From a virus, in the IMG/VR virus record IMGVR_UViG_3300025887_000011, positions 27,808-91,807 of that record: DNA of 64,000 nt. One strand, given 5' to 3'. Positions 1 through 64,000 of the stretch are shown here, piece by piece. Below the pieces are notes generated by a model. That model was given only the letters and a program-made list of their open reading frames with translations. It had not been told where the DNA came from and ran no database searches. The translations under genes were made by a program, and so were the position numbers. Positions within the stretch are counted from its first letter, which is position 1; the number at the start of each line of letters is the position of its first letter.

Positions 1-5
1 TATAT

Positions 6-239
6 TTATGAAGCTGTACCTATTTTCTTGCCCTGCAAACGGATGCCAGTGACACTTGTTTTTGCCAGCTTGGTGCGAGATCCGCTGTTTCTGTCGTATA
101 CATTGATGTAAGATGCCGTCTCAGAAACGAACTGAGCGTTAATAGCTTTTCCCGATTTTGTGTATAGACCGAAATAACGACCTTTACTTGAACGGATGGC
201 TTTCATAATTTGGTTTTGTGTTCTTGTACTCATATTCAT
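6..239 (-). CDS. small basic phage protein, function unknown
   Basis: A 77-residue Lys/Arg-rich protein that I do not recognise with certainty. It has a basic N-terminal stretch (residues 1-20), then a probable small beta domain with the segments GRYFGLYTKSG and YINVYDRNSG, ending in a Lys-rich strand. No Cys pairs, signal peptide or membrane segment is visible. The size and charge would fit a nucleic-acid-binding accessory protein, but that is inference only. It starts only 5 nt after the stop of the Clp-like gene and has an AT-only leader, so it is probably the last visible gene of the leftward replication operon. A second in-frame ATG at residue 3 is an equally possible start. Confidence 0.6.
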   Translation of the reverse strand: MNMSTRTQNQIMKAIRSSKGRYFGLYTKSGKAINAQFVSETASYINVYDRNSGSRTKLAKTSVTGIRLQGKKIGTAS

Positions 240-244
240 ATATA

Positions 245-2683
245 TTAAACTATCTTGATCTGATTGTCAACATCTTTTATTGTTATTTGTGATTTTTTAG
301 AATTTGAAATAACTATTTTAGCCAATGGTATGTGGATTTTATCGTAGATATACCTTTTTATATCTCTTGCATGCATTTTCTTATTAGTAATATCCTGAAA
401 AATGCAGTTAATTGATGATGCTTTTACGTTTATTTCAAGACCTCTATCGTGCAACTTGTTTTTAACTTTATCAACCTCATGTTTTATGATTCTTTTCATG
501 TCAGAGTCGCATAGCTCATCAAAAACCAAAACATCATTTATCCTTGCTAACAGTTCTGGTTTTAATTCTTTTTTTACGGAGTTTTTATAAGAATCCTCTT
601 CGCTCTCATCATTTTGGACAAAACCCATACTTCTTTTTTTAACTTCTTTATGACCTATATTACTAGTAAGTATTACTATAGATTTAGAAAAGTCTACTTT
701 TTCATGTTTGTTATCCTCCACGTAACCTTCATCTAGAAGATGAAGCAATATATTTAGTATTTGAGGGTCAGCTTTTTCAACCTCATCAAACAAAACGACA
801 CAGTTGGGATTATCTTTAACAAAATTAGTCAATAAGCCCCCTTCTTCGTAACCAACATAGCCAGAGTTAGAACCAATAAGTTTACTAATTCCTGTCTTAT
901 CATAAAGCTCGCTCATGTTGATTTGGAGAATAGCTTTTTCATTACCAAAAAAGTTTTTTGCTATTTTTTTAGCCGTGTAAGTTTTACCAACACTAGTAGG
1001 CCCAACAAAAAACATGCTAGCTAAAGGTTTGTTTTCCTCTGTTAAACCTGCTTTAGCGCAAGAAAGTAAGTCTGTAATAGTATCTATTGCTTTATCTTGA
1101 CCGAATACTTCTTTTTTAATCCTTGAAGAGAAAGAAGTGAAGTTTTGACTTCCAGATTTAACTTGATCAGCTGAAATTTTTGCATGTTCAGCTATAACAT
1201 CAATTATATCTTCTTTCTTTATTTTTATAGGTTTTACATCTTTGTTATTCCTGACGCCATCTAGATCATCAAGAAAGTAGTTTAGTTTTTCTTTTATTAA
1301 AGTTTCGCTGATTTCTTTTTCTGTTAAGCATTTTATTAGATCGTCGTGCTTATCCATTATATCTTTACAAGGCTTTGAGTTCTTAATTTTAACTCTAGAT
1401 CCAACTTGGTCTATTATATCAAAAGCTTTATCTGGAAACTTTTTATTACTAATTAAACTAGAAGAAAAATCAACAACACAATCTATAATGGGTTTAGTGA
1501 AAATTACGTTGTGAAATTCTTCATACTTGCTTTTGCATTTGTAAAGTATTTGTTTTGTTTCATCTTTTGTAGGCTCTTCTACTTTAACCTCAAAGAATCT
1601 ACGCTTCATCGCGCTATCCTTTTTGAATATTTTATTATATTCTTCAGTTGTTGTAGCTCCTATACATTTAATTTCTCCTCTAGCTAAATAAGGTTTCATC
1701 ATGTTCGCTGCATCTATGCTACCTTCTTGGTTGCCTCCTGCTCCAAATATAGTATGTATCTCGTCAAAAAATAAAACTGTATTAGTAGACTTTTTAGCCA
1801 TCTGTAATAGAGATTTAAACTTTTGCTCGAATTGACCTCTATACTGAGTACCAGCAAGCATTGATCCTATATTGACGCTAAGTATTTCCATACCAAACAT
1901 ATTAGATGGTATTTCTGCTTTGCATATTTTAGCAACAAGAGCTTCTACAATCGCTGTTTTTCCAACACCAGCATTACCAGTTAATATTGCATTGCTTTTA
2001 TTTTTTTTAGATATTGTTTCTATAAGCAGCGATACCTCATCGTCCCTGCCATAGACATCTGGAAGTCCGCCCTCCATATAAACACTGTTTAAATGAGTTA
2101 CAAAATCTGGAGTTTCTTCTTCTTGTTCGTTATAAGTTTCCAAAACTTGAACTTCATCAACTAAATCTTCCATTCCAAAATATGAATTGTCCTCTTCAGA
2201 CAGATCAAAATCACCATTAACAAAAATAGCTAGTTTTTCTACAAAAGATTCGTACTCTAAAATATTATCACTAATACATTCAGATACATGTACAGATGTA
2301 TTTAATAAAGCTAAGATTATATGCTCTACACCTATATAGTGTTGATCTAACTTATGAGATATTTTGTTAGCTTCTCCAATTGTATAAACTACTTCTTTAT
2401 TCCAAGGGTCAGAGTTTTTATTTACAAAAAAATGCTTGCTATCTTTTTCAGCAGATTCTTTTATAATATCTAAAGCTTCATGATGATTTATCATGAAGCC
2501 ATTAATCATTAAAAAATTGGTGATTTCTGTAGATGCATTTTTTAAACAGCCATATAAAACGTGCAAGTTAGTTATGTTTTTATGCCCAAGTTCTTTTGAA
2601 ACTGAATAAGCATCTGTATATGCTTTTTTTGCTCTAGGGGTAAGGTTAAAGTCTTTAAATATCACGTTGTTGTTTACACTCAT
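245..2683 (-). CDS. ClpA/ClpC-like AAA+ unfoldase
   Basis: An 812-residue class I Hsp100 ATPase, close to the usual ClpA/ClpC length. An N-terminal Clp_N-like helical domain covers about residues 10-150. The first AAA+ module has Walker A GNAGVGKT at 236-243 and Walker B VLFFDEIHT. The second has Walker A GPTSVGKT at 561-568 and Walker B CVVLFDEVEKAD. There is no long ClpB-type middle coiled coil. After the second module, residues 686-688 are MGF within RSMGFVQNDE, which aligns with the [L/I/V]G[F/L] loop that ClpA and ClpC use to dock on ClpP. This suggests the protein feeds host ClpP or a phage protease rather than acting as a disaggregase. It overlaps the start of the polymerase gene's stop region by 4 nt. 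Clp ATPases are uncommon in phages. Confidence 0.9.
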   Translation of the reverse strand: MSVNNNVIFKDFNLTPRAKKAYTDAYSVSKELGHKNITNLHVLYGCLKNASTEITNFLMINGFMINHHEALDIIKESAEKDSKHFFVNKNSDPWNKEVVYTIGEANKISHKLDQHYIGVEHIILALLNTSVHVSECISDNILEYESFVEKLAIFVNGDFDLSEEDNSYFGMEDLVDEVQVLETYNEQEEETPDFVTHLNSVYMEGGLPDVYGRDDEVSLLIETISKKNKSNAILTGNAGVGKTAIVEALVAKICKAEIPSNMFGMEILSVNIGSMLAGTQYRGQFEQKFKSLLQMAKKSTNTVLFFDEIHTIFGAGGNQEGSIDAANMMKPYLARGEIKCIGATTTEEYNKIFKKDSAMKRRFFEVKVEEPTKDETKQILYKCKSKYEEFHNVIFTKPIIDCVVDFSSSLISNKKFPDKAFDIIDQVGSRVKIKNSKPCKDIMDKHDDLIKCLTEKEISETLIKEKLNYFLDDLDGVRNNKDVKPIKIKKEDIIDVIAEHAKISADQVKSGSQNFTSFSSRIKKEVFGQDKAIDTITDLLSCAKAGLTEENKPLASMFFVGPTSVGKTYTAKKIAKNFFGNEKAILQINMSELYDKTGISKLIGSNSGYVGYEEGGLLTNFVKDNPNCVVLFDEVEKADPQILNILLHLLDEGYVEDNKHEKVDFSKSIVILTSNIGHKEVKKRSMGFVQNDESEEDSYKNSVKKELKPELLARINDVLVFDELCDSDMKRIIKHEVDKVKNKLHDRGLEINVKASSINCIFQDITNKKMHARDIKRYIYDKIHIPLAKIVISNSKKSQITIKDVDNQIKIV

Positions 2684-5223
2684 TTTAGTTCTGAAAGTTT
2701 CATATAAATTTTTTCTCTTAATGGACGAAGGGTGTTGATGAATATCAAATCGTCAGCGGTATCACCAACAACTATAACAACGTCACCTTTCTTCGGCAAC
2801 TTATTACCACAATTTAGGTAGTCTGTCAACCTTTCTTGTCTGTCTGAATCCATAAATAATCCAGAAACAGTTCCAAGTTCATCATTTATATCAAGCCTAG
2901 CATACTTATTTCCATTTCTACTTGTCCTCCTGCTTATATCTGCAATAATACCCACAAATTTAACAGTTCTTCTTGCTTGAGAAAGCCTGATCTCCTCAGA
3001 TGTCTGAAAAGACTCTTCATCGCCGCTACTAAATATCTCTCTTACGTTATAAGAATAACTATATCCAAGTAGTTTGGTCTCAAAAAACCAATTAGCAAAC
3101 TTTAAGTGGCTTGTGTTTTGTTCGTAAATGCTTTTATATGGATCATACTTTTTCTTAAAGGTGTTAAATCTTTTGTCTGAAAAAAGAACTCTACCATCAT
3201 CAGCGGGTGTGGTCTCAGACCTGCAATCATGAATTGTATTTAGGATATCATAGTTGAATTTAGGTCCTAGTTCTATTACATTTCTTTTTTCTCTGTCAGT
3301 TAATATATTGAATGTTTGAGCCTCAAGAACTAATCTACATCTGTCTTTATCAACAAAAGAATCAAGAAGACCAGCTTGGGCAAACGCAGACATAGTTCCT
3401 ATATTAACACCGCAATCTTTTGCCGTGATAAATACATCATACTTGTTTTTAAAAGATCCTTCTCTGAACTCAACCAGCGATTCCATAACTTTATCTGAAA
3501 CACCTTTAATTGAATTTAATCCATATCTAATGTTTTTACCTTCAATTTTGAAATCAAAACCTGACAGATTTAAATCTGGAGGAAGTAGCTTTATGTCAAA
3601 AAAAGAAAGCTCTTGAGCAATACTTGTAATCTCATCATGAGAATTTGGCTCGAATCTCGCCATTTTCAATAAACTTAAGAAGAATTCTTGTGGGTAATTA
3701 AACTTAAGGTAAACTGTAAGTGCGGCTAAATATGCATACGATATACTATGAGACTTATTAAACGAATAGTTAGCTGAGTCTTCAGCAACCTTCCATAAGA
3801 CTTCTCCTATTACTGGATCTAAATTGTTACTTTTTATTTTTTCTTCAATTTTAGCTTTCCATGCTGGCATGTCCTCAACCTTTTTCTTTCCTACTATTCT
3901 TCTAAGTTGCTCTGACTCATCAAGACTAAAGCCAACTTTAACAGCCATCTTCATTAACTGCTCTTGGTAAAGAGGAATGCCTCCTGTATAACTAAGTATA
4001 TCATCAAAAAATTCATGCACACAATTGAACTCTCCAGTTCTTACATATTCAGCATAACTATCTTTGAAATCCAAAGCCCCTGGACGAGCTATAGCGACAA
4101 CGGCAGACAATTGCTCAAGGTTTCTGGGCGCGACTTGCTTACAAACCTTGAAGTTTACTTCCGCTTCGATCTGAAACAATCCTTTAGGTTGTTGGAGACA
4201 AGCTAACGCTGCATAGATGCTTTCGTCGCTAGGGTCGATGTCACAGGCTTTGATGCCAATTTGGTTACATACGTCATGAACCACTGAAAGCGTCCTCAGT
4301 CCAAGTATATCGAACTTAACACTAAGGCTTGCTACGTCATCCATATCATAACCAGACACTAAAGCTCCTTCATTTGTTTTTTGAAGAGGCATTATGTCTG
4401 TCTGATTATAATAGCTAATCGATATTCCAGAAGGATGGACTCCAGTATTCTTTATTAAACCTTCTAGTTTTTTTGATATTTTAAATGACTTCTTGTACTT
4501 GTCAGCATAAACTCTGAAACTTTCACTTTCTTCGTAAGCTTGCGAAAGCTTTGCTACCTTCCCAAAGTGTTTTGGTATAGTGTCACTAATTTGATTAACA
4601 TCTATCTCGGATAAACCATCAACGATTTTGCCACATTCTTTAACACAAAGCTTAGAACTTAAAGTATTTAAGGTTAAAATCTTAGATGTTTTTCCTTTAT
4701 ATTTTTTTTCAATGTATTCAATAACTTCAACTCTTCTATCATAGGATATATCGTTGTCCACATCAGCCAAAAGAGAACCATCTAAATAAGTTACTCCGTT
4801 ATGCTCTATTTTTTTAGCCCTACTCTTAGAAACAAAACGCTCAAAGAAAAGCTCGTATTTAATAGGGTCAATATTGGTGACCCCAAGCAGGTAAAGAACC
4901 AAGCTTCCAGCAGCGCTACCTCTGCCAGCACCAGTTGGGATATCTTTAGATTTACAAAAGTCAAGTATGTCCCAATTCAAAAGTATATAATCGACAAAAC
5001 CAAGCTCCTCTAAAATTTCCAGTTCAGTTTCTGTTCTTTTGTAATACTCAGATCTGTTTTCTTTTTTAGTTATGCCTCTTTCTCTCAAACCCTTTCTGCA
5101 AAGCTGTTTTAGAATATCAAAACTAGAAGCGTTAGAGTCTAGATCTAAATCTTTTAAAGTTTTATCAGGAACTTCGATTTCTGGGAGCTTAACTCCTACT
5201 GGGAATGGCGTTTGATAGTTCAT
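2680..5223 (-). CDS. dnaE: DNA polymerase III alpha subunit, polymerase core (lacks PHP domain)
   Basis: An 847-residue C-family replicative polymerase corresponding to bacterial DnaE without its N-terminal PHP domain. Residues 98-107 (GAGRGSAAGS) match the nucleotide-binding GPGRGSGAGS of DnaE. D156 and D158 in ADVDND match the catalytic pair (E. coli D401/D403), and D305 in KFDILGL supplies the third carboxylate, so activity should be kept. The segment FETKLLGYSYS corresponds to the DnaE 'LGFYLSGHP' region. An OB-fold-like domain follows near 740-830 (VKFVGIIADISRR). I could not identify a clear beta-clamp peptide. The missing PHP part is encoded separately upstream, beyond an exonuclease gene. 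The three genes abut or overlap, implying coordinated expression and a reconstituted holoenzyme. The symbol refers to the family. Confidence 0.93.
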   Translation of the reverse strand: MNYQTPFPVGVKLPEIEVPDKTLKDLDLDSNASSFDILKQLCRKGLRERGITKKENRSEYYKRTETELEILEELGFVDYILLNWDILDFCKSKDIPTGAGRGSAAGSLVLYLLGVTNIDPIKYELFFERFVSKSRAKKIEHNGVTYLDGSLLADVDNDISYDRRVEVIEYIEKKYKGKTSKILTLNTLSSKLCVKECGKIVDGLSEIDVNQISDTIPKHFGKVAKLSQAYEESESFRVYADKYKKSFKISKKLEGLIKNTGVHPSGISISYYNQTDIMPLQKTNEGALVSGYDMDDVASLSVKFDILGLRTLSVVHDVCNQIGIKACDIDPSDESIYAALACLQQPKGLFQIEAEVNFKVCKQVAPRNLEQLSAVVAIARPGALDFKDSYAEYVRTGEFNCVHEFFDDILSYTGGIPLYQEQLMKMAVKVGFSLDESEQLRRIVGKKKVEDMPAWKAKIEEKIKSNNLDPVIGEVLWKVAEDSANYSFNKSHSISYAYLAALTVYLKFNYPQEFFLSLLKMARFEPNSHDEITSIAQELSFFDIKLLPPDLNLSGFDFKIEGKNIRYGLNSIKGVSDKVMESLVEFREGSFKNKYDVFITAKDCGVNIGTMSAFAQAGLLDSFVDKDRCRLVLEAQTFNILTDREKRNVIELGPKFNYDILNTIHDCRSETTPADDGRVLFSDKRFNTFKKKYDPYKSIYEQNTSHLKFANWFFETKLLGYSYSYNVREIFSSGDEESFQTSEEIRLSQARRTVKFVGIIADISRRTSRNGNKYARLDINDELGTVSGLFMDSDRQERLTDYLNCGNKLPKKGDVVIVVGDTADDLIFINTLRPLREKIYMKLSELK

Positions 5224-5852
5224 ATTTCAATTTCTAAAATTTGTCTTCTAAATATTTGGAAGTTCATTTCGATGTCATAAAGAGCATCATGTAAACGTTT
5301 CTGGTCAAAAGTAATATCATATTTTTTAAGCAGAGTCAACTGAGAAGTTTTTAAACCTCTCTCCCTAAAGTTTAGCCATTTATATTGCCAGTAAATAAAA
5401 TTATCTTTATCCACTGGGGCGTTTTTAGCTATGGCCGTAGCTATAGCTTTAGTGTCAATGATTCTCTTGATATAAGATTGATCTAGTTTTTCCCCAATAA
5501 GATTTCTCCATACATCAACCATATAAACATCAAAAGCAAGAAGGTTTTGCCCTACGATTAAATAGTCATCATCATAAAGGTATTTTGAGAACTCGCTCCA
5601 AACTTTATCTGCTGGTTCCGAATTGTTCTTGTAATACTCTTTATCAAAACCAGTTATTCTTGCAGCGTCTGGAGAAACGTTTAAGTCGTCCCAATGTATA
5701 AGTTTATCGTATTTTTTAATAACTCTGTCTCCCTCAACAACAATCCAAGCTGCTTGCCAAGGCTTAGACTTGATTAGATTCAAGCCTTCAGTTTCTGTAT
5801 CAAATATGATATATTTTTGGTTTCTTTTAAACCTAAGAAGTGATTCATTCAT
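5220..5852 (-). CDS. dnaQ: DEDD-type 3'-5' exonuclease (DnaQ/epsilon-like)
   Basis: A proofreading exonuclease of the DnaQ family, about 210 residues from the ATG used here. Exo I is IFDTETEG with D18 and E20. Exo II is in GQNLLAFD. Exo III is HDALYDIEM, with the His of the DEDDh subgroup. The open frame extends 33 nt further to a TTG at 5885, but the ATG at 5852 leaves a 2-nt gap to the preceding stop and keeps the first strand intact, so I prefer it. It lies between the PHP gene and the polymerase core and overlaps the latter by 4 nt. This order matches the domain order of Gram-positive PolC, where the exonuclease is inserted in the PHP region. It presumably proofreads for the neighbouring polymerase. 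Confidence 0.88.
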   Translation of the reverse strand: MNESLLRFKRNQKYIIFDTETEGLNLIKSKPWQAAWIVVEGDRVIKKYDKLIHWDDLNVSPDAARITGFDKEYYKNNSEPADKVWSEFSKYLYDDDYLIVGQNLLAFDVYMVDVWRNLIGEKLDQSYIKRIIDTKAIATAIAKNAPVDKDNFIYWQYKWLNFRERGLKTSQLTLLKKYDITFDQKRLHDALYDIEMNFQIFRRQILEIEI

Positions 5853-5854
5853 AA

Positions 5855-6598
5855 TTAAACTTGTTCTTTGTAAGACTCCCAGCAAAACTCATCACTACCA
5901 AAATGACTTAAGTTTGGATTAGACAATGTTGCTTGCCTACCAAAAGATCTATTACACAGAACTTTATAAGTTTGCAATGCTTCTACATCCTCTTTGTTTT
6001 TGTATTTGATTGTTTTGACTAAGCTTATAGGGTATTTGCCGTCGACAAAAGATTTAACCTTATCTTCTAGAAGAGAATCAAAAGGGAGGTTATTTCTTTC
6101 TATCCAAAACCTAGGGTTTAAGCCTTCTAAATAAGGTATGCAGTTTTTTAGAAAGAAGTTATTTTCATGTATGAAACTACCATAAAAAGGAACAACAAAA
6201 GAAAGATGTTTGTTATTCCAGAACCTTATTAGGTTATCATAATTAATTTTGCCACCACACTCAGTGAAAGCAAAAGAATAAATCTTGTTTAAAAGCTTAC
6301 AACCTTCGTCGTCTAAAGCAAAAATTACAGCCTTATGGGAGTCATCTTTATTTTCGCTTTCAGAGTTATTGCAAAGATTAATCTTTAATCCATAAGTCAA
6401 TCTAATGTCGTTTTCTTTGCAGACATGAAAAGCTTTCATGAAGCTTGTTAGATTGTCTTCAACAAGAACTAGATCTTTTAAACCTTCCTCTTTACAGATT
6501 GAAATTATTGAGTCTGGACCCTCATCCGATTCAGAGTTGTTTAAAGTTAGTATACTTTTACCTGTAGAGTAGCAAGAAGTAAATATCGGCTTGATCAT
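5855..6598 (-). CDS. detached, probably inactive PHP domain of DNA polymerase III alpha
   Basis: A 247-residue protein that follows the layout of the DnaE PHP domain. The N-terminal FTSCYSTGKS takes the place of the HSDYS metal-binding motif, LVLVEDNLTSF that of AITDHGNMFG, and DIRLTYGLKINL that of KPIIGVEAYV. The later DEGCKLLNKIYSFAF corresponds to the 'NLLKLVSLAY' helix, and ALQTYKVLCNRS to the end of the domain. The His and Asp metal ligands are replaced, so phosphoesterase activity is unlikely and a structural role in the replicase is more probable. This assignment comes from motif order, not a search. The leader contains TAATAT 6 nt before the ATG, making this a possible internal promoter for the polymerase genes. 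The stop codon is 2 nt before the exonuclease ATG. Confidence 0.72.
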   Translation of the reverse strand: MIKPIFTSCYSTGKSILTLNNSESDEGPDSIISICKEEGLKDLVLVEDNLTSFMKAFHVCKENDIRLTYGLKINLCNNSESENKDDSHKAVIFALDDEGCKLLNKIYSFAFTECGGKINYDNLIRFWNNKHLSFVVPFYGSFIHENNFFLKNCIPYLEGLNPRFWIERNNLPFDSLLEDKVKSFVDGKYPISLVKTIKYKNKEDVEALQTYKVLCNRSFGRQATLSNPNLSHFGSDEFCWESYKEQV

Positions 6599-6628
6599 GT
6601 TATGATATTAGCATAAATCATAAGTTTG

Positions 6629-7654
6629 TCAAGATGAATGTGCAGGGCAACCAGGATAATACTTCATTTCATATGAACCTCCTTCTGGAACCATTTCTTC
6701 TGAAAACTCATCGTCAAAACAAGATTTTGCAAAGTTGCCATTTGAATCTCTAATGTCATAATAAAAGAAATCAAACTTCATTCCACAATACCACATTGGA
6801 GTGCCATCTTTTTTAAGTTGTCCCTTTTCTTTAGCGAAACCACAAAGAAGTTTGCAACTAAAAGAACCATCGCTAGGGAAACCTTTGTAAGCCGCCATGT
6901 TCTTTGTAGCAGATTCTTCATTAAAATTATCTAGATACTCTTGAATCTCAGTAAGATGATGTTCGAAACCGTGGAGATCATGTTCATCAAGAGGCTTCAT
7001 TCTTACTATGCCGCTTTTTTTGACATCTGGTATTAAGTCAAACTTAAGAAACAAAAATTCACTTTGTTTTGTTTCGTACTCTGGAAATAGATGCTTAACA
7101 GCAAGACTATACATTAGATCCTGCATGTTGTCTTCTGCATCCTTACCTTTGAATGTTTCCTTGCTTGTTTTAAAGTCTCTAATTAAAGCGAATTTTTTAT
7201 CTTTATAAAGAAAAAGTTTATCAATAAACCCTCTGATTTTATATTTTACTGTACCGTCATTAACTACGATGTGGAAGTCTTTTTCTGAATGCTCTTCAGT
7301 AGGATCTACTTCTGTATCTCCAAAAAAATCATACATCAAACCATTAAGGGTCATCTCTTTCATCATCTGAACGTTATCTTTATCATCAACGCCCTCCCTT
7401 ATCGCATGTTTCATTATTAGCCTTTTTATAGACGGAACACTGAATACATCAAGAGTACGGATAATTTCGTCAAAGTAATGTCTTCTTCTTTTTTCTCCCA
7501 AAACTTCAAAAATTAAGTGACAAATAGAACCTCTTCTAGCTCCATCATTACTCCTGTCTGGAAGCTTTAGTTTATACTTAGACCAGTAAAGCCAAGAACA
7601 ACTTTCTGCTGTTTTGATTCTGCTTGCCGACAATGTTGTTATTGGTTCACTCAT
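6629..7654 (-). CDS. PD-(D/E)XK nuclease, Cas4/RecB-like
   Basis: A 341-residue protein of the RecB/Cas4-like PD-(D/E)XK group. It opens with SASRIKTAESCSWLYWSKY, the helix that precedes the nuclease core in AddB/Cas4 proteins. The core includes RRGSICHLIFE (His motif), KIRGFIDKL (Asp), ALIRDFKTSK (D-x-K) and DNMQDLMYSLA (the QhxxY-like helix). C19 near the N-terminus, plus Cys in FSCKLLCGF and MWYCGMKF near the C-terminus, could form the one-plus-three Cys pattern of the Cas4/AddB iron-sulfur cluster; this is inference. It overlaps the primase gene by 8 nt and lies between primase and polymerase, so DNA end processing in replication or recombination is the likely role. Confidence 0.82.
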   Translation of the reverse strand: MSEPITTLSASRIKTAESCSWLYWSKYKLKLPDRSNDGARRGSICHLIFEVLGEKRRRHYFDEIIRTLDVFSVPSIKRLIMKHAIREGVDDKDNVQMMKEMTLNGLMYDFFGDTEVDPTEEHSEKDFHIVVNDGTVKYKIRGFIDKLFLYKDKKFALIRDFKTSKETFKGKDAEDNMQDLMYSLAVKHLFPEYETKQSEFLFLKFDLIPDVKKSGIVRMKPLDEHDLHGFEHHLTEIQEYLDNFNEESATKNMAAYKGFPSDGSFSCKLLCGFAKEKGQLKKDGTPMWYCGMKFDFFYYDIRDSNGNFAKSCFDDEFSEEMVPEGGSYEMKYYPGCPAHSS

Positions 7655-8672
7655 TTAATTTAGCAGCTTTCTTTAAGTCTAACTTAGAGAAATTGTTTTT
7701 ATTGTTTTTAACGAAATTCGAAATAAATAGTCTTTGTTTGATTTTGTCTGTTTCTTTTTCTTCCCAAGAAGAGAAGTTAGCAGAAGACTCATTTGCGTCG
7801 CCAAAGTCGTTAAAACCCTTTGGCGGAAGTTTAATGGTTAAGTTTTCTAGGTCGAAGTAACGAGAAAGCTTTAGGTAGTTTTTAACACACCCAATTAAAC
7901 CTCTATTCTCTTTAGAATCGAAATCATTGTTTCCAGCAATTATAACTTCATCTAAAACCTTGCTTGACAAATAAGATATAAGAGATGGGCTTATTGATAA
8001 ACCGAAAACAACTAAAACGTTTTTTATTCCGTTTTGATATAAAGACATTGCATCTCCTATACTTTCAGTAAGATATACCGAACGCTTTTCATTTATAATG
8101 GAATCTACAGTTTCTTCATTCGGTATATAAGCTGGATATATCCAATTATTTTTTTTACCCAAATGCTTCCACTTTGCAAAGTTATTTTCGTCCACCCTTC
8201 TTCCAGAAAAACCTACTATCTGAGAATGTTCGTTATAAATAGGGAAAACCATTCTCCTGTACATTTGTCCCGAACCAGCGAGACCAACTCTAAATGATTT
8301 TTGAGTTTCTTCTGATATTTTTTTGGGCAAATAAAAATTATAATTAGGAAATAACTTTTGTAAAATTGATTCATCGTATACTTTTTCCATTTCTATGAGT
8401 GCTTTCTGTTTGTATTCTGTGAAATCTGATACGTTTGATTCTATCGATCTCAATACAGAATTTAATTTCTTTTTATCGTCTTTTAGAGTAAGTTTAACTA
8501 AAGCCTCAAAAGGTTTAGATTTATTTCCATGAATAAAATCTATCCAAACTCCAGTATTTTTATATATTCTTAGAGCAGTCTGATTATCCCCAGACCTATA
8601 TAGAGCACTAGTCCTCCAATGGTTTCCGCAATCAACAAGATTGTAACCAAGCTCCTCTAATATTTGCTTCAT
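7647..8672 (-). CDS. DnaG-like primase with TOPRIM domain
   Basis: A primase of the DnaG/TOPRIM class, about 341 residues from the ATG used here. The N-terminal 60 residues (CGNHWRTSALYRSGDNQTAL, then WIDF) resemble a CHC2 zinc domain that has lost most metal ligands. The middle has the RNA-polymerase-like region with RRMVFPIYN and IVGFSGRRV. The TOPRIM core follows with YLTESIGDAMSLYQNG (catalytic Glu) and VIIAGNNDFDSKENRG, a D-x-D variant. The frame could start 66 nt earlier at 8738, inside the helicase gene, but the ATG at 8672 lies 4 nt after the helicase stop and begins the homologous region. Next to DnaB, it should make lagging-strand primers. Confidence 0.85.
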   Translation of the reverse strand: MKQILEELGYNLVDCGNHWRTSALYRSGDNQTALRIYKNTGVWIDFIHGNKSKPFEALVKLTLKDDKKKLNSVLRSIESNVSDFTEYKQKALIEMEKVYDESILQKLFPNYNFYLPKKISEETQKSFRVGLAGSGQMYRRMVFPIYNEHSQIVGFSGRRVDENNFAKWKHLGKKNNWIYPAYIPNEETVDSIINEKRSVYLTESIGDAMSLYQNGIKNVLVVFGLSISPSLISYLSSKVLDEVIIAGNNDFDSKENRGLIGCVKNYLKLSRYFDLENLTIKLPPKGFNDFGDANESSANFSSWEEKETDKIKQRLFISNFVKNNKNNFSKLDLKKAAKLNE

Positions 8673-8676
8673 TTTA

Positions 8677-10191
8677 TTACAGTTGGTCAAAATCTGGTAG
8701 TTCGCCTGGCTCTGACCCATCGATATCAGCGCCGCCATTAACGGATCTAACTATATCCCTAAGATCACCACGTTCTGAAATATTAAAATTAGCGAAGTTT
8801 AAGTTTATAAAGTTTTTCCTTAAGGAATCTCCAACTTGAATAGGCTCTAAAGCTCCAGCTATGTCCTTGCCCAAGTGTCTCGATTTAATTCCAACAAGCT
8901 TGTGAGTTCCAAAATGAGAACCCTCTATCTCAATTTCATCAGCTGTTTTACTACGAAGTATAAACATGTGAGAGCAAAACTGAATGATTCTGTCAGAAAG
9001 GGATACAGTACTTTCATCATCCACTACATTCTGAGCATTCCTGTTGTTTGTAATACCCAGCCTATTGGATTGAACAGAAGTTATCATAGGAATGATGGGT
9101 TCTCCTTCATGAAGGATTTCTTTTTGCACACACTTTTTGAATTTATCCACCATCTCTCCAACGATCTGCCACTCGTTTTTGTTTGCCGATGATTCACTAG
9201 TAGTCTTGATGTAGTCAAAAGAAAATATCATCTTATTACCTCTTCCCACTTTTGAGAAGTAAAAACGCTTTAATGTATTAACCATTGAATCTACATCTAA
9301 GCCTCCTACGTTATAGTAATAAAATTTAAGATTTTTAACCTTTGGCCAAACACTTCTTACTTTTGCTACCACCTCTTCTCCAGCTTGCCTCCACTTACCA
9401 CTTTCCAATAAATGCATAGGAACGCCAGATAAAGAAGCGCACTGACGCATTATTAACTCTTCTTTGCTCATCTCTCCATTATCAAAATGAAGCACTGGAA
9501 CATCATACTTTAAACTTACTTTGGTAGCATAATCCATGCAGAACTGAGTTTTTCCAACCCCAGATCTAGCGACAATAACAGTAATATTTCCTGGCCTTAA
9601 AAGAGATCCATAAATTTTATTTACTGTTGGGTGCGGACCCATCATTCCAAATTCGACAACGGGATTATTGCCCCGCTCTTCAACAAGATCCTCCATCTCA
9701 TCATAAATATTTTCTGGGAGATTATCTCCAGCCTCGTAAAGATTTATTTTAGAATTATAAACATGATCTGCTTTTTCAACAATCTCATTATAAGGTATCT
9801 CTGGAGACATCTTCTTCATCTCCATTGCAACCTCTTGAGCCGCTTTATATATACCTCTTCTTACTGATGTTTTTTTAAGTTCTTTAGCTGTTTTTAAAAC
9901 GTTTCCTTCAGGCACTCTCCTTAAGGCTAAAGATTTAATATAATCAGACGGATTAAGATTATCTTCAAAAGACAAACCTATACTAGATATCCTGCCAGCC
10001 ACGATTATCTCATCGACCTGATCACCAGACTGATGAGCCTGTTTGATGACAGTAAAGATGGTCTTGTGAAGATTAGATTCCTCTGAATAAAAATCACTGC
10101 TATCAATAAAATCAGATATGTCTGAGAAAGAGTCTGAATCTTTGATTAAGCCAGCCAAAAGCTGCTTCTCTAGTTCTAAATTATAAATCAC
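8677..10191 (-). CDS. dnaB: replicative DNA helicase, DnaB-like
   Basis: A 504-residue hexameric 5'-3' helicase. The N-terminal domain begins LELEKQLLAGLIKDSD, like the DnaB N-domain, and continues to about residue 150. A linker helix precedes the RecA-like motor, with Walker A ARSGVGKT at 208-215 (K214) and a Walker B region around MIFSFDYIKTT. ITSVQSNR matches the DnaB H3 motif. The start is GTG, sharing one base with the stop of the preceding small gene (TAGTG). With the downstream primase it forms the helicase-primase pair of a self-sufficient replisome that also has Pol III, SSB and a recombinase in this window. No loader is apparent, so it may self-load or use an unrecognised small protein nearby. 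Confidence 0.93.
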   Translation of the reverse strand: MIYNLELEKQLLAGLIKDSDSFSDISDFIDSSDFYSEESNLHKTIFTVIKQAHQSGDQVDEIIVAGRISSIGLSFEDNLNPSDYIKSLALRRVPEGNVLKTAKELKKTSVRRGIYKAAQEVAMEMKKMSPEIPYNEIVEKADHVYNSKINLYEAGDNLPENIYDEMEDLVEERGNNPVVEFGMMGPHPTVNKIYGSLLRPGNITVIVARSGVGKTQFCMDYATKVSLKYDVPVLHFDNGEMSKEELIMRQCASLSGVPMHLLESGKWRQAGEEVVAKVRSVWPKVKNLKFYYYNVGGLDVDSMVNTLKRFYFSKVGRGNKMIFSFDYIKTTSESSANKNEWQIVGEMVDKFKKCVQKEILHEGEPIIPMITSVQSNRLGITNNRNAQNVVDDESTVSLSDRIIQFCSHMFILRSKTADEIEIEGSHFGTHKLVGIKSRHLGKDIAGALEPIQVGDSLRKNFINLNFANFNISERGDLRDIVRSVNGGADIDGSEPGELPDFDQL

Positions 10192-10436
10192 TAATTGTTA
10201 TTGTTGATGGTTTCTATTGAAGAAGACATGTCAGAAAGAAAATTTTCTAAAGCTTTTCTTAATCCTAGCTCTATAATAGTTGAATCGTGCCTTGAATATA
10301 TTGTAGGGCTTCCATTTTCAGTACACAAAGCCAATATCATACCTTTGTTTTTATCTGCCCCGCCGCTAAACTCATAAATTTTATCTATAAAATTTTCTGG
10401 TATGGAGAATTCTATTTCTTCTGTTTCTTTGCTCAT
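10191..10436 (-). CDS. small acidic protein, function unknown
   Basis: An 81-residue protein that I cannot assign. It has an acidic N-terminus, a probable beta hairpin (KGMILALCTENGSPTIYS), then an amphipathic helix (LGLRKALENFLSDM) and an Asn-rich tail. The strand-then-helix order resembles the 49-residue protein encoded at 26317-26466, where a short strand pair is followed by SEALKEWFLKYA, but identity is low. It overlaps both neighbours by a few bases, between a nuclease and the DnaB helicase, so a replication accessory role such as helicase loading is conceivable but unsupported by any motif. Confidence 0.6.
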   Translation of the reverse strand: MSKETEEIEFSIPENFIDKIYEFSGGADKNKGMILALCTENGSPTIYSRHDSTIIELGLRKALENFLSDMSSSIETINNNN

Positions 10437-10840
10437 AAATTAATATCCTGGTCTTTGAAAAGTGATGCGTTTATTTCGTCCGTAGTATAAACTTCTAGAA
10501 GCTTTATATCATTAATCTCGCAAAAGTCAAACTTCTTTTGATCCCTTTTTAGTTGATCTAAATATTTAAGCCTGTTTTTGTGAAAGTGTTTAACATACCT
10601 AATATGTTGATCACCTTGGACTTCAACTGCGATGCCTTTATTGGCGTTGTAAAAATCTAAGGATAGTCTTGTTCCGACTATTCTGAATTCTTCAAAAACT
10701 ACATCATGCTTCCAGTAAGGCTTTAAAAAATCTTTAACTTTATTTTGGAACTTGCTTCTGCTAAGTGCATTCCAATCAATTAGGTATTTTTTTGCTCCTT
10801 TTAAATTTCTTGGTTTTCCATATGGATCCAAGAATTTCAT
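10433..10840 (-). CDS. small PD-(D/E)XK endonuclease-like protein
   Basis: A 135-residue protein with a compact nuclease-like core. SLDFYNANKGIAVEVQGDQH supplies the Asp and the E-x-Q of a PD-(D/E)XK site (D near residue 63, E-V-Q near 74-76). It is followed by a basic helix (KNRLKYLDQLKRDQKK) and a final strand IKLLEVY, the order seen in Vsr-like and small restriction-endonuclease-like folds. The basic N-terminus could bind DNA. It overlaps its neighbours by 4 nt on each side, next to the RecA-like recombinase, so a role in recombination or repair of branched or mismatched DNA is plausible. The exact family is uncertain. Confidence 0.65.
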   Translation of the reverse strand: MKFLDPYGKPRNLKGAKKYLIDWNALSRSKFQNKVKDFLKPYWKHDVVFEEFRIVGTRLSLDFYNANKGIAVEVQGDQHIRYVKHFHKNRLKYLDQLKRDQKKFDFCEINDIKLLEVYTTDEINASLFKDQDINL

Positions 10841-11964
10841 GTCAGTTCTGCTATCGCATTTTTAAAATATTTAATCAAGAAGTCAGAAAGTTTGTCGTCG
10901 TCTTCAATCAATTTAAACAGGTTGTTCTCTCCTTGTATTTTTTCTGGAAACTCAAGTTCGTTTTCAATGAGCAGTTCTTTAAAGTCTTCTGTAGCGGATA
11001 TCCAAGCTCCCCCTTTTTTAAGGAACTCCCAAGCATACATCAAATCAATAATCTCTTTTTCAATCCATATAGAGTTTCCTCCTTTACGGCCATACCTCAA
11101 GGGGTAGGTTATTCTAGAGTTTGTTTTTTCGTTGGGTGACTTTTTAACTGTGACAACAGCAAAGTGGCCAATAATTGGATTTTTTTTCATGTCCATTTTT
11201 TTAATAGAAGAGTTTTGAAGTATAACATCCTTATTAAATCTTGGTTCAAATTCGATAATCCAATTAGCAAAGTGAAGTAGTGCGTTGCCTCCTGTAGCGC
11301 TGGTTTGTCTAATGGGGGCCTTTGTATAAGGATCTAATTTGATATCTGCTCTGACTTGAGAAATAAATATTGCCATGTGACCTCGCTTCGCCAAAGCAAT
11401 AGACATTTTCTTCATAAAAGTACCTGCAATTACGGCCCCACCAGCAATCTTAGAAGAGTCCTCAAACCCCTTATCCATATCATTCTTCGGTATCAGTCCA
11501 TCTACAGAGTCAAGAACAAAACAATACTTTGTGTCGTTTTCATTGTCCGCAACAAGTTGCCTCATTAAATCTACAGCTGTTTCATAAATATTAGATTCAA
11601 ATACAAAACAAGTTCCATCCACCCAGTCTTTTGCGCTGAAAACAAATTCAAGACCAGATCTTTCTCTCATCTCTTTAGACAGTCTTCCTTCTGCTTTTAT
11701 GTAAACACCTTTCGATCTAGGTATTGTAGATAGAAAGTTTTTTATAACCTCTAAAGCCTCTGATGTCTTGCCTCCTTCATTCATACCACAAAATCTATGG
11801 AGTCCAGGCCCAAAGCCGCCTCCAAGCTGAAGGTCGAATTGTAGAGATCCGCTAGATACTTTATAATCTATCTCTTCTTCGAAGTTATAGTGATCATCCT
11901 TGTTTGCCTTAAGGAATCTGTCTAATAAATTGATTGAGTCTTGTTGTTGTTCTTCTTTATTCAT
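10837..11964 (-). CDS. RecA/UvsX-like recombinase
   Basis: A 375-residue strand-exchange ATPase. VSSGSLQFDLQLGGGFGPG precedes Walker A GMNEGGKT at 60-67. YCFVLDSVDGL is the Walker B strand and MAIFISQVR the switch glutamine region. RQTSATGGNALLHFANWIIE matches the mobile-loop and following helix of RecA. It is slightly longer than bacterial RecA and has an acidic N-terminus and a divergent C-terminal domain, as in other phage recombinases. It probably drives recombination-dependent replication with the SSB encoded at 24.4 kb and the nucleases on either side. It overlaps the adjacent genes by 4 and 8 nt. Confidence 0.9.
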   Translation of the reverse strand: MNKEEQQQDSINLLDRFLKANKDDHYNFEEEIDYKVSSGSLQFDLQLGGGFGPGLHRFCGMNEGGKTSEALEVIKNFLSTIPRSKGVYIKAEGRLSKEMRERSGLEFVFSAKDWVDGTCFVFESNIYETAVDLMRQLVADNENDTKYCFVLDSVDGLIPKNDMDKGFEDSSKIAGGAVIAGTFMKKMSIALAKRGHMAIFISQVRADIKLDPYTKAPIRQTSATGGNALLHFANWIIEFEPRFNKDVILQNSSIKKMDMKKNPIIGHFAVVTVKKSPNEKTNSRITYPLRYGRKGGNSIWIEKEIIDLMYAWEFLKKGGAWISATEDFKELLIENELEFPEKIQGENNLFKLIEDDDKLSDFLIKYFKNAIAELT

Positions 11965-12409
11965 CTAAAAATTTCTTTGTTGTTTTTTTTGTTCTCGTTA
12001 TTATTTGATCTTCTCCGACCTTTTCTCCAATATTATACTCTGGATATTTATTGTTGTCAAACTTATAATTAAATGCTCTGAATTTCTCATCTAGTTTACC
12101 CCTAAGCTTAGGGCTTGTCAAGTAAGCTAAGGAATCAAATTTCTTACCGAAATTAACTATATTCATAAACTCAAGAGAATACCTTTCGCACAAAGAATTT
12201 AACATCTTCATTTCCCTTGCGAAGAAAAATCTTTTTTGTTTTTCTGGCACTTCTACTAAACGATAAAGAACGGATCTTTTGTTTATGTTTTTTTCTTTGC
12301 TTTCAATTTTAACCTTATCTTTAGCAAATAAATGCCCACACAAACAAGATACAGACCTTACGCCTGTAAACTCCTTGCATGAAGGGCATTGCTTTTTACC
12401 TCTTGGCAT
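11957..12409 (-). CDS. zinc-binding protein, function unknown
   Basis: A 150-residue protein with a putative N-terminal zinc site: C8, C11, C22 and C24 in a CPSC...CLCGH pattern, followed by a basic stretch. The rest is helical and Lys-rich (REMKMLNSLCERYSLEF; KLRGKLDEKFRAF) and ends in a very basic tail (RTKKTTKKF). No enzymatic motif is visible. It overlaps the recombinase gene by 8 nt and follows the dehydratase gene, so it marks the border between the replication block and the glycan cassette. Nucleic-acid binding is a reasonable guess. Confidence 0.62.
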   Translation of the reverse strand: MPRGKKQCPSCKEFTGVRSVSCLCGHLFAKDKVKIESKEKNINKRSVLYRLVEVPEKQKRFFFAREMKMLNSLCERYSLEFMNIVNFGKKFDSLAYLTSPKLRGKLDEKFRAFNYKFDNNKYPEYNIGEKVGEDQIITRTKKTTKKFLDE

Positions 12410-12418
12410 AGGTTGACC

Positions 12419-13450
12419 TTATCCGATATTTATATCGGTGTCAACCATCTTTTTAACAAGCCCTTGGAAATTTGTTTTTCTGATCCAGCCAAGCTCTTTT
12501 TCTGCTCTGGAAGGGTCCCCTAATAAAAGCTCTACTTCGGCAGGTCTGTAATATCTAGGATTAATCTCAACAAGTAATTTATCACCGTGGATATATTTCT
12601 CGTCTAGACCTTCACCGACCCATTTGCATTTTTCAGCACCGTAACCAGCATAAGAAAAAGCAGTTTCCACAAAATCTCTGATTGTATGGGTCTCCCCAGA
12701 AGCTAGAACATATTCCTTTGGCTCTTTTTGATTAAGCATCTTCCAAATACCATCTACAAAATCCTCCGCATCAGACCAGTCTCTTTTTGCTTCAAGGTTT
12801 CCAAGCTCAATAGGTTTGAAACTATCTCCGATGCTGTTTTTCAAAAATATCTCAGCCACACCTTTAGTGACTTTTCGGGTAAGAAACTCTTCACCTCTCC
12901 TTGTTCCTTCGTGATTAAATAACCAACCTTGTATTGCATAAAGATTGTAAGAGTCCCTCCAAACTTTAACCAAGTGTCTTGCGGAGGCTTTGGATGCTCC
13001 ATACGGGCTTCTGGGGCGCAATGGATGCGTCTCGTCCTGAGGAGCGGTAACTACGTCGCCGAATTCTTCAGACGAGCCAGCATTGTAGTATCGGCAATCT
13101 GGGCAGTATTTGCGGATAGCCTCAAGCTGGTACAATACAGACATGCAATTTGTATTCATGTGGTTCTCTGGCATATCCCAACTAACACCAACAAATGAAT
13201 TTGCTGCAAAATTAATAAAGTAGTCTGGCTTCTCTTCTTCGATAACACGATTGACATTTGATTGGTCAGTTATGTCAAGGTCGATGAGTCTAAATCTTGG
13301 GTTGTCAGACAAGTGTTTTATGTTTTCGTGATTTTTAACACTAAGTCGGCGCACTCCTGCGATGATATCGATGTCTGTATTCTCCAACAAGTAGTCAGCC
13401 ATAAAGCTTCCGTCTTGTCCTGTTACACCTGTGATAATTACTTTTTTCAT
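12419..13450 (-). CDS. gmd: GDP-mannose 4,6-dehydratase
   Basis: A 343-residue extended short-chain dehydrogenase that converts GDP-mannose to GDP-4-keto-6-deoxymannose, precursor of fucose, rhamnose and perosamine derivatives. The Rossmann motif is TGVTGQDGS (G8, G11, G14). Catalytic residues are in NAGSSEEFG and in YGASK (Y150, K154). NHEGTRRGEEFLTRKVTKGVA corresponds to the NHES(P/T)RRGxxFVTRKI block typical of Gmd. Length is normal and no key residue is missing. It is the last gene of the glycan cassette and directly abuts the next gene upstream. No epimerase/reductase follows in the window, so the product may be completed by host enzymes. Confidence 0.95.
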   Translation of the reverse strand: MKKVIITGVTGQDGSFMADYLLENTDIDIIAGVRRLSVKNHENIKHLSDNPRFRLIDLDITDQSNVNRVIEEEKPDYFINFAANSFVGVSWDMPENHMNTNCMSVLYQLEAIRKYCPDCRYYNAGSSEEFGDVVTAPQDETHPLRPRSPYGASKASARHLVKVWRDSYNLYAIQGWLFNHEGTRRGEEFLTRKVTKGVAEIFLKNSIGDSFKPIELGNLEAKRDWSDAEDFVDGIWKMLNQKEPKEYVLASGETHTIRDFVETAFSYAGYGAEKCKWVGEGLDEKYIHGDKLLVEINPRYYRPAEVELLLGDPSRAEKELGWIRKTNFQGLVKKMVDTDINIG

Positions 13451-13864
13451 TTAAACGTAGTCTGTGCAAACGCCAAAGCATTTGTATTTTTTTTCCTTCC
13501 AGTTAACATCATTATCTACAATAACACATCTTTTTTCAACTCTTTTACCAGGAAAAGTCCAAATAATTTTTTTTGATGTTAGTGTATAGTCGTCGTTTTC
13601 GTGCCAAAAGTAATTACAGCTTGGAGGACAGTTAACCAAAGCCTCTAAATTCTTGCAATGAATCCATAGACCTTTATTGTATAAAAAAGAAAAATCTATC
13701 TTGTATTGAGGGTAATCATGCCCAAGAAAAAAACAGGAATCTTTTTGCCATAAATCTATCTCGCAATCAAAACCAAGCTGTAAACATTTTAAGATTTGAT
13801 CTGGATTGTTCTCTGTATCTTTGTTTACTCCTTTAAGGTTCCCTCTGTGCGATATTATCTTCAT
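13451..13864 (-). CDS. glycerophosphodiester phosphodiesterase-like protein, short
   Basis: A 137-residue protein resembling a trimmed GDPD-fold enzyme. IISHRGN at the N-terminus matches the HRG motif (H6, R7), GFDCEIDLW supplies the paired acidic residues, and FFLGHDY the following His. Full GDPD enzymes are about 240 residues, so this one lacks much of the barrel. Similar short forms occur in surface-polysaccharide loci, but that is recollection. Its stop is directly before the gmd start. The leader contains TAATAT 6 nt before the ATG and a 6-bp hairpin at 13879-13894 that covers the upstream gene's stop. It may act on phosphoglycan or lipid-linked substrates; activity is uncertain. Confidence 0.65.
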   Translation of the reverse strand: MKIISHRGNLKGVNKDTENNPDQILKCLQLGFDCEIDLWQKDSCFFLGHDYPQYKIDFSFLYNKGLWIHCKNLEALVNCPPSCNYFWHENDDYTLTSKKIIWTFPGKRVEKRCVIVDNDVNWKEKKYKCFGVCTDYV

Positions 13865-13878
13865 GATTTGATATTACG

Positions 13879-13894
13879 TAGAATAGGCATTCTA
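13879..13894 (-). other. stem-loop over the stop codon of the HAD/NTase gene
   Basis: TAGAAT-loop-ATTCTA forms a 6-bp stem with a 4-nt loop. It includes the TAG of the upstream bifunctional gene and lies just before the TAATAT box of the next gene. It has no U-tract, so it may be a weak attenuator, a processing site or a protein-binding dyad. Confidence 0.4.
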
Positions 13895-15256
13895 AATTTT
13901 ATTTTTTAAAAACAAATCGAGATCTTCTGGAGTTCCTAAACCCCACATTTTTTCTATATTAAATGTTTTTATTTTTTTGCCGTCAGCTATAGCTTCATTA
14001 AAAACTGGACAAACATAAAACTCATTATTAAATCTTTTGTTTTCACTAATCATTTGTTCTGCATATTTAACATAATCAGAACCCTTCTTCCAATAATAAA
14101 TCCCAACTGTGGCAATATCTGATATCGGGTTTTTTTCTGCAACCTCTGTAACGAAACCGTTTTCATCAATTTTAGCAAAAGACCACTTAGGATGCGTCGA
14201 CCTAAAGGTCAGTATCCCAGCATCAAGATCTTGTTCTTGCATTTTATACATAAACTCACTTGTGTCCCACTCAGCAAATTGGTCGGAGTTCGCTATGATT
14301 AAAGGGTTGTCATTATTTATAATATCTTTAGCCAACAGCGTAGTACAAGCGGCACCTTCTGTGATTCCTTCGACTTCTACTATGTTCGGTTTTTCTGCAA
14401 TCATGCCAAGCATTGAATCAAGGTTATATTTTTCTCTATGACTTTTTTGAACTATAAAAGAATGCTTGCTTTCAAAGTTTAAGTTGTCCACGACAACTTG
14501 TATCATTGCTTTGCCATCTACCTCAATCAAAGGTTTTGGAAATGTATAGCCAGCTTTTTCAAAACGACTACCTGCACCAGCCATGGGAATAAGAACATTT
14601 AGCTTCCTATCTTGCCACTTTGTATTTGTATTTGTGTTTTTCGTTTCCAAAAGGTTTCTTTCTATTTTTTCTAAAGTCAAGTCTTTCGCATTTTTAACCC
14701 TAACCACTTTAGCTCCAGATCTTTGAGCCGCTAGTAGTCCGTGTGGAGAATCTTCCACTATCAATGTTTCTTCTGGGTTTTTTTCAAGTATTGACATAGC
14801 ATCCCAATACATTTGAGGATGAGGTTTTGAATTTTTTACATCTTCGTTGGAGATTATAAGATCGAAGTACTCTATTACGCCTACTTTAGAAAGCATTAGT
14901 ATAACAGACCTTCTTATAGAGTTGGAGCAACAAGCAATCTTAAAACCTTTAGCTCTTAAACCCTTAAACATTGAGATTAAATTTTGATTAAATTCTAATT
15001 CTTGTATCTTTTTAGATGTTATTCTTTGTTTCCCTTGCCAAATTTGTTTGTGCAGTTTTTCTGGCAATCCTTTTTTCTCTGATAGAATATTTAACTTAGA
15101 TGTTGTTTTGAGACCATCATAAATACTCAAATGTTCTTGTTCAGATATTACAAATTCTGATCCGACTTCAGCCAAAGCCTCGTTCAAGGCATCGTAATGA
15201 ATTTCTTTAGCGTCAACTAAAACACCGTCTAAATCAAATATTATTAATTTTATCAT
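13892..15256 (-). CDS. HAD-family phosphatase fused to sugar nucleotidyltransferase
   Basis: A 454-residue two-domain protein. Residues 1 to about 215 form a beta-phosphoglucomutase-type HAD phosphatase: FDLDGVLVD at 7-15, ACCSNS as motif II, then NSKPHPQMYWDA and IVEDSPHGLLAA as motifs III and IV. From about 220, NVLIPMAGAGSRFEKAGYTFPKPLIEVDGK is split here only in description: MAGAGSRF and KPLIEV are the signature of RmlA/GlmU-type nucleotidyltransferases, followed by IANSDQF as the metal-binding strand. It would dephosphorylate a sugar bisphosphate or phosphate and activate a sugar phosphate with NTP. It overlaps the next gene upstream by 4 nt. The fusion suggests one dedicated activated-sugar pathway; the sugar is unknown. 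Confidence 0.88.
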   Translation of the reverse strand: MIKLIIFDLDGVLVDAKEIHYDALNEALAEVGSEFVISEQEHLSIYDGLKTTSKLNILSEKKGLPEKLHKQIWQGKQRITSKKIQELEFNQNLISMFKGLRAKGFKIACCSNSIRRSVILMLSKVGVIEYFDLIISNEDVKNSKPHPQMYWDAMSILEKNPEETLIVEDSPHGLLAAQRSGAKVVRVKNAKDLTLEKIERNLLETKNTNTNTKWQDRKLNVLIPMAGAGSRFEKAGYTFPKPLIEVDGKAMIQVVVDNLNFESKHSFIVQKSHREKYNLDSMLGMIAEKPNIVEVEGITEGAACTTLLAKDIINNDNPLIIANSDQFAEWDTSEFMYKMQEQDLDAGILTFRSTHPKWSFAKIDENGFVTEVAEKNPISDIATVGIYYWKKGSDYVKYAEQMISENKRFNNEFYVCPVFNEAIADGKKIKTFNIEKMWGLGTPEDLDLFLKNKI

Positions 15257-15954
15257 AAGTCTCTAAAAAGTTTGTAGTAGTGGTTTTGTAGAGGCGTTTT
15301 TTTAATATTAAACAAATCAGAACAATGTAAATTAAAACCAAGGAAACATTCTGGATTAACAGCACAACCATTTTCTACCATAGATTCTATACGGACAAAC
15401 GTTTGACTATAAACATCCATATCTTTACTGTTTGAAAAACTAAAAAGATCGTTTACTGCGTATTCAGTATGAACAAATTGATCATTAATATACATGTTCT
15501 CTTGGTTGTAATCATCAATTTTAAAATCTTTTGTGAAAAACAAGTCGGTTCTTAACCTTACGGACCAATCAAAATCAACATTTCTTGCTTGAGAAAATAA
15601 AATCTTCAAGTTATTAGCCATCATAATTGAATAAAACATAGAAAATGTGTTTTCAATAGGATGCGGGAACCTTGGATCTGGGATTAAATCGCTTTTAAAA
15701 GATATAGGCTTCTCCAAAAGAAAAGAATCTGGATTAACATCTAAAATGTCAGAAACGTTTTTAGATTTATAAAAACCCCTGTCTGTTCTTTCTCCAAAAT
15801 GACTTTTACCTTCTAAAGATTTATCAGACCAAGAGTGAAAAAATATATAAAAATTATATTCTGGGTTTGCCTCTACAATATGTCTTACATGTGATTCAAA
15901 GCATTTTTTAAAGTCTCTAATTTGACCAGAATAACAAAGTGCTACGTTTTTCAT
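15253..15954 (-). CDS. putative glycosyltransferase-like protein
   Basis: A 233-residue protein beginning NVALCYSGQIRDFKKCFESH, an opening I associate with a loosely defined glycosyltransferase-like group in capsule and phage glycan loci. DWSVRLRTDLFF contains a D-x-D-like acidic strand end (RTDL), which could bind a nucleotide sugar and metal, and a later DLFSFSNSKDMDVY may form the acceptor region. No membrane segment is seen. It overlaps both neighbours by 4 nt inside the glycan cassette. The assignment rests on the opening motif, the acidic motif and the context; donor and acceptor cannot be inferred. Confidence 0.6.
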   Translation of the reverse strand: MKNVALCYSGQIRDFKKCFESHVRHIVEANPEYNFYIFFHSWSDKSLEGKSHFGERTDRGFYKSKNVSDILDVNPDSFLLEKPISFKSDLIPDPRFPHPIENTFSMFYSIMMANNLKILFSQARNVDFDWSVRLRTDLFFTKDFKIDDYNQENMYINDQFVHTEYAVNDLFSFSNSKDMDVYSQTFVRIESMVENGCAVNPECFLGFNLHCSDLFNIKKTPLQNHYYKLFRDL

Positions 15955-16886
15955 TTTATTTTTTCAATTAAGTTTTCAAATTTTCTTGCTATGTTCATCC
16001 AATCAAAAGACTCTGCATAGGAAACTATACTATCTCTTTGGTTTAAAGAAATATGTTTGTTTGTTTCTATTTTATCATTAATATAAATTATGTCATTTAT
16101 CCTATCATCGGGAATAACAGTTATAAAATCCTTTGATGTATCTAGATTTTGAACACAAGCTTCTGTAACTACAAGCCCAAGACCAGCAGACATAGCCTCT
16201 AAACATACTAATGGCTGAAGTTCAGAAGACGAAAGAAGTATCAAGTTAGCATAATGAGTCAAATCTTCTTTAACTTTTTTAGATTCCCATGCACCTAAGT
16301 AATTAGGGTCATCTTTATTGAAATCACTATCAAAACAAGATCCTACATACTTAACCATCGATGTTTGGCTTTGCAGTTGAGCTTGCCTTTTTCTTGAATC
16401 TATCTTACCTAAGCATATACTATACTCTGAGTTCTCTACGTATTGTTTTTTAACCCTGTTAAATTTAGAAAAACAAACTCCGTTTGGCAATATGTTTATT
16501 TTACTAGGAGATATTCCAACTTTTAAAAGTAGGTTTTCTTCGAAGGTTGTTAGGCAAAAAAAGTTACAGTCATAAAAAAACTCCCTTATCAACTTTTCGT
16601 GAAAAGGCAAGCTGTTTATAAAACTACCGTCATGAGTTGTAATAATTTTTTTACACTTGAGGTGAGGCATCATTTCCCAATGCTTACCGTAGTGCAGGTG
16701 AACTATATCTGGATTTATTTCAAGAACTTTTTGATGAGTAAGGTTAGTCGATTTTTCATTTATAAAATAAACATCATGACCAAGCTTTCTTAATGATTCA
16801 TACTGGTTCCAAAGCACAGTCTCTAAAGCGCCCCAACCATCTGGAGGTATTTCTATTTCACCTGGAGCTATAAAACATATTTTCAT
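15951..16886 (-). CDS. GT4-family glycosyltransferase (GT-B fold)
   Basis: About 311 residues from the ATG at 16886, which overlaps the previous stop as ATGA; the open frame extends 9 nt further to a GTG. It opens with MKICFIAPGEIEIPPDGWGALE, typed here as MKICFIAPG followed by a Gly-rich GWGALE loop, typical of GT4 enzymes. DIVHLHYG and ILPNGVCFSKF mark the N-domain end and the linker. ICLGKIDSRKRQAQL and LSSSELQPLVCLEAMSAGLGLVVTE form the donor-binding domain with the E-x7-E motif. It should be a retaining transferase using an NDP sugar. The neighbours are glycan genes on both sides. Confidence 0.87.
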   Translation of the reverse strand: MKICFIAPGEIEIPPDGWGALETVLWNQYESLRKLGHDVYFINEKSTNLTHQKVLEINPDIVHLHYGKHWEMMPHLKCKKIITTHDGSFINSLPFHEKLIREFFYDCNFFCLTTFEENLLLKVGISPSKINILPNGVCFSKFNRVKKQYVENSEYSICLGKIDSRKRQAQLQSQTSMVKYVGSCFDSDFNKDDPNYLGAWESKKVKEDLTHYANLILLSSSELQPLVCLEAMSAGLGLVVTEACVQNLDTSKDFITVIPDDRINDIIYINDKIETNKHISLNQRDSIVSYAESFDWMNIARKFENLIEKIK

Positions 16887-17479
16887 TTTGAACACAGTTT
16901 ATTGTAAATTTCTATATCTTTTTCGTAAAGAAACTTATAATCTTCGAATTTAACTTCTGAGATTTTATTGCCAACAGATTCGTTTTGATGATAAGCTTCA
17001 ACCTTTACGTCTAAGTATTCAGATAAGTTATCAAAAAGTTGATCGTCACACAAGAAGTCTTTATCGGTTATTTTTTTTTCTCCATCAAAAATAAATTCGT
17101 TTTGAGGACATCCATGTATAAAGTTACAACTTTGAATGTAATACTTGTTTCTTATTGAATTAAGGTAAGAATAATAAAAAAACAAATGTTCTGGGTTTCC
17201 TAAGTGCTTGGTAGCATAGGAAAGAGAAGAATAAAACCTTTCTTCTGGGTTTCTAATCGTAGAAAAAACTTTATAACCGTTATCTATAGCTGACTGTATA
17301 ACATGAAATTTAGAGTAGTGCATTGGCAGCATATGAGTTTTATCTATAGTCCCATCTTCGGTTGCCATATGAGTATCTATAAGATCTGGATCTATCTTCT
17401 TAAAAGATTTGTATATAGAAGAACCCCAATTCTTAGGGATATGTATATATAGGAATTTTAACTTGTGACTAACCAGCAT
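16883..17479 (-). CDS. sulfotransferase family 2-like protein
   Basis: A 198-residue protein with the two PAPS-binding signatures of the carbohydrate sulfotransferase (Sulfotransfer_2) family. FLYIHIPKNWGSS at 9-21 matches the 5'-phosphosulfate loop (usual IHIPKTAGTS). STIRNPEERFYSSLS at 73-87 matches the 3'-phosphate motif (R76, R81, S84). A C-terminal FLYEKDIEIYNKL resembles the helix common at the end of this family. The Trp/Gly substitution in the first loop is unusual. It would transfer sulfate from PAPS to a sugar hydroxyl. No PAPS synthase is seen in this window, so the donor would come from the host. It overlaps the neighbouring glycosyltransferases by 4 and 11 nt. Confidence 0.78.
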   Translation of the reverse strand: MLVSHKLKFLYIHIPKNWGSSIYKSFKKIDPDLIDTHMATEDGTIDKTHMLPMHYSKFHVIQSAIDNGYKVFSTIRNPEERFYSSLSYATKHLGNPEHLFFYYSYLNSIRNKYYIQSCNFIHGCPQNEFIFDGEKKITDKDFLCDDQLFDNLSEYLDVKVEAYHQNESVGNKISEVKFEDYKFLYEKDIEIYNKLCSK

Positions 17480-18494
17480 TGTATATTTCGTTGTATTTTA
17501 GTAAAGCTTCTTTAGTGTAACTCATTTGGAAACCTCTGTCAAGTATAATAGATGCAAAATATTGTTGTTTTTTTATTAATGCTTCTACGTCTTCTTTTTT
17601 CTTAAACGCCTTAAAATCTTCAAGAAAGGATTCTTCTTCGAATGTAGGAAGAATTCCAAGATTGTTTAAAAAAGAATGATACCAAATATAATCGTCTTCA
17701 TTCTCTTTTGGTTTCACCTGTATCAATAAAGAATTAGAAGCGAGTTGCCACATCATCCTATCTCCAGAAACTGTGTTTCCGTTTATATAGGCTATGTATT
17801 TATATTTTAATTGATCTTCTGAAGAAGTATGCTCTGAATATATTTCACTTTTATTTATATTGTGGCTTTTTAACATATCATCAGAGTAATGAGCAAAAAA
17901 GGTTATTTTAGAATCTATATATTCAGAGTCTTTATTGTTAATGCAGAACGTTAATCTTTGATTTAAAAGATCTTCTCTTTGTTTGCTTGTGTCTGAACCT
18001 CTAAATATTATGCCATCTTTTTTTTCTGAAAAAGGAATGTCATCATTTAGGTAAGTTCTTATTTTGTAACCAAAGGTCAAGACCCCGCATACTAATGGGT
18101 CTGGCATTCCAATATGATTACTTGACTTATGCCTACCGAATGTAGAGAACTTTGTATATTTATCTGTGATTGGTAGGCCGTCATTTAAACAAGCTACAAA
18201 CCTGCAATTTAATTTAATTTTATAAGTGTCTATGACTGATTTAATCAAGCCGTAAAAACTTTGAAGTTTCCATTCGTTATTTTTATCTGCAATAGCATCT
18301 ATAACTTTAATAGGTGACAATTCTCCATTTTGATCTGTATCTGGATCTTCAGTATTAATTTCAAAAACGAATTCAAGAAGGCTTGCTCTTTCATGTTTTT
18401 CTAGAAAACTTTTGTTAAATTTTATGGTATTATTTTTAAATTCGCTTTCTATGCAGTAATCAACTACATCTTCACTTGTGTATAAAGTAGACAT
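17469..18494 (-). CDS. GT90/CAP10-like glycosyltransferase
   Basis: About 341 residues from the ATG at 18494; an alternative GTG is 33 nt upstream. The signature of the CAP10/GT90 (LPS-modifying) group is visible: GIIFRGSDTSKQREDLLNQR, then SSEDQLKYKYIAYINGNTVS and GDRMMWQLASNSLLIQ. These correspond to the conserved 'F+G', 'KY.l.idG' and 'S.R+.~LL.s~s.+~k' segments. Such enzymes add xylose or related sugars to LPS or capsule glycans. It overlaps the preceding glycosyltransferase gene by about 23 nt and the sulfotransferase by 11 nt, so the cassette is tightly coupled. Confidence 0.8.
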   Translation of the reverse strand: MSTLYTSEDVVDYCIESEFKNNTIKFNKSFLEKHERASLLEFVFEINTEDPDTDQNGELSPIKVIDAIADKNNEWKLQSFYGLIKSVIDTYKIKLNCRFVACLNDGLPITDKYTKFSTFGRHKSSNHIGMPDPLVCGVLTFGYKIRTYLNDDIPFSEKKDGIIFRGSDTSKQREDLLNQRLTFCINNKDSEYIDSKITFFAHYSDDMLKSHNINKSEIYSEHTSSEDQLKYKYIAYINGNTVSGDRMMWQLASNSLLIQVKPKENEDDYIWYHSFLNNLGILPTFEEESFLEDFKAFKKKEDVEALIKKQQYFASIILDRGFQMSYTKEALLKYNEIYNAG

Positions 18495-19218
18495 CTTTTC
18501 TATTATTTTGGTATTTTTTAAATTCACTACATACTGGATCGCCCATTAAGAATTTGTTTTCAGAAAGTATAGATCTTAATAAATATTGAAGTATCCACAT
18601 GTCAGAATTAAAATCGGTGTTACCCATCTTTATTCTGGTTTCACAAAATTTTTGATAAAACAATAGCATATCTTCATATCGACCTCCTACAACGCCCATA
18701 TTTATAAGCTCCCAAGAATTATTATTAATAATGAATTTAACACTGTCATCCCAATTAAATTGATTGTGAACATTCAAGTATGGGAACTCTTGTAATTGGA
18801 TGCTGTCTTTACAAGCAAAATAAGAATAATCTGGGAAAGATTCAATAAGTCCAGAAGGATCTTTTACAACGACAACATCAGAAGCATCAGTATGAAATAC
18901 TGTGTCGAATTTATTTTCTTCAAGATAGTTTCTAAAACAAAAGAATCTATAGTCGTTATTTGAATATTCAAAGTCACCTACCTTCTTGAATTTTATTTTA
19001 TCTGTCTCGTATTTTGATACAAAATCATCAGATAATCCATCATAAAAAAGAACAGCATTTAGATTTTTATCTAAAATAGAATTATACCATTTTTCAATAT
19101 ATGGAAAATAATCCTTTTGTATATGGTTGTTTTCCATCCTGCCGACAACATGCTTGTCATCGACACTGTTTGGATGTATTTTTTTTGTGAAATATGAACT
19201 AAGTATTACACTCGACAT
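18472..19218 (-). CDS. GT-A-type glycosyltransferase-like protein
   Basis: A 248-residue protein with a GT-A-like layout. An N-terminal strand SVILSSYFTKK, a strand LNAVLFYDGL, and FDTVFHTDASDVVVVKDP containing the D-x-D-like TDASDV site are followed by ELINMGVVGGRYEDMLLF, the acceptor-side loop seen in related enzymes, and DMWILQYLLRS. No membrane anchor is present. It is the first gene of the glycan cassette in transcription order. Its ATG lies immediately inside a 17-nt palindrome that also contains a TATAAT box, suggesting its own promoter and possible repression. Confidence 0.72.
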   Translation of the reverse strand: MSSVILSSYFTKKIHPNSVDDKHVVGRMENNHIQKDYFPYIEKWYNSILDKNLNAVLFYDGLSDDFVSKYETDKIKFKKVGDFEYSNNDYRFFCFRNYLEENKFDTVFHTDASDVVVVKDPSGLIESFPDYSYFACKDSIQLQEFPYLNVHNQFNWDDSVKFIINNNSWELINMGVVGGRYEDMLLFYQKFCETRIKMGNTDFNSDMWILQYLLRSILSENKFLMGDPVCSEFKKYQNNRKDVYFIHK

Positions 19219-19234
19219 GAGGTATTATACCTCA
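19218..19234 (-). promoter_or_regulatory. palindromic promoter/operator of the glycan cassette
   Basis: TGAGGTAT-T-ATACCTCA is a perfect 8-bp dyad with a one-base centre. On the minus strand it contains TATAAT followed by 5 nt and the ATG, so it could be both a -10 box and a binding site. It overlaps the stop of the upstream gene. Confidence 0.5.
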
Positions 19235-20107
19235 AATGCTTTCGTCTTCAACTATATAATCTACATATTTTAGATCTGAATTGATTTCAAGTATTTCGTC
19301 CATATTGACAACGGAAGACTCATCCCAACCCCACTGACTAAGTATTTCCTCATCATCCCATTCTACAGCCTCAGAAGATACCGATTTGTTTACTGGTTTT
19401 TTACTCCACATCTTACAAGACCAGTAACGGGGTGTCGTTTTATCCTTGGCTGTATCACACTTATGTCTAGCTCTAAAGCTACGACGGCGATCTGGATCAT
19501 CTCTTTTGATTTCCATATTTGGGTCACCAAACTTAACTACGATAACGTTGCCCGTTTTTGGGCTTTTTACGTAAACTCCAAATTTTTTGCTTTCACCTTT
19601 TAGCCGAAACGGCTTATTAAGTGTCTTTTTTTCAGCTTCTGAATAGAAGAGCTCTTCGCATTCAGCATCTTGATCCCATTTTTCCAAACCAGCCTTAACC
19701 AAATCTAGGTTTGCTAAGTTTAAATCTAAATCGGAGAAAGAAAAGAACGAGCAGATATTTTCTCCTTCTTCTCGGTAACGATTAGATATAATGTCTTTTT
19801 CAGATTCAATATATTGTTCGTCAACATTTTCTCCTCTGTTGCACTTTAAAAACATATTTACCCTGGCCATAGCCCATTGGCTTTTGGTTTTGCCAACCCT
19901 ATGAGTAGAATTATAAGAATGAGAACCTCTTAAATAAACTCTTTTTAACTGATCTTCAGATACTTTATTTTCATAACGGTCGTTATGTTTTTGAGTTTTT
20001 TCAGATATAACGGAAGAGATTATTTCAGAAACATCGAATGAACTAAGGTAATTAACCTTGTAATCTTTGTTTAATTCTTTTATTTGCTTAGAAAAATCGT
20101 ATTCCAT
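19232..20107 (-). CDS. conserved protein with C-terminal RRRSFRARHKC...YWSCKMW motif
   Basis: A 291-residue protein. The N-terminal 130 residues are helical and charged. From about 175, KFGVYVKSPKTGNVIVVKFG begins a compact domain that continues with DDPDRRRSFRARHKCDTAK and ends near TTPRYWSCKMW. This Arg/Cys/Trp-rich module is one I have met repeatedly in marine phage proteins, sometimes attached to prohead or structural proteins; its function is not known to me. Two Cys and a His could bind a metal. The tail is acidic. A GTGTAATAA box lies 9 nt before the ATG, giving it a likely separate promoter downstream of the reductase genes. Confidence 0.72.
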   Translation of the reverse strand: MEYDFSKQIKELNKDYKVNYLSSFDVSEIISSVISEKTQKHNDRYENKVSEDQLKRVYLRGSHSYNSTHRVGKTKSQWAMARVNMFLKCNRGENVDEQYIESEKDIISNRYREEGENICSFFSFSDLDLNLANLDLVKAGLEKWDQDAECEELFYSEAEKKTLNKPFRLKGESKKFGVYVKSPKTGNVIVVKFGDPNMEIKRDDPDRRRSFRARHKCDTAKDKTTPRYWSCKMWSKKPVNKSVSSEAVEWDDEEILSQWGWDESSVVNMDEILEINSDLKYVDYIVEDESI

Positions 20108-20116
20108 TGTGATAAA

Positions 20117-20125
20117 TTATTACAC
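20117..20125 (-). promoter_or_regulatory. GTGTAATAA box
   Basis: GTGTAATAA on the minus strand, 9 nt before the ATG at 20107, in the 41-nt gap after the reductase gene. One of eight similar sites in the window; no -35 box is evident. Confidence 0.45.
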
Positions 20126-20148
20126 TAAAATTTTAAAATAATGAAACG

Positions 20149-21819
20149 TTAACCTTCGCAAGATGTACATTCCATGATAGATTGAGCTAAAGCTTGGCTT
20201 GGGTTTGTGCTCCTTTGGTAGTAGAAACCCTTAAGGCCCATTTCCCAACCCAAAATCATAAGATCACTGACTTCCTTTGGGGACGCTTTAGGGTGAACCA
20301 TTAGATTGAGAGATTGGCCTTGGTCTATATACTTTTGGCGTTGAGAAGCTTGTATTACAATTTCTTTCTGGGATACTTCTGAAAATGTTTTGAATACATC
20401 CTTTTCGTGTTCGTCCAGAAAGCTCAAGTGTTGCACTGATCCGTCCTTAACCAAAATTGATTTCCATACGGCTTCTGTGTTTTTACCTTTAGATTCAAGG
20501 AGTCTCTCTAGATGTGGGCTTCTAATTGTGAATTTTCCTTTTGCTGAATTCTTTGTATAGTAATTAACAGTAGGCTCAATTCCTTGAGATACCTGACCAA
20601 GAATAAGAGAACTCGTTGTAGTGGGAGCGACTGCCATTGTGGTAGTGTTTCTACGCCCATAACCTTTCAATACTTCTGGTTCTCCAAATACTTTAGCTAG
20701 TTCTTCAGTGGCTTTATCTGCTCTTTCTCTGATGGTTCTGAAGATTTCTGCATTTTTCATCTTAGCTTCCATGCTTTCAAAAGAAATCATGTTGTCTTGT
20801 AAATAAGAATGCCAGCCAAGAACACCCATCCCCAAAGCTCTGTGACGCTTTGCAAAGTCGTGATCAGGCTCCATATAAGGAATGTCCTCAGTCTTATTGA
20901 TGTATTCCTCCATTACGGAATCAAGAAAGTAAACCATTGTTTCAATAGCATCAGTCTCAACGATCTGGTCCCATCTTTCCAGATTAAGGGAAGATAAGCA
21001 ACAGACAAATGATTCTTCTGGTGATGATGGCAATGCAATCTCATTGCAGAGATTTGAAGCGTAAATCTTCATGTCTTTATCTTTATATACTTGAGGCGCG
21101 TTTTTATTCGCGGTATCTTGGAAAAACAAGTATGGATAACCCGATTCAAACTTTTTCTGCACAATCTTCGCCCAGATCTTTCGCTTATCAATATCTCCAC
21201 CTTTCATGCTCTCCATCCATTCGTCTGTAATAGTAACAGCAAATGATAGGTCTTGAATTGGATGACCGTCAGACCTGATGCGAAGAAACTCTACAATGTC
21301 TGGATGGTCAACTGGAAGATAGGCAGCAAAAGAACCTCTGCGAACACTGCTCTGAGACACTACAGAAGTAACCTTATCAAATAACTCCATGAAGTGAACA
21401 GATCCAGAAGAGCTTCCTCCTGTGCTAATGGATTTGCCCCTGCCTCTCAATTCACCGAAATAACCAGAAGTTCCAGCTCCATGCTTGGTTTGCATACCAA
21501 CCTCAGACTGTTTTGTTAGAATGCCCTCCATTGTATCTGGAACATAAACGCCATTACATGAAACTGGCAAACCTCTATCTCTTCCGTAGTTAGCCCAAAC
21601 AGGGCTAGATAAAGAAAAGAAGCCGAGAGACATATAATGCTCAAACTTCTCGCATAAGTTAGAAAAACTACCCTTATGTTCCGCAGGGGCGCGAGATACG
21701 AAATCTTTCTGAAAAGCCTCGCCTACACTTAATACTCTATCAATCAAACTTTCGCCATCAAGATATCCTCTGTTTAAGATTTGCTTCGAAGTTTCGTTGT
21801 TCCAATAATATTTTTTCAT
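20149..21819 (-). CDS. nrdA: class I ribonucleotide reductase, alpha subunit
   Basis: A 556-residue catalytic subunit that reduces ribonucleotides to deoxyribonucleotides. Key parts are PVSCNGVYVPD (first redox Cys), SNLCNEIALPSS (thiyl radical loop with N-x-C-x-E), FVCCLSSLNL (partner Cys), TTSSLILGQVSQGIEP (substrate phosphate loop) and GFYYQRSTNPSQA, which carries the tandem Tyr of the radical path. The C-terminal swivel ends CTSCEG with C551 and C554. It lacks the N-terminal ATP cone of host NrdA, so dATP inhibition is probably lost, as in many phage enzymes. It overlaps the beta subunit gene by 4 nt. Confidence 0.96.
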   Translation of the reverse strand: MKKYYWNNETSKQILNRGYLDGESLIDRVLSVGEAFQKDFVSRAPAEHKGSFSNLCEKFEHYMSLGFFSLSSPVWANYGRDRGLPVSCNGVYVPDTMEGILTKQSEVGMQTKHGAGTSGYFGELRGRGKSISTGGSSSGSVHFMELFDKVTSVVSQSSVRRGSFAAYLPVDHPDIVEFLRIRSDGHPIQDLSFAVTITDEWMESMKGGDIDKRKIWAKIVQKKFESGYPYLFFQDTANKNAPQVYKDKDMKIYASNLCNEIALPSSPEESFVCCLSSLNLERWDQIVETDAIETMVYFLDSVMEEYINKTEDIPYMEPDHDFAKRHRALGMGVLGWHSYLQDNMISFESMEAKMKNAEIFRTIRERADKATEELAKVFGEPEVLKGYGRRNTTTMAVAPTTTSSLILGQVSQGIEPTVNYYTKNSAKGKFTIRSPHLERLLESKGKNTEAVWKSILVKDGSVQHLSFLDEHEKDVFKTFSEVSQKEIVIQASQRQKYIDQGQSLNLMVHPKASPKEVSDLMILGWEMGLKGFYYQRSTNPSQALAQSIMECTSCEG

Positions 21820-22793
21820 GCAAATACGCTCTCTAGATCAAATGTTTGTGATTTTTTTGAATACTCCACGGGGCGGGAGTGAAAGAAGTCTGTGGAATTA
21901 TTCCCCATCAACTCCTCTTCGAACCACATTGTATCTTTTATCAAGGTATTGTCAACATCAAATGACTTTTTAAATGAAATTTGTTCAAGGGAGTCATTGA
22001 TTCTTTCTTTTATAAATTCTTTAAGTAGCGGAGCGCTAAGACCTTTTTCGTTTATACCATTCACCATCCAATCAATAATTTTAGCTTCTGCAATATAAGC
22101 CTGTTCAGCCTCTTGCCTGATACGCTCTTCAAGCTCCTCGTCGAAAAGCTCTGGATGCTCTTCTCTGATTGTATTTATAATTTTAATACCTACTTGAGCA
22201 TGTATGTTTTCTTCATTTCTTGTATACCTAACTTGCTGCTCTGTATCCTTAAGAACATTTTTATTTCTGGAGAACCAGTTAATAATGTAAAACTGACTCA
22301 TCAATGATACGTTCTCAACAAACAGAGTAAACAGAATCAATGAATATACATATTGCTTCTTAGAATCCTTGTAATACCTATGGTTATATTTACGCAAATA
22401 ATTAACCCTACCTTCAATAAAATCCAATTTCAGGTTTTCTTCGAAAACGTCCTCTAAACCAAGGACCTTAAGAAGCCTTTCGTATGCATTATTATGAACG
22501 ACTTCAACGTTTGCCATTACATAACCAAGGTCTGTTAACGAAGGGTGAGGTAGGTTATCTCCGAGTTTGGCCCAAAACTTTTTAACAGCCACCTCAATTT
22601 GTCCGATTGCAGATAAAGTTCTAATGATGATCTCTCTTTGTTGATCGTCCATTGTAATATTAAAATCTTGAATGTCAGAAGAAAAACTAAATTCCTTATC
22701 CGTCCAAAAGCCATTATGCATGACTTCAATGAATTCTTCTGCCCATGGATAATGATTAGGTTTTCTTGATATCTGCTCGTCGAATATACTCAT
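21816..22793 (-). CDS. nrdB: class I ribonucleotide reductase, beta subunit
   Basis: A 325-residue radical-generating subunit. Likely metal ligands are E67 (QIEVAVKKFW), E97 and H100 (NVEVVH), E160 (LFVENVSL), and E195 and H198 (ENIHAQ). Y104 lies 4 residues after H100, at the position of the tyrosyl radical in class Ia/Ib enzymes, so a standard di-iron or di-manganese cofactor is expected. The C-terminus (QTFDLESVFA) would bind the alpha subunit. It is the first gene of the leftward operon. Its leader is long, purine/C-rich (AACCAAAACAAACC) and without a Shine-Dalgarno sequence. Confidence 0.95.
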   Translation of the reverse strand: MSIFDEQISRKPNHYPWAEEFIEVMHNGFWTDKEFSFSSDIQDFNITMDDQQREIIIRTLSAIGQIEVAVKKFWAKLGDNLPHPSLTDLGYVMANVEVVHNNAYERLLKVLGLEDVFEENLKLDFIEGRVNYLRKYNHRYYKDSKKQYVYSLILFTLFVENVSLMSQFYIINWFSRNKNVLKDTEQQVRYTRNEENIHAQVGIKIINTIREEHPELFDEELEERIRQEAEQAYIAEAKIIDWMVNGINEKGLSAPLLKEFIKERINDSLEQISFKKSFDVDNTLIKDTMWFEEELMGNNSTDFFHSRPVEYSKKSQTFDLESVFA

Positions 22794-22906
22794 TTTGTTG
22801 TTTTTTTTGGTTTGTTTTGGTTTCTATTGCTGGCGAGACTCGCTCAAAAGCTCCTAATGCCTCCCGCTGATTTAATTTACACTGTAGTTATATTTTGGTC
22901 ACAGTC

Positions 22907-22923
22907 AACTATGAAATATAGTT
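22907..22923. repeat. inverted repeat AACTAT/ATAGTT
   Basis: A 6-bp dyad with a 5-nt centre, upstream of the reductase operon. It could be an operator for the leftward genes. Confidence 0.35.
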
Positions 22924-23071
22924 AATTTTTTGACTTGAAAAAAAAGTTGAAAAAAGTTGTAGAAAAAATTGCTGACAAGTTTTATAATCAGTAGATATCG
23001 AACAGCGAAAAAGAAAGCGTCGAAGTCAACGATATAGATAACTTAATCACTGAACAACTCAATAAAGGTCT

Positions 23072-23091
23072 CGTTAAGCATATGCTTTACG
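23072..23091. repeat. 20-nt near-palindrome with perfect 12-bp core
   Basis: CGTTAAGCAT-ATGCTTTACG; the core AAGCATATGCTT (23076-23087) is perfect and the flanks have one mismatch. It is placed 3 nt before the AT hairpin, suggesting a protein-binding site. Confidence 0.45.
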
Positions 23092-23093
23092 TA

Positions 23094-23122
23094 ATTTATT
23101 TAAAAACAAGTTTTAAATAAAT
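23094..23122. repeat. AT-only hairpin, 12-bp perfect stem
   Basis: ATTTATTTAAAA - ACAAG - TTTTAAATAAAT. The stem is perfect and made only of A and T, with a 5-nt loop. It could be an easily melted origin element, a cruciform or an operator; the AT-only stem is too weak for a normal terminator. Confidence 0.5.
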
Positions 23123-23207
23123 AACAACAAAAAGGAGGAGTTTTAAAAAAAATACGTAATTTTCTAATTTTAAAGAAAAAGAGCAAAAGAAACTTTATCT
23201 TTTTTTG

Positions 23208-23235
23208 TTGACAACTTTAATAAAAAGAATATAAT
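23208..23235 (+). promoter_or_regulatory. consensus sigma70-type promoter, probably leaderless
   Basis: TTGACA (23208-23213), a 16-nt spacer and TATAAT (23230-23235). The expected start of transcription, about 7 nt later, falls at the ATG of the kinase gene (23243), so the mRNA would have almost no leader. It is likely an early promoter used by the host polymerase. Confidence 0.8.
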
Positions 23236-23242
23236 AGCCTGC

Positions 23243-23842
23243 ATGAGTAAAAACTCTACAAATAGATTTAAACACAAAATCATAGGAATCTCTGGTAATG
23301 CTAGATCAGGTAAGGACACCTTGGGCCGAAACATGGTTTCTATTCTTTCGGATTCAGGTATAAAAGCAAAAACCTTTTCTTTTGCTCACGAACTTAAAAA
23401 GTCAGTTGATGGTTTTCTTATTGAACAGCTTGGCATATCAGCTTTCACCGAAGACTCTGATGAGAAAAAAATAATCAGACCTTTTCTTGTGAATTGGGGT
23501 ACAGAAATAATGAGAAAGAAAGACTCAGAACATTGGATAAAATCTATAGAGAAAAAACTATCTGAGGATTGTGTTAATATAATTACAGATGTAAGGTTTG
23601 AGAATGAACTAGACTGGGTAAAAGAAAAGGATGGTCTTTCTGTTTTCTTGAGTAGAGAAGGAATATCCCCAGCAAACTCCTACGAGGAAGAAAACAACAA
23701 ACTACTCTCTGAAAATGTTGATTTGAAGTTTTTCATTGGTAACTTTGAAGACGAAAAATTAATTATGTTGACATCTAACGAAATATTAGATAGACTAATA
23801 AATAACGATATATTTGAATTATGGAAAGCGACCTGTCACTAA
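23243..23842 (+). CDS. deoxynucleoside monophosphate kinase-like P-loop protein
   Basis: A 199-residue P-loop kinase. Walker A is GNARSGKDT in IGISGNARSGKDTLG near residue 15-28, with Asp after the Lys as in T4 gp1-type dNMP kinases. FSFAHELKKSV resembles the following phosphate-acceptor helix, KDSEHWIKSIEKKL and NIITDVRFENELDWV provide the second-strand acidic residue and the lid Arg. It would raise dNMPs to dNDPs, complementing the reductase genes on the other side of the control region. It is first in the rightward operon and overlaps the sigma-like gene by 22 nt. Confidence 0.82.
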   Translation: MSKNSTNRFKHKIIGISGNARSGKDTLGRNMVSILSDSGIKAKTFSFAHELKKSVDGFLIEQLGISAFTEDSDEKKIIRPFLVNWGTEIMRKKDSEHWIKSIEKKLSEDCVNIITDVRFENELDWVKEKDGLSVFLSREGISPANSYEEENNKLLSENVDLKFFIGNFEDEKLIMLTSNEILDRLINNDIFELWKATCH

Positions 23843-24435
23843 TAGATAAAGTTAAGAAAAACAACGATAGTAAATGCTTGACAGAGCTTATAAATAGGCA
23901 TTCTGGGGTATACCAATATGTGATAGATAAGTTTGCTAAATCTCCAAGTAGTGTTTTGGATAAGAGTTTGTTTATAGACGACAAGAACTATGTCATTTAT
24001 GAATCTGTTTTAGAATACGACCCCAACAGGAACAGTAAGTTTTCGACTTTTTTAGCAAACAAAGCTAAATGGAAATGTTTGACTGCCTTAAATAAACACA
24101 AAAAGTTCAAATCTGTTTCTATTGATAATCCAGAATCATCATACAAAAACAGCAAAGAGTTAAATGAAAGCAAAAAATTGCTTAACAATTCGGGATCTCC
24201 ATTAGAGTTTATATCTAATATGGAAATTTTTGACTTCTTTTATGACATGCTTAATAAAGAAGACGATAAAAGACTTGAGAAAATTATTGACATAAGATAC
24301 AATACGTATACTAATAAGCTAGCGCCTTGGAGAGAGTCGGCAGAAAAGCTTGATTTAAGCATCCAATGGGTGATAGTCATACACAACAGATTTATTAAAA
24401 AAGTAAAACAACAATTAGAAAAAGATTATGTATAA
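23821..24435 (+). CDS. sigma factor-like protein (region 2 present)
   Basis: A 204-residue protein with a sigma70 region 2-like N-terminus. SLIDKVKKNNDSKCLTELIN begins the core-binding part; YDPNRNSKFSTFLANKAKWK matches the 'fdp.rg.kFstyl...i+n' helix that binds the -10 element. The C-terminal 60 residues (ESAEKLDLSIQWVIVIHNRF then basic KKVKQQLEK) have the spacing of a weak helix-turn-helix and could be a region 4. It is probably a phage-encoded sigma or sigma-like factor that redirects host RNA polymerase. It overlaps the kinase by 22 nt and SSB by 8 nt, so it would be made early. Other region-2-like proteins of unknown role cannot be excluded. Confidence 0.68.
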   Translation: MESDLSLIDKVKKNNDSKCLTELINRHSGVYQYVIDKFAKSPSSVLDKSLFIDDKNYVIYESVLEYDPNRNSKFSTFLANKAKWKCLTALNKHKKFKSVSIDNPESSYKNSKELNESKKLLNNSGSPLEFISNMEIFDFFYDMLNKEDDKRLEKIIDIRYNTYTNKLAPWRESAEKLDLSIQWVIVIHNRFIKKVKQQLEKDYV

Positions 24436-24808
24436 TACAATAACAGCAGCAGGGTATTTGGTTTCTGATCCAGAAATTAGATCTTTTGGAGACAACCAAG
24501 TTTGTCATATTCGCATGTGCGCATCATCAGATAGAGCAAAAGAAAAATGCTTTATTGATGTTGAGCTTTGGGGAAAACAAGCAGATATTGCAAAGCAGTA
24601 TCTTAGTAAAGGCAGGAGTATCCTTCTTACTGGAGAACTAAAGTTTTCTAGTTGGGAGCATGACGGAAAGAAATATTCTAAGAACTTCATTAGAGGCAAC
24701 GAGTTCACCTTCCTTCCGACTGGAGGGAAAAAAGAAGATTCAGAAAATTCTAACCAAGAAAACTCCCAAAGTAAGAGTAATTCTTCAAGCGAAGAAATTC
24801 CTTTTTAA
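24428..24808 (+). CDS. ssb: single-stranded DNA-binding protein
   Basis: A 126-residue bacterial-type SSB. The OB fold opens MYNTITAAGYLVSDPEIRSF and includes CFIDVELWGKQADIAKQYL and KGRSILLTGELKFSSWE, all in the normal order. A Ser/Asn/Glu-rich linker follows, and the protein ends SSEEIPF, matching the acidic-IPF tail that recruits replication and repair partners. It should protect ssDNA at the phage replication fork and interact with the recombinase and primase. The start overlaps the sigma-like gene by 8 nt. Confidence 0.95.
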   Translation: MYNTITAAGYLVSDPEIRSFGDNQVCHIRMCASSDRAKEKCFIDVELWGKQADIAKQYLSKGRSILLTGELKFSSWEHDGKKYSKNFIRGNEFTFLPTGGKKEDSENSNQENSQSKSNSSSEEIPF

Positions 24809-24811
24809 TTT

Positions 24812-25870
24812 ATGAAAATTCTATTGGAGGCTCCATTAAACAGCTTAAGCTTTGGAAATGTAACACTTAACTTTATTAAAGAGTTACACAAAAAGGGTCA
24901 TGATTTTGGTATCTGGCCAGTCAATAACGATATTGATTTGTCAGCTTATGATATAACACCCGATCTAAAATTAAGAATCGAAGAAGCTATAAATGAGCGT
25001 TACAGCTTTTTATCTTCTGATGTTCCATCTTTAAAGATTTGGCATATTAATGGAGCCGAAAATAGAAAAAATGAAAAGCAATACCTTTATACTTTTTATG
25101 AATGTAGTGAACCTACAGAAGAAGAAAAGGTTACTGTAGAAGCCCAAACACAAACTATTTTTAGTTCTTCTTATTCAGCTAATCAATTTAACAAGCCATT
25201 TGTACCACTTGGTTTTGATTCTGATTTTAACGTAACTAATAAGAATTATCTTAATAACGTTACTCATTTTGGTTTAATGGGTAAGCTAGAAAAAAGAAAA
25301 CATACAGTTAAAATAATCAACACTTGGGCAAAAAAATACGGAAACAACCCCAAATACCAATTGTCTTGCTTGATCAATAATGCTTTCTTGGAAAAAGAAG
25401 AAATGTTAAATACTATTAATTTAGCATTAGAAGGAGAAAGATATAACAATATAAACTTTATACCTTTTCTTAAAACCAATAAAGAGGTTAACGAGTTTTT
25501 AAATGCTATAGACATCGATTTGACTGGACTTTCTGGAGGAGAAGGTTGGAATCTACCAGCTTTTAATTCAACATGTTTAGGCAAGTGGAGCATTGTCCTT
25601 AACTCAACATCTCATAAAGATTGGGCTAATTCACAAAATTCAATCCTTGTAGAACCTGAAGGTAGGTTTGATTGTTATGATAATAAATTTTTCCAAAAAG
25701 GCTCAAAATTTAATCAGGGACAATTCTTTGACTTTAATGTAGAAGAAGTTATTTCAGCTATGGAATTAGCAGAAAGCAAAGTAGGAAATATTAATACAGA
25801 AGGTTTAAAATTAGCTGAGAAATTCACATACTCTAAGACGGTTGATAGTATTTTGTCACATATTTCTTAG
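24812..25870 (+). CDS. GT4-like glycosyltransferase
   Basis: A 352-residue GT-B protein. It begins MKILLEAPLNSLSFGNVTLN, with a Gly/Asn loop like other GT4 enzymes; TIFSSSYSANQF and PFVPLGFDSDF form the interdomain region. THFGLMGKLEKRKHT starts the donor domain and LSGGEGWNLPAFNSTCLGKW carries the E-containing nucleotide-sugar motif. It ends in a region including GRFDCYDNKFF that I cannot assign. It sits three nt after ssb, away from the main glycan cassette, so it may belong to the same modification pathway or act on another target, such as phage DNA or protein. Donor and acceptor are unknown. Confidence 0.72.
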   Translation: MKILLEAPLNSLSFGNVTLNFIKELHKKGHDFGIWPVNNDIDLSAYDITPDLKLRIEEAINERYSFLSSDVPSLKIWHINGAENRKNEKQYLYTFYECSEPTEEEKVTVEAQTQTIFSSSYSANQFNKPFVPLGFDSDFNVTNKNYLNNVTHFGLMGKLEKRKHTVKIINTWAKKYGNNPKYQLSCLINNAFLEKEEMLNTINLALEGERYNNINFIPFLKTNKEVNEFLNAIDIDLTGLSGGEGWNLPAFNSTCLGKWSIVLNSTSHKDWANSQNSILVEPEGRFDCYDNKFFQKGSKFNQGQFFDFNVEEVISAMELAESKVGNINTEGLKLAEKFTYSKTVDSILSHIS

Positions 25871-25883
25871 CTTTATATATTCT

Positions 25884-25892
25884 GTGTAATAA
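25884..25892 (+). promoter_or_regulatory. GTGTAATAA box
   Basis: GTGTAATAA followed by 5 nt and the ATG at 25898. No -35 box is seen. It is the plus-strand example with the commonest 14-nt spacing from box start to ATG. Confidence 0.5.
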
Positions 25893-25897
25893 ATATT

Positions 25898-26290
25898 ATG
25901 CCAATCTACATTTACAAGCATCCAGCCAAAGAAGAATACACGGAAGTATTGCAGACAATGAGCGAGGATCACATATACTTTGATCCTGATGGGCTTGAAT
26001 GGAAAAGAGTGTTCACTGTCCCACATGCATCAATAGACTCTCAAATAGATCCAAGCAATAAGAGGCAGTTCTTAGACGTTACAGAATCAAAAAAAGGTTC
26101 CGTAGGAGATATGATGGATTTTAGTAGGGAATTAAGTGAAAGAAGGACAGATTCAAACGGAGGCATAGACCCTATAAAAGAAAAATATTTCTCCGATTAC
26201 TCAAAGAAAAGAAATGGAGCTAAACATTTTGACCAAATAAGGCAAAAGGGACATGATGGAAAACATGTCAAAATGGATTTTAGTGAGTAG
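25898..26290 (+). CDS. FmdB-like protein lacking zinc ligands
   Basis: A 130-residue protein whose first 50 residues (MPIYIYKHPAKEEYTEVLQT, then DGLEWKRVFTVPHAS) follow the FmdB/zinc-ribbon pattern 'MPiYeY.C..Cg..fe..q.m', but every Cys is replaced, so no zinc site remains. The remainder is polar and charged, with GSVGDMMDFSRELSERR and a Lys-rich tail. Related metal-less forms occur in phages as conserved proteins of unknown role. It follows the glycosyltransferase after a 27-nt gap and has its own GTGTAATAA box, so it may be expressed later than the rest of the operon. Confidence 0.68.
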   Translation: MPIYIYKHPAKEEYTEVLQTMSEDHIYFDPDGLEWKRVFTVPHASIDSQIDPSNKRQFLDVTESKKGSVGDMMDFSRELSERRTDSNGGIDPIKEKYFSDYSKKRNGAKHFDQIRQKGHDGKHVKMDFSE

Positions 26291-26302
26291 ATCAACTGAT
26301 CT
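26289..26302. terminator. weak stem-loop between convergent operons
   Basis: AGATC-AACT-GATCT followed by TTTAAATT, overlapping the stop of the FmdB-like gene. The stem is short and the U-tract poor, so termination is uncertain, but the convergent position supports it. Confidence 0.35.
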
Positions 26303-26316
26303 TTAAATTACTTACA

Positions 26317-26466
26317 TCACCCTCCTCCTGATGCATACTTTAAAAACCATTCTTTAAGAGCTTCAGACATAGTTGTAGCAAAAACAACTTTGTTTTCTTC
26401 TTTTGTTATTAAATAAGCTACGCAAAGACCATCGTCTATTTTTTTTACGTTAGGTTTATTGTTCAT
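26317..26466 (-). CDS. 49-residue protein downstream of the LRR gene
   Basis: A short gene (MNNKPNVKKIDDGLCVAYLI at the start, ending ASGGG). The ATG begins 1 nt after the stop of the giant LRR gene. It has a basic start, a likely two-stranded sheet and an amphipathic helix (SEALKEWFLKYA). It is last in the tail operon. No function can be read from the sequence; it could be a small virion component or an assembly factor. Its strand-helix layout recalls the 81-residue protein at 10191-10436. Confidence 0.55.
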   Translation of the reverse strand: MNNKPNVKKIDDGLCVAYLITKEENKVVFATTMSEALKEWFLKYASGGG

Positions 26467-26467
26467 T

Positions 26468-29400
26468 TTAATTTCCATCTGTAGAAGGATAAAGCCTCCA
26501 AGGTAATACTGTCAAACCCTGGAATGTTGGACCGTAATTTCCTGTGTATTCATCTGTTACGTATAAATTGCCAGTAGGGCCATTTAAAAAAGCATTAGCT
26601 CCTATGTTGGGAGAATCAATATCAAGAAAAACATTCCTTATTTTTGAGCAGTTTTCATAAGCAGAAGCACCTATTGACATGTTTAATTCAAAATAATTAG
26701 CAAAAATAATGTCTCCAGTTATATTAGAACAACCTTTAAATGCATTATCTCCTATTTTAGATAAAGATGGGATATCTTCATAACTAAGTATTTGAGATAT
26801 ACCGCTACAGTTTCTGAACGCTGCGTTATCTATTACTTCTAAACTAGGACCAAGAGCTAAAAAAGGTCCAACTTGAGAACAACCATCAAAAGCTTGATTT
26901 GCTATTCCAGTGGTGCCAAAACCAAAGGCTAATGATCCAGATAAATTATCTAAACCAGCAAAAGCTCTGGTGCCAATAGAAATCAGACCTTCAGAAAGCA
27001 AACGTAATTGTCCTGAAAATCCAGAACATTCATAAAAAGATTCTTTTCCTATTCTTTGGATGTTTGGTGGTAAAGTTAGTCCTCCATTAAAACCAGTACA
27101 TCTTGAAAAACTATAATCATCTAAATATAGTAGGGTTCCTGGTAGTTCTAGCTTTCCAGTAAAATTATAATCATAGAATCCAGAAACACCAACCCCAGTA
27201 ACTCCTTCTTTAAAAGATAGAGTGCTTTGGCTGTCAAAGTTATATGTTTTATAGAATTCAAAAGAACTTTTTTGCACCGAAGACGAAGGACAGGAAGCTA
27301 ATACAAGGCCAGTAAAATAAGATTGGTCAAATACATTTATCCCGACATCTGTAGATGGGCTCATTTGCAAAAACCCACTAAAAGGACTATCTTGAAAAGC
27401 TGAATTTTCGATCTTTTGGACAGAACAACCTATTTTAGCGCTTCCCGATAATCCAGTACAACCTTTAAACGCAGCAAAACCAATGCCAGTGACTGAATTA
27501 GGAATGTTAATAGATCCTGTTAAGTTATATCCAGAAAAAGCATATTCATGCAAACCCGAAGCATTATTATTAATTATTAAGTTTAGATTAATATCTTTAA
27601 ACTCTTCATAGAATCCAGACTTAATCTCTGTTAATGATGAAGCTGTAAATAATCTTCCACCTTCAATATTTATTCCTGAAAAATTTGTTCCATAAAAAAC
27701 ATTTCTTCCTATTGATGTTCCGTCTTCTATATTCAATAACCCTGAAAGGCCAGAACAACCAGAAAATGCGAAGTTTCCTATTTTATTTAAATTGTCGCTA
27801 AATGTCAATCCTCCAGTTAAAGGCCAATTATCAAAAGATCTTGAATTTATGTTTTTAACGCTTTCAGGGAAACTAACAGAACTAGAGTTGCTATTTGATA
27901 AATAGTAGTCAAATTCATTGTTGCTTATGTTTTTAACCCCTTGAGACACTTTAAGGTTTGTAAAATCACATCCAGTAAAAGCTAATGGATGTATCAAACC
28001 GCTTCCAGATTGAGGCTCTAAACCTCCCTCCCATATTGCTGGGAAAGTTGTTAAAGTTTTTGCGTTTGAACAATTTCTAAAAGCTCCGCTTTCTATAGCG
28101 GAATCTCCAGAACCATAAATGAATTGAGCTCTTGATAAAGATATTTCTGAGAAACCACTACAATCATCAAATGCTAAACTTCTTATGCCAGTTAAGGATG
28201 TAGGTAAATCTAATTTACCAGTAAATTGCATTCCTGCAAAAGATCTTTTGTTAATTTGTTCGACCTTTGAAGGAGCTTTGAATGTTAAAATACTTTGCTC
28301 TGCATAATTAGAAGTTGTTTTTGTGTGTATATCTAACCCGTACCAACCGTATCCGAAATAACTAGTATTTGCATTCCGACCTGTAACAGAGTAAATAACA
28401 TTTGGAACTTCTAAGTTTTTAAAATCGTTGTTTTTAAAAGAGTCAGGACTATTAATAAATCTACTGGACTGACCATCCCTGCTTAAATATTGATATGAAG
28501 GCGGAACAGTTAATTTCCCATCAAAAGCATTTAAATCAAAAGCTAGATTAGAAATGGTTGAAATCCCTGTAGAGTTTAATTCTAGATCTCCAGTTAAATT
28601 ACAAAATCGAAACCCCTGACTCCCTACTGACTGCAGATTTTTGCTAAAAAATATTTTTTTCTGTTGTAAACTAGCGCCTCCAAATACACTTGTCGAAGCA
28701 GTCTTTAATTTAGGAAAGTGAAAATCATTTTGAATATCGTAACCTTTAATAAAACCACCTCTGAATGCAAGAGATCCAAGATTTTCCAGGTTGTTATCGA
28801 CAGGAAAAGTAAATTTCCCTTTTGGTGATTTATCTTGGTTATAATCCATTCCAAAAGCACTACTCCCAATGCTGCGTACACTCGCTGGTAGATAAAAGTC
28901 TCCAGTCATATAAGATAGATAGAACCTCGAGGTTATACTTGAGGTCGCGTAAAAAGCCAGATCCTCTATAGTTACAAGACCTTCATTAAGTTTTAAAGTA
29001 TGAATTCCTGTTGTCGGGCTGGCATTACTTGTAGATCTGAAAGACTGGTTAAAAGCATAAGGTTCTATACCAGTTATATTGGATGGTATTTCTAAAACTC
29101 CAGTTATGTAGTTATTAGCAAATCCATAAGTTGGGATTATTTGTAAACCAGTTCCAATTTCTAGGCTTCTAATATTATTATCTCTAAACCCACTTCCCCC
29201 CATAAATACTAATGAATCTGGTATTTTAAGTTCTCCAGTTATAGCCCATCTATAACATGATGCATTAGCTACATTTTTAACGCCCTCTTCTATATTTACA
29301 TATGGGAACGGCTTAGTAGTTTGTGATAGGCGTCTTCTAAACCATTGATAGTCATTTGTTCCATCAAAAGTTAACGTACAAGATTTTACTGTTAAACCAG

Positions 29401-32302
29401 TCAAACTAGAAGGGGGGAAAGAAGAATTTACTCCAGTATCAGCTATAACTCCGCTACCAGCAGACACCTTAGTAAAATTACAACCAGTAAAAGCTAAAGG
29501 GCCTATTTCAAGATCTCCGCAATTAAGTTCTATTTCTTCATCAAATGAAGAACACCCATTGAAAGCATTGTCTCCTATAACACTAACTGACTCTGGAATT
29601 ATCAACTTCCCCGTTAAACTAGAGCAATTCTGGAATGTGTTTTTTCCTATTCCTAGCAAACCGCTTTGAAAATTTAAATTTTTAAATCCAGTTGAATTAT
29701 AAAAAGCAAAATCACCAACCCCAGTTATTTGTTGCCCTATGTTTATAGAACCTGTCAAGCTACTGCAATTATAAAATGTTTTTTCTTTTATTACGTCTAT
29801 TGAATTACTTATAGAAAGTTGGCCGTCAAACCCATCACAATCCTGAAAAACACCAACCCCTAAACCAGTTATTTTAGACGTAATGTTTAAATCTCCTTCG
29901 AAGCTGTTGCATCCAGAAAAAGCATGATTACCAATTAAGCTAACGTTGTTTAAGTTTAAATTACCAGTAAAACTATAACCATCAAAAGCGTTATCTGCTA
30001 TGGTTTTAGTATCATCGCCTAAAGTTAAAGACGCAAATGAAGTTTTAAAAGCGTCAAATTGATTGTCATTTATTGTTTTTACTTTGCTTATGATTATATT
30101 TTTAAAATTATTATTACCAAAAGCATTTGTAGCAATAGTCTTATCTCCAATAATTTGTATTGAAGAGTCAAATCCAGAGCAATCAAAAAAAGCAGCGTCT
30201 TCTATTTCTTTTATGTAATCTGGAAATATAAGATCTCCAGAAAAACCAGCACAACCAGAGAAAACACCTGATTGTAATTTAGATAAACTTGTGCTAAATT
30301 TTAAACCAGTTCCTAAACTTTCACAACCAGCAAAAGAATAGCTTCCTAAACCAGTTATGCTATTAGGCAGTATTAAATTTCCAGTTATATTAGAGCATTC
30401 GTAAAAAGCTTTATTATCAATAATGCTAACTTCTTCATCAAAGAAAATAAAACCATTTATACCAGAGTTATTATTAAAAGCAGACTTGCCTATTCTGTTT
30501 AAGAAAACAGGAAAAACTAAAGATCCAGTGAATTGATAATTGTCGAATGCGTTATCATTTATGCCGCTAAGATAAGGTGACATAGTTAACAACAGCTTTG
30601 AATCAGAAAAATAATCATAACCACCGTCATCTACATAATCAATGAGGTCGTCAAATATTAATTCATTAAATTGACAACCAGAAAAAGCGTTTAAACCAAT
30701 ACTTGTTATTGTACTGTCTGATATTTTTATAGATTTCTTAAAATTAGAACAATTACCAAAAGCTTCTTGTCCTATATTTAAAACATTTCTTGGGATTTCG
30801 AGATCTCCATTTAAGCCAGTGCAATTAAAAAAAGCTTCTCTAGCTATTCCAGATATAGACTCACCAATATAAAGACCACCATCGAATCCAGAACAATTAT
30901 AAAAAGTTTCTGTTTTTACATCTTTAAGTAGATCATGTAGATAAAGATCTCCTTTAAAACCTGCACAATCTTTAAAAGCTGACCTAGATATATTTTCTGT
31001 AAAGTCTGGAATTCTTAAAGCTCCAGTTATATTGGAGCAACCAGAAAAAGCTTCTCTACCTATTGAGTTTGCTAAGGTTCCTATTCTTAATCTTGCAGCG
31101 TTTAAGTCACCGCTACTCCAATAAGAAGGTATATTTGCTTCGGTTGATCTTAACACTGCTCCATTAGAATCGTATACAGTAGAATCGAAAAATGGCGTAG
31201 TCCAAAAGTTAAAATCTTTCTTGTTGTTTATCGGAAATGAAAACGAAGATGAATATGTCATACTTTCGTTTTCTTTCATCGAATAAGAAAAACTCTCTAA
31301 TTGTAAGTTTGGAAACCTCAATATTGAAGCATAGTCAGATTCTAAATTCTCAGCTACTAAAGAGAAAGAATAGCGATCTTCGTCAGCCAGTAAACCAGAT
31401 ATAAATCCAGTTTGGTATTTTGATACGTTCGACTCAATATTTAAAGTGCCCTCTAAAGGAAATTTTATTTTTCTATCACGAATGTAGTCAGAACCTAAGC
31501 CTTCTAAGTTTACCCTGTTTATAGGTATAGTCATAGACATGCTTGTCACCCTATGGTCAGCACCATAAAGATCTTGGCCACCAATTTGGATATTAGCCAA
31601 CACCAAACTCAAACCGCAACTAGTAGCGTGGATATCTGGCTTTGTGAAGTCTAAATATCTTTCAGAAGCTTCGTCATAACCAGAAAGTTTTGTGCCAGAT
31701 ACTAGCAGTCTACCAACTCCATTGTCATTTCCAGATATTAGATTTATAGCTGGAGACTTTATATTACCAGTATAAATATCGCCCTGCATATTAGAGCATT
31801 TATAACTTGTTCTTACTTTTGGTATAGAACCTATCTCGAACGACAAGTTATAAGAGTTTAAGTATGAGTTCCCAAATGAAAATATTTCTCCGCTATTAGG
31901 ATTCTGTAAAGCATTAGAGTCAAAATAATCTATAGCATCAGACCCTTCATCTGGATGGTTATAGAAATAAAAATTATAAGACTTGTCTAATAATTGCTCT
32001 AAAAAACCAGTTGGCTTATAGTTTACACCAGTAACTATACCCAAGCCCATTAAGTTTTCATTAGGCATAAATGGATTATATAGATAATCTATAGTAAGAT
32101 CTATTTCTGGGTGTTTGTTGATGCTATTAAGTTGAAAATCTTTTGATCCAACAGCTCCAGCCTTTTCTCTTTGCATGGATACAGAAAAAGACGAGTTAGT
32201 AACCCCGCCAAACAAAACTCCAGACTCATCGTAATCTTTGAACGATGGAGACTCTCCTATTATTACTAAACTATTATTACTATTTAATCTTATTCTAGAC
32301 AT
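26468..32302 (-). CDS. giant LRR (BspA-type) tail protein with tail-tube-like N-terminal domain
   Basis: A 1944-residue structural protein. Residues 1 to about 390 share block order with the tail-tube-like proteins of this phage: SFSVSMQREKAGAVGSKDF near the start, GNSYLNSYNLSFEIGSIPKV, VTSMSMTIPINRVNLEGLG, and FSYSMKENESMTYSSSFSFP. From about residue 410 to 1930 a long array of about 23-residue leucine-rich repeats of the BspA/LRR_5 kind follows, with unit pattern 'I.G.AF.~C~~~~G.L.IP.~...I'. There is no signal peptide, so it is not an ordinary secreted LRR protein. As the last large gene after tape measure and minor tail proteins, it is most likely a tail fibre or tip protein that binds the host; the N-terminal domain would dock it to the tail. 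Confidence 0.82.
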   Translation of the reverse strand: MSRIRLNSNNSLVIIGESPSFKDYDESGVLFGGVTNSSFSVSMQREKAGAVGSKDFQLNSINKHPEIDLTIDYLYNPFMPNENLMGLGIVTGVNYKPTGFLEQLLDKSYNFYFYNHPDEGSDAIDYFDSNALQNPNSGEIFSFGNSYLNSYNLSFEIGSIPKVRTSYKCSNMQGDIYTGNIKSPAINLISGNDNGVGRLLVSGTKLSGYDEASERYLDFTKPDIHATSCGLSLVLANIQIGGQDLYGADHRVTSMSMTIPINRVNLEGLGSDYIRDRKIKFPLEGTLNIESNVSKYQTGFISGLLADEDRYSFSLVAENLESDYASILRFPNLQLESFSYSMKENESMTYSSSFSFPINNKKDFNFWTTPFFDSTVYDSNGAVLRSTEANIPSYWSSGDLNAARLRIGTLANSIGREAFSGCSNITGALRIPDFTENISRSAFKDCAGFKGDLYLHDLLKDVKTETFYNCSGFDGGLYIGESISGIAREAFFNCTGLNGDLEIPRNVLNIGQEAFGNCSNFKKSIKISDSTITSIGLNAFSGCQFNELIFDDLIDYVDDGGYDYFSDSKLLLTMSPYLSGINDNAFDNYQFTGSLVFPVFLNRIGKSAFNNNSGINGFIFFDEEVSIIDNKAFYECSNITGNLILPNSITGLGSYSFAGCESLGTGLKFSTSLSKLQSGVFSGCAGFSGDLIFPDYIKEIEDAAFFDCSGFDSSIQIIGDKTIATNAFGNNNFKNIIISKVKTINDNQFDAFKTSFASLTLGDDTKTIADNAFDGYSFTGNLNLNNVSLIGNHAFSGCNSFEGDLNITSKITGLGVGVFQDCDGFDGQLSISNSIDVIKEKTFYNCSSLTGSINIGQQITGVGDFAFYNSTGFKNLNFQSGLLGIGKNTFQNCSSLTGKLIIPESVSVIGDNAFNGCSSFDEEIELNCGDLEIGPLAFTGCNFTKVSAGSGVIADTGVNSSFPPSSLTGLTVKSCTLTFDGTNDYQWFRRRLSQTTKPFPYVNIEEGVKNVANASCYRWAITGELKIPDSLVFMGGSGFRDNNIRSLEIGTGLQIIPTYGFANNYITGVLEIPSNITGIEPYAFNQSFRSTSNASPTTGIHTLKLNEGLVTIEDLAFYATSSITSRFYLSYMTGDFYLPASVRSIGSSAFGMDYNQDKSPKGKFTFPVDNNLENLGSLAFRGGFIKGYDIQNDFHFPKLKTASTSVFGGASLQQKKIFFSKNLQSVGSQGFRFCNLTGDLELNSTGISTISNLAFDLNAFDGKLTVPPSYQYLSRDGQSSRFINSPDSFKNNDFKNLEVPNVIYSVTGRNANTSYFGYGWYGLDIHTKTTSNYAEQSILTFKAPSKVEQINKRSFAGMQFTGKLDLPTSLTGIRSLAFDDCSGFSEISLSRAQFIYGSGDSAIESGAFRNCSNAKTLTTFPAIWEGGLEPQSGSGLIHPLAFTGCDFTNLKVSQGVKNISNNEFDYYLSNSNSSSVSFPESVKNINSRSFDNWPLTGGLTFSDNLNKIGNFAFSGCSGLSGLLNIEDGTSIGRNVFYGTNFSGINIEGGRLFTASSLTEIKSGFYEEFKDINLNLIINNNASGLHEYAFSGYNLTGSINIPNSVTGIGFAAFKGCTGLSGSAKIGCSVQKIENSAFQDSPFSGFLQMSPSTDVGINVFDQSYFTGLVLASCPSSSVQKSSFEFYKTYNFDSQSTLSFKEGVTGVGVSGFYDYNFTGKLELPGTLLYLDDYSFSRCTGFNGGLTLPPNIQRIGKESFYECSGFSGQLRLLSEGLISIGTRAFAGLDNLSGSLAFGFGTTGIANQAFDGCSQVGPFLALGPSLEVIDNAAFRNCSGISQILSYEDIPSLSKIGDNAFKGCSNITGDIIFANYFELNMSIGASAYENCSKIRNVFLDIDSPNIGANAFLNGPTGNLYVTDEYTGNYGPTFQGLTVLPWRLYPSTDGN

Positions 32303-32304
32303 TT

Positions 32305-33336
32305 TTACCAGGGATTAGTATCTTCTTCAAAGCCTCCATTATCATATCCTCCAAAAAACTCTAGAGCCACGTTCTGTATTGTAGTTGGTATTTCTCCACC
32401 AACAGGAACTTCTCTTGGAATAACACCAAGAGGGTCCTCTTTAAACACAACCTGTAAATCATGACTTTCTGGGCTTTTCCAAACATGATTCCAAGACTGA
32501 CATATATAAACTTTCGGTCTATTATAAACAGTGGGTATATGATGTCTAAATCTTCTATAGCCACCTTTTAATTCTAAAAAATGAAGCATTGTTTTCAACT
32601 GCTTTTTAGATATAGATGTAAAATTATAACTGATTGGAACTAGAGATATATTTTTAGAATCCTTTATTCTTTGTCCGTATGTTCCATCAAATCTACTGAC
32701 TGAGAATTGCACCTGGTTTGTTGTCCCTACATCAGGTTGCCAATAAAAAGATTGACTCCAAGCTGTGTTTATGCCTGTTGGAGAGTTTTCAGAAACGGAA
32801 GAATGTTCACCTGTGCAATAATAAAAGTTGTTCCATTTTTCTTCTGAGTTATCAAAATAAACAATGTCATCTAGTTCGTAATCTAAATCTTCAGACCATT
32901 CTTTAAATTTATATTCTGTAAAATTAGTATTTTTCCAATTTAAAAGGTTTGGAGCTTCATCTACAGAAACAGTAGTGTTGACTCTATAACTGTTTTCTGA
33001 TAAATGGCTTATTGAATAACCATCACAATAACCACTTAGGTCTTTATAAATTAAATTGTCAGTTTTAAATACGAAGCTATTTTGCCCACTTAAAGCCTCT
33101 AAGTCGTTTGCTATTTTTTGAGCGCCTTCTTGATTAACATCATAAGAAACAGAGAAATCTACAACCAAACTATTAACACTTGCAGGGATAAGTGTAAAGT
33201 AGTTATCACTAAGCTTTAAATTTTCATTTTTAGTGGAGAAGCTAGCTTGCAAACCATAACTGGGACAAAAACCAGTAAGATCTACATAGTCTATATCTTT
33301 GAAATTCCTTGTCCTGTCGTAATAATACTCTTCCAT
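32305..33336 (-). CDS. minor tail protein, two gpM-like modules
   Basis: A 343-residue protein between the tape measure side and the LRR protein. The C-terminal half (KKQLKTMLHFLELKGGYRRF, then RPKVYICQSWNHVWKSPES and DLQVVFKEDPLG) has the order of the lambda gpM/Phage_min_tail domain: a 'fLe.hgG~~.F.~~~P' helix, an 'i.v.C..W' strand and a final '.l...F~~' strand. The N-terminal half repeats a similar plan (GFCPSYGLQASFSTKNE; NDLEALSGQNSFVFKTDNL; GYSISHLSENSYRVNTTVS). A tandem duplication of the domain seems likely. gpM belongs to the tail tip of siphoviruses. It overlaps the gene upstream by 1 nt. Confidence 0.7.
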   Translation of the reverse strand: MEEYYYDRTRNFKDIDYVDLTGFCPSYGLQASFSTKNENLKLSDNYFTLIPASVNSLVVDFSVSYDVNQEGAQKIANDLEALSGQNSFVFKTDNLIYKDLSGYCDGYSISHLSENSYRVNTTVSVDEAPNLLNWKNTNFTEYKFKEWSEDLDYELDDIVYFDNSEEKWNNFYYCTGEHSSVSENSPTGINTAWSQSFYWQPDVGTTNQVQFSVSRFDGTYGQRIKDSKNISLVPISYNFTSISKKQLKTMLHFLELKGGYRRFRHHIPTVYNRPKVYICQSWNHVWKSPESHDLQVVFKEDPLGVIPREVPVGGEIPTTIQNVALEFFGGYDNGGFEEDTNPW

Positions 33337-34130
33337 TACCCGTGTCCTACGTAATTAAGATCAAGTTTTAAACTTCCGTCTTGAGAAATCCTCAAGGTTT
33401 CATTTATCAAACTTGCGTTTGGTATGTTTACACTTTGTAGTTCTTTTCCGTCTCTACCATTAACAATTATAGATAAGTTTTTATTTTCCTTTAATTCTAA
33501 AAAATTATAAGAATTTTGTAAAAAAGCATCATCAACGTCTATAGAAGCATTAGCTGTGTAAAATATTGGGGCTATTGTTTCTACAGCAAAGGGGTCTTTT
33601 TGACCTATTCCATAGATTGGTTTTCTGTTTATATTTATAGCGTAGTTAAACCCCACAACTCTATTTGTTGTTGAATTATCACATGTTATAGCTATAGATC
33701 CTTGGCTTGGAATATCTATTTTTGGATGTCTTCTTACAGTTCTTTTTCCACCTGCATCAACACCGCTTTTCATTTCATCTGTTATTATAAAATTAGAAGC
33801 AGATTTTGGAACAGCTCCGACTGCACAACTTAAAGAATAATTATTTAGGTAACCTTTTTCAAATCCATAATAAGAATCATTATAAAAAAGACTTGCAGCT
33901 ATCGGTTCAGATCCAGTATAATTTAAGACTGGGTCGTTATATATTAAATTTCTATTTAAAGTTAAGCCTTGTTGTATAGGCCCACTGTTTACTGAGAAAC
34001 CTCTTCTGCTGCCAAGTATATTCTTTACATCTGATGAAGATTTATAAGAAAACTCTAAAGAATTTATACCAGACAGTTCATAATTATCTGTGAAAAGCCT
34101 AGCTTCGTGATTAAATATTCCGTTAAACAT
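33336..34130 (-). CDS. tail-tube/distal-tail-like protein
   Basis: A 264-residue protein just downstream of the tape measure gene, the usual location of the distal tail protein. The shared block order with the tube proteins is visible: LEFSYKSSSDVKNILGSRRG, GYLNNYSLSCAVGAVPKSAS, FNYAININRKPIYGIGQKDP with AIAxxIxRxPIxxxG-like spacing, and FLELKENKNLSIIVNG then NETLRISQDGSLKLDLNYVG. It therefore probably has the tail-tube fold and could be the hub that joins tube and tip. It overlaps both neighbours by 1 nt, showing tight coupling within the tail operon. Confidence 0.68.
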   Translation of the reverse strand: MFNGIFNHEARLFTDNYELSGINSLEFSYKSSSDVKNILGSRRGFSVNSGPIQQGLTLNRNLIYNDPVLNYTGSEPIAASLFYNDSYYGFEKGYLNNYSLSCAVGAVPKSASNFIITDEMKSGVDAGGKRTVRRHPKIDIPSQGSIAITCDNSTTNRVVGFNYAININRKPIYGIGQKDPFAVETIAPIFYTANASIDVDDAFLQNSYNFLELKENKNLSIIVNGRDGKELQSVNIPNASLINETLRISQDGSLKLDLNYVGHG

Positions 34131-37100
34131 TATACTCCTCTTCTAAGTGTTCCTCCAAGTCTCTTCTCTTCATTTATAACCTTAAGAACCTGATCTCTTA
34201 TAAGTTTTGCAATTTTAATGTTGTCATCTTCTTCTTGAGATCCAGTACTTTTTTCTTCGCTATTAGAACCATCACTATTCACCGTTATGGTTATCGCCCC
34301 AGTTGATTCTTTAGTAGCTTTTATTAACTCGTCTAATCTATCTATAACTTCTTCTTGGTTTTCTGGTTCTACTGAAGAAGAATCTCCAGCGTTAAGTTTT
34401 TCTAAGGAAGATTGACCTAATCGACTTGCCGCAGAACTATTTACCACAAACTCTCCACCAGAAAGCATTGTTGGCACTGTATCAATTCCAGGAGCATCTT
34501 GAACTCTTCCTCCAGTAGCAAACCCTTTAGGAGGAAGAAGTCCTCCATTTCCCGATGCCGCAAGACTAAAGAAGTAATCCTGAATCTTTTGGTATAAACT
34601 TTTTTCTATGTCTGAGTTCCTAGAAGGCAAAGTAGATTCAAGAGCTGCGCCTTCACCATAAACAGGGCTTGAAACTTTACCTGCGCTATATTTTCTTATT
34701 GAGTTATCGCTTGAAGCTTTTAAAGCATCTATACTAAGCTGGTCAACTTGAGAGGCTTTTATCGAAGACAATATAGCTTGATTTCTGCTTGTTGATAAAG
34801 TTTTATCTCCAGATATTTGAGATCCTCTTCCGTCTATAATAGCTTGTACAGCTGGGTTTTTGGCAGTAAATCCATATTTTCCAGAATTTGATGTAAACTC
34901 TCCAGATTTGAAAAAGTCTATAGCAGCTGGAGATGTTGAATTTTTTAAGAAATAATTACCTAACCCCTGCTGATTAACAGTCCCTCTATTATTAAAAAAG
35001 TTTGTTAAGCCTCCGTATGTTTGTTCTCCACCGCCATTTAAAGTTCCTCCACCAAAAGCTCCTCTTACTCCAGTCCAAAATTTACTACCTGCAGATAGTG
35101 TTTCCCCAGAGGCAGCTGCTTGTTGTGTAGCTCCTGATATTGCATTCTGAGCACCTGTTGCTGCAACATTTACACCATAGCTAATTACTGCACTTGCTAC
35201 TGTGGATATTATAGCTTTTTTGAATTCTTCTTTTGCTCTTTTATTTTCTGCATCTATCTGAGCTCTTAAATCGTCATCTCTAATAGCTAAATCAAAAGCT
35301 TGTCTTTTTGCGTCTTGAGTAGCTAGTTGAATAGGAGTTCCTGCTTTTCTTCCAAAGTTTGTTAACCTAAGGCTTTCTGGTTCAAGATCAATAAATGCTG
35401 CATTACTTTTTTGATCGCCGCCAATAAAATCAGTAGCTCCATTTGTAAACCCTTGAGTCGCAAAGTTCCTCAAAGCTTCCGCTCCGCTTATTTTTCCAGA
35501 TCCTCTTAATCCTGGAGCGAAATAATTTCCAGTTCCTGTTTGAGTTGGTATTTTATCACGATCAACAATACCACCTTCAGCAAATTGACCGATGTTTCCA
35601 CTGTTTATATCATCAAGAAGTTTCGTGCCGTATTTTTCAACAGACTTTTTCTTAACGACATACTCTCCAGACATTAACAAAGCTGGAACATCGTCCTTGC
35701 TTCCAGAACCTCCGCTCACCGAACCTCCAGAGCTATACCCACCTGCACTGAAAGCATTTACGAAAGCATTTCCTTGGCCTCCTCCTCCTCCTATAATATT
35801 GGCTATTCCACCAATTGCATTCTTTAAATTTGTTCTTGTAAGCTCTTTCAAGAAGCTTGTGGCAGCATCTCTTAATGTTTCTTTTAAATCTTTTCCTTCT
35901 ACAATGGCCGCTTCTATTCCATTTACAATTGCATCTGTAAAATCAACAGCTCCTTTTACTAGCGTATTATTAATATTTTGTACAGCTTCTGGTCCGTCTA
36001 CAGAAAGTTCATCTAAGATTCTTTCTGTAACTTTTTCTGGTTTATTCTTCTGAGCTGCGATTTGTTTTCTCAACTCTTGCAACTCATCTCGACCTTCCTT
36101 AGTTAAAGTCCCCTTACTTTCTTGTTCTGTAAGAGCTTTCGACTTTTGCAACAAATCAAATATTAATAGTCTATCATCGTATTCTCTTTGAAGCTTTCTT
36201 CTTTGAGCCGTGCTTGTTGACTCTATTAAGTCTAATTCAAGTTGATAGTAAGCTCCTAACCTTTGTTGATCAAGCTGTGTTTGTATATCAACATCACTAA
36301 GCCCCTCGTTTCTTCTTGTGATATCTTCTGTCTCGGCCGCTCCAGAAAATTCGGTCCTAGGTTGTATTGGGGTTTGGGTTTCAGAACCGAAACCAAAGAA
36401 GCTTTTTATTTTATTGAAAGCTTTTTTAATAAAGTCTAAGATACCAGAGAAACTTTTTAATGATTCTATTACTGTATTGGTTTCTGTATTTTGGTTTCGT
36501 TGAGCTTCTAATGCTGTTCTCTGGGTCTCTAGTTTTTCTTTTTCTACTTTTGCTGCTTTTTTCTGATCGTCTGTAGATTCAGTATCATTTATAACAGAAT
36601 CTAATTGAGTTATTCTTGTGGTTAAGTTTTCAGAAGCTACATTCAAGCGAGAAAAACCGTCAACAACGCCGCTTACAAAAGAACCTATACTACTAAATTG
36701 TCTAGACGACTGTGTTATAGGGTCTTGTCTATCAGGGCTTGAGATTCCCGCTTGTGTATTCTGAGGATTAGCGTTAGGTCCGAATGTAGAAAGAATCTGT
36801 TTTGTTTTTTCCAACTCTATTCTTAATTTTTCTTGAAGTACGATTTCTTCCTGCCTAAGCTTGTTTAATAACTTTAATCTTTCCCCTTTTTCTGATTCTG
36901 CCCCAATAATATCTACGCCATCACCAGCATTTGGGTTTGCCCTAAACACTTCGCCGCTTCTTAAGTTTGTTTCCGCAGGAGTTGGGAAATCTCCAAGCCT
37001 TCCAGCATCAAAATTATTTCTAAAATTGGAAGCACTGCTATCTTCTGTCACTGATTCAATAGCCGAGCTAAAACCCTGCACTGCTACCGCTGACTGAGCT

Positions 37101-40100
37101 AGCCTTTGACTTAAATCTGCTAAATCTTTTTTAGCTTTAACTTCATTGCCTCCTTCAGCCAAGAAAAGTTTTTGTCTTGCTTCTTCAATAGTAATAGTCC
37201 CAGCTATAGCTTTTTTATATAATTCTACAGTAGCGTTTAACGCTTCAAACTCTTTTGCATTTTCTGATATTTTTTTATTTATAGATTCTAAATCTATAGT
37301 TCTTGTAGTAGCGCCAAACTGAGAATTATCAACTTTTCGGCTTGAAATCTTATTTCTTTCTTTTATCAAGTCAAGCCCTCGTCCTCTAATTTTTTCTAAT
37401 TCTAGTGCTGGAGTTTGAGCTTCTTGTTTTAAAAGTTTTCTTTTTTCTTTTTCTTCTGGGCTATTCTCTTTAGCTTCTGTTTCTGCTTTCTTAAGATACT
37501 CAAGTAATTTATTTATAGCCGTACTAAATGTAGAGGCGTTATTTGTTTGTTGGTTTAGTATTTCTCTATTCTTGTTTTCGGTATCTTCAAGGAATTTTTG
37601 CCTAGCTGCAGTTTGCTTAGTTAATTCATTATTAAGCAATTCAGACAAAGCTTGTATTTCCCCTGGTCCTTGTCTTACTTGACCATCTGCATCAGGACGA
37701 GTGAGATTGTTGATGGCCTCTCTTATTCCTTTTTCGTTTAATATCCCAGTATCTCTAGCTGTTTGTAAAAAATCTTTTTGTATTTTTTCTAAACGGTCAA
37801 ATCTTTTTATATTTATATTGTTTTCTTCTTTTCTTCTTGCGTTTGTTGACTTAACGACATCCAAAACAGAAGGGGCTTGCCCTCCTCCAAAAATCCTAGA
37901 TGTGGATTTTTCGCTTCTGTCTATAGCTATGTTTGAAGCTTCTAACCTTGATTTGGTTATTTGGTTTTGTGTGTTAAGGCTTTGTTGAAGTATTCTTTCT
38001 TCTTCTTTGATTATATCTACCCTGTCTTTATATACAGCATTCTGAGCTTGAGCGACTTCTTCGGCAGCTCTTTGAATTTGCAATGTTTTTTGTTGCTGCT
38101 CTATTTGAGCTTTTAAATTATCAACAATTTCTTTTGATAATGTTTCTTGTCCAGTAAATGCAAGTAGAGCGGCTTCTAAAGGTTTAGCAAAATCATCAGA
38201 AAATCCAGTCTCCGAAAGATCTAGTTTGGCAATTTCGTCTATAGTAGCCTTAATAACAAGAAACCTATCCTGACCTATCTTCTTATCTTGATCACCCTCT
38301 AATAACTCTTTTACTTTTTTATTATCAAGTATAGTTTTTGAAATTAAAGCGTTTATTTCTTGAGCGCCTTCTCTTTGAGCTTTTATAGACCTTAATTGCA
38401 AATCAAGTTCTAGCTGTTTGTTTTTAGATGTGTTTAAAGATATTTTTTGTAACTCTAGTTCAGCTTCTTTTCTTGTTTTTACGCTAGATATTATTTTGCT
38501 TTCAGCCAAAGCACCTTTGATCTGGATATTGAGTATTTCGGCTCTAAGCTTTACAATATCTTCTAGTTCTTCTTTTTCTGCTTTGACTATATCAAAAACT
38601 TGCTTGCTTAAATCTCTTTGCTGTTTAACAAGCTCTTTTATCTTCTTGTCGTCACCAGTAAGCTGGGCTTTAAGTAGGTCAGCGCTAGCAGCTTCTAGCT
38701 TCTTTATTTCTTCTGAAGCAACGCCACCTTTTACTAAATCGACAAGTTCTTTTACTTGAGATGCATCTGTTAAATCTGCTGAAGTAAGTTTAACATCATC
38801 AACTAAGTTGAGAATACCTCTTGTAAAGTTTTCTTGGCTTGTCTCTACAAGACTTTTTATAGCACCATCATCTATATCTAAGTTTGATGTATTTATGCCA
38901 GATATATCTAGAGCTCCAGAACCTCTTTGCGCTTTTCTAAATAGCTCTGCTCTAAGCTTTTCAGGGTCTTCTATGTTTTTTAGTTTCGGGTCTTTTAACT
39001 CAGCTTCTCTTCTGCTTACTTGAGTTAAAATTTGAGTACCAGTTTGGGCAAAAGTGTTTTGGCCACCTTGGCCTTTAAGTAGATTTTGGTCTAAACTGTC
39101 GCCAAACTTTTCTAAGCTTTTAGCGGCTTTTTCAGCTGGGCTATCAATGACCCCAAGTTTTTCTAGAAGTTTTGTGCCTAATTTAGTAAAAAATCCTCCT
39201 AAATCAAAACCAAATAATTTAAGCGCCGAGTTGACCGCTTGAAAGCCAACTACAAGAGGCCCTATAAGAGGAACAAGTCTAGAAAACAAACCTACTGTTT
39301 TTCCTACAAAAGGTCCAGCTTTACCAATTAAGGAAAAAACTTTTGCAATTCCTTTTGAAGATGTTTTTGTAAAAGCATCTGCACCCGATCCTCTTCTTAA
39401 TGAAGCTGCAGCGCCTTTTCTTCCAAATAGTTCTACGGTTTTCCCAAAGCTTTTTCCCTGTTCATTTCCAAACCTTTTGATAAAATCTGTGCTTGATTCT
39501 CCCTTTTCTTTACCTAGAGATTTTTGATCTAACCCTAGAGACTGTATTCCTTGAATGAGAAGAACAGTTCTTGCCGCACCAGCTCCAGCTTCAGCGAGTT
39601 GTTTACCAGCGCCTTCAGCAGTTTCGGCGAAAGCTTGAAGTGTGCTCGCTGTTGTGAATGCTGCACTGCCAAGAACTAAAAACGATTGTAAGCTTTTTTC
39701 TTGAGTTTTTTCTGCTGCACCTTCACCGCCTCTTTGAACTAAACGTTCTTTTGCTGCTGTTTTTAAAGATTCTTTATTGGCTTTCCCTCCAGCTTTACTA
39801 AGGTTTTTTATTTCTGGACTGCTTCCATTAAGATTTTTTACTAACTCATCTATTTTTTCGTTAGCTTCTTTTTGGGTTATTACTTTATCTTTAGTATCTT
39901 TTACTATAACATCTAAAGACTTATTGAAATCTCCCAGTGTTCCTTTTAAGGAATCAAGTTCTTTTTGTATTCCTTGAGCTTCAATACCCCCACCTTGACC
40001 TCTTGATTCCAGTGTTGATTGAGCTTGAATTAATTCTAATGGATTTCTGGTTCCAGTTTTAGCTGCAAAATTTGGTATGTAACCTAAAGATGCGTTTCTT

Positions 40101-43100
40101 GGTATTCTCCCAGTAGGTTCATCTCTGGTATTGGTTACAGCAAGGCCATTTGGGTTTTTGCTGTTTCTTAATTTGCCGTTTTGATTTATTCTTATCTGGT
40201 TAACAGGAACTCCTGCTTGCTGCTCTCTTTCGATAGCTTCATCAATAGGACTTTTTCTGTTTGCAAAATTGGGGATATATCCTCCAGCAGAACTTTTCTT
40301 AGTCTTTTTTTGATCAGGATTTAATATATTTTTCCTAACAAAAGATAAGGCTTTAGTTTTTGTATCTTCATCATTAAATACTTTTTTAGCAACATCTCTT
40401 ACTTGCTTGCTTCCTTTGAAGTTTGTTTCCCCACCCCTCTTGCTTTCTCCTTTTAGGGCTTTGATTCCAAAGATATCCTGTATTGCCTCTGAATTTTGAA
40501 AGTCAAACGGTCTGCCTTGTTCTGATTGGTCAAAAACTTTAGAAATATCAGAGAAGCTATTCAAAGCCACCTTACTTGCAGCTTCAAAAAGATTTCCTTC
40601 TGTTGCGGATGGAAGTATTTGTTTTCCTTTTAATTCTTTCTGTAATGCTTGGCTAAACTGGCCGCCGCTTGCTGGATCAAAAAATCCCCCATATAAATCG
40701 CCAGCTAAATTAACTATACCTTCAGCAAAGAATGAGTTTATTCCTTTAGTTAAACCTTCGATATCTTGACCTCCAGGAGTATTTGTAGCATAAAGATTTG
40801 TTAGGTTTATTTTTTTCTTCAACTGCTCTTCGCTCAGTGTCTTGTCGTCCTTAAACTGACTTATGTCTGCAAGTTTTATAGGAGGGGTATCAAAATCAGC
40901 AACATTTCTAGGTCCTTCGAATCTTGGTGATATTAAAGCAATTCCACCGAGTTTTTTGGTGTCTATAGAATATGTTTTTGCACTATCAAATTCAGCCTTT
41001 CCGCTTTTGCTGGCAGCATTAGCATTTCTTGCGACTTTGAATTTGCCTGTAGTTTGGTTAAATAACTGAGAGGTGTTAAATTCTTTTGTGTTTGTGCCGT
41101 CGTTAAATTCATAAGCTCGTCGACCTGGAATCTTTTTTACAAACGTGCTCTTTTCAAACTCTTCTAAGTTTGTTGCTCCTGTTTTCGCTATTGCTTGAGC
41201 AACGCCGAATCCACCAGCATAGTTGGGTATATAACCTCTAGCTGCATTTAATTGTTTTGCGCCTTCTGGAACACCAAATTTTTCAACCATATCGCGGTTG
41301 AATATTGCGTCTCCTCCTCCAGCATAATCACGAACAATATACTCGCTATCGTTAGCGACCATTGTTCCAGTTTTACCTGCTCCAAATTTAAAATCGTCTA
41401 TTATTACCGTCTTTGCGGAATTAGGAGCTTTTCCTACTCCCTTTGATATATCTGACTTCTCTTTATTTATTGGAAGGAATCCATCTGCAGCGTTGGCTAC
41501 ATAACCACCAGCACCAGTAGCGCCAGTAGATACTGTTTTTGTTTGAGCATTTCTAAAGGATTTGGTATTGCCTAAGACGGTCTTAGATATATTAGTTGAT
41601 ATTTTATTTACCTTCTCAAGACTAGCAAGCTGCTCTTTAACAGCTAGAGTAATAAGTTCCGCTTGTTTAAGTCTTTTCTCTTCAGAAGTTAAAGAAGAAT
41701 TCTCTATTTTAAGTATAGCATTTCTAATATCTTTATCTTGAAGTAACGTAGATACTATATTTTTTTGAGTGTTTTCTAATTCTTTGGCAAATTTATTAAG
41801 ACCAAGAAATGTTTTAAAAGAGTCTATTCCAAATGAAGCTAATTTTTTGCTTAAGACAAAAATAACAGCAACAACTGCCGCAAGGCCAATTTTTATAGCC
41901 GAATCAGCAAACCCTTTAAACAATGAAGATGCAAGATCACTACCTGATATTCTTTCGCCTAATCCTCTTAGTGCATCTATAAAACCATTTAACCCAGAAA
42001 GTAACTCTTTAAATGGGTCTATTATACCAAGCTCTCCAAATTGACTGGCTAACTCTTCTATATTAACTTTTGTAAGATTTATTCCAGCGGCTAATGTTTG
42101 GTTTAAAATTATATTCTTTTTATATGCTTCGTCTGAAGCATTAGCGAATGATTCTGTAGCTGCAACAGCAACTGAAGACTGACTATTATAATCAGCTAGA
42201 GCAGCAAGCAAAGGTGCTATCTGGAAACCTCCACCAATTTTCTCAGTAATCGATCTTACTTCTACATCACTTAAACCATCTAATTGTTTAGCAAGACCAG
42301 CAATTAGCTGTGTCGCTGGTTTTATCTTTCCTTGTAAATCAGTAACTTCAACACCAACACTTCTTAACAATTCTAAGTTATCTGCTCGTCCAATACGAGT
42401 AAATATAGTTTTAAATGAGTTTCCGATGACAGCTCCACCACGGGCAGTTCTTTGCTGGACAGCAGTAATAATACCTCCAAGCTCATCGATGCTAACTCCA
42501 GCCTGTTCAGCTACAGAAGCTGAACGTTTAAATCCTTCAATAAGATCTCTCTCTGAAACGGCAAATTTGTTCGCGGCGTTACTTATTTTATTTAAAACAT
42601 CACCCGTACTCAGACCAGCCTTAGAAAAACTGTTAACGGCAGCTGTTAATCCAGAAACGGCATCAGCAGCACTAAGACCAGAAAGTCTAGATAGTATTAA
42701 AGAATCGTTAAGCCTCTTTACTACATCTTCAGTTCCTAAACCCTGTCTTGAAAGTTCTAAAGCAGCATTAGATACTACATCAAAAGATTGCCCAGTTTCC
42801 TTAGCTATTTGGAATATAGATCCTTTAAGGCTATCTAATCCTTCTGCGTTAGTATTTAGGATCGAGTTTATTTTGGCTAGGTTAGCCTCTACTTCAATAG
42901 TAACATTAACTAGACCTTTAAAAGACTGAACCAATCCATTGATTATACCAACAGAAGCACCAAAGGCAAGAACTCGAGCATTTGAAGCTTCAATCGATTT
43001 AGTAAACTCATCTGCTTGACCAGTAATTCTTCCAAGAGGTTGAGATAGTGCATTTATATCTTTTGCACTAGAACCTAGATCAACTTTGAAGTTTCTCCCT

Positions 43101-43189
43101 GCTTTTTTAGCGACATCGCTAAACTGTCTTTCGAGTTGAGTTGCGTTCTGTAAAGACGCTTTTACTGATACATTAATCGATTCTGGCAT
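34130..43189 (-). CDS. tail tape measure protein (TP901-type)
   Basis: A 3019-residue tape measure protein. The N-terminal 300 residues match the TP901 tail minor protein domain: AFGASVGIINGLVQSFKGLV, TGQSFDVVSNAALELSRQGL, SGLSAADAVSGLTAAVNSFS, GGAVIGNSFKTIFTRIGR. A hydrophobic segment (KIGLAAVVAVIFVLS) lies near 433. Three GYIPN(F/Y)A motifs occur near residues 650, 968 and 1031. The centre is a long coiled-coil region. Two 'M-x-SGE(Y/F)VV' motifs lie near 2503 and 2906. With about 0.15 nm per residue the tail would be near 450 nm, an inference. It overlaps the next gene by 1 nt. Its leader contains GGACAAAAGGTT before the ATG. Confidence 0.95.
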   Translation of the reverse strand: MPESINVSVKASLQNATQLERQFSDVAKKAGRNFKVDLGSSAKDINALSQPLGRITGQADEFTKSIEASNARVLAFGASVGIINGLVQSFKGLVNVTIEVEANLAKINSILNTNAEGLDSLKGSIFQIAKETGQSFDVVSNAALELSRQGLGTEDVVKRLNDSLILSRLSGLSAADAVSGLTAAVNSFSKAGLSTGDVLNKISNAANKFAVSERDLIEGFKRSASVAEQAGVSIDELGGIITAVQQRTARGGAVIGNSFKTIFTRIGRADNLELLRSVGVEVTDLQGKIKPATQLIAGLAKQLDGLSDVEVRSITEKIGGGFQIAPLLAALADYNSQSSVAVAATESFANASDEAYKKNIILNQTLAAGINLTKVNIEELASQFGELGIIDPFKELLSGLNGFIDALRGLGERISGSDLASSLFKGFADSAIKIGLAAVVAVIFVLSKKLASFGIDSFKTFLGLNKFAKELENTQKNIVSTLLQDKDIRNAILKIENSSLTSEEKRLKQAELITLAVKEQLASLEKVNKISTNISKTVLGNTKSFRNAQTKTVSTGATGAGGYVANAADGFLPINKEKSDISKGVGKAPNSAKTVIIDDFKFGAGKTGTMVANDSEYIVRDYAGGGDAIFNRDMVEKFGVPEGAKQLNAARGYIPNYAGGFGVAQAIAKTGATNLEEFEKSTFVKKIPGRRAYEFNDGTNTKEFNTSQLFNQTTGKFKVARNANAASKSGKAEFDSAKTYSIDTKKLGGIALISPRFEGPRNVADFDTPPIKLADISQFKDDKTLSEEQLKKKINLTNLYATNTPGGQDIEGLTKGINSFFAEGIVNLAGDLYGGFFDPASGGQFSQALQKELKGKQILPSATEGNLFEAASKVALNSFSDISKVFDQSEQGRPFDFQNSEAIQDIFGIKALKGESKRGGETNFKGSKQVRDVAKKVFNDEDTKTKALSFVRKNILNPDQKKTKKSSAGGYIPNFANRKSPIDEAIEREQQAGVPVNQIRINQNGKLRNSKNPNGLAVTNTRDEPTGRIPRNASLGYIPNFAAKTGTRNPLELIQAQSTLESRGQGGGIEAQGIQKELDSLKGTLGDFNKSLDVIVKDTKDKVITQKEANEKIDELVKNLNGSSPEIKNLSKAGGKANKESLKTAAKERLVQRGGEGAAEKTQEKSLQSFLVLGSAAFTTASTLQAFAETAEGAGKQLAEAGAGAARTVLLIQGIQSLGLDQKSLGKEKGESSTDFIKRFGNEQGKSFGKTVELFGRKGAAASLRRGSGADAFTKTSSKGIAKVFSLIGKAGPFVGKTVGLFSRLVPLIGPLVVGFQAVNSALKLFGFDLGGFFTKLGTKLLEKLGVIDSPAEKAAKSLEKFGDSLDQNLLKGQGGQNTFAQTGTQILTQVSRREAELKDPKLKNIEDPEKLRAELFRKAQRGSGALDISGINTSNLDIDDGAIKSLVETSQENFTRGILNLVDDVKLTSADLTDASQVKELVDLVKGGVASEEIKKLEAASADLLKAQLTGDDKKIKELVKQQRDLSKQVFDIVKAEKEELEDIVKLRAEILNIQIKGALAESKIISSVKTRKEAELELQKISLNTSKNKQLELDLQLRSIKAQREGAQEINALISKTILDNKKVKELLEGDQDKKIGQDRFLVIKATIDEIAKLDLSETGFSDDFAKPLEAALLAFTGQETLSKEIVDNLKAQIEQQQKTLQIQRAAEEVAQAQNAVYKDRVDIIKEEERILQQSLNTQNQITKSRLEASNIAIDRSEKSTSRIFGGGQAPSVLDVVKSTNARRKEENNINIKRFDRLEKIQKDFLQTARDTGILNEKGIREAINNLTRPDADGQVRQGPGEIQALSELLNNELTKQTAARQKFLEDTENKNREILNQQTNNASTFSTAINKLLEYLKKAETEAKENSPEEKEKRKLLKQEAQTPALELEKIRGRGLDLIKERNKISSRKVDNSQFGATTRTIDLESINKKISENAKEFEALNATVELYKKAIAGTITIEEARQKLFLAEGGNEVKAKKDLADLSQRLAQSAVAVQGFSSAIESVTEDSSASNFRNNFDAGRLGDFPTPAETNLRSGEVFRANPNAGDGVDIIGAESEKGERLKLLNKLRQEEIVLQEKLRIELEKTKQILSTFGPNANPQNTQAGISSPDRQDPITQSSRQFSSIGSFVSGVVDGFSRLNVASENLTTRITQLDSVINDTESTDDQKKAAKVEKEKLETQRTALEAQRNQNTETNTVIESLKSFSGILDFIKKAFNKIKSFFGFGSETQTPIQPRTEFSGAAETEDITRRNEGLSDVDIQTQLDQQRLGAYYQLELDLIESTSTAQRRKLQREYDDRLLIFDLLQKSKALTEQESKGTLTKEGRDELQELRKQIAAQKNKPEKVTERILDELSVDGPEAVQNINNTLVKGAVDFTDAIVNGIEAAIVEGKDLKETLRDAATSFLKELTRTNLKNAIGGIANIIGGGGGQGNAFVNAFSAGGYSSGGSVSGGSGSKDDVPALLMSGEYVVKKKSVEKYGTKLLDDINSGNIGQFAEGGIVDRDKIPTQTGTGNYFAPGLRGSGKISGAEALRNFATQGFTNGATDFIGGDQKSNAAFIDLEPESLRLTNFGRKAGTPIQLATQDAKRQAFDLAIRDDDLRAQIDAENKRAKEEFKKAIISTVASAVISYGVNVAATGAQNAISGATQQAAASGETLSAGSKFWTGVRGAFGGGTLNGGGEQTYGGLTNFFNNRGTVNQQGLGNYFLKNSTSPAAIDFFKSGEFTSNSGKYGFTAKNPAVQAIIDGRGSQISGDKTLSTSRNQAILSSIKASQVDQLSIDALKASSDNSIRKYSAGKVSSPVYGEGAALESTLPSRNSDIEKSLYQKIQDYFFSLAASGNGGLLPPKGFATGGRVQDAPGIDTVPTMLSGGEFVVNSSAASRLGQSSLEKLNAGDSSSVEPENQEEVIDRLDELIKATKESTGAITITVNSDGSNSEEKSTGSQEEDDNIKIAKLIRDQVLKVINEEKRLGGTLRRGV

Positions 43190-43208
43190 AACCTTTTGTC
43201 CTTTAAAG

Positions 43209-43217
43209 GTATTACAC
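43209..43217 (-). promoter_or_regulatory. GTGTAATAC box before tape measure gene
   Basis: GTGTAATAC in the gap before the tape measure gene, 19 nt ahead of its ATG. This is the longest spacing among the eight sites, so it is the weakest example. A CCTTTAAAGG palindrome (43200-43209) overlaps it. Confidence 0.35.
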
Positions 43218-43228
43218 GAAAATAGATA

Positions 43229-44212
43229 TTATTGACCAGCCAATTTCATCATTTGTTCCATATCAAGTTTGCCTCCAGCCTTCTTTATTTCGTCAGATAA
43301 AGAAACTGTATTCACATCGCTCAGATCTTCTACGTCTTCTTTTGTTCCTCCAAATACAGTGGAACCAGCAGCATTTTCATTTATGAAAGGTTTGCCCTTT
43401 TTCCCTTTGGCGGCATTACTTTTGGACTCGGAGTAAGCAAGCAACTTCTCTGGATCATCTCTTATGTTATCAGGTATATCTTCTGTATACTGGAATATGC
43501 TTTGGAATATCCTACCAAATAAAATCAATTTTATTTGAAAAACAGAAAGATAAATTAAAGGTTTACCATAAAAGTCGCTTGGATTTTCACAATAAGATAA
43601 GTACATAGAGAAGAATGGCCTTAATGCAGCTTTTTGAATATTCTCTTCACTAAGCCTTTCATTTATTTCGTTTTGCATTTTTCTCAGAACAAGTAAATCG
43701 ATATCACTCATAGAGTCAAACTCATCTTCTGAGAATGCGTGTGCCGTCAATTCTTTGTCTTTAAAAACAAAATACCTAATCATTTCTACGGCAGACATTG
43801 AGGTAGCATAATCCTCGGCCGTTTTTCCAACCAACTCTTTTCTTTTGGTAAGTAAGTTGTAATAGCTTTCGCTTTTTTCGTCTATGGTCTCTTGTATTTT
43901 AGTTTGACCAGACTTAAGGAAAGTTCCTTTTTTTGTTGATTTTAAATTTTCTATCTCAGTTTCGAGATTCTGAATGTTAAGATCGTCTTCATCGCTCCAA
44001 AGATCATCTTTTTTTAAGTCTTTTAATATTTCATCTTCCTTAGGCAACCCCTTGGAAATAGCGTTTTCTTTATATTTTTCATAGAAAACGTTTAGATATC
44101 TCTGATCTTTCACAGAGAAGTGTTTGAGGTATACGGTTGATCCTTTAAAATTGGATTCGGTATAACCATCAAACACTTCCCCTACAAGAGAGATGAAAAA
44201 TTCTTCATTCAC
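43229..44212 (-). CDS. putative tail assembly protein upstream of tape measure
   Basis: A 327-residue protein directly before the tape measure gene, where siphoviruses encode tail assembly chaperones. It is largely helical and charged, with a coiled-coil-like acidic region (LNIQNLETEIENLKSTKK), a short hydrophobic segment (YLSVFQIKLILFGRIFQSIF) and a Gly/Lys-rich tail. It starts with GTG, overlapping the preceding stop as GTGA. I do not recognise the family. If a chaperone pair is made by frameshifting here, the two frames would need a slippery site near the overlap; I saw none clearly. Confidence 0.6.
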   Translation of the reverse strand: MNEEFFISLVGEVFDGYTESNFKGSTVYLKHFSVKDQRYLNVFYEKYKENAISKGLPKEDEILKDLKKDDLWSDEDDLNIQNLETEIENLKSTKKGTFLKSGQTKIQETIDEKSESYYNLLTKRKELVGKTAEDYATSMSAVEMIRYFVFKDKELTAHAFSEDEFDSMSDIDLLVLRKMQNEINERLSEENIQKAALRPFFSMYLSYCENPSDFYGKPLIYLSVFQIKLILFGRIFQSIFQYTEDIPDNIRDDPEKLLAYSESKSNAAKGKKGKPFINENAAGSTVFGGTKEDVEDLSDVNTVSLSDEIKKAGGKLDMEQMMKLAGQ

Positions 44213-44964
44213 AGTTCGCCAGCCTCAGACTTTTTGACGATTTCTTCGAATTCTTCTTGTGACGAAGCTTGGTTAAAGAACCAAAAAGCTATAACTGTTG
44301 AAGCTTGTTTAATTAAATCAAGATAAAACTGATCCTCAGATTCTTCAAGATCATAATAGTAAGAAATTTTATCTTCAAACTCCTCACCTTTAAAATATTC
44401 TTCAAACTTGTCGCTGTCTTTATCGTAAATGTAAGTCAAATTCAAACAATACCAAAGCAAAACTTTATTTTGAGCTTTTACATCTGCTGTATGATCGAAA
44501 AGAGATTGAAAGTTGGATTCGAAATCAACGATTTCTTTCCTGTTTAAAGCCATCTCTCCTTTGATTTCCTCAAATCTTTCTTTTTGAGCTTTTGTTTTCT
44601 TCTTTACGGTATCCAGTCTGATGTATTCGTTTTGAAGATCTAAAGCTTCTTTGTAATACTTCGCGTAATCTGATGCGTCGTCCTCGCTAAACAAACCACC
44701 GCTGTCGCTATACTTTTTAGCAAGCATAGCTTTTGTAAGGATACCCTTCTTGATACACTTGCTCATCTCAACCGAATAGACAAGTTCAGCTTCTTCAAGC
44801 TCTCGTCTAGTTGGTCTTCTGATCTGTATCTCAATAGGCTCCTTTTCCTTTACTGTTTTTTTCGTGGTAGTTTCTTCGCCAGTCTTTTTGTTTTTCTTGG
44901 TTGACTCCACTACTTTTTCAACCTCTTTATCGAGGGTGAATTGATATAATTTTTTATTTTCCAT
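44209..44964 (-). CDS. putative tail assembly chaperone-like protein
   Basis: A 251-residue protein with a basic N-terminal region (KKNKKTGEETTTKKTVKEKE) leading into EIQIRRPTRRELEEAELVYS, then long helices and an acidic C-terminal half (DKFEEYFKGEEFEDKISYYY). The phrase 'IRRPTRRELEEAEL' resembles the start of phage tail assembly chaperone/baseplate hub chaperone proteins, where binding to the tape measure is expected. It overlaps its downstream neighbour by 4 nt, and is preceded by AAGG before the ATG. Family membership is inferred from position and general layout only. Confidence 0.55.
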   Translation of the reverse strand: MENKKLYQFTLDKEVEKVVESTKKNKKTGEETTTKKTVKEKEPIEIQIRRPTRRELEEAELVYSVEMSKCIKKGILTKAMLAKKYSDSGGLFSEDDASDYAKYYKEALDLQNEYIRLDTVKKKTKAQKERFEEIKGEMALNRKEIVDFESNFQSLFDHTADVKAQNKVLLWYCLNLTYIYDKDSDKFEEYFKGEEFEDKISYYYDLEESEDQFYLDLIKQASTVIAFWFFNQASSQEEFEEIVKKSEAGEL

Positions 44965-44969
44965 ATGCC

Positions 44970-45257
44970 TTATTTAAATTTAAACGAAACTTGGTAATTT
45001 TCAATTTCTTTTTCCATATTTCTTGCTGATTCATTGCCGAAATCCAATATTCTTTTCCTTATCCATGATAATTTATCTGGGGTAAAGTGATCGGCGGTTT
45101 TAATTATTGGGTGATATTTTTTTGGCACCTCATCGTAAAGTTTTTGATAATGAAAGTCATGATCATTTTTCATGTCTTCCACAAGCATTAACATAACTTT
45201 GAAGAGGCCAGAAATCTCCTTATATGATGTATTGTTGAGAATTTTTTTAGCATTCAT
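44970..45257 (-). CDS. small tail-operon protein, function unknown
   Basis: A 95-residue helical protein, first gene of the leftward tail operon. It has KEISGLFKVMLMLVEDMKND followed by KLSWIRKRILDFGNESARN. No recognised motif. Its promoter TTGAAA-16-TATAAT lies in the 45-nt intergenic region, and the leader AGGACAAAGGT precedes the ATG. It may be a tail assembly factor given the genes that follow. Confidence 0.6.
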   Translation of the reverse strand: MNAKKILNNTSYKEISGLFKVMLMLVEDMKNDHDFHYQKLYDEVPKKYHPIIKTADHFTPDKLSWIRKRILDFGNESARNMEKEIENYQVSFKFK

Positions 45258-45273
45258 ACCTTTGTCCTGTATT

Positions 45274-45301
45274 ATTATAACAAAAAAAGTGTAATTTTCA
45301 A
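45274..45301 (-). promoter_or_regulatory. sigma70-type promoter of the tail operon
   Basis: On the minus strand TTGAAA (45301-45296), a 16-nt spacer and TATAAT (45279-45274). The start would fall near 45267, ahead of the leader GGACAAAGGT and the ATG at 45257. It overlaps the GTGTAATTT box for the opposite operon. Confidence 0.65.
45289..45297 (+). promoter_or_regulatory. GTGTAATTT box for the neck operon
   Basis: GTGTAATTT followed by 5 nt and the ATG at 45303. It overlaps the -35 box of the divergent tail promoter, so both are unlikely to be used at once. Confidence 0.5.
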
Positions 45302-45302
45302 T

Positions 45303-45770
45303 ATGGCAGGGTTTTTATCTTCATCTCAAATAACAGAAATCGAAAGTCTGTATAACAAATTGCACGAAACATTCGCGCAACAAATAACGGTTTATAAGAA
45401 TGGAACAAGGGTTTTAATAGCCCACGACCCTAAGTATAACGCTGTTTATGGTAGGGACAATAGGGGAAAAAGAGATAGCGTTAAATACGAAAAGCTATCT
45501 AAATCTTTTGACGCTAGGATTTATTATGTAAAACTAGAAGAAGAAAAATTTAGTTACGAAAGTCAAAAAAGCCAAATAAAAGTCGACATGATTAAAGGCT
45601 CAGTCAAGATTTTTGTAAAAAAAGAAGGTTTCGATTTTCTTCAAGAAGCAAGAAGAGTCGAGCTAGACGGAAGAAAGTTTAGCATCCATACAGATGGAAT
45701 GCCGTTTGGTTTAACTGGTAACCTTTTTTATACTTTTTACTTAACTCCTTTAGAAGAATCCGAAGAATAA
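45303..45770 (+). CDS. putative head-closure/neck protein
   Basis: A 155-residue protein with beta-rich segments: QQITVYKNGTRVLIAHDP at the start, SFDARIYYVKLEEE, SVKIFVKKEGFDFLQEAR and RVELDGRKFSIHTDGMPFGL, ending LFYTFYLTPLEESEE. The order (an oligomer barrel with a final 'v.~~Gr.y.v.~~~p.g' strand) resembles phage stopper/head-tail joining proteins. It heads a rightward operon that next contains a neck-like protein and the tail tube genes, which fits a head-closure or adaptor role. No direct family match is claimed. Confidence 0.58.
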   Translation: MAGFLSSSQITEIESLYNKLHETFAQQITVYKNGTRVLIAHDPKYNAVYGRDNRGKRDSVKYEKLSKSFDARIYYVKLEEEKFSYESQKSQIKVDMIKGSVKIFVKKEGFDFLQEARRVELDGRKFSIHTDGMPFGLTGNLFYTFYLTPLEESEE

Positions 45771-46333
45771 TGGTCAAAATTCCAAAGTCAATTCAAAAAG
45801 ATATAGCTAAAAGATCTCTTAAAGCTAATAAAAAAGAGGTTAAGAAACCCTTTGATAAAAAATTCAATGAAATAAAAGAACAGATGATAGAAGAATTTCT
45901 GTCTAATCCTGTTACAGCTGAAATACTATCTGGGCCAACATCTAGCAACACAAGCGGAACTCTTGGGGGAGAAGCGAATCTTTTTTCTTTTATTGGGTTC
46001 TCCTCTGGGGATAAACCTATAGAGCCAATAGTGCAAATACTAAGATCAGCAACATACAAAGAAACAAAAGATGGTTATAAGATAACTATTCCTTCTGCTG
46101 AAGATATATTCGCAGTTACACCAATGCCCTGGGCTACAGGCAGAAGTTGGGCTAAAGGGGTAGAAACTGGTATTTCTGGGCTAGGTTATCTTTTAAACAA
46201 AAAAACTACAAAGAGTAGATCTGGAGCAGCGATACAAACAAGCAAAAAAGTAAGAAGCGGAGGTTTTAAAAACACACTTTATATATCTTCCTTAATAAAA
46301 AAATATAAAAAAAGATTTAAGAAAATATTATGA
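45770..46333 (+). CDS. putative neck/tail completion protein
   Basis: A 187-residue basic protein (VKIPKSIQKDIAKRSLKANK at the start). TPMPWATGRSWAKGVETGIS and GLGYLLNKK form a central region rich in Gly, Trp and Lys, and the C-terminus is strongly basic (KKYKKRFKKIL). It overlaps both neighbours: the ATG shares one base with the upstream stop and its stop overlaps the next start. The position between a head-closure-like protein and the tail genes resembles HK97 gp10-like neck proteins, but this remains inference. Confidence 0.52.
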   Translation: MVKIPKSIQKDIAKRSLKANKKEVKKPFDKKFNEIKEQMIEEFLSNPVTAEILSGPTSSNTSGTLGGEANLFSFIGFSSGDKPIEPIVQILRSATYKETKDGYKITIPSAEDIFAVTPMPWATGRSWAKGVETGISGLGYLLNKKTTKSRSGAAIQTSKKVRSGGFKNTLYISSLIKKYKKRFKKIL

Positions 46334-47202
46334 TAGAACAGTATCACCATAAAGTAACCAACTCTTTTATGCTTTGGTTTGACAATTACCTCTTGGATAA
46401 AGGTAAAGCTTATACAAACTACACAGGTATAGCTCTCGATCATTACACCGATGATAGATTAGATCCTGCTTATGAAGCTTATGGAAGCCCATATAAACAA
46501 TGGGTAATAGACTCTTCAATAACTGGAGCAATAATTCCTGATTATGTGACTGTAGGAAATACTCCATCTGGGCAATTCAACCCCTCTATTACTGGAAGAG
46601 AAGGGGTTGCTATCGATTTTGATAACGGAAGAGCATTAATGAAGGGTTCTAATGAAAACCTAAATGTAACATGTGATTTTTCAGTAAAAGATTTCAATCT
46701 ATATTTTACCAACGAAACAGAAGAGGATCTTATTATAGAAAACGACTATGAGATAAATTCAAGGATTATACCTAGAGAACAGAAGCCTATAGCACCATAC
46801 GATCAAGTTGTTCCAGCTGTATTTTTCAACACTACTTTTGCACAAAATAAAGGTTTTGCATTTGGAGGTATGGAAGAAACAACAACAAAAATAATAGCAA
46901 CTGTTATGTCTGAAGATAGTTATATGCTAGATGGTGTACTTTCTATCTTTGCAGACTCTCATAATGAGAACATAGCTATAATTCCTATGGAAGACCATCC
47001 ATTTAATGAGTTTAATGATTTAAAATCAGGCATTTACAACTATAAAAATCTGTCAAAAGAACATAACAAGTGTAATGGTATGTATGTTAATGGTGTTACT
47101 ACATCAAAGCTTACAGATAGAGCTAGAAAATCATTATCAAACGATATTTTTGTCGGTTTTATAGATTTCGAGCTTCAACAGCATAGATTTAGGCATCAAT
47201 AA
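46330..47202 (+). CDS. putative tail terminator/completion protein
   Basis: A 290-residue structural protein. It has AVFFNTTFAQNKGFAFGGME and TTTKIIATVMSEDSYMLDGV, giving a beta sandwich-like pattern, followed by DGVLSIFADSHNENIAIIPM and ending YVNGVTTSKLTDRARKSLSN. The two halves of alternating strands suggest a ring-forming protein such as a tail terminator, and the location just before the tail tube genes fits. It overlaps the neck gene by 4 nt. Assignment is based on place and pattern. Confidence 0.55.
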   Translation: MIEQYHHKVTNSFMLWFDNYLLDKGKAYTNYTGIALDHYTDDRLDPAYEAYGSPYKQWVIDSSITGAIIPDYVTVGNTPSGQFNPSITGREGVAIDFDNGRALMKGSNENLNVTCDFSVKDFNLYFTNETEEDLIIENDYEINSRIIPREQKPIAPYDQVVPAVFFNTTFAQNKGFAFGGMEETTTKIIATVMSEDSYMLDGVLSIFADSHNENIAIIPMEDHPFNEFNDLKSGIYNYKNLSKEHNKCNGMYVNGVTTSKLTDRARKSLSNDIFVGFIDFELQQHRFRHQ

Positions 47203-47226
47203 TTTCACAATACAAGAAAACAACTG

Positions 47227-47239
47227 TAAACATTTTAAA
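47227..47239 (+). promoter_or_regulatory. TAAACATTTTAAA element before tube gene 1
   Basis: This element lies 23 nt before the ATG; the same element is at the same distance before the second tube gene. It could be a promoter or translation enhancer, or a relic of gene duplication. Confidence 0.35.
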
Positions 47240-47249
47240 TCATAATGCT

Positions 47250-48458
47250 ATGGCACAATCACGAAATAGAGTAATTTATCAATCGGAAGCGCTTTTTGGA
47301 AGTAAGGAATATAATTCCATCTCGAAAAAAGATCACACGCAGCTTTTCCGCGTACAAAGCGCGAACTACGGGTTCACAATTAACCGTCAAGACGTAAACC
47401 AGTATGGAAACTTGGCAAGAATCGATTCTTTGATTCTTGAGCCACCTACTGTTAACTTTGATATTAGTTATTATCCCACAAACGGTTATAACGAAAGAGC
47501 CCTAGGCTTTTCTGTTACAAACACAACTAACCCAGCAGAAGCTCAGTTTTCTTCTGGAGCACTTGCTGGAGGAAGCGGTCAAAACTTTTACGTTTTAACT
47601 GTCGAAGATGGATTCGATGCAAACCTCGATAGGGCTAGCGGTTCTACAGAACACCAAATCGTAGGAATCGGAAACGCCTTCCTTACAGACTACACCCTCG
47701 ATCTTGCAGTTGGATCTCTTCCTACTGCTACTGTTGCCTTCGAAGCTTCAAACATCATCTCTGACACTACTGTTACTGGTAATGACGCTTTGGGGACATT
47801 CGGTTATAGTGGTATTTCTAGTCCTGCTGTCGAGCCTGTCCAAGGAGTTCCTCTTAGCGATACAAACGCAGCTTTCGAAAATATTAAGATTCCTTATGCA
47901 ACTGGAAACTCTTGGTCTGGAGATAACGGAGTTTATACTTCAGACGCAGAAGACAAACTTTCAGCTCTTCGCCCAGGAGATATCGGACTTGATCTTACAT
48001 CGTTTAATGGCATTGCCTTAAGTACCATTGGAGGAACTAGTGGAATTCACGTTCAAAGCGCTTCTCTTTCATTGCCTCTTTCCAGAACACCAATTGAAAG
48101 ACTTGGTTCTAAATTCCCGTTTGCACGGGTTGTAGACTTCCCAGTTAACGCATCTTTAACAGTTAACGCTTTCGTTAACACTCAAGTTTCCCAAAACCTT
48201 GCAGATCTAATTTCTGGTTGCGGTGGACAAGGACTTAAAGAGGTTAGTGTTAGTCTCAAAGAGTGCGGAGGCACAACAGACGGACTAAAAATAACTCTTA
48301 AAGGATGTACTCTTGATTCTGAAAGCTTCTCATCAAGCATCGGATCAAACAAGAGTGTCGACTTAACTTTCTCAACTCAAATTGGAGGAATTAGAGATCT
48401 TGAAAAAGGAGTGTTCTTCAGCGGCAGCAACAATACACCCCTTCCCTGGGAATATTAA
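47250..48458 (+). CDS. tail tube-like structural protein 1
   Basis: A 402-residue protein, paralogous to the next gene. Both share RVQSANYGFTINRQDVNQYG near residue 32, ARIDSL.LEPPTVNF, GNAFL.DYT.DL.VG..PT, SASLS.PLSRTPIE..GSKF, FARVVDFPVNA and TLDSESFSSSIGSNK..DLTF. The duplicated block order, the position after the neck genes and the similarity to other tail proteins point to the main tail tube or a related tail ring. No sheath gene follows, as in siphoviruses. There is no Shine-Dalgarno sequence. It is probably one of the most abundant virion proteins; codon use appears cleaner (more C-ending codons) than in neighbours. Confidence 0.75.
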   Translation: MAQSRNRVIYQSEALFGSKEYNSISKKDHTQLFRVQSANYGFTINRQDVNQYGNLARIDSLILEPPTVNFDISYYPTNGYNERALGFSVTNTTNPAEAQFSSGALAGGSGQNFYVLTVEDGFDANLDRASGSTEHQIVGIGNAFLTDYTLDLAVGSLPTATVAFEASNIISDTTVTGNDALGTFGYSGISSPAVEPVQGVPLSDTNAAFENIKIPYATGNSWSGDNGVYTSDAEDKLSALRPGDIGLDLTSFNGIALSTIGGTSGIHVQSASLSLPLSRTPIERLGSKFPFARVVDFPVNASLTVNAFVNTQVSQNLADLISGCGGQGLKEVSVSLKECGGTTDGLKITLKGCTLDSESFSSSIGSNKSVDLTFSTQIGGIRDLEKGVFFSGSNNTPLPWEY

Positions 48459-48477
48459 TAGTATAACTAAAAATTTA

Positions 48478-48490
48478 TAAACATTTAATA
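48478..48490 (+). promoter_or_regulatory. TAAACATTTAATA element before tube gene 2
   Basis: The same element as at 47227-47239, also 23 nt before the ATG. Confidence 0.35.
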
Positions 48491-48500
48491 AAAAAAACAA

Positions 48501-49643
48501 ATGGCAACTTCAAGAAATAGAGTAATTTATCAATCAGAATCCCTTTTTATCAGTAAAGAGCTGGATTCAGTAGTAACAGGCCAGCACTGCGAACTTATCC
48601 GTGTTCAAAGCGCTAACTATGGCTTCACCATCAACAGACAGGATGTAAACCAGTACGGAAACCTAGCAAGAATTGATTCTCTCGTTCTTGAGCCACCAAC
48701 AGTAAACTTTGATTATTCATATTACCTAGGTGACGGCTACAATGAAAAAGCAATGGGATTCGCTATTGATGGAAATTCACAGTTTGCATCTGGACACGTT
48801 GAAACATCAAGTGGAAACAACTTCTACATGGTTACTTCTAACGAAGGTATTGACGCAGTTGATTTCCTTAATGGAGACCCTTACAGTCTTGTCGGAATTG
48901 GAAACGCTTTCCTAAGTGATTACACTGTTGATCTTTCTGTAGGAGCGATACCAACCGTAACGGTTAGTTTTGAAGCTTCCAACATCAACTCTGAAAATGG
49001 TTTGGTTACGGGAACAGCACCTTCAAACAACAGGATTACAGGATCTCTTCCTTCTATCGATCCAGCTCTAGGAGATATTATTCCTGGCTCCCCTTCGATC
49101 AGAACACCAAGAAACACTGGAGATAACGGCCCAACAGCATTAAGACCTGGAGACATCACACTGTCTTTCCCTGGATTTGATGAGGGTGCCGCAGAATCTG
49201 GTACTCTTACCACGTTAAGTGGCGCAGGAGCATTCCACGTTCAAAGTGCATCTCTTTCAGTGCCTCTTTCAAGAACTCCAATTGAAAAGGTCGGTTCAAA
49301 GTTTCCGTTTGCTAGGGTTGTAGACTTCCCAGTTAACGCTACGCTTTCTGTAAATGCAGTTCTTAACACACTTCAAGCAGGAAACCTCGCAAAGGTTATT
49401 GCTGGTTGTGCTCAAGCTGGAGGCAAAGAAGTAGAACTTCAGGTTAATACCTGTGAAGGCCCATCAGCAATCAAGTGGACTCTTAAAGGAGCTACTTTAG
49501 ATTCTGAGAGTTTCTCATCGAGCATTGGATCAAATAAGACTGTAGACCTTACATTCGGAGTTCAGCTTGGTGGAGTTAATGACACTTCTCAGGGTATCGT
49601 TTGCGATGCTGCCGCCAAAACAAGAAACCCTTTCACGGCTTAG
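48501..49643 (+). CDS. tail tube-like structural protein 2
   Basis: A 380-residue paralogue of the preceding gene, sharing most conserved blocks: RVQSANYGFTINRQDVNQYG, ARIDSLVLEPPTVNFDYSYY, GNAFLSDYTVDLSVGAIPT, SASLSVPLSRTPIEKVGSKF and FARVVDFPVNATLSVN. The middle (about 160-225) differs most and is probably a surface insertion. Two forms of the tube protein could form hetero-rings, or one could be the tube and the other a tip or decoration protein. It is the last gene of the rightward neck operon and ends just before a strong terminator. Confidence 0.75.
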   Translation: MATSRNRVIYQSESLFISKELDSVVTGQHCELIRVQSANYGFTINRQDVNQYGNLARIDSLVLEPPTVNFDYSYYLGDGYNEKAMGFAIDGNSQFASGHVETSSGNNFYMVTSNEGIDAVDFLNGDPYSLVGIGNAFLSDYTVDLSVGAIPTVTVSFEASNINSENGLVTGTAPSNNRITGSLPSIDPALGDIIPGSPSIRTPRNTGDNGPTALRPGDITLSFPGFDEGAAESGTLTTLSGAGAFHVQSASLSVPLSRTPIEKVGSKFPFARVVDFPVNATLSVNAVLNTLQAGNLAKVIAGCAQAGGKEVELQVNTCEGPSAIKWTLKGATLDSESFSSSIGSNKTVDLTFGVQLGGVNDTSQGIVCDAAAKTRNPFTA

Positions 49644-49671
49644 TTGTTAATTAAACTTGTTCATATATAAT

Positions 49672-49701
49672 AAAAAACCCCGCTGCAAGGCGGGGTTTTT
49701 T
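49672..49701. terminator. bidirectional rho-independent terminator
   Basis: AAAAAA-CCCCGC-TGCAAG-GCGGGG-TTTTTT. A 6-bp GC stem with A and T tracts, between the ends of the rightward tube operon and the leftward head operon. It fits both directions. Confidence 0.93.
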
Positions 49702-49727
49702 AGTTGACAATAATAACAAGGGTAACA

Positions 49728-50186
49728 CTACAAAACCTCTGCCTCAATCCCTCCAACCTGTCTAGGTTCGGATTGATACATATTATATCTAGTCACAAGA
49801 TCTGTTATTTCACTCTTTGCGTCGTTAGCCAAACCACGAATAACCTTTGCGGTTTCGTTTCTGTTTGCAAACGCGACTCTACTTTCTCCGTCTTTTAGAG
49901 AAATGATCTCACCAGAGCCATCGCTACAATTGTCCATAACGCCACGTAGGGCACTCCTAGCCTTCTTGGAGTAGTAATTGTGCATGTACATTCGTTTGTA
50001 TATAGCCCACGCCTCACAGTCTCCATCTGGAGGGTATTCACCGAATGATGTGTCTATAAGAGCATTTAGTGCTCCTACGTTACTTTCTAGCCAACATTCA
50101 ATAGATTGAAGTGAGTTTAATGAATCGTCGTTATCAAACTCACACTCCATTATTTCTGCAGCTGCTTTTTGTAAAGGTGTTTCCAT
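49728..50186 (-). CDS. head-region protein, function unknown
   Basis: A 152-residue helical protein downstream of the capsid block. CEAWAIYKRMYMHNYYSKKA and TYHDI-free basic segments suggest a DNA- or protein-binding helix bundle; KSEITDLVTRYNMYQSEPRQ precedes a short tail. No recognised motif. It is next to the head genes and ends before the terminator, so a head-tail connector or assembly role is possible. It abuts its upstream neighbour. Confidence 0.58.
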   Translation of the reverse strand: METPLQKAAAEIMECEFDNDDSLNSLQSIECWLESNVGALNALIDTSFGEYPPDGDCEAWAIYKRMYMHNYYSKKARSALRGVMDNCSDGSGEIISLKDGESRVAFANRNETAKVIRGLANDAKSEITDLVTRYNMYQSEPRQVGGIEAEVL

Positions 50187-50705
50187 TTAAATATCTCCAA
50201 GTATTCTAAGCGCTTCTGCGTTTTTTGGATCTTTTGGATCAAGGATGATGGACTGTTTTGAAGTTGGCATTACATTCCTCATATTATTTTTATTTGTATC
50301 TAGGAAATGTTTTTTTAAAGCTGACTTCATTCTTTGATGAGGAAGGAATGGGTTTAGTCCAACCTTATAAGCCATATCTCTCATGTCTGCATAAGTCATA
50401 GAGTTAAGTTTTTCCTCAAATACGTCAGGTTCATTAGTTCCAAATGGACTAATCTCATCGATACCTAAAACAACCTCCAACTTAGCCATTTTCTCTCTGA
50501 ATTCAGGCGTGTTAACTTGGCCGCTAGCTTTCATTTCCTCAATTTGATCAATCAACGAAACCTTCTTTTGGGGTTTTTCTTCTTCTACTTTCTCAAAAGC
50601 TTCTTCTCGGGCTTCATCTAGTTTTTTTGCGGTGACCTCTTCGGTTTTGCTAACGCCGTAAGAAACGTCCGTGTTTTTCTTTTTTGATGTTTTTTTCTTT
50701 GCCAT
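50187..50705 (-). CDS. head-region protein with SAP/HeH-like C-terminal helix pair
   Basis: A 172-residue protein. The N-terminus is Lys-rich (MAKKKTSKKKNTDVSYGVSK) and the middle acidic and coiled-coil-like. Near residues 105-140, MTYADMRDMAYKVGLNPFLP followed by QRMKSALKKHFL has the helix-extension-helix look of SAP/HeH or Rho-N domains that bind nucleic acid. In phages such domains occur in head-joining proteins. TATAAT lies 5 nt before the ATG. It follows the capsid genes after a clear terminator, so it may be transcribed separately. Confidence 0.58.
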   Translation of the reverse strand: MAKKKTSKKKNTDVSYGVSKTEEVTAKKLDEAREEAFEKVEEEKPQKKVSLIDQIEEMKASGQVNTPEFREKMAKLEVVLGIDEISPFGTNEPDVFEEKLNSMTYADMRDMAYKVGLNPFLPHQRMKSALKKHFLDTNKNNMRNVMPTSKQSIILDPKDPKNAEALRILGDI

Positions 50706-50743
50706 ATTCTATTATAAGTTAGTTATACGATATTTACACAAAA

Positions 50744-50771
50744 AAAGGCCACTCAGTTAAGAGCGGCCTTT
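50744..50771 (-). terminator. rho-independent terminator after the capsid gene
   Basis: AAAGGCC-x-CTC / GAG-x-GGCCTTT with an AGTTAA loop; the minus strand continues with a T run. It lies 39 nt after the capsid stop and allows high capsid expression without the downstream genes. Confidence 0.88.
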
Positions 50772-50809
50772 AAAAATTAGTTTTTTATTGATTGTATTAA
50801 CTAAGATCT

Positions 50810-51937
50810 TTACAGACCTTTACAGATAACACCTGCAAGAGCGCGGTTATCGAGAACCATACGGCCCTCTTCGATACCACCGTACCAACCGATCTTATTC
50901 TGACGAATACTGTACTGGTCATCAGCGGTAAGCTGGAACTCAGAACCGTTTTCTTCGTCAACTGCGATAGCTTTAACGAGCGCGTCGCGTCCACGATCAA
51001 GTCCAAGAAGGATTTCGTCACCTGCTCCAAATACAGCACCACTGGTACCATCTGCTTTGGTGTAAGATTTTGCACCAGCGACGGCCTCAAAGATTGTGTT
51101 GAACTTTTGTCCAATACCAAGCTCGTTGACTTCCATAATGGAAATACCGTAGAAGTCAGGAAGACCACCACCAGATTGGTAAACAGACTCTCTGAGTGCC
51201 TCTGGAGCAGCAATATCAGCACCGTTTGAGTCGTTAGACTTGGTGTTTACTGCGTTGTAAGACATGGCGCGAAGAGATTTAACTGCTTCTGGAGAAACCA
51301 TGATGTCGGTAATTCCACGACGACCACCTTCAGGAGTTCCTTTGGCCCATGAAGTATTGATACGCTTGGCGCGAGTCAAAAGCTCATTGAAGTCGTCAAG
51401 AAGGAAAGAGCCGTCAACAGCAGCGCGGAAAACGTGATCCTTGCCGTTGGTTTCAGCACCTGCAACAGCACCCATGATAAGGTTAGCTGAAGTCTTCTCT
51501 TGCTTGAGAAGAATTTCTTGAGCCATGCGAGTGAATGTCTTGCTGATTACGTCCATGCGGCTCTTAGCTGCATAACGACGGTCAAAGCTAACAGCGGTAT
51601 CAAGGCTATAAGTAGCTACTTTAAGCTCGGATACCGTAGGAACAACTTGGTTCTGTGGAAGACCACCAGCAACAGTGTTGCTGTAGATCTGCACGTAGTC
51701 CTCGTCAGTTACGTCATAGTAAAGATCAAGAGGAATAGATGGGTTGTCTTCGGAGTTGAACTGTAGCGAAGTAAACAGGTTACTAAGTACAGGAGCATTG
51801 TTGATTACTTCAGCGATAACTGGACCGATGAATTCAGCAAGTGCGACTTGAGCTTCATAAGCAACCGAGCGGTTCTTAGAGGCCATAGCTTTAATAAGCT
51901 CGATTTGTTCTGGAGTTCTTTTAAGAGAAATTTTCAT
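50810..51937 (-). CDS. major capsid protein, HK97-like
   Basis: A 375-residue capsid protein. EFIGPVIAEVINNAPVLSNL and SVSFDRRYAAKSRMDVI-like core helices, RMAQEILLKQEKTSANLIMG (spine helix), then ILLGLDRGRDALVKAIAVDE and QFQLTADDQYSIRQNKIGWY at the P-domain end resemble other HK97-fold phage capsids. It lacks a long N-terminal delta domain; the scaffold is in the neighbouring protease gene. The unusually even use of C-ending codons is typical for abundant proteins. No Shine-Dalgarno precedes the ATG (AAATATATAAATATG). It is followed by a terminator and preceded by a probable decoration protein. Confidence 0.87.
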   Translation of the reverse strand: MKISLKRTPEQIELIKAMASKNRSVAYEAQVALAEFIGPVIAEVINNAPVLSNLFTSLQFNSEDNPSIPLDLYYDVTDEDYVQIYSNTVAGGLPQNQVVPTVSELKVATYSLDTAVSFDRRYAAKSRMDVISKTFTRMAQEILLKQEKTSANLIMGAVAGAETNGKDHVFRAAVDGSFLLDDFNELLTRAKRINTSWAKGTPEGGRRGITDIMVSPEAVKSLRAMSYNAVNTKSNDSNGADIAAPEALRESVYQSGGGLPDFYGISIMEVNELGIGQKFNTIFEAVAGAKSYTKADGTSGAVFGAGDEILLGLDRGRDALVKAIAVDEENGSEFQLTADDQYSIRQNKIGWYGGIEEGRMVLDNRALAGVICKGL

Positions 51938-51967
51938 ATTTATATATTTTCTAGTTGTTTGTTAAGA

Positions 51968-52573
51968 TTACAGACCAAGTGCGATAACTGCATAATCACC
52001 AGCGAAAGCGTCAGTGATAGTTCCGCTTGAGCGGCTTCCAGTTCCGATTACAGTGCCAACTTTTTCAGCTGCTGTAGGGCCGCAAGGAGCAAGCTTTCCA
52101 GAAGCTCCAAGTGCTACACCGCCACCGACTGCAAGTGCTCCGTCATAACCAAGAGAAGTCAAGGTAAAGACTCCGCGAGTAGCTACAGGAACAGCTTGTC
52201 CAGGTAGTACACAGAAAAGCTCTTCAGCTTTGATTGGGTTGTAAAGAAGCTTCTCTCCGTTTTCGTCAGTCTTAGCTGTTTGGCGAAGAGTAAGTCCAAG
52301 CATAGCGTCTCCGCTTGTTGCTGGAGCACACTCAAGCTGAACGCTTGGGTACTGAGCTTTAACGAAAGGATAATCGGTCTTACCAAGGTAAGCGTTATCT
52401 GAGTAAGCTACGGGGTCTTTATCGAAGTTTCCAGCGGAAACTTTAACAAAAACACCTGCATCGCCGTTGCCTGAGTCTGTAGTAGCCTCGTTAGCATAAG
52501 CACCGTCTAGTGCGAAAAGATTGATAACATCATTTTCGTCGTATTGTCTGAATGGTAGAATTCTGAGTGACAT
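51968..52573 (-). CDS. putative head decoration protein
   Basis: A 201-residue protein immediately before the capsid gene in transcription order, the usual place of decoration proteins. It is Gly/Ala/Thr-rich and beta-rich (VPVATRGVFTLTSLGYDGAL; VGGGVALGASGKLAPCGPT; GTVIGTGSRSSGTITDAFAG), a composition typical of gpD-type or beta-tulip decoration proteins, and ends in a strand (DYAVIALGL). Its codon use resembles the capsid gene. No signal peptide. Confidence 0.7.
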   Translation of the reverse strand: MSLRILPFRQYDENDVINLFALDGAYANEATTDSGNGDAGVFVKVSAGNFDKDPVAYSDNAYLGKTDYPFVKAQYPSVQLECAPATSGDAMLGLTLRQTAKTDENGEKLLYNPIKAEELFCVLPGQAVPVATRGVFTLTSLGYDGALAVGGGVALGASGKLAPCGPTAAEKVGTVIGTGSRSSGTITDAFAGDYAVIALGL

Positions 52574-52597
52574 AATTATTATTTTAGTTTAGATTGT

Positions 52598-54142
52598 TTA
52601 AGAGATTTCAATGTTGCTGCGATCAAATGCAGCTGAAAAGCGGTCTTTAAGAGACTGCTCTTCGCGGGAAAGTGTTTCGTTGGAGTTTGCAATGCAAGCT
52701 TCTGTAGCTTCAGCAGAATCAAGAATTTCTTCTTCTGTTTTGCTAGCAACAACTTCTTCAACTTCGCTGTCAGTAGAAAGTCTTTTTTGGACTTCTTCCA
52801 TAATGCGAGCTTCGATTTGCTTTTCAAATTCAGCTTTAGCTTCTTTGCTCTTGTGCTTCCAGAGTACTGTGAGTTTATCTTCGAAAGAAGCAAACGCTTC
52901 TTCAGCTTCGTCGATAGACTTCAGCTCCTTAGCCAAAAACTCCTTATCTTCGTCTTCAAGATCAAACTTTTGATCAAGAACGTCCATACGCTCGTTAAAA
53001 CGTGCAATTGCCTCCTCTGCTTTTTGGGCAGATTCGTAGTCAGCAATTTTCATCTGGGCTTCATCGAACTTAGATTTCAACTCTTCGACTGAAGACTTGA
53101 GTTCTGCTTGTTCTTTGGCTACAGCCTCTTTTTCTTCTTGAGCCTTGGCAAGTTCTGCACGAAATTCCTCGTCTTTTTCTTTGATAGCATCTGTAAAGGT
53201 GCTGGTCATAGAGGCGATTGCTTCATGCGAGAACTTCTTTTCGGTAAGAAGATCCTTCAGTTCGTCGATAACTTTTTCAGTTTCCATAGAATTTTTAATC
53301 TTTTTAAGGTTTACATTAGTTTTTTCACTTTGTGAAATATTTTTATCTCTTTTGTCGTTTATTGTTACAGGGTTTTCTCCCTGTTTTTTCATATGAACTC
53401 CCTTTACATCGGCAGCTGGGTTAGATGTATATCCAATTCCAAGAGGGTAAATTTTACCTTTGATAAGCCTATTTACTGGCCTTCCATCTTCGGTATATCC
53501 AGAGCCCCCATATGATTTTAAACAGCCTAGCATTTCCTGCATTTCGTCTCCACCATCAATGATGGTTGACTCTTCCAGGTATTCACTGCCAACGGCTAAA
53601 ACAAATTCTGAAAATCCAACTTCCCAGCTTGTTGATATTGATTGATTATAAGGCCCTGGAGAACAAGACCTTTCAAGAGCTTCTGCAAAGGTAGAATTAG
53701 CCGACTTATAAACCAAAGCTCCCAACGCAATGTTAAATGGTTTTTTATAATTTTTAACGTCTGATTCTGAAAGTATTGAACTTGTCCCGTAATCACTCCA
53801 ACCTGCATTAACAATGTGACCTACAATTCTGTCTTTATCGTGTTCGATATTTGTAGGTTTATGTAAGAAGTTTTTTGTGTAAGCTACTGCTGTTTCTGAA
53901 TCGATTCCGTCTCCGTTTTTATTAAACCTATTAACAACTGCAGCATTAAAAGCCACCCCCATTAAGTCTATGTTGTCTTCAAAATCTATTCCTTCAGGAA
54001 TTAGAGATTCAAGATTACTTAATGAAGCTTTTGATATAAATGAAGACTCACTTATTTCACACGGTAAAACGTCCGCCTCAAATGTCGTTGTGTATTTGTA
54101 ATCTGGAACTCCAGCCTTATTTTTCTTCTTACTTAATCTCAT
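52598..54142 (-). CDS. prohead protease fused to coiled-coil scaffold
   Basis: A 514-residue protein. The N-terminal 240 residues look like a prohead maturation protease: FNAAVVNRFNKNGDGIDSET, then FLHKPTNIEHDKDRIVGHIV with a probable catalytic His, and NQSISTSWEVGFSEFVL with a probable Ser. A Lys/Asn-rich linker follows, then from about residue 286 a long acidic coiled coil (KVIDELKDLLTEKKFSHEAI; AKAQEEKEAVAKEQAELKSS) typical of scaffolds. An in-frame ATG at 53287 could make the scaffold alone, as lambda does with C and Nu3. It overlaps the portal gene by 14 nt and is followed by the decoration and capsid genes. Confidence 0.76.
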   Translation of the reverse strand: MRLSKKKNKAGVPDYKYTTTFEADVLPCEISESSFISKASLSNLESLIPEGIDFEDNIDLMGVAFNAAVVNRFNKNGDGIDSETAVAYTKNFLHKPTNIEHDKDRIVGHIVNAGWSDYGTSSILSESDVKNYKKPFNIALGALVYKSANSTFAEALERSCSPGPYNQSISTSWEVGFSEFVLAVGSEYLEESTIIDGGDEMQEMLGCLKSYGGSGYTEDGRPVNRLIKGKIYPLGIGYTSNPAADVKGVHMKKQGENPVTINDKRDKNISQSEKTNVNLKKIKNSMETEKVIDELKDLLTEKKFSHEAIASMTSTFTDAIKEKDEEFRAELAKAQEEKEAVAKEQAELKSSVEELKSKFDEAQMKIADYESAQKAEEAIARFNERMDVLDQKFDLEDEDKEFLAKELKSIDEAEEAFASFEDKLTVLWKHKSKEAKAEFEKQIEARIMEEVQKRLSTDSEVEEVVASKTEEEILDSAEATEACIANSNETLSREEQSLKDRFSAAFDRSNIEIS

Positions 54143-56120
54143 TACTATGATATAAAATTGCTGCTGAGTAATTATCTAGCTCATGTTCTGCCGCTATTTC
54201 TAAAATTTCTGGCAATACATCTAGATCTTGTATTTCTTCTAGGTTAGATACACAAGAAAGAGCTTTTTGTGTCCAATTTTCCATATTGGTAGAGCAAACG
54301 ATACCTTCACATAAGCTATCAAGAATTCCTTCTTTACTTTTTGTAAATCTTTTTATGTTTAGCTTATCTTTCATTTCTTGTTTTATGGAAGCTCTGATAG
54401 TCTCTAGATTAGATATAGTTTCTTGGATATTTGTTCTGGAATATTTAGCTTCTGAGTTTTCTTGAGGTATTCCAGATGTACCCTCTGGTCTTCCTGGTTG
54501 CCCTTTCGGTCCTGTTTGATTACTTGGATTATCATCTTCTTCCATTTCCTCTTTGAACATTGGAACTCCTCCGACAATAGGGTTGTAATAACCTTCTTCC
54601 CTTTCCTCTATAAACTTTTTCTGTGAAGGTGAGATTTCTTCTACTTTTGGAAACTTGCCAGTATGGAACATTTCCATTCCTTGTTGAGGTGTAATAATAC
54701 CTAATTCCATAAGTCTTGTAGACACACGCATAAGTTGAGTCTCGTCTCTCATATCAATATCTTTAAACATCGCTGTTGGATAAGACCTAAATCCCAGACT
54801 TTTAGCTACTCTTTTCATTTCTTTGTCTAAAAAGTCTGACAAGAATGCGTTTCTAGCTTCTTTTAGTCTATCAATGAATATTTGAGCTTTAACTTGAGTC
54901 GCTCCATATTTTTCCTCTCCAACAACTACGTTTTGAAGTCCTTGTTTGATGTCCTCGTTTAAAACTTTGTATTTTTCTGAGCCTAAAACTTTATTTAGAT
55001 CTGGAAGAATGAAGTCAGCCTTGGTTGTGTAGTCAGAAACCAGAACCCTACCAACACTTTCATTCTTAAATAAACCTTGCATTGCGTTTATATTGTGAGG
55101 GCTTATCCCTCCTTTATCAGGCTCTGCCCCCATAGTAATAAGTAAGATAACATTCTCTACGGTTCTTGTTATGGCTTGATCCATTTTTTTCAGTTCAAGC
55201 TTGGCGTTGATATCTTCTAAAACTGGATAGCCGAAAGGTATAGCAAAAGGCTCATAATCCTGCTTCTTATAAAAAGAATGGGACACTTTATCTGGGTCTA
55301 GTTTTATCTTCAAACCATCAACATTATAAGCTCCTTTTTTTATCTGTTCTTTTACGTCAGCTGGAAGAGCGTTAAATATTTCTTTATCTTCTTCTGTTGT
55401 AGGGTTTTGCAACCTAGACATTTCGTATTCTGAAAGTATTTTTTGATAAGCACCCTCGTTAAAAGAAGAGGCTCTTGAGGCTACAATATCGTATGGATTC
55501 ATCACAACATACCTAACTGGTATTTTGTTTTCCACTACAGCTCTAGGACTTATTGATTTTATCAAATCAGAGAAATCGTTAGCCTTAAACTTTCCATCTA
55601 TTCTATAAAGAAAGATGTTACCACTGCGATAGTACTCCCTGAAGTATTGATCTTTAAGGTTTTGTAAGTTTATCTTTTTAAACCATTGTTTGAAAAACGT
55701 TCTGCTTTTCTTTGTTCCTCCTTCTAAAAAAAGTTCAGTATTTGCAAACTCCGACATTATATCTACAGCATTTCTAAAAACTGAGATATTTGCATAAGCT
55801 TTTTGGCATAATTCAATAGCATCTCTGACATTAACTCCGTCAGCAGAATATTCGTAAGGAAGAAGACCTCTTCTTATACTAGAATACCTATCTATTGTTT
55901 GGCTGAATGCCGCCCTGTTAACTCTTGAGGCTCCTTTTGCTGATGTCGTTCTAGTTCCGCAAGAAGCTTTGGATACTTTTACTGATGCGTCTGAAGTGTA
56001 AAAAGGTTCTCCCACAAGTTCGGGGGAGAAATTTTCTTCTAAAGCGGGGATGTTCGCTTGCGTGGTTTTTTCAAATTTTTGCCAGTAATTTGACTTCTTA
56101 TTGTATTGCCTCTTCGCCAT
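54129..56120 (-). CDS. portal protein
   Basis: A 663-residue portal. Segments include ISVFRNAVDIMSEFANTELF (stem entry), QYFREYYRSGNIFLYRIDGK, PVRYVVMNPYDIVAS, MDQAITRTVENVILLITMGA and DDIRDETQLMRVST-like helices, followed by ELGIITPQQGMEMFHTGKFP, a wing/crown feature common in portals. A Gly/Pro-rich stretch (GPKGQPGRPEGTSGIPQENS) near 540 and a helical crown follow. The start is preceded by the box GTGTATAAT. It lies between terminase and protease, the standard order. It forms the dodecameric DNA channel. Confidence 0.88.
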   Translation of the reverse strand: MAKRQYNKKSNYWQKFEKTTQANIPALEENFSPELVGEPFYTSDASVKVSKASCGTRTTSAKGASRVNRAAFSQTIDRYSSIRRGLLPYEYSADGVNVRDAIELCQKAYANISVFRNAVDIMSEFANTELFLEGGTKKSRTFFKQWFKKINLQNLKDQYFREYYRSGNIFLYRIDGKFKANDFSDLIKSISPRAVVENKIPVRYVVMNPYDIVASRASSFNEGAYQKILSEYEMSRLQNPTTEEDKEIFNALPADVKEQIKKGAYNVDGLKIKLDPDKVSHSFYKKQDYEPFAIPFGYPVLEDINAKLELKKMDQAITRTVENVILLITMGAEPDKGGISPHNINAMQGLFKNESVGRVLVSDYTTKADFILPDLNKVLGSEKYKVLNEDIKQGLQNVVVGEEKYGATQVKAQIFIDRLKEARNAFLSDFLDKEMKRVAKSLGFRSYPTAMFKDIDMRDETQLMRVSTRLMELGIITPQQGMEMFHTGKFPKVEEISPSQKKFIEEREEGYYNPIVGGVPMFKEEMEEDDNPSNQTGPKGQPGRPEGTSGIPQENSEAKYSRTNIQETISNLETIRASIKQEMKDKLNIKRFTKSKEGILDSLCEGIVCSTNMENWTQKALSCVSNLEEIQDLDVLPEILEIAAEHELDNYSAAILYHSNEIK

Positions 56121-56125
56121 AAAAT

Positions 56126-56134
56126 ATTATACAC
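56126..56134 (-). promoter_or_regulatory. GTGTATAAT box before the portal gene
   Basis: GTGTATAAT followed by 5 nt (ATTTT) and the ATG at 56120; no -35 box is present (GTTAAC at the expected place). Confidence 0.5.
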
Positions 56135-56177
56135 AAAAAAGCATTAAAGTTAACTTTTAACTTTTACAACTTTAACT

Positions 56178-56447
56178 TTATCTTTGATACTTTACTTTTA
56201 TAACCATGGTTTCGTCTCCATCAGTTTGAGTTATGTATGTTTCTCCTTTTTGATGAAGTTCATTCATAGCTTCTTTTGAAATGGTCATTTCGTGGTCATA
56301 GTCTCTCTCCTGAGTCTTATCTCCGTCATCAGATTCTTGAGTATAATCTTCGTTTGACTTAATTGTCACAAAGCGATCATTTGCGAATTCAATTGTAGCA
56401 ATAAACTTGCTTTTTTTCTCTTCTTTACTTTCTTCAGGTAAACTCAT
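56178..56447 (-). CDS. small acidic protein between terminase and portal
   Basis: An 89-residue protein from the ATG at 56447. A GTG 15 nt upstream is in frame but is part of the GTGTATAAT box, so it is probably not the start. It contains KSKFIATIEFANDRFVTIKS, an acidic linker (QESDDGDKTQERDYDHE) and a final strand pair (TYITQTDGDETMVIKVKYQR). No family is recognised. A head or packaging accessory role is suggested only by location. Confidence 0.6.
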   Translation of the reverse strand: MSLPEESKEEKKSKFIATIEFANDRFVTIKSNEDYTQESDDGDKTQERDYDHEMTISKEAMNELHQKGETYITQTDGDETMVIKVKYQR

Positions 56448-56453
56448 AATATG

Positions 56454-56462
56454 ATTATACAC
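56454..56462 (-). promoter_or_regulatory. GTGTATAAT box before the 89-residue gene
   Basis: GTGTATAAT followed by 6 nt (CATATT) and the ATG at 56447. It lies in the short gap after the terminase stop. Confidence 0.48.
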
Positions 56463-56468
56463 TAAAAC

Positions 56469-58328
56469 TTAATCAATGAACATCGGCGTGAATGTTCCTT
56501 GATTTATTTCTATCTTATCATCAAACATATCATAGTATACATTCATCATCCAGTTGCCAAGTATAAGAGCAGAATAAGAGTCTTTTCTCGCTTTATCAGC
56601 GCCTCTTTGTTTTCTGAGGTTCAAAGGTAAATCAAAGCTTTGTGTTCCTTGTGTTGATGTCGAAACTTGAACCATAGCACATTCAACTTTAATTAAGTCC
56701 ATCATATCTTTTTGATGTTCAACAAAATCTATCATTTTGGAAGCTTCAGAAGACTCGTTGTAATTAGGTATGAATTTTAAATCCTTAATTGGTATTTTTG
56801 ATTTTCTCTGAGCATTATAGTCGTCATCCATTGCAGCTCCAGCAAAGAATATTTTTTTGTGATCAAAAGATGCTTGAAGCAGTTCATTCGCGTAGCGAAT
56901 CCATTTTGAACTTGGCTTCCTTAATAAAACATAAGTTTTGCTGTCTTTGTTGTATTGTCTTTTAAGATCTCTCAATCCTTTGTCATAATTTTGATGGTCG
57001 TCTAAGTCAGCATCAATAAGGTTTAGTCTTAAATTTTTATCTTTAAAAATGCTACTTTCATTACATGAGTTTAGAAACTGAACGCCGCCGTTATAGTCTC
57101 CAACAATCGATACTATGTTAAAGTTTTGGATCAAATAAGCCATATACTTTATATGCGTTTTTAAGTTTGCTCCTGGTAATGCATAACTATGAACAATTGT
57201 CCCTTTTTTATCCTCATTGTTTAATTTTATGAGCATCATAGCAAAGTCATCAGAACCTTCGCTTTCCGACCAAGATGGGTCAAAAGCAAGTATATATTCA
57301 TCAGATGGTTGACCTATCACCTCAACGCTTTGACCTTCTCCATCAGGAATGGTACATGCCGCCATCTTACTTACCTTGAAATAACCAGAACTATCATCTG
57401 TAAAAACAGCCATAAATTCTCTGTCAAACTGAGACTGGCTCATGGTGGCTTTAGCCTGATCAATAAGGTTTTGATCATATAATTGTTGGGGCGCACAATC
57501 ATAACTAAAATGCATTATTGTTCTATGTGCCTTATCTTGAGCGTTTTCATTAAGAATTAATGACTCATACTGACAATACATCTTATACAGATGTTCGAAC
57601 CTATAAGATGCAGAAGACAAACCAATGATCTTGTTGTTAGGCCATTTATGTCTATCTTCCTCCTTCATCTTGCCCTGTTTAATCATCTCTGTTTCAATGT
57701 CGTAAGTTTCCTGTCTCTCCGTAGGGTTTTTGATAACGGAAAGGAAAGGCATTATCACCTCGTTAAGGACTTTTTCTGGCATAAGAAGAAGCTCGTCAAT
57801 AATCATCCTCTCAAAACGAAAACCACGAAGCTTCTCTCCGTCACCTAAAGGTAGCGCTGTTATTTTGCTAGCCCCAAGCTCCATAACCCATTGGTCATTG
57901 GCTTTAGATACTCTAGTTATACATTGAGAAAGAAACTCGGCTTTTGGACTGGCCGCTATCTCTTCCATCTTAGTAAATATCATTTTAGACTGTCGAAACG
58001 ACTTAGATATGATTCCAATGTGAACACCTTGGTTTAGAATAGCGTCTAATAGCGCAAAAACGGCCGTAGAGAAGCTTTTGGACATTCCACGACTCCATAT
58101 CCCCAAAAAGTAATCGGTCTCCATCATGGCCTTTATGGACATATGCTGGAAAGGGAACAATTTTACCCCAGTAATAAACTCCGCTGCGAAAGATGGGTTT
58201 TGCCTTAGAAATTTATAAAGCAGTATTTTTGCTTCGTCTTCTTCTATGTAACCATCTATATCTAGAATCTCTTGATTGATATTTGGGAATCTATTTCTAG
58301 ACTCTTGTATTCCTTTTTCCCAACTCAT
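56469..58328 (-). CDS. terminase large subunit
   Basis: A 619-residue packaging motor. Walker A is SRGMSKS at 79-85 with the adenine-binding region FPFQHMSIKAMMETDYF just before. Walker B is RMIIDELLLMPE. The nuclease domain has ILAFDPSWSESEGSDDFAMM (first Asp), IVGDYNGGVQFLNSC (second acidic residue) and later DDDYNAQRKSK. It should cut and package concatemeric DNA at the portal. It overlaps the ERCC4-like nuclease gene by 4 nt. Length is normal and no motif is missing. Confidence 0.93.
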   Translation of the reverse strand: MSWEKGIQESRNRFPNINQEILDIDGYIEEDEAKILLYKFLRQNPSFAAEFITGVKLFPFQHMSIKAMMETDYFLGIWSRGMSKSFSTAVFALLDAILNQGVHIGIISKSFRQSKMIFTKMEEIAASPKAEFLSQCITRVSKANDQWVMELGASKITALPLGDGEKLRGFRFERMIIDELLLMPEKVLNEVIMPFLSVIKNPTERQETYDIETEMIKQGKMKEEDRHKWPNNKIIGLSSASYRFEHLYKMYCQYESLILNENAQDKAHRTIMHFSYDCAPQQLYDQNLIDQAKATMSQSQFDREFMAVFTDDSSGYFKVSKMAACTIPDGEGQSVEVIGQPSDEYILAFDPSWSESEGSDDFAMMLIKLNNEDKKGTIVHSYALPGANLKTHIKYMAYLIQNFNIVSIVGDYNGGVQFLNSCNESSIFKDKNLRLNLIDADLDDHQNYDKGLRDLKRQYNKDSKTYVLLRKPSSKWIRYANELLQASFDHKKIFFAGAAMDDDYNAQRKSKIPIKDLKFIPNYNESSEASKMIDFVEHQKDMMDLIKVECAMVQVSTSTQGTQSFDLPLNLRKQRGADKARKDSYSALILGNWMMNVYYDMFDDKIEINQGTFTPMFID

Positions 58329-59245
58329 TTTTCTTTTATATGTTTAGACCAAAAATAATTAACATCTGTTTTCCATATTTGTTTCCCCATAACCAATATC
58401 TTCGGTATGATTAATTCACTCATCTCTCTAGACCCAGAAAAGACAAACTGGCAGCAGTCTCCGTATTGTTTTTGCATCTCCCTAACATTATGGAAAACAT
58501 AGTCTATTTTATATTTTTTATAGCTTTTATAGTTATATTCTTGTATCTCCTCAAAAGGAAACTCCATAACAACAAACAAATAACAACCCAGATCTTTACA
58601 CCTTTCTAATTCTTTGCAGAATCTAGAATATCCAACTGTAACCGTACTACAAAAATCTCCAAACGATTTTCTATCTACATATGTGTAATCATAATTTTCA
58701 GAAGTTACACCATAATCTCCTACATCTAATTTATAAGATTCTGATTTATTAAACGATAGTGGTTGTTGCTCTCTGGTATCTATCAATATCTTTGTATTGG
58801 AATAGTCATCAAAAAAACTTTTTGGCAATTTTCTGTCTAATAAAGGTTTAACATCACAAGCTTCACAGGCGTAAGTGTAGCTGCCAAAATATTTCTTGTA
58901 TAAATCAATCGAAGGCAGACCAGCTGAAAGCATCTCCAACTCCGTTGGTCCATAATTTAAATCTTTTTCTGTTATTCTCTGATTAAGTAATTTACCAATA
59001 TATTCTTTTACTTCTTTACCATCAGCTTTCTCACACCACTCGGCAAGTTGACCTGGCTGAGAGAAATCTTTTCCAAAATACTCATCGTAATTCTTAAATG
59101 GTAACAGTTCTCCAGTAAGTTTATTCTTTCTGGCGTAATGTTTTACATAATAGTCGCCAAGAAACATCTTATGCTTCTTTATGTGAGCATGTAAACTTCT
59201 CAGGCTTTCAAAGCCCTGATTACATTCTTTGCATTTAAATGACAT
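58325..59245 (-). CDS. C2H2 zinc finger-ERCC4/XPF-like nuclease
   Basis: A 306-residue protein. Residues 5-25 form a classical C2H2 finger (C5, C8, H21, H25, spacing C-x2-C-x12-H-x3-H). A second possible metal site is CEAC near 127-130. The nuclease domain has ILIDTREQQPLSF near 150-163, KLDVGDYGV near 173-181 and YVDRKSFGDFCSTV near 187-200, matching the ERCC4 'GD...ERK...D' core with Asp in place of the usual Glu. The remaining strands (YLFVVMEFPFEEI) also fit. It is placed between the terminase subunits, so it may help start packaging or process branched DNA. This combination is unusual in phages. Confidence 0.8.
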   Translation of the reverse strand: MSFKCKECNQGFESLRSLHAHIKKHKMFLGDYYVKHYARKNKLTGELLPFKNYDEYFGKDFSQPGQLAEWCEKADGKEVKEYIGKLLNQRITEKDLNYGPTELEMLSAGLPSIDLYKKYFGSYTYACEACDVKPLLDRKLPKSFFDDYSNTKILIDTREQQPLSFNKSESYKLDVGDYGVTSENYDYTYVDRKSFGDFCSTVTVGYSRFCKELERCKDLGCYLFVVMEFPFEEIQEYNYKSYKKYKIDYVFHNVREMQKQYGDCCQFVFSGSREMSELIIPKILVMGKQIWKTDVNYFWSKHIKEK

Positions 59246-60284
59246 CGTCTTGGCTTATCCCTAATACTCTTGCTTTCCATTCAGCCATTCCCTCAAGTCT
59301 TTCGGCTTCTTTTTTAGCGGTTAGTTTTTGCATCTCTGCCATTCTTACCATATTGTCTCGCTCCTCCTTCTCTTGGAAGAGTTGGACGATAGATAGAATA
59401 GAGGCGTTGTCTTTAGTCTTGTTTTGCATCCTAGTTGACCTGTCACCCTGAAGTTTCTTTGTGAGGTTCTCAATTCGACCTTCGCACTGGTGGTATTCAG
59501 AACTTTTTGCTTTAATGATTTCGGCAAGACGAACAGACATTTCTGTTTGATCATCAGCAACATCAAACATATCGTTTAGTTTGTTCAGGTGTTTACTCAC
59601 AACCTCCAGATTGATAATTTCTTTACATACATTAAGGTAAAGATTGATTTCATCCGCAGTCAAGTCTGGTTTGTCCCACGTAAGTCTTACAAATTCTTCT
59701 TCAAATAAGTCTCTGTCGCTCTTGTCTAAATAATTGTTCATTATCTTCAAGAAGCGAGAGTTATTCAAATGTACGCCTAACCGCTCAACGCAAACTTGGT
59801 ATTGTCGGTTTAGCTTTGAATCTTCAAAGTCATTGCCTGTGGCTTCATTTATTTTTTTAATGATTCTACTTGAAGCTTTCGGGCCAACGTATGAATTCAA
59901 CGCCCCACTATCTTGAGTAGGTAAGAAGTCTGGGTTAACATCTCTTATAACCTCCAGAACTCCTCTTTGCTCAAGGCTTAGTGGAGAAACCCGCTTCTTT
60001 GGAAACAATAGTTTGGCTATTTCAAGAGAAGACAGTCCGTCTTCAGCTTGTTTCACTATAAACTCTTTTTGCTGTTCAGTAAAAACAATAGGGTCTTGTT
60101 TCGCCTTAAAGGATGTGTTGAATTTTATATCATTCTCAATTAAAAACTTTCTAACCAACCGTCCCTGTTTACTTCTGCCGTCAAGTGTTTCGTCTTCGAA
60201 GCATTTCCTCGTCATGACAATAAGATCATTAATCTTTTCGGCATTTTCTAGAATAAATTCTTTTTGTTTTTCTGTTAGGTCCAT
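59235..60284 (-). CDS. putative terminase small subunit
   Basis: A 349-residue protein with two similar N-terminal helix-turn-helix-like units (LTEKQKEFILENAEKINDLI; FTEQQKEFIVKQAEDGLSSL followed by EIAKLLF) that could bind a packaging site. Residues 130-260 are helical, and a long coiled coil ends the protein (YHQCEGRIENLTKKLQ; EAERLEGMAEWKARVLG), as expected for an oligomeric small terminase. It overlaps the zinc finger nuclease gene by 11 nt, which overlaps the large subunit. Function is inferred from the duplicated DNA-binding motif and the position. Confidence 0.65.
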   Translation of the reverse strand: MDLTEKQKEFILENAEKINDLIVMTRKCFEDETLDGRSKQGRLVRKFLIENDIKFNTSFKAKQDPIVFTEQQKEFIVKQAEDGLSSLEIAKLLFPKKRVSPLSLEQRGVLEVIRDVNPDFLPTQDSGALNSYVGPKASSRIIKKINEATGNDFEDSKLNRQYQVCVERLGVHLNNSRFLKIMNNYLDKSDRDLFEEEFVRLTWDKPDLTADEINLYLNVCKEIINLEVVSKHLNKLNDMFDVADDQTEMSVRLAEIIKAKSSEYHQCEGRIENLTKKLQGDRSTRMQNKTKDNASILSIVQLFQEKEERDNMVRMAEMQKLTAKKEAERLEGMAEWKARVLGISQDDVI

Positions 60285-60351
60285 TTTCCTTATAAATACG
60301 TTCTTAAGTGTACTAATAGTGTATAAAGAGAGATAGTATAATATGGTATGT

Positions 60352-61050
60352 CTACTTATCCCCTAGTATTATATCATTATCTTTTATTATTTCTGCGGCT
60401 TTCTGCGCAAACATCTTTTTCAAATTCTTGACTTGTCTATAACCCGCTTTTCTTTTCTTCTCGTTTGTTTTATAACCCATAAACTTAGCCACATCTTCTT
60501 CAGAGGCTTCTTCAAAGAATAACATAGAGTAAGCTTTGTAGTGGATATCGGTTAAGGCTTTTTCCATATAGTAATTCAACTTAGCTATACAGTCATCAAA
60601 TTGAACGTCTCTTGATGTGTTAGATCCTATCTCATATAGATGGTCTTCTGTAGATACTGCAACCTTCAAATCAAAAGCTGGCTTCTTGGTCTTCTCCCAC
60701 TTCCTGTATTGTGGACACTCTCCATCCTGAATGCCGCTATTTGTAAAAGAACAATGATTGTCGGATAAATTATGAGAACAGTTTACACATGGCTTTATGT
60801 AATTGCCGTAATGGTTTCTAACTAAGTTTCTTATTTGATTAGTTACAATTATATTAACCCAAGGAGCTAGTGGGCGGGTTTGATCCCACATATCCCACTT
60901 TTTATAAATATGAAGCTTTATTACTTGCTCGACATCTTCGAAGTCAAACCAAGAGATGCAATTTAAACGCCATCTGCTTCTCTGTTTCTTGATGGCCTCT
61001 TCAACTATATCTATACAATCTTCAAATCTTTTTTTATCTTCGTTTGGCAT
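60352..61050 (-). CDS. sigma factor-like protein with zinc-binding insertion
   Basis: About 232 residues from the ATG at 61050; a TTG 3 nt earlier is in frame. The N-terminal part, SWFDFEDVEQVIKLHIYKKW and DQTRPLAPWVNIIVTNQIRN, matches sigma region 2, including the helix that reads the -10 box. Next, a Cys-rich insertion (CVNC...HC...GEC, residues about 97-125) probably binds zinc. The C-terminal ASEEDVAKFMGYKTNEKKRK then YRQVKNLKKMF has the spacing of region 4. It is likely a late-transcription specificity factor, possibly the reader of the GTGTA box. It overlaps the zinc-ribbon gene by 17 nt, so they may act together. Confidence 0.7.
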   Translation of the reverse strand: MPNEDKKRFEDCIDIVEEAIKKQRSRWRLNCISWFDFEDVEQVIKLHIYKKWDMWDQTRPLAPWVNIIVTNQIRNLVRNHYGNYIKPCVNCSHNLSDNHCSFTNSGIQDGECPQYRKWEKTKKPAFDLKVAVSTEDHLYEIGSNTSRDVQFDDCIAKLNYYMEKALTDIHYKAYSMLFFEEASEEDVAKFMGYKTNEKKRKAGYRQVKNLKKMFAQKAAEIIKDNDIILGDK

Positions 61051-61366
61051 CAATAAAGTCTTCTAAGTTACTAGAACCCTTTCTTCTCGATGCCGCTTGC
61101 TGAGAACTATCTCCAGCTAAAGACCCAAAAGTGAATACGTTGTCGTTATACTGCTCTAAATCAACTTCAAGCCTTTTGATGTCTGGAACTTCATCTATAG
61201 AAGTCTCATCTTCGGCCAAAGATTCCTCATTTTTAGGAATTTTATTAGATTTCTTGTCAACAAGAGACGCTCCTCCAAATTTGCTTCCACAACCAGAGCA
61301 AAATTTTGGTTTGGAATAAGAATATTCTATCTTATTTCCGCATTCAGTACAAAAAACGTGGTTCAT
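61034..61366 (-). CDS. zinc-ribbon protein
   Basis: A 110-residue protein. The N-terminus has a clean zinc ribbon: C6, C9, C23 and C26 (CTEC...CSGC). The rest is acidic and disordered-like, with DIKRLEVDLEQYNDNVFTFG and a basic tail. It overlaps the sigma-like gene and is transcribed just before it, so a role in transcription control, as an anti-sigma, adaptor or co-activator, is possible. The promoter TTGAAA-16-TATATA places the transcript start at or very near the ATG. Confidence 0.7.
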   Translation of the reverse strand: MNHVFCTECGNKIEYSYSKPKFCSGCGSKFGGASLVDKKSNKIPKNEESLAEDETSIDEVPDIKRLEVDLEQYNDNVFTFGSLAGDSSQQAASRRKGSSNLEDFIDAKRR

Positions 61367-61370
61367 ATTA

Positions 61371-61400
61371 AATATATAGACGTTTTTTGTTTATTTTCAA
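61371..61400 (-). promoter_or_regulatory. sigma70-like promoter, probably leaderless
   Basis: On the minus strand TTGAAA (61400-61395), a 16-nt spacer and TATATA (61378-61373), or TATATT (61376-61371) at 18 nt. The start would fall at the ATG at 61366, giving a leaderless or near-leaderless mRNA, as at 23208-23243. Confidence 0.6.
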
Positions 61401-61469
61401 TTAAAAACCAATCATTACTAACCTTTAATTTTTTAGGCTTTTCGCAGCTTGAGCGTTGGCTGTTAGAAT

Positions 61470-61501
61470 TAGTTTACAACACTTAATACACTTGTAAACT
61501 A
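61470..61501 (-). other. 10-bp perfect stem-loop over the stop of the tube-like gene
   Basis: TAGTTTACAA - 12-nt loop - TTGTAAACTA; the stem includes the TAG of the tail-tube-like gene. There is no U-tract, so it may be an RNA-stability or processing element, or a protein-binding dyad, rather than a standard terminator. Confidence 0.5.
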
Positions 61502-62419
61502 TAATATAGAGTCTTTAATTTGTATTCTTGTTAAAATATTATCGGTACCACGAACACCTAGTGTCTCCTCTCCGACAAAAGACCCTTTGGTAAGCCTTAA
61601 TTCAAAACCTTCAGGTTTAGAAGGTTGACCTATGCCACTCCCGTTAGAGTTGTATAAACCAACTGAAATATCTCCCGTAGTGGAGAAACCTTCATATGGC
61701 AAAAACATTTTAAAACCAGTAGCCGCAATATTAAGCTCTGCATCAACCGCATTAACTAAATAACTTTTCGGTTGACTATCATAAATACAAGATGTCTCAT
61801 TAGCCCCATATCTTTTGTCATAAGTAAGATCTAAAACCAACTTATCACCAACAACTTCTCCTTCTAACCCACTTAAGGAACATGTATGACCGTAAACAAA
61901 TTTATTGCTGTTTGATATTGAGTTGTAATACTCGTTTATAGTGCCAGTATAACCACTTATTGTGGTTTCTTTTGGCGGCTTAAAAGATTTCATTGTAGCC
62001 TTACATGTAACTGGCTGAAAAGGCTTAATGTTGAGACTGTAGTTAGTCAAATAACACTCCTCATAAACATTACCCCCAAACATAACTGGAAAAAAGTTTT
62101 TACCAGTCTCATTACCTCTTTGTAAAGATCCGTCCGTCCACTCATCAAACAAAAAACCATAAGCATTATCCATTTCGTTTTCCGCCAATAAAAAAAACTC
62201 TAACTCTAGTCTGCAATCCATAAAATTGTCAGTACCAAACTTTTTAGCCCTGGCGACACTATTCGCGGAACCTTTTCCTAATGTTTTTTGAGGGTTAGAC
62301 TTTACTGAGTGTTCGGCGACAACAGCATTGCAAGGAAGCATGTATCCACTGCCATCTCCTATGGAATTTATCCCACTATTTGGCAAACCGATGAAAAGCG
62401 GTACTTTATCGTACGTCAT
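61499..62419 (-). CDS. tail-tube-like structural protein 3
   Basis: A 306-residue protein related in pattern to the other tube-like proteins: MLPCNAVVAEHSVKSNPQKT near the start, FMDCRLELEFFLLAENE, YEECYLTNYSLNIKPFQPVT and LVNAVDAELNIAATGFKMF, ending with LTRIQIKDSIL. The block order (strand, loop with Gly, 'Y~~~ysl~i~p~~p~~~~~') is the same but identity is low. The box GTGTATAAA lies 5 nt before its ATG. It could be a tail completion or tip protein; its distance from the tail operon is unexplained. Confidence 0.62.
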   Translation of the reverse strand: MTYDKVPLFIGLPNSGINSIGDGSGYMLPCNAVVAEHSVKSNPQKTLGKGSANSVARAKKFGTDNFMDCRLELEFFLLAENEMDNAYGFLFDEWTDGSLQRGNETGKNFFPVMFGGNVYEECYLTNYSLNIKPFQPVTCKATMKSFKPPKETTISGYTGTINEYYNSISNSNKFVYGHTCSLSGLEGEVVGDKLVLDLTYDKRYGANETSCIYDSQPKSYLVNAVDAELNIAATGFKMFLPYEGFSTTGDISVGLYNSNGSGIGQPSKPEGFELRLTKGSFVGEETLGVRGTDNILTRIQIKDSIL

Positions 62420-62424
62420 GCTTT

Positions 62425-62433
62425 TTTATACAC
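62425..62433 (-). promoter_or_regulatory. GTGTATAAA box
   Basis: GTGTATAAA followed by 5 nt (AAAGC) and the ATG at 62419. A TATAAG/CTTATA dyad lies just upstream (62442-62458). Confidence 0.5.
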
Positions 62434-62459
62434 TATTTTTTTATAAGAAGAACTTATAC

Positions 62460-62762
62460 TTAGCTCGCCGTACGTTTTAAAAGCCTTTTTAAACAAGAAG
62501 GGGATATGTCATATAGCCACAACCCGAAATTTATCATTTTTACTAATTTTTTTGGAATTTTATACCTCCTGAGAAGTTTTATAAAACTTTTTCTGTTGTG
62601 TTTTGCCGTGTTAGGGTACTTGTAAGTCAAATAATCATGGAATTTACCTGCTCTGTCTATTAGAGCCATGGTTTCTTCGCCGTACCTCTTCAAAATCCAC
62701 TTTCTAAAGAATTTAGGTAGCGAAGCTCCGTCACTTGCATCATAATTTTCCCATTCAGCCAT
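62460..62762 (-). CDS. DUF1353-like protein
   Basis: A 100-residue protein with the DUF1353 pattern: DGASLPKFFRKWI corresponds to 'DgASiPrffw', and ALIDRAGKFHDYLTYKYPN to 'al.HDyly....'. The remainder (KSFIKLLRRYKIPKKLVKMI) is the basic helical part where a 'aD..f~~.m' motif normally lies. DUF1353 proteins occur in many phages near structural or lysis genes; their role is not known to me. The start is preceded by a GTGTAATAA box at 11 nt. Confidence 0.72.
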   Translation of the reverse strand: MAEWENYDASDGASLPKFFRKWILKRYGEETMALIDRAGKFHDYLTYKYPNTAKHNRKSFIKLLRRYKIPKKLVKMINFGLWLYDISPSCLKRLLKRTAS

Positions 62763-62773
62763 AATTGCGTAAA

Positions 62774-62782
62774 TTATTACAC
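62774..62782 (-). promoter_or_regulatory. GTGTAATAA box
   Basis: GTGTAATAA, 11 nt before the ATG at 62762; it overlaps the last base of the HNH gene. Confidence 0.42.
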
Positions 62783-63684
62783 TATTTGTCCGCTTTTCTC
62801 TTCTTTAAAAATGCCGCAAGTTCTTTCTCGCAGTGCTTGTTGCTCTTAGCAAGATTCTCATTACCCCACATAGGACGAAGATTCGTGTAATGCCACAAGT
62901 GTTTTTTATCTTCAAGATTATAAACAGAAGAAAGAGGTAATGTATGATCTACGTGCCACTTTGGGTTATTTGGATCCCAGTTTCCTTCCCAATTACCCCT
63001 ATTGTTCCATGTCATTCCGCCCTCAAACAAAGACTCAATATAACAACGAAAATCATGACCACTCAAACCTCTAATCTCATTGGTGGTTTCATTCTTGCCT
63101 CCAAGTGGCTCCAACGATCTCCTCATTGCTTTTTTCTGACAATCATCAAAACACCTCAACTCAAAATCTTCCCTGTTTAACCATAGTTCAAAATTATGAG
63201 CGGCGTGTGTTTGAGAATATTGGAAGAATACCATCCCATCTTCTCTTACATCACCCCTTTTTAATTTTCTCTCCTTCTTCGCAAACTCACCCCTTCTTCT
63301 TTGATCCTTTTGTTTTATTTTACCCAGATAGATTTCATAAGCCTCCATTGTTATCCAATTTTCAAAGTTTTTTTTCGGACTGGCAACAACTGAATAAGAA
63401 TAAAACACCATCCCATCTTTTCTTATATCGCCAAACTTATATTTTTTTTCAACGCTATTAAACAATGTCAATCTTTTTGGGCATTTTCTCCTTTCCTTTG
63501 CCTTTTTACTTTGACACTCTTTACAACAAGCTCTACGCTTATGTTTCGTTATATTATTAACACTAAAAGAATCCCAAACCTTAAACTCCCTACATTCTGT
63601 ACATTCCCTACCTTGTTCATTAACTATATGACCGTTTCTGTTTCTTGCCTCTTCCATATCTTTAAATAATGTTAATTGTTCCAT
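62782..63684 (-). CDS. HNH endonuclease with duplicated sequence-recognition-like repeats
   Basis: A 300-residue protein. The N-terminus has a Cys motif (CTEC...CCKEC, about residues 28-58) like phage HNH/Mob-type proteins. Two repeats follow: FGDIRKDGMVFYSYS...FENWITMEAYE and RGDVREDGMVFFQYS...FELWLNREDFE, likely DNA-binding modules. The C-terminal nuclease core is PKWHVDHTLPLSSVYN and HYTNLRPMWGNENLAKSNKH, which gives the H-N-H residues. It is probably a free-standing homing endonuclease. It is the last gene before the non-coding end and no intron is apparent. Confidence 0.83.
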   Translation of the reverse strand: MEQLTLFKDMEEARNRNGHIVNEQGRECTECREFKVWDSFSVNNITKHKRRACCKECQSKKAKERRKCPKRLTLFNSVEKKYKFGDIRKDGMVFYSYSVVASPKKNFENWITMEAYEIYLGKIKQKDQRRRGEFAKKERKLKRGDVREDGMVFFQYSQTHAAHNFELWLNREDFELRCFDDCQKKAMRRSLEPLGGKNETTNEIRGLSGHDFRCYIESLFEGGMTWNNRGNWEGNWDPNNPKWHVDHTLPLSSVYNLEDKKHLWHYTNLRPMWGNENLAKSNKHCEKELAAFLKKRKADK

Positions 63685-63748
63685 AAAAGTGATCGCGGTA
63701 TATTAATTATTATATATCATTTCTCATTTTTTTAAACACATAACGTTT

Positions 63749-63778
63749 TTTCACAAATAGACCCCCCAACTTGTGAAA
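63749..63778. repeat. inverted repeat TTTCACAA/TTGTGAAA
   Basis: A perfect 8-bp stem with a 14-nt loop that contains six C. It lies about 65 nt upstream of the HNH gene and could be an operator or a structural element. Confidence 0.45.
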
Positions 63779-63951
63779 TTTAACTTATGCTTAATCCTAA
63801 ATAACACCCACGGTTTTTTTTAAACCCAACAATCTCTTGCATACCTTATTTGGGGCTTTTTTTTACTTATTCAGGGGGGCAAGGGCACCAGCCCCATTAC
63901 CTATTCCCATTTGCCATTGATAAACTGAGAAAAGACTCCCCCCCCCAAAAT

Positions 63952-63972
63952 CTAACAACTAACAGCTAACAG
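63952..63972. repeat. three tandem 7-nt repeats CTAACA(A/G)
   Basis: CTAACAA, CTAACAG and CTAACAG follow one another directly, close to a C9 run near the window end. Confidence 0.5.
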
Positions 63973-64000
63973 TTTTCACTTATTGGGGTAGGGTATCTGT

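What the first reader, a model, noticed from the sequence alone, without database searches (positions are those of the whole stretch)
2680..6598. DNA polymerase III split into three genes in the order PHP, exonuclease, polymerase core
Seen: the polymerase core keeps the Gly-rich loop and Asp156/158/305 but has no PHP domain. A separate gene matches the PHP layout with lost metal ligands, and a DEDDh exonuclease lies between them, all within 4 nt of each other or less. Known: DnaE carries an N-terminal PHP, and PolC has the exonuclease inserted in its PHP region. Inference: this is a split form with PolC-like order, either an intermediate or a convergent arrangement.
Basis: partly seen in the sequence, partly recalled or inferred. 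Interest (0 to 1): 0.78.

Follow-up and report, generated by a model that had tools for sequence, protein, structure and literature searches.

The report
Phage DNA polymerase III in three pieces
A widespread group of uncultured phages makes its bacterial-type DNA polymerase III from three separate genes (a catalytically dead PHP domain, a proofreading exonuclease and the polymerase core), although this PHP domain is otherwise described as always part of the polymerase chain, so what it does for the polymerase can now be tested piece by piece.

Summary
On the minus strand, 6598-5855 encodes a 247-aa PHP protein, 5852-5220 a 210-aa DEDDh exonuclease and 5223-2680 an 847-aa polymerase core. A confident AlphaFold model of the 247-aa protein matches only Pol III alpha PHP domains at the top. 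All nine metal-ligand positions are non-canonical, yet the gene is under purifying selection.

It is not a frameshift: in all 69 viral loci where all three genes could be scored, and in 19 further loci including deeper branches, they are separate genes in the same order. In 22 of the 69, extra DNA, mostly carrying an unrelated gene, separates two of them.

The core is DnaE-type, not PolC, and the PHP is uninterrupted, so the "PolC-like intermediate" reading is not supported. The evidence makes it a fused DnaE cut near the PHP-palm boundary, once in this clade.

A second phage clade was cut independently nearby; its PHP keeps all nine ligands and its records show no DEDDh exonuclease.

Best reading: a three-subunit replicase in which an inactive PHP is a detached structural subunit and proofreading is done by the exonuclease. 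Assembly is inferred, not shown.

The parts
5855..6598 (-). Stand-alone PHP-domain protein, 247 aa, inactive metal site
   Evidence: Pfam PF02811 at cut-off; phrog_405 62-294; AF2 pLDDT 86.9, pTM 0.86; top 17 PDB fold hits all DnaE-type Pol III alpha; hhalign to fused PHPs 96%, E 2.4e-9; 0/9 metal ligands
5220..5852 (-). DEDDh 3'-5' exonuclease, 210 aa, no epsilon-type C-terminal tail
   Evidence: PF00929 1.4e-14 over residues 15-201 of 210; D18, E20, D108, H188, D193 invariant in 34 homologues
2680..5223 (-). DnaE-type Pol III alpha core without PHP: palm, thumb, fingers, HhH, OB; 847 aa
   Evidence: DNA_pol3_alpha 3.5e-60, finger 3e-29, HHH_6 1.7e-17; TIGR00594 458.5 bits, over its cut-off of 434 without a PHP; AF2 pLDDT 86.1 and best PDB match Taq Pol III 7.3e-39
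5853..5857 (-). PHP|exonuclease junction: stop codon TAA, 2 nt, then ATG
   Evidence: sequence; extra DNA here in 10 of 69 related loci
5220..5223 (-). exonuclease|core junction: 4-nt overlap ATGA
   Evidence: sequence; extra DNA here in 12 of 69 related loci

Best explanation
The three genes encode the phage's own replicative polymerase as a three-subunit assembly. The core catalyses synthesis. The PHP protein, a pseudo-enzyme whose metal site has been replaced largely by conserved basic residues, docks on the core where the fused domain normally sits and acts as a structural subunit. The DEDDh exonuclease proofreads in place of the lost PHP nuclease. The form arose once, by cutting a fused DnaE near the PHP-palm boundary and placing an exonuclease gene in the cut. 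Shown: domain identities, separate genes, conserved order, lost PHP ligands, intact exonuclease and polymerase motifs, purifying selection, single clade. Inferred: physical assembly, the scaffold role, that this exonuclease proofreads for this polymerase.
For: PHP fold, with DnaE-type PHP domains as the only strong PDB matches and whole-domain profile match. PHP under purifying selection although catalytically dead: median dN/dS about 0.07 against 0.07 for the exonuclease and 0.04 for the core. Same order in 69/69 loci with all three genes plus 19 others. Inserted genes between them (FkbM methyltransferase, mannose-6-phosphate isomerase-type cupin, SET, LAGLIDADG) without loss of any of the three. 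Conserved basic residues K7, K14, R72, K89 (family consensus) at ligand positions match the reported rule that PHP metals are replaced by positive side chains (PMC3666897). That paper also reports that PHP integrity controls Pol III stability and activity, and that PHP metal loss goes with a separate exonuclease. No PolB or beta clamp was found in the record, so this is the only replicative polymerase detected.
Against: No complex was modelled or measured. The exonuclease has no room for the C-terminal tail by which E. coli epsilon binds the PHP, so the coupling must differ from E. coli. About 20 residues joining PHP to palm in fused enzymes seem to be missing (phrog_405 positions 294-324). 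PHP is the least conserved of the three (mean column identity 52% against 62% and 71%).
Confidence: 0.72

Rival explanations
1. The detached PHP protein no longer docks as the fused domain does. It has become a separate replication or host-takeover factor (for example a loader of the exonuclease, or a factor acting on host Pol III), and the core works alone.
For: Lower conservation than the core (against 34); linker to the palm seems missing; extra DNA separates it from the other two genes in 10 loci.
Against: Never lost and never moved out of the module in the 69 loci scored or in the deeper branches. All C-family polymerases studied keep a PHP even when it is inactive, and destabilising it reduces E. 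coli Pol III activity (PMC3666897).
Confidence: 0.15
2. The exonuclease is not the proofreader of this polymerase but an independent DEDDh nuclease that sits in the operon.
For: No epsilon-like tail; such nucleases are common; its best PHROG is a phage 'DNA polymerase exonuclease subunit', a name only.
Against: Always between PHP and core; active-site residues invariant; the contrasting clade with an intact PHP shows no DEDDh exonuclease in its records.
Confidence: 0.08
3. A PolC-like evolutionary intermediate, or convergence on PolC.
For: Gene order PHP, exonuclease, polymerase resembles PolC's domain order; best NCBIfam hit of the exonuclease is the PolC model, 42.9 bits, just above DnaQ-type models.
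Against: PHP uninterrupted; core is DnaE by profile, fold and C-terminal domain order; no N-terminal OB; fused DnaEs surround the clade.
Confidence: 0.03
4. One polypeptide after all: sequencing frameshift, programmed frameshift or split-intein trans-splicing.
For: Tight junctions in the window.
Against: Separate in every contig examined; unrelated genes inserted at both junctions. PHP homology runs to residue 245 of 247 and core homology starts by residue 11, leaving no room for intein halves. The exonuclease would interrupt any fusion.
Confidence: 0.02

Closest known systems
DnaE1-type DNA polymerase III alpha plus DnaQ epsilon (E. coli Pol III core)
   Same: Same functional parts: inactive PHP, separate DEDDh exonuclease, DnaE palm/thumb/fingers/HhH/OB.
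   Different: PHP is a separate protein; all nine PHP ligand positions changed (five in E. coli, PMC3666897); exonuclease lacks the PHP-binding tail; the core ends just after the OB domain, with no room for the small C-terminal domain.
PolC
   Same: Order PHP, exonuclease, polymerase along the DNA.
   Different: PolC is one chain with the exonuclease inside the PHP and the OB at the N-terminus (PMC3919608); here DnaE-type core and uninterrupted PHP.
Split Pol III alpha of group 2.2 jumbo phages (PMC7824862)
   Same: A phage Pol III alpha divided into separate proteins.
   Different: That one is cut within the catalytic module, its genes are far apart, it has no PHP and sits beside a family B polymerase. 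Here the catalytic module is whole, the PHP is the cut-off part and no PolB was found in the record.
Mid-polymerase splits in Rossellomorea phage phiT1 and Bacillus phage KLEB27-3
   Same: DnaE gene in two ORFs, in KLEB27-3 with an HNH endonuclease gene between.
   Different: Cut is inside the polymerase domains; PHP stays fused to the N-terminal half in phiT1.
Second PHP-split phage clade found here (L275, L276, L304, L311)
   Same: PHP and polymerase core encoded by separate ORFs.
   Different: Independent origin; cut lies further into the palm side; PHP keeps all nine metal ligands where complete; no DEDDh exonuclease in the records.

Membership tests
DnaE-type C-family DNA polymerase | palm/thumb/fingers with Gly-Ser loop and three catalytic Asp | tested here: met
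   GRGSAAG, D156, D158, D305 invariant in 35 sequences
DnaE-type C-family DNA polymerase | PHP domain in the same polypeptide, N-terminal to the palm | tested here: not met
   PHP is a separate gene
DnaE-type C-family DNA polymerase | HhH then OB domain C-terminal to the fingers | tested here: met
   HHH_6 1.7e-17 at 544-628; weak OB hit 0.0037 at 754-820; fold alignment runs through the OB region
DnaE-type C-family DNA polymerase | family model score | tested here: met
   TIGR00594 458.5 bits, cut-off 434.35
PolC | exonuclease inserted inside the PHP domain | tested here: not met
   PHP continuous, 225 aligned columns
PolC | PolC family model score | tested here: not met
   core about 32 bits against cut-offs of 873 and 1043
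Pol III epsilon (DnaQ) | DEDDh active site | tested here: met
Pol III epsilon (DnaQ) | C-terminal tail that binds the alpha PHP | tested here: not met
   exonuclease domain ends at residue 201 of 210; defined as in PMC3666897
Metal-dependent PHP phosphoesterase | nine metal ligands HHDHEH(C/H)DH | tested here: not met
   0/9 in 47 sequences, by hhalign-guided mapping
PHP fold | structural match to Pol III PHP domain | tested here: met
   top 17 PDB hits E 1e-10 to 1e-7, TMq 0.62-0.77
Split-intein DnaE (cyanobacterial type) | intein halves at the break | tested here: not met
   no room at the PHP C-terminus or core N-terminus
Three-subunit Pol III core | physical complex of the three proteins | not testable with these tools
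   only single-chain structure prediction available

The most novel reading that the evidence does not exclude
A C-family replicase in which the PHP is a free subunit and the exonuclease joins the polymerase by a contact unlike E. coli's epsilon tail: a new quaternary design of the bacterial-type replicase, reached by domain detachment at least twice in phages, once with a dead PHP plus DEDDh exonuclease and once with an apparently intact PHP nuclease and no DEDDh exonuclease found.
Probability: 0.45. Interest if true: 0.75.

Novelty: new variant of a known kind. Interest (0 to 1): 0.62.

Why it matters
Published surveys state that C-family polymerases carry the PHP domain universally, and that PHP, palm, thumb and fingers lie in one polypeptide (PMC12926913, PMC3666897); why an inactive PHP is kept is an open question. 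Here nature has done the experiment of detaching it, twice, once with the nuclease site dead and a DEDDh exonuclease beside it and once with the site intact. Core, PHP and exonuclease can be mixed one by one, which makes the scaffold and proofreading roles of the PHP directly testable without engineering a cut. The clade is not rare: one pattern scan found at least 566 viral stretches encoding the stand-alone PHP, with no match to it in 50,697 phage records by tblastn.

Tried and rejected
Sequencing frameshift: rejected by 69/69 separate loci and by inserted genes. Split intein: no room at the ends. PolC membership: rejected by profile, fold and domain order. Direct sequence search of the PHP against PDB found nothing significant and tblastn of PHP and exonuclease against phage records found nothing; the fold and profile methods were needed. 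Host assignment: related contigs sit in MAGs named Flavobacteriaceae, Lokiarchaeota and Woesebacteria, mutually inconsistent and probably binning errors, so no host is claimed. A beta clamp in the record: none, so the processivity factor is unknown. A tree including PolC was not built because no PolC sequence was fetched.

Full report
Check of the observation. Three minus-strand ORFs lie head to tail at 6598-5855 (247 aa), 5852-5220 (210 aa) and 5223-2680 (847 aa). The first two are separated by 2 nt, the last two overlap by 4 nt. The first is a PHP protein (Pfam PHP 1e-5, exactly at the gathering score). The second is an RNase_T/DEDDh exonuclease (1.4e-14). The third is a Pol III alpha without PHP (DNA_pol3_alpha 3.5e-60, fingers 3e-29, HhH 1.7e-17). 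One fused phage DnaE family, phrog_405, is matched by the PHP protein at profile positions 62-294 and by the core from 324 on. The cut therefore falls near the PHP-palm boundary, and roughly 20 residues of the joining segment seem to be missing.

Is the 247-residue protein really a PHP? By plain sequence against PDB it finds nothing significant. An AlphaFold2 model from 47 aligned homologues has pLDDT 86.9 and pTM 0.86. Its 17 best PDB matches are all DnaE-type Pol III alpha subunits, E 1e-10 to 1e-7, TM-score up to 0.77 of the query length. A profile comparison with fused phage and bacterial PHP domains gives 96% probability, E 2.4e-9, over 225 columns, i.e. nearly the whole domain.

Metal site. 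The nine ligands (consensus H H D/H H E H C/H D/N H; PMC3666897) were mapped with the profile alignment. In 47 sequences they read L/V/I, K, K/R, D, R/K, K/R, Y, S/T, Y: none canonical, four conserved basic. The window's own protein has T, not K, at the second position. The mapping is least certain at position 7. Barros et al. (PMC3666897) describe replacement of the metal by positive side chains in inactive Pol III PHPs, with five changes in E. coli. The gene is nevertheless under purifying selection: median dN/dS about 0.07 in the pairs where dS was measurable, against 0.07 (exonuclease) and 0.04 (core) (most pairs are saturated at synonymous sites, so these are rough).

The exonuclease and core. 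D18, E20, D108, H188 and D193 of the exonuclease are invariant in 34 homologues. The domain fills residues 15-201 of 210, so the C-terminal tail by which E. coli epsilon binds the PHP has no room. The core keeps the GRGSAAG loop and D156, D158, D305 in all 35 homologues. It is DnaE and not PolC: NCBIfam 460 against 32 bits; fold matches 7e-39 for Taq DnaE against 4e-15 for Geobacillus PolC.

Conservation of the arrangement. A viral-contig scan gave 80 relatives at 57-100% identity. In all 69 with all three genes scorable they are separate ORFs in the order PHP, exonuclease, core. The other loci are cut by contig ends. In 22 of 69, extra DNA of 130-1170 nt separates PHP and exonuclease (10) or exonuclease and core (12). 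It usually carries an ORF unrelated to the polymerase: a SET protein, a mannose-6-phosphate isomerase-type cupin, an FkbM methyltransferase and unknown proteins. Nineteen further loci show the same order: four in MAG contigs, eight at 48-100% identity to the divergent member L087, and seven of a deeper branch related to L325. In that branch one virus has a LAGLIDADG gene between exonuclease and core. Some of these loci are near copies of one another, so the counts are not independent events.

Origin. Sampled bacterial DnaEs and most phage DnaEs have PHP and polymerase in one ORF. In a tree of 68 cores the window's clade is one side of a branch with SH-aLRT 100 and a long stem (0.94). Its sister is unsure: a single long-branched phage row. 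PolC was not in the tree.

A second split. L275, L276, L304 and L311 also encode PHP and core separately. They form their own clade (100), sister to a fused phage enzyme, and the tree needs two changes between fused and split. Their cut lies further into the palm side: the PHP protein keeps the joining helices and some 30-40 residues more. Where the PHP is complete (L275, L304, L311) all nine ligands are kept, read by eye from the motifs, and their records (49-65 kb, possibly partial) show no DEDDh exonuclease by Pfam. The two clades thus repeat, in detached form, the rule of PMC3666897 that PHP metal loss goes with a separate exonuclease.

Mechanism. The most likely reading is a three-subunit Pol III core: core for synthesis, PHP as detached structural subunit, exonuclease for proofreading. 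No family B polymerase and no beta clamp were found in the 91.8-kb record, so it is the only replicative polymerase detected there. A helicase, a primase and a UvsX/RecA-like recombinase lie upstream in the same gene run. Physical assembly is inferred. How the exonuclease is held without the epsilon tail is open; the conserved N-terminal LLRF of the exonuclease is a candidate contact, a guess only.

Known work. PMC3666897 and PMC12926913 describe the PHP as universal in C-family polymerases and part of the chain. PMC7824862 reports a split Pol III alpha in jumbo phages, but cut within the catalytic module, without PHP, and beside a family B polymerase. Mid-polymerase splits exist in phages phiT1 and KLEB27-3. 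In the papers searched (openly licensed PMC papers only) nothing found describes a stand-alone PHP gene of a C-family polymerase.

Noticed in passing
L275, L276, L304, L311 (viral contigs): Second, independent phage clade with PHP and Pol III core in separate ORFs, intact PHP ligands where the PHP is complete and no DEDDh exonuclease in the records; L276 and L304 carry an unknown ORF of about 140 codons in the gap.
   Followed up: partly
L304, L311, L277 (core ORFs of 1144-1532 aa): Very long polymerase ORFs with an internal insert of several hundred residues in the core, probably inteins; not identified.
   Followed up: no
L330:4984-5802: LAGLIDADG-type ORF sitting between exonuclease and core in one deep member: a possible clue that homing endonucleases target this junction.
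   Followed up: partly
window 245-2683, minus: ClpA/B-like two-domain AAA+ protein (phrog_4871) overlapping the polymerase core by 4 nt, in the replication gene run.
   Followed up: no
window 34130-43189 and 26468-32302, minus: Giant ORFs of 3019 and 1944 aa, not examined.
   Followed up: no
L243:2222-6494 (record positions outside the window): Four ORFs of BspA-type leucine-rich repeats next to a sulfotransferase gene, in the same record as a lambda-type tail protein L gene.
   Followed up: no
window 60352-61053, minus: Weak sigma-70 region 2 match (20.8 bits, below the cut-off of 24): possible phage sigma factor.
   Followed up: no
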